From Saprospiraceae bacterium (GTDB taxonomy: Bacteria > Bacteroidota > Bacteroidia > Chitinophagales > Saprospiraceae): a stretch of 40,683 nt of DNA. The position numbers and the translations under genes were made by a program. Within the stretch, counting starts at the first letter, position 1; each line of letters begins with the position of its first letter. Below are positions 1 to 40,683 of the stretch, one piece after another. The notes under the pieces are model-generated. The model was not told the DNA's origin. It saw only the letters and a list, made by a program, of their open reading frames with translations, and did no database searches. The stretch spans positions 1 through 40,683 of the forward strand of contig JALSPK010000095.1 of NCBI GenBank assembly GCA_026986005.1. The letters are read 5' to 3'.

Positions 1-38
1 TTTGGACAGGAAAAGAATACAATTGTCATTAAAGTCAT
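1..38 (-). CDS. Possible first codons of a gene running off the left edge
   Basis: On the minus strand an ATG at 36-38, with a second in-frame ATG at 27-29, opens a frame reading MTLMTIVFFSCP before the window ends. Starting at the second Met, the 'MTIVFFSCP' pattern resembles the first beta strand of many glycosyltransferases, which would fit the polysaccharide-modifying genes just upstream in the same direction. Only about 12 codons are visible, so this is a guess about a possible next gene of the operon, not an identification. Confidence 0.2.
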   Translation of the reverse strand, partial: MTLMTIVFFSCP

Positions 39-160
39 AAGCTTATTTTGCGGTTGATATTTTTGATGCCAAGATGAACTATATCGTGATATTGGTTATA
101 ATAGAGAGATTATGAGATATATTCAGTATTGAAGTGCCTATTTGTAAAGCCAAACAAACA

Positions 161-1258
161 CTATGTGAAAGCAGCATCTCCGTCACCATCTTGAATAATA
201 GGTTCACTATTGATTATTTTGTCTTTAAACTTTTTTGAAATAAGATAGTTTCTTGATATTTGTTTTTTGAATAAAGCAGGTGAAATTGAATTTTTAATTT
301 TTATAGAGATGGCATCATTATAAAGACTTGCTGTTTTTATTTTCCATTTTACAAGATGAATATTTATAGTCGAAACGACATCTTCTATGTTTTCATAGTA
401 ACAATAAGGCATTTTAAGATTATCATTCCTTTTAGCAAATATGATAAATGCAGTTAATTTACCTTCCATGTTTTTTATTTTCACAGATATAAATTCAAAA
501 GATTTGTCAATTGAAGAAAAGTGATATTTTTCACTTAGGCACTTATCGTCCTTTTTTGTGATAACCCATGGATATGAAAGCAACCAATTCAGTTCACTTT
601 TACTTCTTTTGAATAATTCACTAGTCTGTTTTTCCTTGATAAATTCTTCTGTCTCCGGATCAATTTTATCAATATATTCAAGTTTTAATTCTCCAATTCG
701 TTTATTGTAAAAAAGATATCGTATATCAAAAATCAGATTGAAGAAGTTGTCAAATAGTTTTAGTAATGGTTTTGTTTTTGCAAAAAGAGTATGCTTAGGA
801 GGTAAGATGCTTTGTAAATCAGATCGCATATATAATCTTATTCCTTTTAGTGATGGGATTTCTAAGAATTCACCAATTTTATCATACAATCTTTTTGCAG
901 GAGCTGTAAATTCAGTAAGTAATATATTATTATCCCAAACTTCAAGACTCTTTACTACGAGCTTTTGAGCAATTTTTTTGCCGCGTTGATTTGCATCTAT
1001 ATATATGCAACTCAGCCACCCTATTTTTTGATATTTGTTGTTGAAAAAAATGTAATCGGGTAAAACACCTAAATAACCCACTAGTTTTGAGTTTTCGTAT
1101 GCTAGAAGTAATAAGATGTCTTTCTCTGAAGCACGAGGATTATTTATATGAGAAATAGCCCGGTGAATAGAAATAGGTATGAATTTATCTCTGCCAAATT
1201 CAGTAGAATTAATATAGTTTTTCAGTTGGCTTTTGTTTAATGTCTCTATATTTATCAT
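161..1258 (-). CDS. GNAT-family N-acetyltransferase
   Basis: A 365-residue protein with a GNAT-like acetyl-CoA-binding fold in roughly residues 1-150. The stretch 'LLAYENSKLVGYLGVLP' matches the beta strands that precede the acetyl-CoA site. 'IDANQRGKKIAQKLV' matches motif A (Q/R-x-x-G-x-G/A), with its second glycine replaced by lysine. The remaining 200 residues resemble no domain I can name and may be a second, degenerate acyltransferase half. The start overlaps the stop of the upstream deacetylase gene by ATGA, so the two are translationally coupled. The pairing suggests acylation of a sugar on a surface polysaccharide, but the acceptor is unknown. No signal peptide is visible, so it is probably cytoplasmic. 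Confidence 0.75.
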   Translation of the reverse strand: MINIETLNKSQLKNYINSTEFGRDKFIPISIHRAISHINNPRASEKDILLLLAYENSKLVGYLGVLPDYIFFNNKYQKIGWLSCIYIDANQRGKKIAQKLVVKSLEVWDNNILLTEFTAPAKRLYDKIGEFLEIPSLKGIRLYMRSDLQSILPPKHTLFAKTKPLLKLFDNFFNLIFDIRYLFYNKRIGELKLEYIDKIDPETEEFIKEKQTSELFKRSKSELNWLLSYPWVITKKDDKCLSEKYHFSSIDKSFEFISVKIKNMEGKLTAFIIFAKRNDNLKMPYCYYENIEDVVSTINIHLVKWKIKTASLYNDAISIKIKNSISPALFKKQISRNYLISKKFKDKIINSEPIIQDGDGDAAFT

Positions 1259-2259
1259 TCCCTTTTTATTGTATTATTACCGATTATTTCTTTTGTAATA
1301 TAATACAATAATTCGGAATTTATTATTTCTCTAGCAGTTAATTTTGACATTTCTAAAGGTATTCGTTGATAGTTATTGGTTGCTGAATCTTTTTTTTGAC
1401 CAGCTGTACCAAAGGTGTATTGGATATTCCCATCTAAAGTGATCCTATCAAAAAATTGTTTTGAAACATTGTAATCAGTAAATGGAAATGAAAAGATACG
1501 ATAATTTAAATTAAATCGTGTACAGATATTATCAATACTGTTTATTGTTTGCTTGAGTTGTTGATTTATATCTAAATGTTGATACTCAGGATGATCGAAG
1601 CTATGTGACCCGAAATAAAAACCATCTTCAATAAGTGAATTTATTTGATCTCCTGTCAAATATGGTTTTTGTTTATTGAGATAAGTGGTGAAGTCAAAAC
1701 CAATATCGGAAGCGATCTTATCCAATAGATGTTTATCTTTGTATTTAAGTTGTTGTAAATACTTTATAAAATTACTAGTTTTATATTCATCGCTTTTGAA
1801 AATAGAAGGGGTTTTGATGTATTCTCCAATTAATAAACTGGTTTTGTAGCGATAGAAAAGGTCTTTATTATCAATGAAAGCATCGTTCAGAAAACAGATT
1901 GCGGGTATTCCTTTTTTTAATAAAATAGGAGCAATTATATGATAAAATTCGCTTAATCCATCGTCAAATGACAATAAGAAAGAAGGTTTATTTAGTGGTT
2001 TTTTATTTTTTAAATGAAAATCAAATTGGTAATAACTAATAGGTTGGTAGTATTTTAATAGGAATTCAAGATCTTTTTCAAATTGTTTTGAATTTTTTAT
2101 TTTGTATAGATGGCTTATATGTGGTAATGTCTCGTTTGAAATGCTATGATAAAAAGGAAATATAAGGGCTTGTTTTGAAATCTTTTGTAAAAAGATAGGC
2201 GAAATAAATTTAGAAATTAAGAATGTACTTTTGATAAATATATTTCTGAATCCAGCCAT
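1255..2259 (-). CDS. Polysaccharide deacetylase (NodB-like, CE4) family protein
   Basis: A 334-residue protein with both hallmark CE4 motifs. Motif 1 is 'LSFDDGL' (Asp99 and Asp100: catalytic base and metal ligand). Motif 2 is 'GSHSFDHPEY' (His219 and His223: metal-binding H-S-x-x-H). Between them 'GIPAICFLNDAF' is the usual strand after motif 1. These enzymes remove N- or O-acetyl groups from polysaccharides or lipid-linked sugars. There is a hydrophobic N-terminus but no clear cleavage site, so it may be membrane-associated or cytoplasmic. It is coupled to the GNAT gene by a 4-nt overlap, which suggests paired acyl remodelling of the same glycan. Its first codons overlap, in another frame, the end of a truncated reading frame (2210-2419). 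Confidence 0.88.
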   Translation of the reverse strand: MAGFRNIFIKSTFLISKFISPIFLQKISKQALIFPFYHSISNETLPHISHLYKIKNSKQFEKDLEFLLKYYQPISYYQFDFHLKNKKPLNKPSFLLSFDDGLSEFYHIIAPILLKKGIPAICFLNDAFIDNKDLFYRYKTSLLIGEYIKTPSIFKSDEYKTSNFIKYLQQLKYKDKHLLDKIASDIGFDFTTYLNKQKPYLTGDQINSLIEDGFYFGSHSFDHPEYQHLDINQQLKQTINSIDNICTRFNLNYRIFSFPFTDYNVSKQFFDRITLDGNIQYTFGTAGQKKDSATNNYQRIPLEMSKLTAREIINSELLYYITKEIIGNNTIKRE

Positions 2260-2419
2260 TTTTTTTAGGAATATTTAAAGTAAATCTATAAATATTGTTT
2301 TTGTCATATATACACAACTCTTCAAATACTTTCTTATTGCCATATTGACCTTCATTAGTAATATTTAATAGAAGGCATTTGCCTGAACGATAAGGACGAG
2401 AAAAAATATGATGTATAAT
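2210..2419 (-). pseudogene. Truncated C-terminal fragment of an unidentified gene
   Basis: On the minus strand a frame is open for 69 codons between an in-frame TGA (2420-2422) and TAA (2210-2212), with no ATG in it. The translation looks protein-like, with segments such as 'PYRSGKCLLLNITNEGQ', 'GNKKVFEELCIYDKNN' and 'NGWIQKYIYQKYILNF'. The frame overlaps the first 50 bases of the deacetylase gene in another frame, as coupled operon genes often do. The open stretch ends about 10 bases before a copy of a REP-like repeat at 2433-2454. I read this as the tail of a former upstream operon gene that lost its 5' part. I cannot name the family, and a chance open frame in AT-rich DNA is the main alternative. 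Confidence 0.35.
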
Positions 2420-2432
2420 TCATATAAATAGT

Positions 2433-2454
2433 GATGTAAATTTATTTGCGATAA
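2433..2454. repeat. REP-like motif, partial copy
   Basis: GATGTAAATTTATTTGCGATAA shares GTAAATTTATTTGCGA with the near-palindrome at 2566-2587, about 130 bp away, but has lost the left arm of the inverted repeat. Same orientation as the second copy. Confidence 0.45.
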
Positions 2455-2565
2455 AGTTGTGGTTTTTAAAGTCGGTTTTGAAGTCACTCTATCGCGTGCT
2501 TTCAAGTCCTAACTTACGTCTTTAAAGTTGAAACACTCTTTAAAGAGGTGGCAGTCTTTAAATGG

Positions 2566-2587
2566 TGTCGTAAATTTATTTGCGACA
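2566..2587. repeat. REP-like near-palindrome TGTCG...CGACA
   Basis: A 22-bp imperfect palindrome with outer arms TGTCG and CGACA around an AT-rich centre; 9 of 11 positions pair. The related copy at 2433-2454 makes an interspersed repeat more likely than chance. It could be a REP-type element or a relic of a transposon end. No transposase is visible nearby. Confidence 0.5.
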
Positions 2588-2612
2588 ATGTAGTAGGTTC
2601 TTTGTAGTTGTT

Positions 2613-2788
2613 ATGAAAAAATTGAATTAACTATTAAAGGGATGACATGTCCTAGTTATTCTACTTCAGTAGATAGATTGATAGAGGAGTTAGATGGAAT
2701 AAAATCCAAAAGTAATAGCCATGTTCTAGATATTGGAAAAAAGAATTTGATGAAAAGAGAGGAAGTGAAGGAGCTATTATTGCAATAA
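2613..2788 (+). pseudogene. Heavy-metal-associated (HMA) domain relic, frameshifted
   Basis: In one frame the DNA reads 'KIELTIKGMTCPSYSTSV' followed by 'DRLIEELDGIKSKSNSH' and 'MKREEVKELLLQ' before a TAA at 2786-2788. This follows the order of a copper-chaperone-type HMA domain: beta strand, GMTCxxC loop, helix ending in L-x-G-I, a second beta region, then an 'EEVKE' helix. Two lesions are visible. The second metal-binding Cys of GMTCxxC is Tyr. The natural start ATG at 2613 is one base out of frame because the A-run after it has six A's; a seventh would restore MKKIELTIKGMTC. An internal ATG at 2642 could start only a 48-residue piece lacking the first strand. Probably a dead metallochaperone-like gene. 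Confidence 0.55.
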
Positions 2789-2958
2789 TTTTGACAAATG
2801 AATGATAGAGTATGCAAAAATCAACTATGGTCTGAATACGTGTGAGGAAATTACTTCTCATTTCCGTAAAAAGTAATCGAAAAATGTGAAGTGTTGAATC
2901 CTATCGTCTTATGCTGTCGTAAGACATATAAGAAAGTTGTAAATAGTATTTTTAAATA

Positions 2959-2991
2959 AAGAGAGGTTATTTGTGAAAAACAACCTCTCTT
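2959..2991 (-). terminator. Rho-independent terminator of the citrate synthase gene
   Basis: A perfect 10-bp inverted repeat (AAGAGAGGTT at 2959-2968, AACCTCTCTT at 2982-2991) with a 13-nt loop lies about 45 bp past the citrate synthase stop. On the minus strand the stem is followed by TTTATTTAAAAA, a fair U-tract. Confidence 0.7.
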
Positions 2992-3036
2992 ATAAATGTA
3001 TTTAGTGTCTGTCAATAAAGTGCTTAATTTTTGAAA

Positions 3037-4344
3037 TCAATGAAATTTAATAAATTCTTTTACCCAATCTGAAGTTACTGACTTTGGTCTTTCCAATGCG
3101 AGTCCTAGGGCTCTAGACCAAATTGAAGCTGCTAATACACCTAATGCTCTAGATACTCCAAATAATACTGTATAATACTCGTACTCATTAAATCCATAAT
3201 GTACTAATAGCGCACCTGAATGAGCATCGACATTTGGCCAAGGATTTTTTACTTTTCCTAAACTTTGTAGTATTGGTGGTACTTGCTCGTAAAGTTGCCA
3301 AATGATATTTACTAATTTAGAATCTTTAATATTTCTTTCAGCAAATCTTTTTTGTGCTACAAATCTAGGGTCAGGTCTTCTCAATACTGCATGACCATAA
3401 CCCGGAATAACTCTACCTGAATTTAGTGTATCTTGAATATATTTCTTAATATCTTCATCAGTAGGTTCATCTGTTCCTAGTTGTTCAATCATCTCAAATA
3501 CCCATTTTATCACTTCTTGATTAGCCAATCCATGTAATGGGCCGGCTAGAGCATTAATGCCTGCTGATAGAGAGAAATAAGCATCACTTAGTGTTGAATT
3601 TACAAGGTGTGTAGTATGAGCTGAAGCATTTCCACCTTCGTGATCAGAGTGAATAGTTAGATAAATTCTCATCAATTCTTTAAAGCCTTCCGAATCATTT
3701 CCCAGCATATGAGCAAAGTTTGCACCCCAATCTAATGATGGATCCGGCTCTATTTGCTTCCCGTCATTATATTTGCGGTTGTATATGTAAGCAGCCAAAT
3801 GGGGTAGTGTAGCGACTAGATTCATTGTGTCCTCGTATGTAGGTTCCCAATAGTCATATTTTGACATTCCTTCAGCGTACTTTTTCTTGAATTCTCCATC
3901 ATTACCAAGTGAAAGAATACCCATACTGAACATAGTCATTGGGTGAGAGTCTTTAGGCATTGCATCGATCACATCTTTAGTATGCTGAGGCAGATTAGCT
4001 CTTTTTTGCCATTGTTTTGTCAACCATGAAACATCTTCGTGTTCGGGTAATTCGCCTGTAAGAAGCAACCAAAATAATCCCTCGGGCAAAGGTTCATTAC
4101 CTCCATTTGCAGTAGGTAGTTTCTCTCTAAGTTCAGGAATTGAAAATCCTCTAAATCTAATTCCTTCTATTGGATCTAGAGCAGATGTCTCATAAGTCAT
4201 GGCTTTAAGACCTCTCATTCCACCGTATAGTTGTCTTATCGTCACTTGATCGACAACTTTGTCACCATTTGCCTTGATTAGTTCTTTTATTTCTTGGCCA
4301 AGGGTGGTGGCTTTTTCTTTAAAAATCAGTTTTAATTTATCCAT
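3037..4344 (-). CDS. gltA: Citrate synthase, mitochondrial/eukaryotic type
   Basis: Condenses acetyl-CoA and oxaloacetate to citrate at the entry of the TCA cycle. The 435-residue sequence matches the mitochondrial (Si, dimeric) citrate synthase type more than the E. coli hexameric type. All three catalytic residues are present: His271 in 'GPLHGLANQE', His318 in 'VIPGYGHAVLRR' and Asp373 in 'NVDAHSGALL', almost the same positions as pig citrate synthase (274, 320, 375). 'HSDHEGGNASAHT' and 'RRPDPRF' are also typical. The start codon at 4342-4344 fits the family length. Transcribed alone, with a promoter-like element upstream (4403-4410) and a terminator downstream. No allosteric NADH domain is visible, as expected for this type. 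Confidence 0.96.
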   Translation of the reverse strand: MDKLKLIFKEKATTLGQEIKELIKANGDKVVDQVTIRQLYGGMRGLKAMTYETSALDPIEGIRFRGFSIPELREKLPTANGGNEPLPEGLFWLLLTGELPEHEDVSWLTKQWQKRANLPQHTKDVIDAMPKDSHPMTMFSMGILSLGNDGEFKKKYAEGMSKYDYWEPTYEDTMNLVATLPHLAAYIYNRKYNDGKQIEPDPSLDWGANFAHMLGNDSEGFKELMRIYLTIHSDHEGGNASAHTTHLVNSTLSDAYFSLSAGINALAGPLHGLANQEVIKWVFEMIEQLGTDEPTDEDIKKYIQDTLNSGRVIPGYGHAVLRRPDPRFVAQKRFAERNIKDSKLVNIIWQLYEQVPPILQSLGKVKNPWPNVDAHSGALLVHYGFNEYEYYTVLFGVSRALGVLAASIWSRALGLALERPKSVTSDWVKEFIKFH

Positions 4345-4402
4345 AATATTTTATTTTAAAAAATTTAAATGATGAATTTTAGAATATGTATTAAAGTTTA
4401 AG

Positions 4403-4410
4403 CAAATTTA
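4403..4410 (-). promoter_or_regulatory. Bacteroidota-type -7 element for the citrate synthase gene
   Basis: On the minus strand TAAATTTG fits the Bacteroidota -7 consensus TAnnTTTG, about 60 bp upstream of the citrate synthase start. I see no good TTTG-like -33 element at the usual spacing, so the call rests on the -7 motif and its position. Confidence 0.45.
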
Positions 4411-4592
4411 AGCATTTTAAATGAAAAAATTAACTTAGAGTTAAAGTATACTATTATTTATACGCTTTATTATTTAGGATTATTCTATTTAAGGGTAAAA
4501 AAATTGTAATATTACTTTATATAAAAAAAATATACCGATACAGCAAGAATTATATCATTAAATATCGGATATTTGTGCCCTTAAATATTGTT

Positions 4593-5828
4593 ATGATACA
4601 ATTTGAAAGACATATACTTGATAATGGGCTTGTGATTTTAATGAATATTGATAAAACTACACCTCTTGTAGCTTTTAATATATTGTATAATGTAGGGTCC
4701 AAAAATGAAGAGGAAACTAAGACAGGATTAGCACATTTATTTGAACATTTGATGTTTTCCGGAACAGAATCAGTTCCTGATTTTGATTCTCAAACACAGA
4801 TAGTAGGAGGTGAGAATAACGCGTTTACTAATGCTGATATTACTGATTTTTATATTACTCTGCCTGCGCAGAATATTGAGACGGCCTTTTGGTTGGAATC
4901 AGATAGAATGGTTAATTTGGTTTTAAGTAACGAAAAGTTTGAAAATGAAAAAAGGGTAGTGATAGAGGAGTTTAAAGAGACATCTATAAATGTACCTTAT
5001 GGTGATATGTGGCATCACTTGTCAGGACTAAGTTATAGTAAACACCCATATAAATGGCCTACTATTGGAAAAAAAATCGAACATATTGAAAATTTTACCA
5101 TAGATGATATTTTTCGATATTACAATAATTATTATCATCCTGGAAATGCTGTACTTTCAATAAGTGGAAATTTTGAAAAGGAGAATGTGATTAGATTGGC
5201 AGAAAAGTGGTTTGGTCGTATTTCAAAAACAGGACAATCCGAATTTTATTTTCAGCAGGAGCCGAAGCAAAAATCATCGAAAACTAAGATAATTAACGAA
5301 AATGTACCCTCAAATGCTATATTTATGGCGTTCCATATGAGTGGTAGAAATGACAATAATTATTATGCACAGGACTTGATTTCAGATGTTTTGGGTAGGG
5401 GTAGATCCTCGAGGCTCTATCACAATTTGGTCAAAGATAAAGAGGTGTTTACGGATTTGTACGCTTATGTCACAGGAAATATAGATCCGGGACTATTGAT
5501 AGTAGGGGGTAATTTTGCAGATAAAACTGATAGTGATTTTGCTATTGAGAGTATTCAGAAAGAGCTGAGCTTGATGAAAAACAAACAGGTGAAAAAACAT
5601 GAGCTTAGAAAACAAATAAATAAGATAGAAAACCAAATGGCTTTTTCAGAAATAGGAATTCTGAATAAGGCGATTAATCTAGCCCAATACGAATTGCTCG
5701 GAGATGCAGATCTTATCAATAAGCAAGAGGAGCTGTATGATAAAGTTAATCCTGAAGATATCTTAAGAGAGTCTAAAAAGATACTATTGGAAGATAATTG
5801 TTCTAAGGTGTTATATCTTAAGAGTTAA
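4593..5828 (+). CDS. M16-family zinc metallopeptidase
   Basis: A 411-residue insulinase/processing-peptidase family protein. The inverted zinc motif HxxEH is present as 'HLFEH' (His48, Glu51, His52 counted from the ATG at 4593), and the third zinc ligand is about 75 residues later in 'KRVVIEEFKE'. 'ENNAFTNADITDFYITLP' and 'YYHPGNAVLSISGNF' are typical of active M16 subunits. The length suits a two-domain half of the M16B type. A GTG at 4575 would add six residues, but the ATG giving 'MIQFERHILDNGL' matches the usual M16 N-terminus better. There is no signal peptide, so it is probably cytoplasmic or needs a partner. The next gene follows after 7 bp, so they may be co-transcribed, though no functional link is evident. 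Confidence 0.9.
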   Translation: MIQFERHILDNGLVILMNIDKTTPLVAFNILYNVGSKNEEETKTGLAHLFEHLMFSGTESVPDFDSQTQIVGGENNAFTNADITDFYITLPAQNIETAFWLESDRMVNLVLSNEKFENEKRVVIEEFKETSINVPYGDMWHHLSGLSYSKHPYKWPTIGKKIEHIENFTIDDIFRYYNNYYHPGNAVLSISGNFEKENVIRLAEKWFGRISKTGQSEFYFQQEPKQKSSKTKIINENVPSNAIFMAFHMSGRNDNNYYAQDLISDVLGRGRSSRLYHNLVKDKEVFTDLYAYVTGNIDPGLLIVGGNFADKTDSDFAIESIQKELSLMKNKQVKKHELRKQINKIENQMAFSEIGILNKAINLAQYELLGDADLINKQEELYDKVNPEDILRESKKILLEDNCSKVLYLKS

Positions 5829-5835
5829 TAACATT

Positions 5836-7449
5836 ATGTCTTTAAGAAATAGAATAAATAACATCCCCGTGAAGTATTTTTACTTCTTAGCATTTGGATT
5901 GATAATTCCAGCAATGTTCATCAATTTGGGACTGTTGACTTTTTTGGAGGATGAATCTATTCGTGCATTGGTTGCACTTGAGATGAAGTTTTCAGGCAAT
6001 CTGATTGTTCCGACATTGAATGGGACTTATTATTATTATAAGCCCCCATTGTACAATTGGATAATTCTTGTATTTTACAATTTATTCAATGACGTAAGTC
6101 CTTGGACTGCAAGATTTGTTACAGTCATCAATCTTTTAGCTTTTACGATTACTGTTTTCCTGGTGAATAAGCGGTATTTGAATAAACATCAATCTATTTT
6201 AATAGCATTGGTATTTATAACTTGTGGGCGAATTATTTTTTGGGATTCAATGTTGGCATATATTGATATCTCTTATTCATGGGTAACTTATGTTGAGATT
6301 ATGTCTATATTTATATTTTATAAACAGAAAAAATATTGGCATTTGTTTATAGTAAGTTATGTTCTTATGTCTATTGGCTTTATGATGAAAGGCTATACAT
6401 CGATTGCATTTCAGGGATTGAGTCTAGTTAGTTTTTTTATCTGGAAAAAAGAATTCAAAAGGTTATTTTCATTAGCTAATTTTGTTGGATTAGGGCTGTT
6501 TGTTTTAATAGTCGGCGGATATTATCTGGCATATAGCCAATACAATAGTATCGAAAGGACTTTCAGTCCTCTTTTGGATCAATCTATTAGAAGAACAGCT
6601 ATGCACAAAACGATTGATTTGTGGCAAACAGTAAAGCATATTTTTACCTATCCTTTTGATAATATATACCATTTTTTGCCTTGGTCTTTGATGATTATAA
6701 TGGTATTTAGCAAGAGGAGCATTAGAGCTATTTTAAATAATGAATTTGTGGTATTTAATGCTATTATGTTTATAGTAAACATAAGTGTATATTGGGTTTC
6801 TGTTGAGGTATATCCTAGGTATATCTTAATGCTTGCACCAATGATTTTTACTGTTTATATTTATATGTACGATATTCATTTTAGTGAAAGGACAATCTTG
6901 GTTAGGATTCTAAATGCTTTGTTTTTATTATTGTTTTTGGGGATATTTGTATTTAGCTTTTTACCATATTTTGAAGAAAGAGTATGGTTGAATGAAAATT
7001 ATCTCTTGAAGACGATTTTTCTAAATGTATCAATATTGACTTTAGGTGTTGTCTATTATTTACGAAAAAGAAATAAGTTGATAGTTATTGTATTATTGGT
7101 CTTGGTAGTAAGAGTAGGCTATGATTGGTTTGTCTTGACCGGAAGGAGAAGAGAAAGTCCCGGATTTGATAAACAGGCTATTTCAATAGGCAAGAGATAT
7201 AAAAGTGAAGAGCTATATATCTATAAAAAGTCAAAAATAGATTATACCGCCTCATATTATATAGCAAGAGAAAGGGACAAAATCACAACTAGAAAGTTTA
7301 GTGATTTTATCCCTCAAGAGTATTTTCTATTTGATACATCCCATTACGAACTAGACACTATTAAGTTTGAAATAGTTGAAGAGTTTAGAGAGCGAGAGTT
7401 TGATAGGACAATATTTGTTGTCAAGCCAAAAAGTCATTTTATTGATTAG
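5836..7449 (+). CDS. Multi-pass membrane glycosyltransferase, ArnT/PMT-like (GT39/GT83 type)
   Basis: A 537-residue protein with roughly a dozen hydrophobic segments and a C-terminal soluble tail of about 100 residues. The first extracytoplasmic loop has the acidic cluster 'LEDESIRALVALEM' (Glu38, Asp39, Glu40), then 'GNLIVPTLNGTYYYYKPP' and 'LYNW'. This is the signature of GT-C enzymes that take sugars from polyprenyl-phosphate donors and put them on lipid A or proteins outside the inner membrane. Acceptor and sugar cannot be told from sequence. It sits 7 bp after the M16 gene and its stop codon overlaps that of the convergent SlyD-like gene by 4 nt, leaving no room for a separate terminator. 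Confidence 0.85.
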   Translation: MSLRNRINNIPVKYFYFLAFGLIIPAMFINLGLLTFLEDESIRALVALEMKFSGNLIVPTLNGTYYYYKPPLYNWIILVFYNLFNDVSPWTARFVTVINLLAFTITVFLVNKRYLNKHQSILIALVFITCGRIIFWDSMLAYIDISYSWVTYVEIMSIFIFYKQKKYWHLFIVSYVLMSIGFMMKGYTSIAFQGLSLVSFFIWKKEFKRLFSLANFVGLGLFVLIVGGYYLAYSQYNSIERTFSPLLDQSIRRTAMHKTIDLWQTVKHIFTYPFDNIYHFLPWSLMIIMVFSKRSIRAILNNEFVVFNAIMFIVNISVYWVSVEVYPRYILMLAPMIFTVYIYMYDIHFSERTILVRILNALFLLLFLGIFVFSFLPYFEERVWLNENYLLKTIFLNVSILTLGVVYYLRKRNKLIVIVLLVLVVRVGYDWFVLTGRRRESPGFDKQAISIGKRYKSEELYIYKKSKIDYTASYYIARERDKITTRKFSDFIPQEYFLFDTSHYELDTIKFEIVEEFREREFDRTIFVVKPKSHFID

Positions 7450-7952
7450 TGATGATGGTGTCCTCCGCTATGTACATGACCATGATCTAATTCTTCAGAA
7501 GTTGCATCTCTAAGTTTTAAAATTTCTCCTTTGAAATATAAATCTTTATCAGCCATTGGGTGGTTAAAATCCATTAAAACAGAATCTTCCTTAACTTCTT
7601 TTACCTTTGCGTTTAAGTGACGACCTTGTTGGTCTTGCATAGTCAATACATTACCTACATTGAGCATGCCCTCTTCGATTTTTCCATTTACTTCAAAAGT
7701 AGATTTTGGCAGGTTGATTATATTTTCAGGGTTTGATAGACCATATCCCTCTGCAGCATCAATTTTGAATTTGAAAGTATCACCTTTCTTTAGTCCTTCA
7801 AGATTTTCTTCAAATTTTGGTATCATCATACCCATTCCATAAATGAACTCTAAAGGTTGATTTTCATTTGTTTTTTCAGTAAGTTTACTATCAAAGCCAT
7901 CTGTTCTCAATTCGTAACTTAAGGAGACAACTTTATTTTTTTCAATTTTCAT
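7446..7952 (-). CDS. slyD: FKBP-type peptidyl-prolyl isomerase, SlyD-like
   Basis: A 168-residue protein when begun at the ATG at 7950-7952 ('MKIEKNKVVSLSYELRTDG'). An upstream ATG at 7979 would add a hydrophobic nonapeptide that the family lacks. The FKBP half carries 'LEFIYGMGMMIPKFEENL' and 'GLKKGDTFKFKIDAAEGYG'. The inserted flap (IF) chaperone domain spans about residues 65-135, with 'VLTMQDQQGRHLNAKV' and 'DFNHPMADKDLYFKGEIL'. The tail 'DHGHVHSGGHHHH' is a short metal-binding His cluster like that of SlyD proteins, which bind nickel and assist folding. Cytoplasmic. The stop overlaps the convergent glycosyltransferase stop. Confidence 0.93.
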   Translation of the reverse strand: MKIEKNKVVSLSYELRTDGFDSKLTEKTNENQPLEFIYGMGMMIPKFEENLEGLKKGDTFKFKIDAAEGYGLSNPENIINLPKSTFEVNGKIEEGMLNVGNVLTMQDQQGRHLNAKVKEVKEDSVLMDFNHPMADKDLYFKGEILKLRDATSEELDHGHVHSGGHHHH

Positions 7953-8107
7953 TTGTATTATTTTAATTATAAAGCACAAAGGTAAGTAGATTTATTTTAA
8001 CCTCCATCATAATAAACACTAAATTCAATTTTATTCCTATTTTTTGGAAGCCAAGGCTTTTGCAATATTATTTGAAGTAGAAAGAGTAAAAAATAAACTT
8101 TTTATAA

Positions 8108-9121
8108 TCAATTACTTCGCACTTTTTCCCACTCCCATGCGGATTTCATTATGTCTTCTATGTTGCGTTTGGGATTCCATTTTAATAGTGTTTTTGCCTT
8201 TGTATAATCAGCATAGATTGCCGGTATGTCGCCTGGTCTCCTTGGAGCTATAGAGTAATTTAATTTTTCTCCGGTTACTTCTTCAAATGCATTTATTGCT
8301 TCTAGGACTGTTACTCCCTGCCCAATTCCTAAATTGAAGAAATCATAATCCAAGGCTTTAGGATTATCGATAAGATATTGTAATGATTTTGTGTGTGCAT
8401 CAGCTAAATCCATAACATGAATATAGTCTCTGATGGCACTACCGTCTCTAGTGTTATAATCATCACCAAATACCATCATTGAATCTCTCTTGCCGATAGC
8501 GGTTTCTGTAATAATAGGCACCAAATTTAAAGGAGGGAGTGCAGGACTCTCACCCATTTTGCCTGATTCATGAGCACCGGCAGGATTAAAATACCTTAGC
8601 ATTATTGCTTTTACGTTAGTATTACTAAGCACATCCTTTGCTATCATTTCGGAGACTTGCTTGGTCCTGCCATAAGGAGACTCTGCCTCCTGAATAGGAG
8701 TATGTTCGTCAACGGGTAGTTTGTCAGGACTACCATAGACGGTACATGAAGATGAAAAAACAAAATATTTCACTCCGTATTTCACAATATTATCAAGGAT
8801 ATTCAGTAGGCTATTGATGTTGTTGTCAAAATACAATATTGGTTTTTCTACAGATTCTCCAACAGCTTTTAGTGCAGCAAAATGTATAACTCCCGCAATA
8901 TCGGGATTCTCTTTAAATATAATTTCTGTATCCTCTTTATTTGTCAAATCTACTTTGTAGTTTTTTATCTTTCTACCGGTTATTTTCTCAATTCCTTGTA
9001 ATGCAGAACCGTCTGAATTGAGAAAGCTATCAGCTGAAATAACTTCAAATCCATTATTAATCAAGTCGACAATTGTATGGCTTCCTATGTAACCTGTCCC
9101 TCCTGTTATAAGTATTTTCAT
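8108..9121 (-). CDS. galE: UDP-glucose 4-epimerase
   Basis: Interconverts UDP-glucose and UDP-galactose with a bound NAD. The start at 9121 gives 337 residues beginning 'MKILITGGTGYIGSH', which puts the Rossmann GxxGxxG at residues 7-13 as in other GalE proteins; a longer 350-residue frame starts inside the gmk gene. The catalytic residues are visible: 'FSSSCTVYG' (usually SSSATVYG) and the Y-x-x-x-K pair Tyr150/Lys154 in 'SPYGRTK'. 'YFNPAGAH', 'RDYIHVMDLADAH' and the C-terminal 'RRPGDIPAIYAD' are family landmarks. It begins 4 bp after the gmk stop, so it is the last gene of the yicC-gmk-galE run. Confidence 0.97.
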   Translation of the reverse strand: MKILITGGTGYIGSHTIVDLINNGFEVISADSFLNSDGSALQGIEKITGRKIKNYKVDLTNKEDTEIIFKENPDIAGVIHFAALKAVGESVEKPILYFDNNINSLLNILDNIVKYGVKYFVFSSSCTVYGSPDKLPVDEHTPIQEAESPYGRTKQVSEMIAKDVLSNTNVKAIMLRYFNPAGAHESGKMGESPALPPLNLVPIITETAIGKRDSMMVFGDDYNTRDGSAIRDYIHVMDLADAHTKSLQYLIDNPKALDYDFFNLGIGQGVTVLEAINAFEEVTGEKLNYSIAPRRPGDIPAIYADYTKAKTLLKWNPKRNIEDIMKSAWEWEKVRSN

Positions 9122-9125
9122 TATG

Positions 9126-9731
9126 TTATTCTTCTTCATTAATAAAAAGGAATGTTTCAACTATATCTTCTGCTTCTCTAAAAGTTTTAGGCAAAAAATC
9201 ATTAACAAGTACCTTATCAAAAGCATCTTTATATTCCATTTCCTTTTTTACTCTTGCTATTCTTTTTTTGAAACTTATCTGTGATTCCGTACCTCTTTTT
9301 TTCAACCTTTCTTCCAAGATATCAAATGATGGAGGAGCAATAAATACCGCAAGGCAGTTATCTCCATAAAAGTCTTTTATGTTTCTCGCTCCTTTCACGT
9401 CTATATCAAAAACTACCACCTTGCCTTTATTCCACAGTCTCTCAATTTCACTTTTCAAAGTGCCGTAAAATTGATCTTTATACACTTCCTGCCATTCAAC
9501 AAACGCTCCTTCTTCTACTTTCTTTTTAAAATCTTCTTTAGATAAAAAATAATAATCTTTACCTCCTCTTTCATTTAGCCTTTTCTCTCTGGTCGTTGCA
9601 GAGACAGAAAAGCCTAGTCTGTCAGGATACTCTTCAAGTAAATGCTGCACTACCGTAGTCTTGCCTGCACCGGATGGGGCTGTAAATAGCATTGTCTTTA
9701 GCTGCTTTTTTTTGTGTTTTCTCCTTTTCAT
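9126..9731 (-). CDS. gmk: Guanylate kinase
   Basis: Phosphorylates GMP to GDP with ATP. The 201-residue protein has the P-loop 'APSGAGKTT' (residues 18-26), the GMP-binding 'SVSATTREKRLNERGGKDY' with the usual acidic and Tyr contacts ('GAFVEWQEVYKDQFYGT'), 'VVFDIDVKGARNIK' and the lid-associated 'RLKKRGTESQ'. A basic N-terminal extension (MKRRKHKKKQLK) precedes the core; an alternative start at Met14 would remove it. It lies 12 bp after yicC, a neighbour pairing conserved in many bacteria, and 4 bp before galE. Confidence 0.97.
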   Translation of the reverse strand: MKRRKHKKKQLKTMLFTAPSGAGKTTVVQHLLEEYPDRLGFSVSATTREKRLNERGGKDYYFLSKEDFKKKVEEGAFVEWQEVYKDQFYGTLKSEIERLWNKGKVVVFDIDVKGARNIKDFYGDNCLAVFIAPPSFDILEERLKKRGTESQISFKKRIARVKKEMEYKDAFDKVLVNDFLPKTFREAEDIVETFLFINEEE

Positions 9732-9743
9732 ATTTGTAATAAT

Positions 9744-10619
9744 CTAAAGAACGTTGGCTAATTGTTCTTTTATTTTCTCGAGGTTATCTTTCATGTTAAC
9801 AACTAGTTTTTGTAATGGAGAATACTGTGCTTTTGCACCCATAGTATTGATTTCTCTTCCTATTTCTTGAGCAATAAAATTCAATTTTTTCCCCTTTTCA
9901 AATTTTGATTGATCATTAACTATTTCCAAAAAATAATCACAATGCTGACTTAATCTTTGCTGTTCTTCGTTGATATCCAGTTTTTCCAAGTAATAAAGGA
10001 CTTCTTGTTCAAACCTGTTTTTATCAACTTTGTTTCTATCTTCAATCTCTGTTATCGACTTAAATAATCGTTCTTTTATGCTTTTTTTTCTATCAACATC
10101 ATGCTTAATTATCGAAGGTAAAGAAGCTTTGATTTTCATTACGTTATCTACAATATCTTTTTTGATCGAATCCCCTTCTTGTTGACGATAAGCCAATAAT
10201 TTTTCAATAGCTTCCTCAATTGTCAAAACTGTCGTTTCCCATTCTTCATCACTCAATTCATATTCTGTTTCTTTAAAAATATTGGGGATTCTCACAATTG
10301 AAGGGAAAAAATCTCTGTTTTTTTCATCCAATTGCTCTGCGAGAGTGTTGAGTTTCTTGTGATACTCTTTAAAGAGGGTTTCATTAATACTTAGATTTGT
10401 GCCATTTGAAAGGTTGTTTGTAATAGCGATATCAAATTTGCCTCTAGTTAACTTTTTGTAAACAAAATTCCTTATCCACATCTCTTTTTCTGAGTAACCT
10501 GCCGGATATTTTAATCGAACATCTGATGTTTTTCCGTTGAGAGAACGTATTTCTACCGTTATTTTACCTTTTATAGTTTCTTTGGTTGCTTTGCCGAATC
10601 CCGTCATTGAACAAATCAT
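9744..10619 (-). CDS. yicC: YicC-family endoribonuclease
   Basis: A 291-residue protein from the ATG at 10617-10619, giving 'MICSMTGFGKATKETIKG', the normal YicC N-terminus; an ATG six codons earlier is less likely. The N-terminal domain includes 'VEIRSLNGKTSDVRLKYP' (family form: VEIRSVNHRFLDI). The C-terminal DUF1732 part carries 'QRLSQHCDYFLEIVND' and 'GKKLNFIAQEIGREINTMG', the most conserved block. YicC proteins are reported as RNA-cleaving enzymes. First gene of the yicC-gmk-galE operon; divergent from the subtilase gene across a 245-bp spacer. Confidence 0.93.
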   Translation of the reverse strand: MICSMTGFGKATKETIKGKITVEIRSLNGKTSDVRLKYPAGYSEKEMWIRNFVYKKLTRGKFDIAITNNLSNGTNLSINETLFKEYHKKLNTLAEQLDEKNRDFFPSIVRIPNIFKETEYELSDEEWETTVLTIEEAIEKLLAYRQQEGDSIKKDIVDNVMKIKASLPSIIKHDVDRKKSIKERLFKSITEIEDRNKVDKNRFEQEVLYYLEKLDINEEQQRLSQHCDYFLEIVNDQSKFEKGKKLNFIAQEIGREINTMGAKAQYSPLQKLVVNMKDNLEKIKEQLANVL

Positions 10620-10832
10620 AAATAATATTTTTCGCAAATGTAATACTTTTTATACAAAGTTAGCTCATATTAATACTTTTAGGAGGATTTTGATTAAAAT
10701 CTAATAGAGTGCTATTCTTTTCTATCAATCGAAATAATAGCGAGTATCATCAACTTAAATTAGAATAATAATATATTGCCATAAGGTTTTGATATTTTTA
10801 GCGTTATTTTTTACTGTATCGGATATATCTTG

Positions 10833-10840
10833 TACTTTTG
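10833..10840 (+). promoter_or_regulatory. Bacteroidota -7 element for the subtilase gene
   Basis: TACTTTTG matches TAnnTTTG and lies 25 bp before the subtilase ATG. The upstream TATCGGATAT (10817-10826) also occurs just before the M16 gene (4563-4572). Confidence 0.55.
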
Positions 10841-10864
10841 TGAAAATTAAAAAAAAACAGTAAA

Positions 10865-12562
10865 ATGAAAAAAGTAAAATTATTTAGCGTAATTGTCTTG
10901 GCGTTAATGACATTAGCTAGTTGTGGTACAACAAAAAAAGTAGTTGAATCAAAAAAAATAGCTACTGTTAAAAACAAGGTTTATGAAATGATTCCTCAGA
11001 AAATTACAACTTTGTACAATGATAAAGATCTGCAAAATTGGCAATTGAGCGATCCTTTTGAAAGCTATCAACCCGGTATGAGTGTAGAAAAAGCGTACAA
11101 TACTATACTAAAAGATCTTCCTGCTACAGATATTATAGTGGCTGTTATTGATGCAGGAATGGATATTAATCATGAAGATTTGAAAGATGTTATTTGGACA
11201 AATAAAGATGAAATTCCAAATAATGGCATTGATGATGATAAAAATGGTTATATCGATGATGTCCACGGATGGAATTTTCTTGGTTCTAAGGATGGGAAAA
11301 TGGTTACAGGGGAACAATTGGAGCTTACTCGTATTGTGAAAAAGTACAGAAATCAATGGAAAGATAAATCGATCAAAGACATACCTGCAAAGGATACATC
11401 AATGTACAAAGATTATCTAAGAGCGGAAAAGGAATTAGCTGCTAAGATTGCCGCGATTAAACCATTGGAGCAAAGGCTTGCCGGATTGAAAGGTATGGCT
11501 GAAGGCATGTTTAAAACTCTTAAAGACTTTTTAAAAACAGATAAGCTAACTTTAGAGACTATAGAGGGAATAGAGTCCGATGATAATGCTGTCAATCAGG
11601 CAAAGACCATGTATATGAGAGGGCTCACTCCTGATTATATTAAAGGATTTGAACATTATGTAGACGGTCAATTAAAGTACAATCTTAATCTGGATTTTAA
11701 TGGAAGAATTCAAGGAGATAATCCTGACGATTTCAATGATAGAGATTATGGCAATCCAAATGTTATCCCTCCTAATGAGGATGAACTTCATGCTACCCAT
11801 GTAGGTGGAATAATTGCTGCTATAAGAAATAATGGCAAAGGAGGAAATGGTGTTGCAGATCACGTTATGTTGATGTCTGTAAGAGCGGTTCCTGATGGTG
11901 ATGAATATGATAAAGATATCGCTTTGGCTTTCAGATATGCTGTAGATAATGGTGCAAAAGTGATTAATACAAGTTTCGGAAAATATTATTCTCCTCATAA
12001 AGAATGGGTGTGGGATGCATTGAAGTACGCTGAAGATCACGATGTATTGGTAGTAAATGGAGTAGGTAATGAAGGTAAAAACATGGATAATTTTGGTGAT
12101 GATGTTAGTTACCCCAATGACGGTGACAAGCCGGGAGTACAGTTATTTGACAATTTCTTAAATGTGGGAGCAACTGGTCCGAATTACGGTGCAAATATGG
12201 TCGCTCCATTTAGTAATTATGGTAAAAAAACAGTTGATGTATTTTCTCCCGGAATGAAGATTTACGCTACAGTACCTTTCAATAAATACAAACATTTGCA
12301 AGGTACTTCTATGGCTTCACCTGATGTGGCCGGTATAGCTGCTTTGATTCGTTCTCGTTTTCCAAAGTTGACAGCTTCGGAGGTGAAACATATCATAATG
12401 GATTCGGGTTTGGCTCCACAAATTTTGGTTATTTCTCCTAAAGAAGATGATGATGAGAGTGAGCCAAAATTGGTTAAGTTTAGTAGCCTTAGTGTCTCGG
12501 GTAAAATTGCAAATGCATACAATGCCTTGATAATGGCAAAGGAAATAAGTGGAAAGAAATAG
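10865..12562 (+). CDS. S8 subtilisin-like serine protease, lipoprotein
   Basis: A 565-residue secreted protease. The signal peptide ends in the lipobox 'LASC' (Cys20), so it is probably lipid-anchored. The catalytic triad is intact: Asp96 in 'VAVIDAGMD', His309 in 'HATHVGG', Ser482 in 'GTSMASP', with oxyanion-hole Asn402 in 'GVGNEG'. 'GIDDDKNGYIDD' (121-132) is the calcium-loop motif of many Bacteroidota subtilases. The Asp-to-His distance is over 200 residues because of a charged, helix-prone insertion at about 150-290. No T9SS sorting domain is present. Its transcript probably ends at the hairpin at 12591-12630, inside the end of the convergent regulator gene. Substrate unknown. Confidence 0.94.
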   Translation: MKKVKLFSVIVLALMTLASCGTTKKVVESKKIATVKNKVYEMIPQKITTLYNDKDLQNWQLSDPFESYQPGMSVEKAYNTILKDLPATDIIVAVIDAGMDINHEDLKDVIWTNKDEIPNNGIDDDKNGYIDDVHGWNFLGSKDGKMVTGEQLELTRIVKKYRNQWKDKSIKDIPAKDTSMYKDYLRAEKELAAKIAAIKPLEQRLAGLKGMAEGMFKTLKDFLKTDKLTLETIEGIESDDNAVNQAKTMYMRGLTPDYIKGFEHYVDGQLKYNLNLDFNGRIQGDNPDDFNDRDYGNPNVIPPNEDELHATHVGGIIAAIRNNGKGGNGVADHVMLMSVRAVPDGDEYDKDIALAFRYAVDNGAKVINTSFGKYYSPHKEWVWDALKYAEDHDVLVVNGVGNEGKNMDNFGDDVSYPNDGDKPGVQLFDNFLNVGATGPNYGANMVAPFSNYGKKTVDVFSPGMKIYATVPFNKYKHLQGTSMASPDVAGIAALIRSRFPKLTASEVKHIIMDSGLAPQILVISPKEDDDESEPKLVKFSSLSVSGKIANAYNALIMAKEISGKK

Positions 12563-12572
12563 TTTTAATATC

Positions 12573-15449
12573 TTAAAGCTCCATCATATATTGAGTTAGA
12601 TTTGTTTCTTGATCTAACTCAAGTTTTTTTCTTATTCGATAACGGCTTATTTCTACACCTCTTATTGATATACCCATTAGAGGAGCTATCTCTTTTGTAG
12701 TTAGATTTAAGCGCAGATATGCACATAATCTTATGTCTCTGGGGGTCAAAGAGGGATGTTTTTTATTGAGCTTTGAAAAGAAATCACCATGTACTTGATC
12801 GAAGTGTTTGGCGAATTGATTCCAATCATTTTTTGAAATATCACTTAGATTTAATTTTCGAATAAGACTTTTTATTGTTTTTGCAGTTTCTTTGTTTTTT
12901 GTTTTATAAGATATATCTTGCAGGGCATCTTTCAGGTTGAGTATGATTTCATTTTTTTGGGTTAGATGTATTGTAACTGACATTAATTCTTTGTTTTTAT
13001 GGGCTAGTTCACTCTGTAGTTTCTCATTTTTTACTTTATTAAGTTCTTCTTCTGTTTCTTCAATTACTTCCTTGTGCTCTTCAATGATTTTATTTTGTTG
13101 TTGTTTGAGTTCTTCTTTTTCTTTAATATGCTTCTTTTTAGGAAAAAAAATCAAACTGCTAGAGAACAGGATGAAAAGTAATAAATAAGATGTTTTTGCT
13201 ATATTAGAAAGAAACCAAACCGGTTCAATTATAAAAGGAAATTCCAGCGTATTACTATATTGGTTATTGTCTGTTTTTGCTCTTACTAAAAAAGTAAAGT
13301 CACCTGCAGGCAGATTGGTGTATTCCTTAGTGTTTTTTTCAGACCATGAACTCCAAAAGTTTTCATAACCTTTTAGTTGATATTGGTATTTTATTGGATT
13401 ATAATTTGTGAAATGAGGAACAACAAACTCAAAAGAGAAAGTTTTATAAAAGTGGTCTATTGTTTCTTTTTGTAAAGTATCTTTTCTGCTTATTTGTAAA
13501 AAATTGCAACTATCTGATTTAGTACATACGCTGATTTTATTAAAAATCAAGTTAAGGCTATCTAGTTTATTATTAGTAGGGGAATAAAGTAAAAAACCAT
13601 TTTCTGTAGCAAAAAAAGTTTGATTGCTATCAATGGAATATATATATTCAAATCCACCTACTAACCAGTTTTTGCCTCCTTCAACTACTTTTTTATCATA
13701 TATTGAATCATTACAATGAAAATTTGAAATTACCCCTAGTTCCTTGTGATTTAAATACCAAAGTTTGTTTTTTTTCTCTTCCTTTAAATATTTCAATGAT
13801 TTATTTGATTTGAAGCTTTTATTCCAATTGTCGAATGTGTAAAATTCATCTTTTATTTTATCATATTTATATAATCCATCTTTTGTTCTACAATAGAGCA
13901 AATCATCTATTTTAATTATAAAATTATTTAATTTCATAGGGAGGCCTTCTTGGATGCCGTATGATTTAATACTATCTATTTTTGAAAAGTCTGAATTTAA
14001 TTTTAATCTAAATACTCCTTTGTACGGTAATGAGACCCATACATAAGAATTGAAGATAGTGATATTTCGCGATGTAAAATCAAATCCTTTTAATTGATGG
14101 TCAAACTCCCATTTTCCATTTACCTTTGCATACACGGCCAATCCTCTATAATTACCATTCAAGCAATATTTATCATCTTGTCCCAATGGAACAAACAGCC
14201 ATGAACCATTATCTGCATTTTTTATTTTAATTGCAGTAGTGTCAATTATACGATATACTCCATCATGATGTGATAACAGCAATTCATTACCTACAATGTC
14301 TAGTCCCCACACTTGACCTTCTGTGTTTTTGACTGTGTGAAATTTTTTCTTTTCCAGAGGGTTATAGTAATTTGACCAGTCAATAGAATATAGTCCGGAA
14401 GAGGTTCCAAAGTATAGTTTATCTTTAAATACTTTGACTGTATACGCAATTCCCTCTAATTTTCCAGCGGGTTTAATCAGCCGATAAGGGGAGTTTAATT
14501 GAATTAAGTCAATACCTTTTTCTTGTCCTGCCCACAAATTTGAATCACTATCCATAAATAGGCAACGATTATAATTAGATTGTAGACCGGAATTTTTATT
14601 TAGAAGTTCGACCGGCTTACCTTCATAGTCTATAATTAAGATCCCTCCAAATTGTGTTCCAATTGCGATTCTGTTTTTGTTTATTTGAATGGCACTGGTT
14701 ATTCTATTATTTCTTAAGAAATCAGTAGCTAGAGTTAACCATGGTTTTATATTTAATCCATCAAAAATCAGCAAGCCGTTTCTTTCTGTAAAAATAATCT
14801 TTCTTCCATCATTTAATTTTATGATACTGATTACGTGTTCATCTTTGTAAAAAGGATTATCATTAATAACAAATAATTTATCATTAATCATTTTGAAAAA
14901 ACCTTTTTGAGAGTTACAGATAATTAATTCATTGTCTATTTCACCAATAAATGGAAAGTAAGTGTCTGTTTCAAAGACCGTTAATTCCTTCATTGAGTAT
15001 TTGAAAATATTTCTTGGACTTCTAAAATATATAGCATTTTTATATTTAATAATATCCCAAATATCTCCAAATTGTTTTTTGTTGCGTTCTAATGAATCTG
15101 ATAATGAAATATATTTTAGTATTCCATTATCCTGTTTAAAAAAATAACCAAATGTATTTTGCCCTCCTACATAAATTATATTTTCAGAATCAACAAGTAT
15201 ACTTCTAGTTATAGAAGAATTCGGATTGTTTTTTATCCTCCATTTATTGCCATCAAAAATTAACATTCCACTGTTATTGGCGATCAAAATTTTTCCTTCG
15301 CTATCTTGCTTTATATCCCAATTTTGAACAGCAGCATTATATTTATCTTTTGAAAAGTTTTCAATAAATGGTTGACCGATATTGCTTTTTTGAGAAAAGC
15401 AATATGATGTAGTAAAAAATAAGCTTATAAAAATAAATAAATACTTCAT
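12573..15449 (-). CDS. Membrane-spanning sensor with Y_Y_Y domain and LuxR-type HTH; probable PUL regulator
   Basis: A 958-residue one-component regulator from the ATG at 15447-15449 ('MKYLFIFISLFF', signal peptide ending near 'CFSQ'). Two upstream in-frame ATGs give slightly longer forms. Most of the periplasmic part (about 20-660) has repeats such as 'IYVGGQNTFGYFF', 'IAIGTQFGGILIID' and 'LWAGQEKGIDLI', the pattern of two-component-regulator beta-propellers. A triple-tyrosine (Y_Y_Y) domain follows ('YQYQLKGYENFWSSWSE'). Then come one transmembrane helix near residue 755, a long Glu/Lys-rich coiled coil, and a C-terminal LuxR/GerE-type helix-turn-helix (from about 901: 'LTPRDIRLCAYLRLNLTTKE'). 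There is no histidine-kinase or receiver domain. It is divergent from susC and most likely senses a product of this PUL's glycan. Confidence 0.88.
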   Translation of the reverse strand: MKYLFIFISLFFTTSYCFSQKSNIGQPFIENFSKDKYNAAVQNWDIKQDSEGKILIANNSGMLIFDGNKWRIKNNPNSSITRSILVDSENIIYVGGQNTFGYFFKQDNGILKYISLSDSLERNKKQFGDIWDIIKYKNAIYFRSPRNIFKYSMKELTVFETDTYFPFIGEIDNELIICNSQKGFFKMINDKLFVINDNPFYKDEHVISIIKLNDGRKIIFTERNGLLIFDGLNIKPWLTLATDFLRNNRITSAIQINKNRIAIGTQFGGILIIDYEGKPVELLNKNSGLQSNYNRCLFMDSDSNLWAGQEKGIDLIQLNSPYRLIKPAGKLEGIAYTVKVFKDKLYFGTSSGLYSIDWSNYYNPLEKKKFHTVKNTEGQVWGLDIVGNELLLSHHDGVYRIIDTTAIKIKNADNGSWLFVPLGQDDKYCLNGNYRGLAVYAKVNGKWEFDHQLKGFDFTSRNITIFNSYVWVSLPYKGVFRLKLNSDFSKIDSIKSYGIQEGLPMKLNNFIIKIDDLLYCRTKDGLYKYDKIKDEFYTFDNWNKSFKSNKSLKYLKEEKKNKLWYLNHKELGVISNFHCNDSIYDKKVVEGGKNWLVGGFEYIYSIDSNQTFFATENGFLLYSPTNNKLDSLNLIFNKISVCTKSDSCNFLQISRKDTLQKETIDHFYKTFSFEFVVPHFTNYNPIKYQYQLKGYENFWSSWSEKNTKEYTNLPAGDFTFLVRAKTDNNQYSNTLEFPFIIEPVWFLSNIAKTSYLLLFILFSSSLIFFPKKKHIKEKEELKQQQNKIIEEHKEVIEETEEELNKVKNEKLQSELAHKNKELMSVTIHLTQKNEIILNLKDALQDISYKTKNKETAKTIKSLIRKLNLSDISKNDWNQFAKHFDQVHGDFFSKLNKKHPSLTPRDIRLCAYLRLNLTTKEIAPLMGISIRGVEISRYRIRKKLELDQETNLTQYMMEL
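12591..12630 (+). terminator. Rho-independent terminator for the subtilase, inside the regulator's coding sequence
   Basis: A perfect 11-bp inverted repeat (TTGAGTTAGAT at 12591-12601, ATCTAACTCAA at 12612-12622) with a 10-nt loop is followed by GTTTTTTTCTT. It starts 28 bp after the subtilase stop and overlaps the last codons of the convergent regulator gene. On the minus strand the flank after the stem is not U-rich, so it should act mainly on rightward transcripts. Confidence 0.8.
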
Positions 15450-15513
15450 CATTAATAATAAAATCACGTAAAAATTTGATTATTGCAAATATATACATAT
15501 TTTCTCAAATTAG

Positions 15514-15526
15514 CATACAATGTATG
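15514..15526. promoter_or_regulatory. Candidate operator palindrome CATACAATGTATG
   Basis: A perfect inverted repeat with 6-bp arms around a single central A, located in the spacer between the divergent regulator and susC, 65 bp from the regulator start. Dimeric HTH proteins often use such sites. Binding by the neighbouring regulator is an inference. Confidence 0.35.
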
Positions 15527-15548
15527 TAAAATTAAAAATTCATTCATT

Positions 15549-15570
15549 GATGTAGTCATGATGTAGTCAT
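15549..15570. promoter_or_regulatory. Tandem direct repeat GATGTAGTCAT x2, candidate activator site of the susC promoter
   Basis: Two perfect, adjacent 11-bp copies (15549-15559 and 15560-15570), spaced about one helical turn, end about 28 bp before the susC -7 element. That places them at or just upstream of the -33 region, where an activator could contact RNA polymerase. I see no good -33 hexamer, which also suggests an activator-dependent promoter. Confidence 0.5.
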
Positions 15571-15597
15571 ATTTTAGGTTTATACAAATAAGTAATA

Positions 15598-15605
15598 TAA
15601 TTTTG
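15598..15605 (+). promoter_or_regulatory. Bacteroidota -7 element of the susC operon
   Basis: TAATTTTG matches TAnnTTTG, 68 bp before the susC ATG. It follows the tandem repeat at 15549-15570 and would drive susC-susD and the third gene up to the terminator at 23148. Confidence 0.55.
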
Positions 15606-15673
15606 TACTATCTAATTGGAAAGTCAATTTCACGATATTGAATTATTTGTTTTAAATATCAAAATAGTAGAAT

Positions 15674-18631
15674 ATGTATAAATATTTATTCAGTCTGATT
15701 TTATTAATTACGCTTTCAAGCAATTTATTATCTCAAAATAAATTGAAAGGGATGGTTAATGACAGTAAAGGAGAAGCTTTGTCATTTGTAGCGATACAAC
15801 TAAAGGGGACATCAAAAGGTGTTGTGTCTGATCTTGACGGAAAATTCGAATTAGAATTTGATGTGCATAAAAATGATATTTTAGTTTTCTCCAGCATAGG
15901 ATATAAATCCCAAGAAATTGTTGTTGGTGAAAACAAATATCTACATGTGATAATGTTGGATGATGCTAAATTGCTTGATGAAGTGGTAGTTGTTGGATAT
16001 GGAGTTCAGAAGAAAAGTGATATTACAGGTTCGGTTTCCATTGTAAAAGTTGAAGATGCCAAAAGAGTTCCTACTACAAACATAGCTGAAATTTTACGAG
16101 GCAAGTCATCCGGAGTAAAAGTCACACTTGATGATCCTTCTCCCGGTGGGTCTTCTTCGATAGTACTAAGAGGGCGTAGTTCCCTTTTAGGTGGTAGTAG
16201 CCCATTATTCGTAGTAGATGGGGTGGCCACAGAAAATATCAATGGAATCAATACAGAGGATGTAGTATCTATTGAAGTGCTGAAAGATGCATCATCACAA
16301 GCTATTTATGGAGCGCGAGCAGGAAATGGTGTTATATTGATAACGACAAGAAGAGGTGAAAGTGATAAATTTAAAGTTTCATACCATGGTTATCGTGGAG
16401 TACAATCATTGACTAAAAACTTTAATCTTTACAATGGGAAAGAATGGGCTGATCTTAGAAGAGAAGCATACCGCTCTGATAATAATGATGAATACGAGCC
16501 TGATGATTACGTTTTCACCCCCTTACAACTTGAAGTGCTGAATAGTGGTAAGTATGTGGACTGGGAGGATGAGACGATTAATGATGCCACACAACAAAAT
16601 CATTCATTGACATTGAGTGGTGGTTCTGAGAAAACGAAGATTTATACAAGTTTAAGCTATTTTGACCAAGCAGGTATCATTGAAGGTTCGAGCTACAAGA
16701 GAGGTACTGCAAGGATAAATCTTGATCATAAAGTTTCTAGCAGATTTAGTTTTGGAGGGAATATTCATTTGTTAACGGATAAAAAGAATATTCGCTCCGG
16801 AGGATTGAATTTTATCACTTTGCCTCCACTTTCAAAAGTTAGAGATGAAGAGGGTAATATATCAAGATTTCCGACCGGTGATCCCAATACTGTAAATCCA
16901 CTATGGAATATAAAAGAATCATTAAATGAGGTGTTTGCAAACGAATATCAATTTACTCTTTTTGGGGAATACGAACTGTTTAAAAATTTCAAATATAAGA
17001 TCAATACAAATATTTCTAGAAATGATTACCATGGAGGTGCTTATGAATCTAGAGTTCATGGGAGCGCATTTGCTACCAATGGGCGTGCTTCACTTGTCAG
17101 TGGTAATAGATCATCTTATCTTATAGAAAATATTTTTAATTATAATTTGAATTTTAAAGACAATGGTTTGAATTTTACTTTTGTACAAGCTGCAGAAGAA
17201 ATTAAAAAATCAAATTTTAAGACAACAGCAACAGAATTTCCTAATGATCAGTTAGGCTATAATGGAATTGAATCAGCAGCGGAGATATTACCTGTAAGCA
17301 GATTTGCACAAAAAAGACGGCTACTTTCATTTATGGGTAGAGTAAGGTATAACTTAAAAAACCGATATCTAATAACACTTACCGGCAGAAGGGATGGCTC
17401 ATCTGTTTTTGCAAAAAATAATAAATGGGCATTCTTTCCTGCATTCGCATTTGCTTGGAAAGCACATCTCGAACCATGGTTGGAAAATATTGATGCTATC
17501 AATGAGCTCAAATTTAGATTTAGTTATGGAAGTGTAGGTAATCAAGCGATTAGGCCATATCAAACATTGGGACTTGCTTCAGCAGAGAATTATATTTTTG
17601 GAGGTGTTGTCTATGGAGGTTACCAACCGGGCACACAATTATTTAATCCTAATCTGAAATGGGAAACTTCAACTACAACAAATATTGGGCTTGACTTTGG
17701 CTTGTTTAATAATTTTCTGGTTGGTAATATTGAGATTTATGATAAGCAAACTACAGATCTTCTCATAGACAGGAGTACTCCTCAAGGCACAGGATATACA
17801 AGTCTAATTTCGAATATAGGGAGAGTACAAAATAGAGGCGTTGAGTTGGGAATAACTGCTAATGTATTTGGAAGTAAAAGTTTTAATTGGTCAATTTCGT
17901 CATCATTTTCAAAAAACAAAAATGAGATTAAAGAATTATTTGGCGAAGTTGATAGTTTGGGCAATCTATTGGACGATATATCAAAAAATAGATTTATAGG
18001 TGAACCTATTAATATAATTTATCAATATGAATACGATGGAATATGGAAAAATGAAAAAGAAATAGAAGGTTCATATATGCCTGATGCTCGTCCTGGAGAT
18101 ATTAGAGTGAAGGATGTGAATGGAGATGGAGAAATTACAGCAGATGACAGAGTTATCTTTCACAAAGATCCTGATTGGTTTGGAAGTCTTTCTACAAATA
18201 TCGGTTTCAAAGGATTAGAATTGTATATTGATATGTATATGGTTCAAGGCGCCATTCGTACAAATAATTATTTAGCAGGATTCAATGAAGGTGGCACTTT
18301 ACAAGGAGTATTAAATGGAATTAAAGTTGATTATTGGACTCCTGAAAATCCTGAAGGAACATTTCCGCGTCCGCGAAGAAATGAAACACCGAGTTATATT
18401 TGGGCAGCTGCAGTAAGTGATGCCTCATACATTAGACTTAGGACATTTTCTTTGGCATATCACTTACCTAAAACATGGGTTTCTAAAATGAAACTATCTA
18501 ATGTGACTATTTATGGGACAGGATCAAACCTTTGGACCAAAACAGATTTTTTATCCTATAGTCCTGAATTGAATGTTGGTTCATATCCCGATGGGAAAAG
18601 TTTTGTTTTTGGGATTAAGATAACAAATTAA
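15674..18631 (+). CDS. SusC/RagA-family TonB-dependent outer-membrane transporter
   Basis: A 985-residue outer-membrane glycan importer. Signal peptide of about 20 residues ('LLITLSSNLLSQ'). A carboxypeptidase-regulatory-like domain covers about residues 23-100 ('GKFELEFDVHKNDILVFSSI'), followed by the SusC TonB-box region 'DEVVVVGYGVQKKSDITGSV'. The plug domain has 'RGRSSLLGGSSPLFVVDGV' and 'IEVLKDASSQAIYGARAGNG'. A beta-barrel fills the rest, with 'SYGSVGNQAIRPYQ' and a C-terminal 'YGTGSNLWTKTDFLSYSPE'. It pairs with the SusD homolog 21 bp downstream as a lid-and-barrel importer of oligosaccharides made at the surface. Transcribed from the activator-type promoter region at 15549-15605. Substrate specificity is not readable from sequence. 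Confidence 0.97.
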   Translation: MYKYLFSLILLITLSSNLLSQNKLKGMVNDSKGEALSFVAIQLKGTSKGVVSDLDGKFELEFDVHKNDILVFSSIGYKSQEIVVGENKYLHVIMLDDAKLLDEVVVVGYGVQKKSDITGSVSIVKVEDAKRVPTTNIAEILRGKSSGVKVTLDDPSPGGSSSIVLRGRSSLLGGSSPLFVVDGVATENINGINTEDVVSIEVLKDASSQAIYGARAGNGVILITTRRGESDKFKVSYHGYRGVQSLTKNFNLYNGKEWADLRREAYRSDNNDEYEPDDYVFTPLQLEVLNSGKYVDWEDETINDATQQNHSLTLSGGSEKTKIYTSLSYFDQAGIIEGSSYKRGTARINLDHKVSSRFSFGGNIHLLTDKKNIRSGGLNFITLPPLSKVRDEEGNISRFPTGDPNTVNPLWNIKESLNEVFANEYQFTLFGEYELFKNFKYKINTNISRNDYHGGAYESRVHGSAFATNGRASLVSGNRSSYLIENIFNYNLNFKDNGLNFTFVQAAEEIKKSNFKTTATEFPNDQLGYNGIESAAEILPVSRFAQKRRLLSFMGRVRYNLKNRYLITLTGRRDGSSVFAKNNKWAFFPAFAFAWKAHLEPWLENIDAINELKFRFSYGSVGNQAIRPYQTLGLASAENYIFGGVVYGGYQPGTQLFNPNLKWETSTTTNIGLDFGLFNNFLVGNIEIYDKQTTDLLIDRSTPQGTGYTSLISNIGRVQNRGVELGITANVFGSKSFNWSISSSFSKNKNEIKELFGEVDSLGNLLDDISKNRFIGEPINIIYQYEYDGIWKNEKEIEGSYMPDARPGDIRVKDVNGDGEITADDRVIFHKDPDWFGSLSTNIGFKGLELYIDMYMVQGAIRTNNYLAGFNEGGTLQGVLNGIKVDYWTPENPEGTFPRPRRNETPSYIWAAAVSDASYIRLRTFSLAYHLPKTWVSKMKLSNVTIYGTGSNLWTKTDFLSYSPELNVGSYPDGKSFVFGIKITN

Positions 18632-18652
18632 TAATAGTAAAATACATATAAA

Positions 18653-20248
18653 ATGAAAGTATTAAAATATTTAATAGTAGGTCTTTTTTTAACTTTGGGA
18701 TCTTGTGACAATTATCTTGATGAAGAACCTCTCACGGATGTTTCTATAGATTATTTGTACAATACACCTGATGGATTAGAAGCCGGAGTTGTGGGTCTTT
18801 ATAATTTCAATAGGGATATATACCATATTTGGCCCAATGAGAGCTCAAAACCTTTATGGACTTATGTTCAAAATGATTTGGTTGTTCCTGCAGCCGGGTA
18901 TATTTCAATAATTGGACAATTTGGTAAAAGTGCAATGAAACCTGATCAATACGGGAGTTTGTTTTTAAAACTACTTTGGCAAGATTATTATAGGATTATT
19001 GACAGATCCAACGCATTGATAAAAGCCGCAGAAGCAATCGAAGGGATGAAAGAAGAGGATAGACTACAAGTTTTGGCTGTGAGCAGATACTTCAGAGCAC
19101 ATTCATTATTTACATTGTACAGACTTTTTAATAATGTCTACATTAAAACAGAGCCTACTACACCGGAAAATGTTTTTGATAAAGTAAGTAAGCCGTCGAC
19201 AAAGGAAGAAATATTTAAAGCTATAGATGAAGATTTGGAATTTGCCATTAAAAATCTTCCATGGACTGATACTCCCGGTAGAGTGACACAAGCTTTGGCT
19301 AGGCATATAAGAGCAAAAGCAGCTTTATGGGAGGAAGACTGGGCAGCAGCAGCAGAAAATGCTGAAGCTGTCATAAATAATGGTAATTATTGGCTTGAGA
19401 CTGATTTGAAAAACATATTTGGACATCCATCTAATCCTGATGCTGGTGACAGAAATGGTCCTGAGTCATTATTCACTATTCAAAATGAGGAAGGTTCTGC
19501 CGGTGCAGGAGTACCAAATTTTATAGGAGTAAATTTTGTGCCTAGGTACGATAAAATACCGGGAATGAAATTTGCCAGTGAATTTGGTGGTCGTGGGTTC
19601 GGTTTTATTTTTCCTAATAAGTACCTCATGGGGTTATATGAGTCATATGATAAAAGGTTAGATGCATATTATAATAGAAAATACTATTACAATGACCCTG
19701 AAAATATTCCTGATAGTGTGCTTACAGATGATGGATGGGTCTATCCAAAAGAAGGGGATGAAGTAAAAATAGTGACCTCCGGTAGCAACACAAGTGCTTA
19801 TTATAGGGAATTATCACCAGCCGTATTGAAATTAATCGATTATACTCTTGGCCCCAACGAAGCTGTCAGCAGAGGCAATATCTTGGTGTATCGTTTAGCA
19901 GAAACCTATTTAGTAGCAGCAGAAGCTTATATGAGAATGGGGAATTTAGGAAAAGCGCAAGAATTTATAGTCCCCCTGACAGATAGAGCTGGAGTGCCTC
20001 CTCCTTTTAATGTTACGATAAATGATATTATGCAAGAACACGCACGTGAATTAGCTTTTGAAGGACACAGATTCTTTTTTCTTAAGCGTATCGGAAAACT
20101 ATTGAGTCAGGTTCAGAATTTTTCAGGTAATGCCGATTATAAAAATGAAGCGCGTGGAAATATTAAGCCGCATTATGTAAATATGCCGATACCTCAGTCA
20201 GTTCTAGAGTTGCTTGGGGAAGGTTATCCTCAAAATGAGGGATATTGA
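18653..20248 (+). CDS. SusD/RagB-family surface glycan-binding lipoprotein
   Basis: A 531-residue partner of the preceding SusC. The signal peptide ends at lipobox 'TLGSC' (Cys18), followed by 'DNYLDEEPLTDVS', a near-universal SusD N-terminus. TPR-like helices include 'ALIKAAEAIEGMKEEDRLQV' and 'ARHIRAKAALWEEDWAAAAE'. The C-terminal 'EHARELAFEGHRFFFLKRIG' is the conserved RagB block, and 'NIKPHYVNMPIPQSVLEL' matches the family's final IPxxEL region. It caps the SusC barrel and binds the glycan. No T9SS domain; it travels as a surface lipoprotein. Confidence 0.96.
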   Translation: MKVLKYLIVGLFLTLGSCDNYLDEEPLTDVSIDYLYNTPDGLEAGVVGLYNFNRDIYHIWPNESSKPLWTYVQNDLVVPAAGYISIIGQFGKSAMKPDQYGSLFLKLLWQDYYRIIDRSNALIKAAEAIEGMKEEDRLQVLAVSRYFRAHSLFTLYRLFNNVYIKTEPTTPENVFDKVSKPSTKEEIFKAIDEDLEFAIKNLPWTDTPGRVTQALARHIRAKAALWEEDWAAAAENAEAVINNGNYWLETDLKNIFGHPSNPDAGDRNGPESLFTIQNEEGSAGAGVPNFIGVNFVPRYDKIPGMKFASEFGGRGFGFIFPNKYLMGLYESYDKRLDAYYNRKYYYNDPENIPDSVLTDDGWVYPKEGDEVKIVTSGSNTSAYYRELSPAVLKLIDYTLGPNEAVSRGNILVYRLAETYLVAAEAYMRMGNLGKAQEFIVPLTDRAGVPPPFNVTINDIMQEHARELAFEGHRFFFLKRIGKLLSQVQNFSGNADYKNEARGNIKPHYVNMPIPQSVLELLGEGYPQNEGY

Positions 20249-20324
20249 CACTAAATATATGTTTTAATCAATATATTTTTAAATAAATTAAATTATTTCA
20301 CATTATTAACAAAAATACTTTATT

Positions 20325-23123
20325 ATGAAAAAACAATTACTTTTATTATTTGCATTTTTTGCATTTTCATCCGTATGGTTAAATGCTCAAGATGTAGTTT
20401 TGTTTGACTGGGAGACTTCGCAAACCAGTGTGAACGGAAAATTTTCATTTGGAAATGGTCACTTCGGTTCTGATACTTTTGGTATTGTTGATAACCCGGA
20501 TGTAACAGGAATAAATACTAGTGCTAAAGTTGGTAAATGGTGTAAAGCAAACGATGGAAAAAGTTGGGGAGGAGTTTATTTTGATGCTCCAACTCCTATA
20601 GATATGACAGGTTCAGCACTTACTTTATGTATGGATGTATTAATGCCTCATAATGGTAATGTATTACTTAAGTTGGAGAATGGAAAAATGGTTGTAGATA
20701 ACGATACTGTGGAGGTGGATGTATCTTTGGTAGAAGAATATACAGGTGATGGTAAATGGCAGCAATTATGCTTTGATTTTACTCTAGCCGATTCTCAAGG
20801 TGATGTTGCTGTAGGTTTGATTTTTCCGGGATTTACCATATTTATGGATTTTGGAAATGTGCCTTCGGACGATGAATGTCATTATTATGATAATTTAATC
20901 CAAAGAGAAGGCCCCAAACCATATTTATCCGGAGATGTTTTGGTTGATTGGGAATCTGATGGTATTAGTGTAAATGGTACAGGTGCATTTGGAAACGGTC
21001 ATTTTGCGGATAGCACATTTTCTGCTGTTGCAAATCCTCTTCCTTCCGGGCATAATAAAAGCGATTCTGTATATCAATGGTGCAAAGCCTTTGACGGAAA
21101 ATCTTGGGGAGGTATTTATTTTGATATTTCACCCTCAATATTTTTAGAGGGTAATAAAACAACACTATGTTTGGACGTCTTAATGCCTCATGATGGAAAT
21201 ATATTATTGAAAGTAGAAAAATCTACAGATGGTGGTGGTGATGCATCTTTGGTCGCTCCATATACGGGAAATGGTAAATGGCAACAAGTTTGCTTTGATT
21301 ATACTCAACCTGATTCTGATGGAGATGTAGGTGCGGGTTATACATATACTCGATTTACTATTTTCCCGGACTTTGGCAATGTTCCGGCAGAGGATGAATG
21401 TCACTATTTTGATAATTTAACACAGGTCTCAGTAACCAAAGGGTTTGATGGTGAAGTTATTGCTGATTGGGAAACTCCGGAAACCACCCCTGGCGCATTT
21501 GTTTTTGGAAAAGAAGCTACAATAGCTATTAGTCCAAATCCTAAAAGTGATGAAATAAATTCTTCAGATAGCACATTCCAATTTTGTAAAAATGAAAACT
21601 CTCCATCTTGGGCAGGTTTTGCATTTAATATTGATACCCTTGATATAACCGGTGATGTTGCTACTGTGTGTCTTTCCGTTTATGCAGATGTTGCTAATAC
21701 TGTTAGATTAAAACTAGAAGGTGCGACTGATGGTTCTGAAAATGTAAGCATGGACAGAGATTATTCTACTCCGGGAGCTTGGCAAGTTCTATGTTATGAT
21801 TTAACAGAACCGGGAGTTGATGATAAATCAGCTTTAGGTCATTTGTATACTAAAATGACGATATTTCCGGATTTTGGTATTGTCCCTGCTGCCGAAACAT
21901 GTTATTATATCGATGATATTAAGAAATCTACAAATGGAACAGGTAAATTATTAGAATTTATTAGTAATATTTTATCAAAAAGTCCTGATCATTCAATGTT
22001 TTCAGGATTTATTGATGCAGTTGACTTATCAGAAGTAGTAAATGCCAATGGTGTAACCGTTTTCGCACCTACAAATGATGCATTCAATGCGCTTCCAACT
22101 GATGAATTAAATAAATTAACCAATAATATTGATAATGCCTTGTACAATATGATTTTTCATCATGTCACTTTTGATTCTATACCGCCTGAACTATTAGTTG
22201 ATGGTACTCACATTATGAGAAATGGTCAAGATGGTGTGATTGTTGGTAATAAAATAAATGGGGCAAATATTACTGATTCAAAAGAAGCGGTTAACGGATT
22301 TGTACATACCATAGAGTCTGTTATGACATTCCCTACTGATCCTGATGTTTATAATTTAATCAATTTCGATAGTGATGACAATGGAAATACTATTGACGAT
22401 TGGTGGTGGTGGTTAAATGGAGGTCATAAAGCCGCTCAAGTAGTGGATAACCCCCTAAAAGAAGGAATAAATACTAGTGACAATGTCATGGAGGTGAAAA
22501 GATTTCCTGAAGGGGTTTGGTATCAAGGGATAGCAATTAAAGTTAATAGACCTTTCAATTTCTTTAATAATATGACAAAAGTGTGTATGGATATATATGC
22601 AGATAAGGGTGGTGATGTATTTCTAAAATATGATGCTGCTTTGGGAAATGGTATTAAAACCGGATATAGAGGCTATTATTCCGGAGGGAATACTTGGGAA
22701 ACTATATGTTGGGATGTAACAAAAGACAATTTCTATACAGATCCTCCAAACTCAAAGAATTTAATATATGATCAAATGACGTACTTCTTTGATGGCGAAA
22801 GTAAGGAATTGCCGGCTGATACAATAGTGTATTACGTCGATAATTTCAGAGTACTTAATTCTACAGTTTCAACACTTGATATTGGTAATCTGGAAGGGGT
22901 AAGTCTATATCCTAATCCTGTTAACAATACAATTACTCTTACTTCACAAACACCGATTTATTCAGCTAATATATTTGATATAAGAGGACATAAGGTGATG
23001 ACTATTAAAAATCCTTTACGATCAAAAATTGATGTGAGTTTATTACCAAATGGTTTGTACTTGATTGACTTGTACTCTGACAATAATAGAAGATTGGGAA
23101 CAGCAAAGTTTATAAAAGAATAG
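20325..23123 (+). CDS. T9SS-exported protein with four glycan-binding-like repeats and a FAS1 domain
   Basis: A 932-residue protein with a 22-residue signal peptide. Three tandem repeats lie at about 23-203, 204-376 and 377-539. Each begins with a 'DWE' strand; the first two share 'FGNGHF', 'GKSWGG(V/I)YFD' and 'DVLMPH(N/D)GN', and all have a 'GKWQQ(L/V)CFD'-like strand and an 'F..DFGNVP' block. A fasciclin (FAS1) domain occupies about 540-667 ('VTVFAPTNDAFNALP'). A fourth, more divergent repeat is at about 675-849 ('VCMDIYADKGGDVFLKYD'). The end, from about 850, is a T9SS type A sorting domain ('GVSLYPNPVNNTITL', 'IFDIRGHKVMTI'). The repeats look like jelly-roll carbohydrate-binding modules, and a related domain starts the 29654-33181 enzyme. 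Its place after susCD is that of SusE/SusF surface glycan-binding proteins. FAS1 may add adhesion. Binding is inferred. Confidence 0.82.
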   Translation: MKKQLLLLFAFFAFSSVWLNAQDVVLFDWETSQTSVNGKFSFGNGHFGSDTFGIVDNPDVTGINTSAKVGKWCKANDGKSWGGVYFDAPTPIDMTGSALTLCMDVLMPHNGNVLLKLENGKMVVDNDTVEVDVSLVEEYTGDGKWQQLCFDFTLADSQGDVAVGLIFPGFTIFMDFGNVPSDDECHYYDNLIQREGPKPYLSGDVLVDWESDGISVNGTGAFGNGHFADSTFSAVANPLPSGHNKSDSVYQWCKAFDGKSWGGIYFDISPSIFLEGNKTTLCLDVLMPHDGNILLKVEKSTDGGGDASLVAPYTGNGKWQQVCFDYTQPDSDGDVGAGYTYTRFTIFPDFGNVPAEDECHYFDNLTQVSVTKGFDGEVIADWETPETTPGAFVFGKEATIAISPNPKSDEINSSDSTFQFCKNENSPSWAGFAFNIDTLDITGDVATVCLSVYADVANTVRLKLEGATDGSENVSMDRDYSTPGAWQVLCYDLTEPGVDDKSALGHLYTKMTIFPDFGIVPAAETCYYIDDIKKSTNGTGKLLEFISNILSKSPDHSMFSGFIDAVDLSEVVNANGVTVFAPTNDAFNALPTDELNKLTNNIDNALYNMIFHHVTFDSIPPELLVDGTHIMRNGQDGVIVGNKINGANITDSKEAVNGFVHTIESVMTFPTDPDVYNLINFDSDDNGNTIDDWWWWLNGGHKAAQVVDNPLKEGINTSDNVMEVKRFPEGVWYQGIAIKVNRPFNFFNNMTKVCMDIYADKGGDVFLKYDAALGNGIKTGYRGYYSGGNTWETICWDVTKDNFYTDPPNSKNLIYDQMTYFFDGESKELPADTIVYYVDNFRVLNSTVSTLDIGNLEGVSLYPNPVNNTITLTSQTPIYSANIFDIRGHKVMTIKNPLRSKIDVSLLPNGLYLIDLYSDNNRRLGTAKFIKE

Positions 23124-23147
23124 TGTGATTTTTTTTCTAATAAAATG

Positions 23148-23180
23148 CCTGTCGGAAATCATTTTCGACAGGTGTTTTTA
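23148..23180 (+). terminator. Rho-independent terminator ending the susC-susD operon
   Basis: CCTGTCGGAAA (23148-23158), loop TCA, TTTTCGACAGG (23162-23172): an 11-bp stem with one G-T wobble, followed by TGTTTTTAT, 25 bp after the stop of the third operon gene. It separates the susCD unit from the enzyme genes. Between here and the next probable start I see no good promoter element. Confidence 0.85.
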
Positions 23181-23467
23181 TCAATGTCAATTAAATATTG
23201 TTTGCTGTTTTGCTTTTCCTCGTGAAAAAACGTAACATATGACAGATATTTACTTTATTTTTAACAATCACATTTATCGTGCGTATGATTATAATTAAAA
23301 GCTTAAACAGAATTGCTACCAAAATATTGAATATAAAAAGTATATTTTTTACTTCTTCTGTTTTTAAAAATACTTATATAGTTAAGACTCCAAAAAAGTC
23401 GGGAAGATTATTTTCATTGAAGAATCAAAAACTATTTCTTTTCCCATTTCACTATCTTAATAAGAGG

Positions 23468-25294
23468 ATGATATTAATGCTGTTATTTTGTTTTTTGATT
23501 TTTGAATTAAATGCTCAAAATAGTCTGATTCAAAATATATCTAATCGCAACAATACTTCTTTAAATGGCAAATGGCATTACATTATTGACCCTTATGAAA
23601 CAGGATACTATGATTTTCGTTATAAAGCTTATGATACTGATGAAAAAATGAAATCTAATCCCGGAGCATATTATAATAACGCAAAGCCAAAAAATAAGCT
23701 GGACAGAATAGAGTACAGTTTTGATGCTTCACCGACTTTATTAGTTCCGGGTGATTGGAATTCTCAAGATGAAAAGCTGTTGTATTATGAAGGAACTATC
23801 TGGTATAAAAAATCATTTGATTATAAGAAAACCAAATTGAAAAATCGAGTTTTTATCCATTTTGGCGCAGTTAATTACATTGCTGAAGTTTATTTGAATG
23901 GAAATAAATTAGGTAAACATGAAGGAGGTTTTACTCCGTTTTCCTATGAAGTGACCAATTCTTTAAAAGAAAAAAACAATTATTTAATAGTTAAGGTTGA
24001 TAATACAAGGCATAAAGACGCTATCCCAACACTCAATACGGATTGGTGGAATTATGGTGGGATCACTAGAGACGTATCTTTGGTGGAAGTACCAAATAAA
24101 TATATTTATGATTATTTTATTCAGCTAAAACAATCAGAGAGAGGTATAATATCCGGCTATATTCAATTGTCCAATGTCGATAACAATGAAGATATTACAA
24201 TTGAAATCCCTGAACTTGATTTTTTTAAAAAAATCCGTACTGATAAAAACGGATATGTAACACTGGATTTTAGCTTAAAAGGCATCACACTTTGGACACC
24301 TGAAAACCCCAAATTGTACGACATAGTATTAAAAACCAATTATGAAGAGTTAAAAGACCAAATCGGTTTTAGAACTATAGAATCAAAAAATGGTGAAATT
24401 ATCCTGAATGGTAAACCCATATTCTTAAGGGGGATTTGTATGCATGAGGAGAATACTATGAGAGGTGGCAGGGCTTATTCTGAAGCGGATGCAATTATAT
24501 CTTTGCATTGGGCAAAAGAATTAAATTGCAATTTTATGCGCCTTGCTCATTACCCTCATAATGAACATATGATTAGACTAGCAGATAAAGAAGGGATGCT
24601 TCTATGGTCTGAAATCCCTGTCTATTGGACAATAGATTTTGACAAAGATTTTGTCTATGAGAATGCAGAAAACCAATTGACAGATATGATAAATAGAGAT
24701 AAAAATCGTGCATCTATTATTATTTGGTCTATGGCAAATGAAACCCCTATAAGTGAAGAAAGAAATATGTTTTTATCAAAATTAATAAGTCAAGCCAGAG
24801 CTATTGATAACACACGACTCATTAGTGCTGCACTTTTGCATAAATCCGAAAATGGATTTAACAAAATAGCTGACCCTATCTCCAAAGAAGTGGATATAGT
24901 CGCTTTCAATCAATATATAGGATGGTACGGAGGGCATCCTAAAGACATCACTGCTGTGAAATGGCAATTTGACCAAAATAAACCCGTAATTATTTCAGAA
25001 TTTGGCGCTGGAGTTTTAGGAGGATACCATGCAGATAAAGATACAAGATGGTCAGAAGAATATGGTGATTTCCTCTATAAACAAACAATAAAAATGATGG
25101 AAAATATGTCTAACCTTAGAGGTGTTACTCCTTGGATACTTGCAGATTTTCGTTCTCCAAAGCGCAATTTACCAAATATTCAAGATGGTTGGAACAGGAA
25201 AGGATTGATATCAAATACAGGAACTAAAAAATTAGCATTTTATACTTTGCAGAAATGGTATAGAAATATTGAGATGAAAAGAAAACGAAAATGA
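23468..25294 (+). CDS. GH2 glycoside hydrolase, probable beta-glucuronidase
   Basis: About 608 residues from the ATG at 23468, whose product begins with signal-like 'MILMLLFCFLIFELNAQ'. The frame is open back to a GTG at 23279, which would put a 63-residue extension before the signal peptide, unusual for GH2, so the start is uncertain. Domain order is GH2 sugar-binding, immunoglobulin-like, then TIM barrel. Catalytic acid/base Glu425 is in 'WSMANETP' and nucleophile Glu511 in 'ISEFGAG'. Near the end 'GWNRKGLIS' (Asn576, Lys578) keeps the N-x-K motif by which beta-glucuronidases recognise the carboxylate, a feature beta-galactosidases lack. With UxaC, UxuA and a fructuronate reductase downstream, release of glucuronic acid is the best reading. 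It overlaps the next gene by ATGA. Confidence 0.86.
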   Translation: MILMLLFCFLIFELNAQNSLIQNISNRNNTSLNGKWHYIIDPYETGYYDFRYKAYDTDEKMKSNPGAYYNNAKPKNKLDRIEYSFDASPTLLVPGDWNSQDEKLLYYEGTIWYKKSFDYKKTKLKNRVFIHFGAVNYIAEVYLNGNKLGKHEGGFTPFSYEVTNSLKEKNNYLIVKVDNTRHKDAIPTLNTDWWNYGGITRDVSLVEVPNKYIYDYFIQLKQSERGIISGYIQLSNVDNNEDITIEIPELDFFKKIRTDKNGYVTLDFSLKGITLWTPENPKLYDIVLKTNYEELKDQIGFRTIESKNGEIILNGKPIFLRGICMHEENTMRGGRAYSEADAIISLHWAKELNCNFMRLAHYPHNEHMIRLADKEGMLLWSEIPVYWTIDFDKDFVYENAENQLTDMINRDKNRASIIIWSMANETPISEERNMFLSKLISQARAIDNTRLISAALLHKSENGFNKIADPISKEVDIVAFNQYIGWYGGHPKDITAVKWQFDQNKPVIISEFGAGVLGGYHADKDTRWSEEYGDFLYKQTIKMMENMSNLRGVTPWILADFRSPKRNLPNIQDGWNRKGLISNTGTKKLAFYTLQKWYRNIEMKRKRK

Positions 25295-28200
25295 AGAACA
25301 AATATATAATATATTTATTGCTCACCTTTGTATTCTTATCTTGTGAAAAACAAAATAAGAAATCGCAAGTATCTCAAAAAAGAACCAAGATTATTGCGCA
25401 TAGAGGGTTTTCAAGTGTAGCACCAGAAAATACTCTTGCTGCATTTCAAAAAGCAGTTGATATCGAAGCTGATTATTTTGAATTAGATGTGCATAAAACT
25501 AAAGATAATAAATTAGTTGTTATTCATGACAATTCTGTTGATAGAACAAGTTCTAATGGTAGAAAAGGAAATGTTTATACTTTGACTTATAAAGAACTTA
25601 ATAAGATTAAAGTGGGATATCCAAAAAAATTTGGTGATGAATATATCGAAGAGAAAATTCCACTATTAAGGGAAGCATTACAATTGGCTAAGGGAAAGAT
25701 AAAAGTATGTATTGAGATAAAAACCCACAATATTGAAAAAGAAGTTCTTGAAATAATTGATAACTTGAGAATGAATAGAGAAGTTATGATTTTATCATTT
25801 CATTTTGATATTCTTTCAAAGCTAAGGAAATTAGATAAACAGATACCAATATTATATCTAAGTGATTATGCCAATAAACAGACCATTGAATATGCCGTGT
25901 TAATCAATGCTAAAGCTATTGGTGTCGGATATAAAACAAATCCTACAAAAGAATTTATTGAATATGCACATAAAAAAGGCGTGGAAGTATGGAAATGGAC
26001 GGTGAATACAGAAAAGGATATGATTAACCTTATTGATTTGGGTATTGATGGTATAATAACTAATTTTCCTGATAAGGCACTTGCAATTAGAGGTGAAAAG
26101 AAAACTGAAATAACTAAATCAAAAAAGAGTTTGATAGAAGAAAAAGTTGATTCTTTGATATCGAAAATGACATTAACGGACAAAGTGGGTGAAATGACTC
26201 AATTGTCTGTGGATATGCTCCTGAAAGGTGAACCTTACAAAGTAAAAGAACCATTGGAGTTTGATATGGGTAAATTACAGAAAGTCCTTTTAGATTTAAA
26301 AGTAGGTTCAATTCTAAACAATGGTGGACATGCAAGATCATTATCAGAATGGCATCAGATATTGAGTAAAATACAAAGTTACGCTATTAATAAAAAATCT
26401 ACGGGTATCCCGGTTTTATACGGAATAGATGCAATACATGGCGCTAATTATACCAGTAATGCTACACTTTATCCACAACAATTGAATTTAGCAGCCACAT
26501 GGAATCGTGAGTTAGTTGAAGAACTTGCTTCTATTTCGGCTTATGAAACAAGAGCCTCTGCTATACCTTGGACTTTTGCCCCTGTCCTTGATGTAGGTAG
26601 AGACCCCAGATGGTCAAGGTTTTGGGAGACCTTTGGAGAAGATACTTATCTTGTAAAAGAGATGGGTAAAGCTACAATAAAAGGAATGCAAGGAGAAAGA
26701 TTTAATTCTCCTTATAAAGTAGCTTCTTGTATGAAGCATTTTTTAGGATATAGTGCACCTAAATCAGGAAAAGATAGAACGCCTTCTTATATTCCTGAAC
26801 GGCAATTAAGAGAGCTATTTTTGCCTCCGTTTAAAGCGGCAATTGATGCAGGAGCAAAAACCGTGATGATTAATTCAGGTGAATTGAATGGAATTCCTGT
26901 ACATGCAAATCCTAAAATATTAATAGATTTATTAAGGCATGAATTAGGATTTAAAGGGATAGCGGTTACTGATTGGGAAGATATTAAATATCTTTACGAA
27001 AGGCATCATATTGCTAAGGATTATAAAGATGCAATAAGAATAAGTATAAATGCAGGAATTGACATGAGCATGGTGGCTGTTGATTTAGAATTTCCTAAAT
27101 TATTGAAGGAATTAGTTGAAGAAGGTGCTGTAGCAATGAGTAGAATTGATGAATCAGTACGAAGAATACTTACATTAAAATATGAATTGGGATTGTTTGA
27201 CAAAGCATTTTATCCTGTGGAAGATTATCCTGAATTTGCTTCTGAAAAGTATAAACAAAAAGCGTTTCAAGGAGCATTGGAAAGTATTGTGTTATTGAAA
27301 AATAAAAATCAAATACTACCAATATCTAAGAATAAGAAAATACTGGTTACAGGCCCTACTGCTAATTCTTTAGCTGCCATTAACGGTGCTTGGACTGGCA
27401 CTTGGCAAGGAAAAGATAAAAAATATAACACACCAAATAAAAAAACTATCTTAGAGTCATTAATAGATGAATATGGGGCAAACATTAATTTTGTAAAGGG
27501 TAGTACTGTTAATGAACCGATTAATATAGATAAAGCAGTTCAAGTCGCCAAAAAATCGGATGTTGCTGTAATTTGTATTGGTGAAATGCCTTATGTCGAA
27601 ATACCTGGAAATATAAACGATTTGACTTTGTCAAAAGCTCAAATTGATTTGGTAACAGCAATTTCTAATACAGGCATTCCTATTGTTTTGGTCTTAGTGG
27701 AAGGTAGACCCAGAGTTGTCAATACAATAGAACCATTAGCTAAAGGAATTGTTTTTGCCGGACTACCGGGAAATGAAGGGGGAAGAGCTATTGCTCAAAT
27801 TTTAATCGGTAATTATAATCCAAATGGGAGATTGCCTTTTACTTATCCACGATTTGTAAATGATTTGATTCATTATGACCATAAATATACTGAAAATAAG
27901 GATATTGACTTTAGTGATAATGGATTCAATCCACAATGGGAATTTGCACATGGTCTTAGCTACACATCTTTTTCTTATGACAATCTTGAAATTAAGAATA
28001 TAGACAAAGATAATTTTTCTATATCAATACAAGTGAAAAATACAGGAAATAAAACGGGCTCTTTGATTATTCCTTTGTTTATTAGTGATAAAGTAGCAAG
28101 TATAACCCCAAGTGTAAAAAGATTAAAGGGGTTTAAAAAAATAAAATTGGAAAACAGAGAAACACAAAAAATCAATTTCAATATCTCAAAAGAAGATTTA

Positions 28201-28296
28201 AAATTTGTCGGAATAAATAATAAATGGATATTTGAACCCGGTAAATTTGAAGTTGAAATTGGAAATTTAACAAAAATGTTTACTGTAGATAATTAG
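25291..28296 (+). CDS. Fusion lipoprotein: glycerophosphodiester phosphodiesterase (GDPD) + GH3 glycoside hydrolase
   Basis: A 1001-residue lipoprotein (lipobox 'FLSC', Cys18). Residues about 32-265 are a GDPD domain with the core motifs intact: 'IIAHRGF' (His37), 'APENTL', 'FELDVHKTKD' (Glu64, Asp66: metal ligands), 'VVIHD' (His79), and the C-terminal 'GIDGIITNFPD'. From about 280 a complete GH3 follows: 'GIPVLYGIDAIHG', 'PVLDVGRDPRW', 'VASCMKHFLGY', and the nucleophile Asp561 in 'AVTDWEDIKY'. The second GH3 domain has 'IGEMPYVEIPGNINDLTLS', resembling exo-beta-glucosidases, and a fibronectin-III-like C-terminal domain closes it. GDPDs split glycerophosphodiesters to sn-glycerol-3-phosphate, so the fusion may remove glycerophosphate from a glucan before glucose is clipped off. 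That is inference. ATG overlaps the GH2 stop. Confidence 0.9.
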   Translation: MKNKYIIYLLLTFVFLSCEKQNKKSQVSQKRTKIIAHRGFSSVAPENTLAAFQKAVDIEADYFELDVHKTKDNKLVVIHDNSVDRTSSNGRKGNVYTLTYKELNKIKVGYPKKFGDEYIEEKIPLLREALQLAKGKIKVCIEIKTHNIEKEVLEIIDNLRMNREVMILSFHFDILSKLRKLDKQIPILYLSDYANKQTIEYAVLINAKAIGVGYKTNPTKEFIEYAHKKGVEVWKWTVNTEKDMINLIDLGIDGIITNFPDKALAIRGEKKTEITKSKKSLIEEKVDSLISKMTLTDKVGEMTQLSVDMLLKGEPYKVKEPLEFDMGKLQKVLLDLKVGSILNNGGHARSLSEWHQILSKIQSYAINKKSTGIPVLYGIDAIHGANYTSNATLYPQQLNLAATWNRELVEELASISAYETRASAIPWTFAPVLDVGRDPRWSRFWETFGEDTYLVKEMGKATIKGMQGERFNSPYKVASCMKHFLGYSAPKSGKDRTPSYIPERQLRELFLPPFKAAIDAGAKTVMINSGELNGIPVHANPKILIDLLRHELGFKGIAVTDWEDIKYLYERHHIAKDYKDAIRISINAGIDMSMVAVDLEFPKLLKELVEEGAVAMSRIDESVRRILTLKYELGLFDKAFYPVEDYPEFASEKYKQKAFQGALESIVLLKNKNQILPISKNKKILVTGPTANSLAAINGAWTGTWQGKDKKYNTPNKKTILESLIDEYGANINFVKGSTVNEPINIDKAVQVAKKSDVAVICIGEMPYVEIPGNINDLTLSKAQIDLVTAISNTGIPIVLVLVEGRPRVVNTIEPLAKGIVFAGLPGNEGGRAIAQILIGNYNPNGRLPFTYPRFVNDLIHYDHKYTENKDIDFSDNGFNPQWEFAHGLSYTSFSYDNLEIKNIDKDNFSISIQVKNTGNKTGSLIIPLFISDKVASITPSVKRLKGFKKIKLENRETQKINFNISKEDLKFVGINNKWIFEPGKFEVEIGNLTKMFTVDN

Positions 28297-28444
28297 TGGA
28301 TGTCTATAAAGTGCTTGATTTTTGATGAAATGAATTTGAATTTTATTAACTATGAAATACACAGTGAAATATGATAAAAAATATCACGCGAGTTCCTGAA
28401 TTTATTATAAATATTTATTATATTTAAATAAAAATTATAAATAG

Positions 28445-29641
28445 ATGAAAATATCAATACTTATAATGTTACTTTTGATTTTTGGAGTATTTTCATGTGA
28501 TAAAACTGAAATGCGTACGCCAATAGTTACTGTAGAAAAACCTGTTTTTAGCATTAACGACACTTCAATTATAGAAGGAGATAATAAATATTTTGAAATA
28601 AAAGTAAAGCTAAGTGGTAAACACCCAAATTCAATTCTAATTCCTTATTATACCTTGTCGGGTTTGGCTGAACCGTTTTCTGATTATGAACCAATAGATG
28701 GTATATTAGAATTTGTCGGAACAGATTCTTTAGAAGCTCAAAGTATTTTTATAGAGATAAAAGATGATGATATATTTGAAGAGAATGAAGATTTTAAAAT
28801 AGTTTTCACCATAGATTCTTCTGTTATTGCTGCTGATACCATTCTGTCCGTTTCAATAATAGATGACGATATAGAATTTACAGACAACGATTATCCCGGA
28901 TATGTCACAAAATTGCATCAAGAAGGATGGACATTGATTTTAAATGATGAATTTTCAGGAAACAAGCTAAACAAAAACCATTGGTATGTTCAAGATAGGG
29001 GTAATTGGTATAATGAGGAAGTTCAGTATTATAGCCCTCAAAATTTAAAGATCGAAAATGGTTTGCTTACATTCATTGCAAAAAAAGAGAATTATAAAGG
29101 CTCTTCATATACATCAGCGAGAATCAATAGCAGAGATAAAATGGTTTTCAAATATGGAAAAATTGAATTTAGAGCAAAATTGCCTTATAGTAAAGGGCTT
29201 TGGCCTGCATTGTGGTTGCAAGGGAATGAATTATATCAATTGGGATGGCCCAAAAGAGGAGAAATAGATATAATGGAATTGAAAGGACATATTCCCAATA
29301 CGATAAGTTCGACAATTCACTACGCTGATTTGTCTGGAAACCATAAATACCCTACATCTAAAAAATATACCTTGCCAAAAGGAGAGTTCAAGGATGAGTT
29401 TCATGTTTTTACAATGAAATGGGATGAATATAAATTAAAGTTTTATGTTGACGATAAACTATATAATACCATATTTCATAACAATTTTCATTATTATAAT
29501 AATAAAAACCCGTTTAAGTATCCATTTTATGTAATTATGAATGTAGCAGTAGGTGGAAATTTTGGTGGTGATCCTGATGCCACAACAGTTTGGCCTCAAA
29601 CTATGGATATTGATTATGTGAGAATTTATAAAGAAAATTGA
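28445..29641 (+). CDS. GH16 endo-beta-glucanase (laminarinase-type) lipoprotein with N-terminal Calx-beta domain
   Basis: A 398-residue lipoprotein (lipobox 'GVFSC', Cys18). Residues about 30-140 form a Calx-beta-like domain ('FSINDTSIIEGDNKYFEIKV', ending 'SVSIIDDD'). GH16 covers about 155-398 and has the catalytic motif 'GEIDIMELKG' (Glu273 nucleophile, Asp275, Glu278 acid/base) in the beta-bulge form E-x-D-x-x-E common to beta-1,3-glucanases. 'GLWPALWLQG', 'HVFTMKWDEYKLKFYVDD' and 'PFYVIMNVAVGGNFGG' are family landmarks. It likely makes endo cuts in a beta-1,3 or mixed-linkage glucan at the cell surface. A 148-bp spacer before it may hold its own promoter, though I see no clean TAnnTTTG. 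The next gene starts 12 bp downstream. Confidence 0.95.
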   Translation: MKISILIMLLLIFGVFSCDKTEMRTPIVTVEKPVFSINDTSIIEGDNKYFEIKVKLSGKHPNSILIPYYTLSGLAEPFSDYEPIDGILEFVGTDSLEAQSIFIEIKDDDIFEENEDFKIVFTIDSSVIAADTILSVSIIDDDIEFTDNDYPGYVTKLHQEGWTLILNDEFSGNKLNKNHWYVQDRGNWYNEEVQYYSPQNLKIENGLLTFIAKKENYKGSSYTSARINSRDKMVFKYGKIEFRAKLPYSKGLWPALWLQGNELYQLGWPKRGEIDIMELKGHIPNTISSTIHYADLSGNHKYPTSKKYTLPKGEFKDEFHVFTMKWDEYKLKFYVDDKLYNTIFHNNFHYYNNKNPFKYPFYVIMNVAVGGNFGGDPDATTVWPQTMDIDYVRIYKEN

Positions 29642-29653
29642 AAAAACTTAAAT

Positions 29654-32600
29654 ATGAATAAAATAAAATATCTTTCAATTATTATTATAGCTTTAATTAT
29701 GGCTTGTAGTCCAAAAATAGCTAATAGACCTATTTACAAAACATCAATAATAGACTTTAGTAAAGATAAGTCTGTTTCTTTTCATTATTTTGCCAACGGG
29801 CATCTGTCAAAAGAAGGCTATGAATTTAAAATCCTTGAGAAAAAAGGTAGGATTGCCGGTGAAATAGTAAGAGCTGCCGATGCCAGATTGTTTTCGGGAC
29901 AGTACCTTGTATTAAAAAAGCCAATACGAATTGCTGAAGGAAATAGATTTAGCATTGATGTGTTGATGGATCATTTGGGTACTTTTACATTCAAATTAGA
30001 AGAATCCTTGGATGGCGGTTCTACAACTTCAATCACTATAAAAAACACAAAAATAAATAAATGGGAAACATTGATTTTTGATTTTAAAGATGCTATTTAT
30101 GGTGGGCCGAGTTACAATAAAATCGCGATATTTACGGATTTGCATAGCCCTGTGACGGGTAAGGATGTATATAGTTATTTTGCAAATATCAATCAACTAG
30201 AGACGGATAAAAATACTCCAATCCAAGGAGACCCAAAACAAGCGGTAAAAATAGTAATCCTCGGTTCATCTACTGCTGCCGGAACCGGACCTTCAGAAAC
30301 TCGCAACTCTTGGGTAAATAGATATAGAAGACAACTTCAAGCAGAAAACGGATATCACCAAGTAATCAATTTAGCAGTTGGCGGTTACACTACTTATCAT
30401 TTATTGCCAACAAATGCACCTGTTTCTGACAATAGACCCAAACCCAATCCAAAGCACAATGTTGCCATGGCGATTTCCCTTAATCCTGATGGAGTATTGA
30501 TAAATTTGCCTAGCAATGATGTGGCAAATGGATATAGTATCAAAGAGCAGCTTAATAATTACAGATTGATTGCAAAAGCATTGAAAAACGCAAATATTCC
30601 TGTTTGGGTGTCCACACCTCAAAGTCGAAATATGTCCAAAGAAAAAATCAAACTCCAAAAAGTATTAAAAGATTCAACTTATGCCATGTTTGGCAGAAAA
30701 ACTCTTGATTTTTGGACAGATTTGTCAGATTGGTCAGGTAAAATAGATAAGAAGTATAATTGTGGAGATGGGGTTCATCTTAATGATGAAGGGCATTACT
30801 TGCTATTCAAAGAAGTAATGGACAAAGATATAGTAGCAAAATTAATCGATAGGAGAAATGGTATAGTAAAAAAGGATTATGCATATTCTGTTCCGGTATA
30901 TAGAGAAGGTCATGCTCTTATATGGCAAGATGAATTTAATGGAACAAGTCTGGACACTAGTATTTGGTCTCACGAATTAGGTGATGGTTGTCCTAGTCTT
31001 TGCGGCTGGGGAAATGCTGAAAAAGTGTGGTATAGACCGGAAAACACACAGGTTAAAGACGGCAAGTTGATTATCACTGCGATGCCTGATAAAGAACACA
31101 TAGGCTATTGGTCATCATCGAGAATAGTAACAAAAAACAAGAAAGAATTCAAATATGGTCGAATTGATATTAGAGCTAAGTTACCTAAAACAAGAGGGCT
31201 TTGGCCTGCGTTGTGGCTATTAGGTAAAAACAGAGCTGAAAAAGATTGGCCATATTGTGGTGAAATTGACATCATGGAAGAAAAAGGTCAAATTCCATGG
31301 CGAATAAGGGGAACTGTTTTTTATAAAGGGACTAATGGCAAAACTTATCATAAAGGAGATAAATACGAATTGCAATATGGGAACTTTAGTGATAATTTTC
31401 ATCTCTTTTCAATTGATTGGAATAAAAATAGAATTAAGTACTTTGTAGATGATGTCCTGTTTGCAGAAAGAAAATATAGTGAACTAGAAAACTTGAATCT
31501 AAATGACAACCCATTTTTAAAACCATTTTATATGCTTATCAATTTGGCTGTTGGAGGCAACTATTTAGGATATCCTGACAATGCATCTGTCTTTCCACAG
31601 AGATTTGAAATTGATTATGTGAGATATTATATTACAGATAAATACTTTTACTGCCCGAAAATTGAAGAAAAAGTCAAAATCCTTCCCCCAAAAGAAAATC
31701 TTTGGATCTTTATATTAGCAGGACAATCCAATATGGTTGGAGCAGGAACAGTTGGTCCTCAAGATACTCTTAGTCATCCGCGTATTTTGACAATGAATAA
31801 AAATGGAGATTGGATAAATGCTAAAGAACCAATACATAAACACACTAATGGAAATAGAGGATTGGATAGTGGTCTAAGTTTTGCGCGTACTCTACTTCAG
31901 TCAGTTCCTAAAAATGTATCTATAGCTATTATACCTACAGCAATGGGCGGTAGTGCGTTGGATAATTGGCTTAAAGATGATGAATATCGCGGACAACATC
32001 TCTGGAGCAATATGAAATCAAAAATCAAGGCTGCGGGAAAAGATGGTGTTTTCAAAGGGATGCTTTGGCATCAAGGGGAATCCGATGCTAAAACTGAGAG
32101 GATACCTACTTATAATAAAAGATTTCTTGTCTTTTTGGATAGAGTGAGAAAAGAAGTTAATAATCCTAAACTGCCTGTAGTAGTTGGTGAAATTGGAAAG
32201 TTCCAAACACACCGTCCACTATGGTTACAATTCAATGAAAATTTGCATAAACTGGCAAATAACAATGAGCTTATAGATATAATAAAAACGGACGACCTCA
32301 AGGATAAAGGGGATCAAGTGCACTTCAATAGTGAAGGACAACGTACAATGGGTATCCGTTATGCAAAAAAAATGGCTAAATTATTAGGCTTGCCTATACC
32401 AATAATTAAGAATAATCATAAATTTATGACATACAATGTAAGATTGGATGTTGAAGTAGATGGGGATGAGGCATGGACATATAGAAAAGACATGTTTGTC
32501 AATCAAATAAATGAAATTGCACCGGATATATTTGGGATACAGGAAGGGCTTCCACATCAGGTGAAATACATCAAAAATCATTTGAGTAACTACGATTTTA

Positions 32601-33181
32601 TTGGATTGGCAAGAGATGGAGAAAAAGGCCAAGAAGAGTATTCAGCTATATTTTTCAATACAAATAAATACAAAATCATAGAGTCTAATACTATTTGGTT
32701 GTCCGGCACTCCAAACAAAGTAACAAAAGGGTGGGATGCTGCATGCTTGAGGATATGCACATATGGTCATTTTGAAGATAAGAAAACCGGAACTCGATTT
32801 TGGGTATTTAATACTCATTTGGATCATAGAGGTCAAAAAGCAAGAGCAAAAGGAATGGATCTAATTCTTAGGGAAATTGCCAAGGAAAATTCAAATAATG
32901 AACCTTTGATCCTCTCAGGTGATTTTAATGTCTTGCCAAATGACAGAATCATTAAAAACCTCTCAAATAAAATGCAAGATAGTTTTTTGAAATCAATTAA
33001 TTCGGGTAAACCTTTGGGTACTTTTAATGGTTTTGACTCCAAATCCAAGGCGGATAAAAGAATAGATTATATTTTTGTAAATGATAAAGTGGAGATACTC
33101 AATTATAAAGTAGATACAAGAAAAGAGGATGGCAAGTATATTTCAGACCATTTTCCGGTGATTGTAAAGGCAAAATTTTAA
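29654..33181 (+). CDS. Five-domain lipoprotein: binding-like module + SGNH esterase + GH16 + second SGNH (SASA) esterase + EEP phosphodiesterase
   Basis: An 1175-residue lipoprotein (lipobox 'IMAC', Cys18). (1) About 28-182: a module like the repeats of the 20325-23123 protein ('FSIDVLMDHLGTFTFKLEES'). (2) About 200-400: SGNH/GDSL esterase with 'VILGSSTAAG' (Ser206), 'LPSND', and 'DGVHLND' (Asp372, His375). (3) About 420-660: GH16 with 'GEIDIMEEKG' (Glu537, Glu542). (4) About 685-910: sialate-O-acetylesterase-like SGNH domain with 'LAGQSNMVGAG' (Ser692), 'WHQGESD', and 'DQVHFNSEG' (Asp887, His890). (5) About 922-1175: endonuclease/exonuclease/phosphatase (EEP) domain with 'TYNVRLD', 'GIQEGL' (Glu964), 'NTHLDH', 'SGDFNVLP' and 'SDHFPV' (His1166). 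All active sites look intact. The set suggests one surface enzyme that de-esterifies, removes a phosphodiester or phosphate from, and cuts a decorated beta-glucan. Substrates are inferred. Confidence 0.9.
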   Translation: MNKIKYLSIIIIALIMACSPKIANRPIYKTSIIDFSKDKSVSFHYFANGHLSKEGYEFKILEKKGRIAGEIVRAADARLFSGQYLVLKKPIRIAEGNRFSIDVLMDHLGTFTFKLEESLDGGSTTSITIKNTKINKWETLIFDFKDAIYGGPSYNKIAIFTDLHSPVTGKDVYSYFANINQLETDKNTPIQGDPKQAVKIVILGSSTAAGTGPSETRNSWVNRYRRQLQAENGYHQVINLAVGGYTTYHLLPTNAPVSDNRPKPNPKHNVAMAISLNPDGVLINLPSNDVANGYSIKEQLNNYRLIAKALKNANIPVWVSTPQSRNMSKEKIKLQKVLKDSTYAMFGRKTLDFWTDLSDWSGKIDKKYNCGDGVHLNDEGHYLLFKEVMDKDIVAKLIDRRNGIVKKDYAYSVPVYREGHALIWQDEFNGTSLDTSIWSHELGDGCPSLCGWGNAEKVWYRPENTQVKDGKLIITAMPDKEHIGYWSSSRIVTKNKKEFKYGRIDIRAKLPKTRGLWPALWLLGKNRAEKDWPYCGEIDIMEEKGQIPWRIRGTVFYKGTNGKTYHKGDKYELQYGNFSDNFHLFSIDWNKNRIKYFVDDVLFAERKYSELENLNLNDNPFLKPFYMLINLAVGGNYLGYPDNASVFPQRFEIDYVRYYITDKYFYCPKIEEKVKILPPKENLWIFILAGQSNMVGAGTVGPQDTLSHPRILTMNKNGDWINAKEPIHKHTNGNRGLDSGLSFARTLLQSVPKNVSIAIIPTAMGGSALDNWLKDDEYRGQHLWSNMKSKIKAAGKDGVFKGMLWHQGESDAKTERIPTYNKRFLVFLDRVRKEVNNPKLPVVVGEIGKFQTHRPLWLQFNENLHKLANNNELIDIIKTDDLKDKGDQVHFNSEGQRTMGIRYAKKMAKLLGLPIPIIKNNHKFMTYNVRLDVEVDGDEAWTYRKDMFVNQINEIAPDIFGIQEGLPHQVKYIKNHLSNYDFIGLARDGEKGQEEYSAIFFNTNKYKIIESNTIWLSGTPNKVTKGWDAACLRICTYGHFEDKKTGTRFWVFNTHLDHRGQKARAKGMDLILREIAKENSNNEPLILSGDFNVLPNDRIIKNLSNKMQDSFLKSINSGKPLGTFNGFDSKSKADKRIDYIFVNDKVEILNYKVDTRKEDGKYISDHFPVIVKAKF

Positions 33182-33212
33182 AAAAGTATTTCACATCATA
33201 TAAAATTGAAAT

Positions 33213-35501
33213 ATGAAAAATATATTTTACTTGTTATTTATCGTTTACATATTCACCAATTGTAATGATGCAACTCAAAAGCATACCAAAACAAACAGTA
33301 TCGTTTTGAGTGCTAAGGTAGAAGCTATATTTCAAAAAATGACATTAAAAGAGAAAATAGGACAGCTAAATCTAATACGGACAGGCAAAAGTGTCAAAAC
33401 GGGTGAAGTAGTAAGCAAAAATGTTGAGGATAAGCTAAAAACAGGTTTAGTAGGGGGTATTTTTGGTCTTCAAGGAAAACGTAATATACGCAGTGCTCAA
33501 CAAATTGCGGTAAATAAAAGTCGTTTGGGAATTCCATTAATATTTGGATTAGATGTAATACATGGGTATAAAACAACATTCCCTATTCCATTAGCATTGT
33601 CTTGTTCGTGGGATATGAAACTTATTGAGCAAGTTGCGCATAGTTCAGCGATTGAAGCTACTAGTGATGGTCTAAATTGGACATTTTCTCCAATGGTAGA
33701 TATAGCAAGAGACCCAAGATGGGGAAGAATAGCAGAAGGAGCCGGTGAAGATCCTTTTCTCGGGAGTGCTGTCGCTAAATCAATGGTAAAAGGTTACCAA
33801 GGAGATAAACTTTCTGAAAATAATACTATGCTGGCTTGTGTTAAGCATTTTGCTAATTATGGAGCAACTGAAGGCGGACGTGATTACAATACAGTAGATA
33901 TGAGCGACATCCGTTGCTATAATGAGTATTATCCTCCATACAAAGCGGCTATTGATGCAGGAGTAGGGTCAATTATGACATCTTTCAATGTATTAAATTA
34001 TATTCCTGCTACTGCCAATAAACATTTGTTTACTGAAATATTAAGAGAGCAATGGGGGTTTTCGGGGTTTGTAGTAACAGATTATACTGCGATCAACGAG
34101 ATGATAAATCACGGTATAGGCAAAGATTTGCAGGAGGTATCTTACAAAGCGCTGAATGCAGGCATCGATATGGATATGGTCGGAGAAGGTTTTTTGACTA
34201 CATTGGAAAAATCCCTTGAAGAAGGCAGTATAAACAAAGATCAAATTGATATAGCTTGTAAAAGAATATTAAAAGCAAAAGAATTGCTGGGACTTTTTGA
34301 TAATCCGTACCGATATTTGGAAGAATCTACGGATTTATTAAATAAAGATACAAGACAACTTGCCAGAAAAGCTGCTACAGAATCAATTGTACTTTTAAAA
34401 AACAATAATAGTATTCTACCTTTAACAAATGATATTAAAATCGCCTTGATAGGTCCATTGGCTAATAGCAAGGAAAACATGCTTGGATGTTGGAATGTCG
34501 CAGGTGATTACAAACAAGCAGTAACAGTCTTAAAAGGGGTACAATCTTTTGTTGGTAAAGGAAATGTAATGTATGCAAAAGGGGCGAATATTACTGATAA
34601 TTTAAAGTTGACAAACAGGGTAAATGCCTTGGGAAAGCAAATTGAAATAGATAAACGTAGCCCAGCTGATATGATAAAAGAAGCGGTAAATATATCTAAT
34701 AAGTCAGATGTCATAGTCGCCGTATTGGGAGAAGCCGCTAATATGTCCGGTGAAGCTTCAAGTATGGCAGATATCAGTTTGCAGGATTCTCAAAAGAAAC
34801 TGTTGAAAGCTCTAAAATCACTAAATAAACCAATTGTTTTAGTTCTTTTTAATGGTCGTCCCATGACCTTAAAATGGGAGAGTGAAAACTTGGATGCTAT
34901 ATTGGATGTTTGGTTTGGTGGAACAGAATCCGGCAATGCTGTGGCTGATGTGCTATTTGGTAAAGTAAATCCTTCAGCCAAATTAACAACTTCTTTCCCC
35001 TTGTCGGTAGGACAAATACCTGTTTATCACAGTATGCTCAATACAGGCAGACCTGATAATAAAAGCCATAAAAAATTTCGCTCTAATTATTTGGATATCG
35101 CAAATGAGCCATTGTTTCCTTTTGGATATGGATTGAGTTATACACAATTTGAGTATGGAAAAATAAAGCTAAGTGATACGGTTTTAACCCCCCAAAAGCC
35201 AATTATAGCAAGTATTGATATAACAAATTCAGGTAAAGTGGAAGGTGAAGAAATTGTCCAAATGTATATACGTGATATAGTCGGTTCAATCAGCAGGCCT
35301 ATAAAAGAATTGAAAGGATTTGAAAAAATACAATTAAAACCTAGAGAAACAAAAACCGTAAGATTTGAAATTAATGAAGCCTTGTTGAGATTTTACAATT
35401 CCGGGTTGAAATATGAATCTGAAAGTGGAAAATTTGAAGTGATGATAGGAAAGGATTCAGAGAACCTGTCAAAAACTGGATTTGTTTTGTACTTGAAATA
35501 A
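33213..35501 (+). CDS. bglX: GH3 beta-glucosidase, BglX-like lipoprotein
   Basis: A 762-residue protein with a signal peptide and probable lipid-anchoring Cys in 'IFTNC' (Cys17). The N-terminal TIM barrel has 'GIPLIFGLDVIHGYKTTFPI', 'PMVDIARDPRWGRIAEGAG', 'ACVKHFANYGATEGGRDYNT', and nucleophile Asp290 in 'VVTDYTAINEM'. The second domain carries 'AVLGEAANMSGEASSMADIS', close to E. coli BglX. A fibronectin-III-like domain ends the protein ('IQLKPRETKTVRFEI'). It releases terminal beta-glucose from oligosaccharides in the periplasm and complements the GDPD-linked GH3, which has a different second-domain signature. Placed 31 bp after the multidomain gene and 31 bp before the reductase gene. Confidence 0.95.
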   Translation: MKNIFYLLFIVYIFTNCNDATQKHTKTNSIVLSAKVEAIFQKMTLKEKIGQLNLIRTGKSVKTGEVVSKNVEDKLKTGLVGGIFGLQGKRNIRSAQQIAVNKSRLGIPLIFGLDVIHGYKTTFPIPLALSCSWDMKLIEQVAHSSAIEATSDGLNWTFSPMVDIARDPRWGRIAEGAGEDPFLGSAVAKSMVKGYQGDKLSENNTMLACVKHFANYGATEGGRDYNTVDMSDIRCYNEYYPPYKAAIDAGVGSIMTSFNVLNYIPATANKHLFTEILREQWGFSGFVVTDYTAINEMINHGIGKDLQEVSYKALNAGIDMDMVGEGFLTTLEKSLEEGSINKDQIDIACKRILKAKELLGLFDNPYRYLEESTDLLNKDTRQLARKAATESIVLLKNNNSILPLTNDIKIALIGPLANSKENMLGCWNVAGDYKQAVTVLKGVQSFVGKGNVMYAKGANITDNLKLTNRVNALGKQIEIDKRSPADMIKEAVNISNKSDVIVAVLGEAANMSGEASSMADISLQDSQKKLLKALKSLNKPIVLVLFNGRPMTLKWESENLDAILDVWFGGTESGNAVADVLFGKVNPSAKLTTSFPLSVGQIPVYHSMLNTGRPDNKSHKKFRSNYLDIANEPLFPFGYGLSYTQFEYGKIKLSDTVLTPQKPIIASIDITNSGKVEGEEIVQMYIRDIVGSISRPIKELKGFEKIQLKPRETKTVRFEINEALLRFYNSGLKYESESGKFEVMIGKDSENLSKTGFVLYLK

Positions 35502-35532
35502 ATTTAAAATAAGATTTCAAAAAAAAATAAAA

Positions 35533-36339
35533 ATGAGTTTTTATAATCAAAAAGTTGTATTAATAACAGGAGGAAATGGAGTTCTCGGTAGCTCTATAGC
35601 CAATCACTTCTCCTCCCTTGGAGCTAAAATAGGTATATTGGGACGAACGGAGTCTACAGTACAAAAAACAGTTGATAACCTCAATAACAAAGGAGGGACT
35701 GCGATTGCTTTAATAGCTGATGTCTTAAATCGGAATGATTTGGAAAAAGCTTGTAAAAAGCTGTTGTCCAAATGGGAAAAAATTGATATTCTAATCAATG
35801 CAGCCGGTGGCAATCTTAAAGAAGCTACCATTATGCCTGATGACTCTTTTTTTGATATGTCGGAAGATGCATTTTCGAAAGTAATGCACTTAAATTTATT
35901 GGGAACAGTCTTACCATCACAGGTATTTGGAAAATATTTAATCAAAGAAGGAAATTCTTGTATTTTGAATATTTCATCTATGGCAGCACAATTGCCACTT
36001 ACCGGCATTGTAGGATACTCAGCATCTAAAGCAGCGATCGATAATTTTACAAAATGGCTTGCTGTAGAACTATGTTCAAAATATGGTAAAAGAATAAGGG
36101 TTAACGCGATTGCTCCGGGGTTTTTTATTAGCAAACAAAATAAAACATTATTGTTAAAAAGAAATGGTAATCTAACAGATAGAGGAACAACTATTATCTC
36201 TCAAACACCGATGAGACGCTTTGGAAAACCTGAAGAATTGAATGGTGTAGTAGAGTGGATTTGTAGTGATGCTGCCAGCTTTGTAACCGGAATTGTAGTC
36301 CCCATTGATGGAGGTTTCAGCGCATTCAGCGGAGTATAA
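35533..36339 (+). CDS. uxuB: SDR-family D-fructuronate reductase / D-mannonate oxidoreductase
   Basis: A 268-residue short-chain dehydrogenase with the NAD(P)-binding 'TGGNGVLGS' (residues 12-20), 'INAAGGN', catalytic Ser in 'NISSMA', and 'YSASK' (Tyr-x-x-x-Lys). It ends 'DGGFSAFSGV', the tail typical of SDR-type mannonate oxidoreductases such as B. subtilis UxuB (a different fold from E. coli UxuB). Position supports this: it is 9 bp before UxuA and part of the UxaC-reductase-UxuA route from glucuronate to fructuronate, mannonate and 2-keto-3-deoxygluconate. Cytoplasmic. Other SDR substrates are possible, but the neighbours make this assignment likely. Confidence 0.88.
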   Translation: MSFYNQKVVLITGGNGVLGSSIANHFSSLGAKIGILGRTESTVQKTVDNLNNKGGTAIALIADVLNRNDLEKACKKLLSKWEKIDILINAAGGNLKEATIMPDDSFFDMSEDAFSKVMHLNLLGTVLPSQVFGKYLIKEGNSCILNISSMAAQLPLTGIVGYSASKAAIDNFTKWLAVELCSKYGKRIRVNAIAPGFFISKQNKTLLLKRNGNLTDRGTTIISQTPMRRFGKPEELNGVVEWICSDAASFVTGIVVPIDGGFSAFSGV

Positions 36340-36348
36340 AAGATATTT

Positions 36349-37539
36349 ATGAAAAACATGAAAAAATTGGAACATACTTGGAGATGGTTTGGTAATAGCG
36401 ATCCGGTAAATCTAGCCGATATCAAACAAACCGGGGCAACGGGCGTGGTGACAGCTTTACACCATATCCCAAATGGAGAAATTTGGAAAATTGAAGAAAT
36501 AGATAATCGAAAAGAAGATATAGAAAATGTCGGATTAAACTGGTCGGTCGTAGAAAGCATCCCTGTACATGAAGATATAAAAAAGCAAAAAGGTAATTGG
36601 AAAAAATATATCGAAAATTATAAACAAAGTATTATTAATCTGGGTAAATGCAATATTCCGGTGGTGACATATAATTTTATGCCTGTTTTGGACTGGACAA
36701 GAACCGATTTGTGCTATAAAATGCCGGATGGATCTTTGGCTTTAAGGTTTGAAAAGACTGCTCTTATTGCATTTGATATTTATATTTTGAATAGAGATAA
36801 TGCAAAAAAACAGTATTCCAAACGAGAAATAGCAGAAGCAAAACTTTTTTATAATAAGATGACCGATATTGAGAAGGAAATATTAACAAAAAGTATTATT
36901 GCAGGATTGCCCGGAGCAGAGGAGAAATATACTTTAAATGATTTTAGGGAAGCATTACAAGAATACGAAGATATTGATGAAAGGAAATTACGAGATAATT
37001 TGATGTATTTTATCAAAGAAATAAGTCCCGTAGCTGAAAAAGCAGGAGTAAAACTAGCCCTACACCCTGATGACCCTCCTTTTTCTTTATTTGGATTACC
37101 TCGAGTAGTAAGTACAAAAAAAGATTACAAACTATTGTTTGAAGAAATTAATATTGATGCCAACGGCATGTGTTTTTGTAGTGGGTCGTTGGCAGCAAGA
37201 GAGGATAATGATTTAGTCGAGATGGTAAGTGCTTTTTCCGATAAAATACATTTTATCCATCTGAGGAATTTAAAAAGAGAACAAGGTGGTGGCTTTTATG
37301 AGACAAATCATCTTGACGGAAGTATAGATATGTATAAATTATTGAAATTATTATTGCATGAGCAGCAGAAAAGACAATTGTCTATCCCCATGCGCCCTGA
37401 TCACGGGCATCAAATGATGGATGATTTGGCAAAAAAGACCAATCCCGGATATTCTGCTATTGGACGATTACGCGGTCTAGCTGAAATGAGAGGATTGGAA
37501 ACAGGAATATTAGAAAATATGAAAAGAAGAAAAATATGA
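36349..37539 (+). CDS. uxuA: D-mannonate dehydratase
   Basis: Dehydrates D-mannonate to 2-keto-3-deoxy-D-gluconate. The 396-residue protein has the UxuA N-terminus '[20 protein letters not shown]' followed by '[18 protein letters not shown]'. Metal-binding and active-site blocks include '[10 protein letters not shown]', '[17 protein letters not shown]', '[13 protein letters not shown]' and 'MRPDHGH'. The start at 36349 or Met4 at 36358 are both possible. Its stop overlaps the uxaC start by ATGA, so the two are coupled. Confidence 0.97.
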
Positions 37540-38942
37540 CTCCTTTTATAAATGATGATTTTTTACTGCAAAATAGATTTGCGATAAGACTATACCATGA
37601 ATTTGCTGAAAATCTACCTATTATAGACTATCACAATCATTTATCTCCTCAAGATATTTCTGATAATAAAAAGTTTGAAAATCTAACTCAAATTTGGCTT
37701 GAAGGAGACCATTATAAGTGGAGAGCAATGAGAGCAAATGGCGTTGATGAGCACTATATATCAGGTGATGCCGATGATTGGGAAAAATTTGAAAAATGGG
37801 CAGAAACTGTACCAAATACAATGAGAAATCCACTATATCATTGGACGCATTTAGAGTTAAAAAGGTATTTTGGTATTAATAAATTATTAACTCCTGATAC
37901 AGCAAAAGATATTTATTTCAAATGTTCTGAAATGTTAAGAACTGAAGAGTTTTCAACACAAAACCTGCTTAGAAAAATGAGAGTTGAAGTTGTTTGTACA
38001 ACCGATGACCCAACTGATAAACTTCATTATCACAAAAATATACAAGCAAATAGTATTGGGACTAAAGTTCTACCAACTTTCAGGACTGATGATATTTTTC
38101 TTTCAAACAATTCTTTGAAATTCAAAAAATATATTAAGAAGCTAGAGCTTTCGTCATCTGTTAAAATAAGTACACTCATAGATTTTATAGAAGCAATTAA
38201 AATGCGATTAGACTATTTTGAAGCTGCCGGTTGTGTTATTTCTGACTATGGGTTGTCCGAAATTCCTCCCATAGATTTTAACATAGATATTTTATCAAAT
38301 GAATTTGAAGCTTGGGTAAATGATGAAAATTCTGATTTTCTTAATATGGCTAATCAATTCAATGGGCTGATTATACTCCAATTATCAAAACTGTATCATG
38401 AAAAAGATATGGTTCAACAGTTTCATCTTGGGGCAATCAGAAATAATAATTCTAGATTATTGAATAAAATAGGATATGATGCCGGTTGTGATTCCATTGG
38501 AGATTACTCTCATGCTGAAAGATTATCTGCATTTTTAAATGCTTTAGATAAAGAAAAAAAGTTAGCTAAAACAATATTATATAACCTCAATCCTCGAGAT
38601 AATGAAGTTTTTTCCACAATGACCGGCAATTTTCAAATGGGCGATATTCCCGGTAAGATACAATGGGGAAGTGCTTGGTGGTTTCTAGACCAAAAAGATG
38701 GCATGGAAAAACAAATTAATACATTATCAAATACCGGTTTGTTAAGCAGATTTATTGGGATGATTACGGATAGCCGTAGTTTTTTATCATTTCCCAGACA
38801 CGAATATTTTAGAAGAATCCTTTGCAATATCATCGGGACGGACATTGAAAAAGGATTTTTGCCAAATGACATTAAGTTTTTAGGAGAAATGATAAATAAT
38901 ATCTCTTATTTCAATTCTAGAAAATATTTATTTGGAAAATAA
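37536..38942 (+). CDS. uxaC: Uronate isomerase (glucuronate isomerase)
   Basis: Converts D-glucuronate to D-fructuronate, or D-galacturonate to D-tagaturonate. The 468-residue protein is the usual length and begins with '[15 protein letters not shown]', in which His33 and His35 are metal ligands of this amidohydrolase-superfamily enzyme. Other landmarks: '[16 protein letters not shown]', '[12 protein letters not shown]', '[20 protein letters not shown]' and 'SLLSRF'-like '[20 protein letters not shown]'. Last gene of the run, coupled to uxuA. With GH2 and UxuA (not altronate enzymes) beside it, glucuronate is the likely substrate. No clear terminator follows; the next gene converges after 21 bp. 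Confidence 0.97.
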
Positions 38943-38963
38943 AGATTATTGTTTTTCTATTTT

Positions 38964-39755
38964 CTAAATACAAAATTCTAGCAAGACTTGGTATATATCA
39001 AATGTTTTGAACAATACTACCAATACAACAATTATTAAAATCCTGTAGACCCAAATGTCTGCTTTGGGATACGTTGAAGCATAATGTGCAGCCATATAGC
39101 CTCCGATACCTTGTCCCAAGGCAAAAGTTAGTCCTATTTTCCAATCAACAAGTCCTTTATAATTGAACACAAATATTAACATAAGAGAATACATAGCAAT
39201 AATAAAAACTTTTATTGCATTGGCTTCGATTATATTTGTTTTTGCCAATAGTACAAGAATAATTAAAGTAAATAGCCCCATCCCCATTTGGATAAAACCA
39301 CCATAAAATCCAAGAGCTAAAAATAATGGTATAGTTATCCAGGTTTTCATTTTAAAATCAAGGTCTGTTTCCTTGATCCATCTCTTAGGATTAACCAAAA
39401 CCACTATAAACATCAACAAAAGTATGTACTTAAATATAAGTTTGAAATCTTCATTTGAGATGTTTAGCGCATAATATACACCCATTACCGAACCCATGAA
39501 TGTCAGAATAATAGCTAATCTGAATCTTTTAAAATTCAATTTTCCTTCACGGAAGTATGCCAATGTACTCAATGCAGTTTGGCTAAACATATTTATACGA
39601 TTTGTGCCATTTGCAAGGTTAGCAGGCATTCCCATAAACTCTATCATTATACTTAGAGTGACAACAGACCCAAATCCCGCTATGGCATTGAGCACTCCTG
39701 CTAAAAAGCCACCCGCCACAGCAATGATATAATAATAGAATTCCATAAAAGACAT
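38964..39755 (-). CDS. TauE/SafE-family (TSUP) membrane permease
   Basis: A 263-residue integral membrane protein with about eight hydrophobic segments. The N-terminal half has 'GGFLAGVLNAIAGFGSVVTL' followed by a 'PANLANGTNRI' loop, the TSUP signature, and the repeat half has 'GFYGGFIQMGMGLFTLIILV'. Characterised members export sulfite, sulfoacetate or related small anions; the substrate here is unknown. It is convergent with uxaC, so not part of that operon, but it is the only transporter-like gene beside the uronate genes. The start could be at 39755 or at Met4 (39746). Confidence 0.88.
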   Translation of the reverse strand: MSFMEFYYYIIAVAGGFLAGVLNAIAGFGSVVTLSIMIEFMGMPANLANGTNRINMFSQTALSTLAYFREGKLNFKRFRLAIILTFMGSVMGVYYALNISNEDFKLIFKYILLLMFIVVLVNPKRWIKETDLDFKMKTWITIPLFLALGFYGGFIQMGMGLFTLIILVLLAKTNIIEANAIKVFIIAMYSLMLIFVFNYKGLVDWKIGLTFALGQGIGGYMAAHYASTYPKADIWVYRILIIVVLVVLFKTFDIYQVLLEFCI

Positions 39756-39863
39756 TTATTGCTCAAAGAACTTGAACAAATGGCAACAAACAAAAGTTTT
39801 TGGTTATCAAAATATTTTCATATAACAGAACTCTTTCCCGTTAAAACTATCTTTGAATATCAA

Positions 39864-39877
39864 AGGTCTCCCGACCT
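39864..39877. other. Small hairpin AGGTC-TCCC-GACCT
   Basis: A perfect 5-bp stem with a 4-nt loop next to the terminator at 39885-39906. It shares GGTC with that hairpin. Possibly part of a tandem terminator; too short to call more. The rest of the 39756-40011 spacer shows no gene. Confidence 0.35.
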
Positions 39878-39884
39878 CTTGCCG

Positions 39885-39906
39885 AAAAAGGTCAGAACAG
39901 CTGACC
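39885..39906 (-). terminator. Rho-independent terminator of the gliding-motility-type gene
   Basis: On the minus strand GGTCAG-CTGTT-CTGACC (39906 down to 39890) is followed by TTTTT (39889-39885): a 6-bp GC-rich perfect stem with a short U-tract, about 105 bp past the stop at 40012. Confidence 0.65.
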
Positions 39907-40011
39907 CATTACAAACAAAAGATTTAATTATTGTTTGAAAATAAGATAGATAATTGATTTTATACTTTATTTCTGTGTGAATAAAGAGTGAATCCCCTTT
40001 TTTCCCCACAG

Positions 40012-40683
40012 CTACCTCAACAGCATCACCTGCCCGGTCTTCACTTCCTCCCCACATGGCGAATCTATCACTATCCGGTATAGATACACGCCGGGGGACT
40101 GCATTTTGCCCTGATATGTGCCATCCCAGTATTCATTTTGTCCTCCGTTGAAAACTTTTTCGCCCCAGCGATCATATATCTCCGTCGATAATATATCAAC
40201 ATCTTTTGCTTGATATATGCGAAAGGTCTTATTTAGCTCTTCTTGTCCCGAAGGGAAAAATGCATTGGGTATCAGGTATGCTATCGAGTCGTCTACATTG
40301 TATTCTTTTTCGTATATGCAGCCGCTTTTATCCGTGATTTTTACGGAATATACCCCTGATGACAGTCCCGATATTTCTTCCGTCGTCTCTCCACCACTCC
40401 ACGAAAAAGCATAAGGCGGATTATTGGCATTTTGCAGTATAAGGTCTATTTTGCCGTTTTCACAACCGTAATCTGCCGTGATGCTATCCACAACTTCCAG
40501 ACTTTCATAATCCAAATGCACCGTAACTATACTATCGCAACCAAATATATCCTTGAGTCCTATCTCATACACTCCCGCTTCCGTCAATATGCTATCTCCC
40601 ACCTGCAGCATATCTCCTTTTTCACACAGCACCGTATCTATCTCCACTCTTGCCTCAGGATGTACCGTGAGATATAGCTGCAC
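40012..40683 (-). CDS. 3' part of a large surface protein with SprB-like repeat and gliding-motility-associated (T9SS type B) C-terminal domain
   Basis: The last 223 residues of a protein whose start lies beyond the right edge. The visible part begins with a repeat-like 'CDSIVTVHLDY' segment, then an SprB-type repeat ('PYAFSWSGGETTEEISGLSS', 'GVYSVKITDKSGC'). It ends with the type B T9SS sorting domain: 'YLIPNAFFPSGQEELNKTFR', 'STEIYDRWGEKVF', 'YWDGTYQGKMQSPGVYLYRI' and 'KTGQVMLLR'. Such proteins are exported by T9SS to the cell surface or medium and are often very large adhesins. The DNA here is visibly GC-richer than the rest of the window, with a sharp change at the 3' end of the gene. Confidence 0.92.
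   Translation of the reverse strand: MQLYLTVHPEARVEIDTVLCEKGDMLQVGDSILTEAGVYEIGLKDIFGCDSIVTVHLDYESLEVVDSITADYGCENGKIDLILQNANNPPYAFSWSGGETTEEISGLSSGVYSVKITDKSGCIYEKEYNVDDSIAYLIPNAFFPSGQEELNKTFRIYQAKDVDILSTEIYDRWGEKVFNGGQNEYWDGTYQGKMQSPGVYLYRIVIDSPCGEEVKTGQVMLLR

Follow-up and report, generated by a model that had tools for sequence, protein, structure and literature searches.

Why would a single lipoprotein join a binding-like module, two different esterases, a GH16 glucanase and an EEP domain, and what substrate might such a chain attack? The question is raised by a gene of a Saprospiraceae bacterium (GCA_026986005.1, contig JALSPK010000095.1) at 29654..33181 of a stretch of 40,683 nucleotides, which was analysed whole and is called the window below. 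All coordinates are on the + strand unless stated otherwise.

Modules of the protein

The preliminary description of one 1175-residue lipoprotein with five modules is borne out. The ORF runs from ATG to stop without an internal stop across 1175 codons. Behind a CBM-like N-terminal module, Pfam matches (counted above curated cut-offs) together with motif positions give the order SGNH, GH16, SASA and EEP towards the C terminus, with intact catalytic motifs. The catalytic residues proposed earlier, Ser206 (GSST), Glu537/Glu542 (GEIDIME), Ser692 (GQSNM), Glu964 (GIQEGLP) and His1166 (SDHFP), all stand at the positions claimed for them. A putative signal peptide with a lipobox-like LIMAC and Cys18 was recognised by eye at 29654..29707.

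The module described earlier as binding-like (residues 27-193, 29732..30232) can now be called CBM-like. Its AlphaFold model has a mean pLDDT of 92.8 and aligns with 8qx6 (VIA Z 16.0, rmsd 2.2, 138 residues aligned), and a profile of 34 sequences matches only one PDB sequence, again 8qx6, at E 1e-19. The PDB title of 8QX6 is 'Novel laminarin-binding CBM X584'. Foldseek placed the CBM11 structure 6r31 (E 4.9e-6) narrowly above 8qx6 (E 7.9e-6). The module thus has both a beta-sandwich fold and a sequence relation to 8QX6, as an X584-type CBM should, and judged by profile and predicted fold it is homologous to this laminarin-binding CBM. The two are only 20% identical in the structural alignment, and laminarin binding, named in the title of 8QX6, is a prediction here. 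The same CBM repeat occurs four times in the binding protein of the cluster itself.

The SGNH/GDSL hydrolase with Ser206 (30245..30859) matches PF13472, Lipase_GDSL_2, at residues 203-381 (E 1.6e-16; profile positions 2-176 of 178; 61.7 bits against a cut-off of 32.9). It carries GSST at 204, PSND at 286 and GDGVHLND at 371, which we take to be the diagnostic Ser nucleophile, Asn and D-x-x-H blocks of the family. The SASA carbohydrate esterase with Ser692 (31703..32377) matches PF03629 almost over its full length at residues 684-908 (E 4e-56; profile positions 3-225 of 226; 190.6 bits against 24.8) and matches 1zmb at E 3.5e-25. It has GQSNM at 690 and GDQVHF at 886, the latter presumably the diagnostic C-terminal Asp/His block.

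Between the esterases lies the GH16 module (30911..31633), with a PF00722 match at residues 460-635 (profile positions 9-160 of 175, E 2e-22, 79.9 bits against 22) and the paired glutamates of ExDxxE in GEIDIME at 536. Its best PDB matches are the laminarinases ULam111 (5wut, E 2.9e-60) and that of Thermotoga (3azx, E 3.5e-57); 3azx is also the top Foldseek match of the full-length model, and the best 50 listed are all GH16-type. The module is therefore closest to laminarinases and is predicted to cleave beta-1,3-glucan. The matches to these two laminarinases cover only residues 418-659 or 420-659 and do not extend to the esterase or EEP modules.

The C-terminal EEP module with Glu964/His1166 (32411..33178) covers the whole PF03372 Exo_endo_phos profile (1-225 of 225) at residues 925-1166 (E 2.6e-13, 50.6 bits against 24.5). 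Its nearest solved relative is 4c1r, named mannosyl-6-phosphatase (E 7.7e-46), which is presumably BT3783 of the yeast mannan work. The motifs QE, N-H-DH, GDFNV and SDHFPV align between the two; 4c1r differs in being a 290-residue chain named for mannose phosphate, whereas the EEP of the window shares its chain with a glucanase and belongs to a glucan-type PUL. A nuclease was ruled out by the family scores, since the exonuclease III model TIGR00633 xth reaches 27.7 bits, far below its cut-off of 99, and the sugar phosphatase is closest. With its catalytic motifs, the module is thus predicted to be a non-nuclease phosphatase.

Structure prediction of each module, as proposed earlier, succeeded for the N-terminal one. 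The full-length AlphaFold model was poor (mean pLDDT 54, from an alignment of 7 rows), and because it is too weak to assess the esterase and EEP folds, their completeness was judged from profile coverage. A mixed alignment of 94 fragments, in which GH16, SASA and EEP fragments were misaligned (14-22% identity), was dropped.

Gene context

The gene lies in a run in which all assigned genes from 15674 to 38942 are on the + strand, 12 bp from its upstream and 31 bp from its downstream neighbour. Adjacent SusC and SusD genes followed by CAZymes on the same strand mark this run as a PUL. A regulator-like gene with Reg_prop, Y_Y_Y and LuxR-type HTH domains (12573..15467, − strand) precedes SusC (15674..18631; TIGR04056, 812 bits against 368), SusD (18653..20248; PF07980) and the binding protein (20325..23123), which has the four CBM repeats, a fasciclin domain and a T9SS tail. 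The run also holds a Calx-beta plus GH16 gene (28445..29641) and a BglX-type GH3 (33213..35501; 909 bits against 666).

Two genes upstream of the five-module gene lies a fusion of GDPD and GH3 (25291..28296, 1001 aa); no second GDPD was found in the genome. Among 395 genomes of the phylum, 187 match this protein at E <= 1e-100 (2 candidates scored per genome); among the matches listed, all except that of the window itself start at residue 234 or later, in the GH3 part.

The GH2 gene (23279..25294, with a start probably near 23468 as judged by eye) is uronidase-like. Its nearest solved relative, 7vqm (E 4.5e-211), is titled 'GH2 beta-galacturonate AqGalA' and the next, 6d1n (E 7.4e-204), 'Beta-galactosidase/beta-glucuronidase'. 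The downstream genes encode a D-mannonate oxidoreductase of the SDR type (35533..36339; NF006132, 361.8 bits against 281), the mannonate dehydratase UxuA (36349..37539) and the glucuronate isomerase UxaC (37536..38942), all three of them enzymes of the glucuronate pathway. The identity of the CBM, the GDPD-GH3 neighbour and this glucuronate branch go beyond the preliminary description.

Relatives of the fusion gene

An assembly error or frameshift that joined two or more genes could also produce such a chain. The genome is fragmented into 220 contigs, and in no other place was the same five-part chain found in full. No five-module orthologue was recovered from sets of 148, 398, 390 and 338 genomes (overlapping, and including the genome itself), with scoring limited to the best 4 candidates of each genome in the first set and to the best 2 in the others. 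The chain was likewise absent from the 52 loci confirmed by a contig scan with two peptide patterns, which matched 84 stretches, and from four genomes of the same genus; a contig scan with the single protein as query confirmed 0 of 60 stretches. Among 72,556 plasmid records, 318 matched, but in no record did a single place cover 80% of the query.

The junctions themselves do recur. Two Flavobacteriaceae MAGs, CSMAG_568 and CSMAG_225, have proteins (55% and 54% identical) with the N-terminal module, SGNH, GH16 and SASA; they share these four modules with the window protein in identical order and with an alignable linker. These proteins differ in having no C-terminal EEP. The junctions from the N-terminal module to GH16 are also present in genome G423, and the SASA-EEP junction in G341 (64% identity), where the protein is ended by the contig end and may be part of a full five-part chain. 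The GH16-SASA linker (31634..31693) aligns with those of loci L166 and L167 from these MAGs; for G341, the residues at the contig end align with the second half of the linker. An assembly error is unlikely, since all junctions have counterparts, with homologous linkers, in other assemblies. No internal signal peptide was seen by eye along the protein, and although GC varies between 0.31 and 0.41 and GC3 between 0.22 and 0.30 per 100 codons, no step coincides with a module junction. We consider an artefact very improbable. The architecture is less isolated than the preliminary description implied, since each junction exists in another genome.

The same recurrence makes the architecture look like a stepwise fusion of operon neighbours. 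In G423 the gene order GH3, GH16, N-SGNH-GH16 and EEP is that of the window, with N-SGNH-GH16 and EEP as adjacent separate genes. In L166, GH16, GH2, GH16, a separate EEP gene and GH3 lie together with the SASA-bearing fusion; the contig of L167 begins just upstream of its fusion gene. The separate EEP genes in G423 and L166 indicate that fusion is not required. Neighbours might even have been joined incidentally by loss of stop codons, leaving each module with a substrate of its own and the tether without functional significance. We regard this as unlikely, because the GH16-SASA junction and its linker are kept in the two Flavobacteriaceae MAGs, and apparently in G341, and because this set of modules recurs in various fused combinations.

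GDPD and EEP domains in related SusD loci

GDPD and EEP occurred together in 8 of 16 loci with a SusD near to that of the window and in 0 of 42 with a distant SusD, a count in which the window was excluded, several stretches were short, near loci contributed in part to the profiles and the far set was picked roughly by rank from the weaker SusD places. By our own count the near loci represent 12 genera, of which 5 have both domains, and they are therefore not independent. EEP is fused to GDPD in L041, L042, L076 and L077, and a GDPD-GH16 fusion accompanies EEP in L079, L080, L082 and L084. The other 8 near loci, some on short contigs, have neither domain. GH16 occurs in 7 of the 16 near loci and in 5 of the 42 far ones; the CBM repeat (7 of 16 against 6 of 42) is not specific to the near group. 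No GDPD match came from the 20.6-kb stretch of L166, the 79% complete genome G341 or any of the four genomes of the same genus (G001-G004), and the GDPDs of G423 sit on other contigs.

A GDPD-GH16 fusion, a multidomain beta-1,3(4)-glucanase, has been solved as 7WW4 and 7WWC, the latter with laminaritriose. It resembles the window protein in that a laminarinase-type GH16 is fused to a phosphodiesterase-type domain, but it has GDPD in place of EEP, and its two matched regions leave no space for esterases or a CBM. PMC12448869 assigns 7WWC to Pedobacter terrae and states that no publication accompanies it; elsewhere it also assigns 7WWC, apparently in error, to a Bacillus xylanase.

No GH16 match was found in the four loci with the EEP-GDPD fusion, which means that the transporter clade may handle phosphodiesters and not glucans. 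This agrees with a serious rival explanation, phosphate scavenging, according to which EEP and GDPD obtain phosphate from glycerophosphodiesters or other esters accompanying an ordinary, laminarin-like glucan, and none from the glucan itself. A sulfatase-family gene adjoins in L041, and a type I phosphodiesterase gene lies on the opposite strand in L042. However, four loci and 7WW4 join GDPD to GH16, the window joins it to GH3, and the EEP of the window is part of one chain with GH16-SASA; scavenging does not need fusion to a glucanase, and we give it a rather low probability.

Proposed function

Our data moderately favour a multi-catalytic PUL lipoprotein whose substrate would be an acidic beta-1,3-type glucan with phosphodiesters; the protein would rid this glucan of ester and phosphate groups and cut its backbone. 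The X584-like module and the complex of SusD and binding protein would keep the glucan in place. The SGNH and SASA esterases would take off acyl groups, probably acetyl; the GDPD of the GDPD-GH3 fusion would open a glycerophosphate-type diester, and EEP would strip the phosphate still carried by the sugar or by liberated glycerol phosphate. GH16 could then cleave the cleared backbone, the GH3 enzymes would finish the oligosaccharides, and GH2 would remove uronic acid for UxaC, the mannonate oxidoreductase and UxuA. Tethering would hold the decoration-removing sites beside the endo-glucanase. We infer all of the activities, their order and cellular side, the substrate and the chemistry of the phosphorus group.

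The preliminary description had proposed a coupling of three steps on a single substrate: de-esterification, removal of a phosphorus-containing group and cleavage of the backbone. The GDPD-GH3 gene in the same run, the closeness of EEP to a phosphatase and the 8 of 16 near loci with both domains lend such coupling indirect support; the 8 with neither speak against it. We identified no natural beta-1,3-glucan that carries both phosphodiesters and glucuronate, which counts against our preferred reading of the protein. It is possible, though doubtful, that the locus belongs to a distinct PUL class in which one SusCD clade is combined with GDPD, EEP and GH16 in shuffled fusions for an as yet undescribed natural phosphoglucan, an acetylated, glucuronate-bearing, glycerophosphorylated beta-1,3-glucan, with the five-module protein as its most condensed enzyme.

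If our preferred reading is right, the enzyme and its locus point to a beta-glucan decorated with phosphorus and acyl groups, whose breakdown yields carbon and phosphate. GDPD, EEP, SASA, SGNH and GH16 would then be enzymes for finding and sequencing such a glucan, and the fusion of GDPD, here also EEP, to glucanases in Bacteroidota would be explained. In the titles and abstract beginnings of the open-access papers searched we found no account of GDPD or EEP in a beta-glucan PUL and no explanation of such fusions, and the passages of PMC11345257 examined do not mention a phosphodiesterase. A figure legend in PMC9131120 puts a GDPD gene close to susE, susD and susC in a locus linked to fucoidan, so that such a gene had already been depicted beside Sus genes, though in a different context.

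Domain architecture of the five-module protein

The reading frame at 29654–33181 (+) encodes 1175 residues and is stop-free. After the N-terminal module, a GDSL-like hydrolase domain (SGNH, residues 203–381), GH16 (460–635), SASA (684–908) and an endonuclease/exonuclease/phosphatase domain (EEP, 925–1166) each exceeded the Pfam cut-off and covered most or all of the profile. Read by eye, LIMAC is lipobox-like, with Cys18 as its final residue. The preliminary description had listed catalytic residues for this architecture, and a motif check in the sequence located all of them where it had placed them. The full-length predicted model is weak (mean pLDDT 54), and the completeness of the SGNH, GH16, SASA and EEP folds therefore rests on profile coverage. 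Laminarinases are the nearest relatives of the GH16 module, both in a PDB sequence search and in Foldseek. The nearest solved relative of SASA is 1zmb, annotated as 'Acetylxylan esterase related enzyme', and none was found by sequence for SGNH (best E 0.17). That of EEP is 4c1r, named mannosyl-6-phosphatase (E 7.7e-46), with which the QE, GDFNV and SDHFPV motifs align; an exonuclease III model scored 27.7 bits against the protein, below its cut-off of 99. The protein is a real, patchily distributed enzyme that is predicted to be multi-catalytic.

Recurrence of the fusion

Besides the window's own, two places exceeded single-domain scores among 398 genomes of the family (best two candidates per genome). 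In G423, a 677-aa ORF is 64% identical over residues 7–664, and a separate EEP gene lies immediately downstream. In G341, residues 668–1175, corresponding to SASA and EEP, are matched at 64% identity. This frame runs off the contig end at the linker PKVEEKV and no signal peptide precedes SASA, which would fit a five-module chain truncated by the contig end; other matches to the GH16 part were not found in G341 at E ≤ 1e-5. A genome_contigs scan with two peptide patterns gave 52 confirmed loci. Among them, L166 (Flavobacteriaceae CSMAG_568) and L167 (Flavobacterium sp. CSMAG_225) each carry the N-terminal module, SGNH, GH16 and SASA in a single ORF about 900 aa long. Also among them, L168 (HyVt-532) has the same gene layout as G423 contig 53. 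The isolate names CSMAG and HyVt presumably refer to cold-seep and hydrothermal-vent metagenomes. The GH16–SASA linker of the window can be aligned with those of L166 and L167, and G341 aligns with the second half of it. The series from G423 through L166 and L167 to the window suggests stepwise accretion, in which the N-terminal module, SGNH and GH16 would have been joined first, SASA next and EEP last.

Matches at E ≤ 1e-90 were confined to the window's own genome when 390 genomes from the phylum and 338 from the order were searched (best two candidates per genome); these sets partly coincide with those searched before. Of the four same-genus genomes, G001 and G002 matched at SGNH alone at E ≤ 1e-50, and no match to the protein was found in G003 and G004 at that threshold. 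The gene is therefore patchy even within the genus.

Gene content of the locus

The assigned genes at 15674–38942 all lie on the + strand with short gaps. Their order is SusC, SusD, a binding protein, GH2, a GDPD–GH3 fusion, GH16 with Calx-beta, the five-module gene, a BglX-type GH3, D-mannonate oxidoreductase, UxuA and UxaC. The last three form the glucuronate route, which makes release of glucuronate by the locus likely, although galacturonate is compatible with the solved relatives nearest to GH2, 7vqm ('GH2 beta-galacturonate AqGalA') and 6d1n. The locus is read as a PUL that would serve a decorated glucan of the beta-1,3 type, a putative substrate with a presumed phosphorus group and a presumed acyl group. 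The GDPD fused to a GH3 beta-glucosidase (25291–28296, +, 1001 aa) is the only GDPD found in the genome and has all of the HRG, ELD, HD and EIK motifs. This fusion was not seen elsewhere among the matches listed for 395 genomes of the phylum (two candidates scored per genome).

The G423 contig begins within GH3 and continues with GH16, N-SGNH-GH16 and EEP, in the same order as the window; a SusC of G423, on another contig, is 63% identical over residues 5–444. The L166 cluster contains GH16, GH2 (58%), GH16, EEP, GH3, a SASA-like gene, the fusion and then a sugar transporter. This second SASA-like gene (L166:6496–7950, 485 aa, PF03629 35.9 bits) directly precedes the fusion gene. The best SusC matches in the two Flavobacteriaceae genomes reach 34% and 31%, which places the transporter outside the close clade. 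In G341, one locus (L075) has SusD, a repeat protein, GH2 (64%) and GH3 without GDPD. On contig 155 of that genome (L160), a GH3-like fragment and a SusC start flank the gene for an SGNH protein of 624 aa, and this stretch may belong to the same locus.

Association of GDPD and EEP

A SusD search of 298 genomes yielded 16 near loci (37–62% identity to the window's SusD), which were compared with 42 far loci (27–34%). GDPD and EEP occurred together in 8 of the 16 near loci and in 0 of the 42 far loci (Fisher 6.7e-6), where loci are not independent, profiles were partly built from near loci, and the near loci represent about 12 genera, five with both domains. The far loci were drawn roughly by rank from the weaker SusD matches, several of the stretches compared are short, and the window is left out of the count. 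EEP–GDPD fusions, putative bifunctional phosphoesterases, lie beside SusCD at L041:7935–9500, L042:8306–9862, L076:8766–10358 and L077:9695–11395, and another is at L156:7334–9211. A GDPD–GH16 fusion adjoins an EEP gene in L080, L082 and L084; in L079 the EEP gene is nearby on the opposite strand. The PDB already holds a GDPD–GH16 protein (7WW4/7WWC, the latter with laminaritriose), for which PMC12448869 states that no publication accompanied it.

The same module set is reshuffled into different chains, which is our main argument that the modules would act on one substrate. Phosphate scavenging, instead of action on a phosphorus-bearing glucan, is a serious rival. The window's glycoside hydrolases had no match in any of the five EEP–GDPD stretches, so that GH16 is also unmatched in the four near-SusD loci among them, and 8 of the 16 near loci carry neither GDPD nor EEP. 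GDPD was not found in the L166 stretch, G341 or G001–G004, and in G423 and G151 it sits on contigs separate from those with matching GH16 genes. The five-module enzyme is of most interest as a lead towards a possible phosphorus-bearing glucan.

N-terminal binding module

The N-terminal module (residues 27–193) was modelled from 34 sequences with a mean pLDDT of 92.8. Its top VIA-align match is 8qx6, 'Novel laminarin-binding CBM X584' (Z 16.0, rmsd 2.2, 138 aligned; next 13.7). Foldseek placed the family 11 CBM 6r31 (E 4.9e-6) narrowly above 8qx6 (7.9e-6), and a profile from the 34-sequence alignment matched 8qx6 alone in the PDB (E 1e-19). The module is repeated four times in the binding protein at 20325–23123, directly 3' of SusD, so that the enzyme and this protein have a binding module in common. 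The repeat is present in 7 of the 16 near loci versus 6 of the 42 far loci, and it occurs beyond PULs of the window's type. The binding protein further carries a type IX sorting tail and also a fasciclin domain, which looks unusual in a binding protein at such a position. A multi-repeat protein with the same CBM repeat (L161:1213–3483, G030 contig 13) adjoins a lipoprotein, which by eye we take to resemble a glycoamylase/GH144-type protein.
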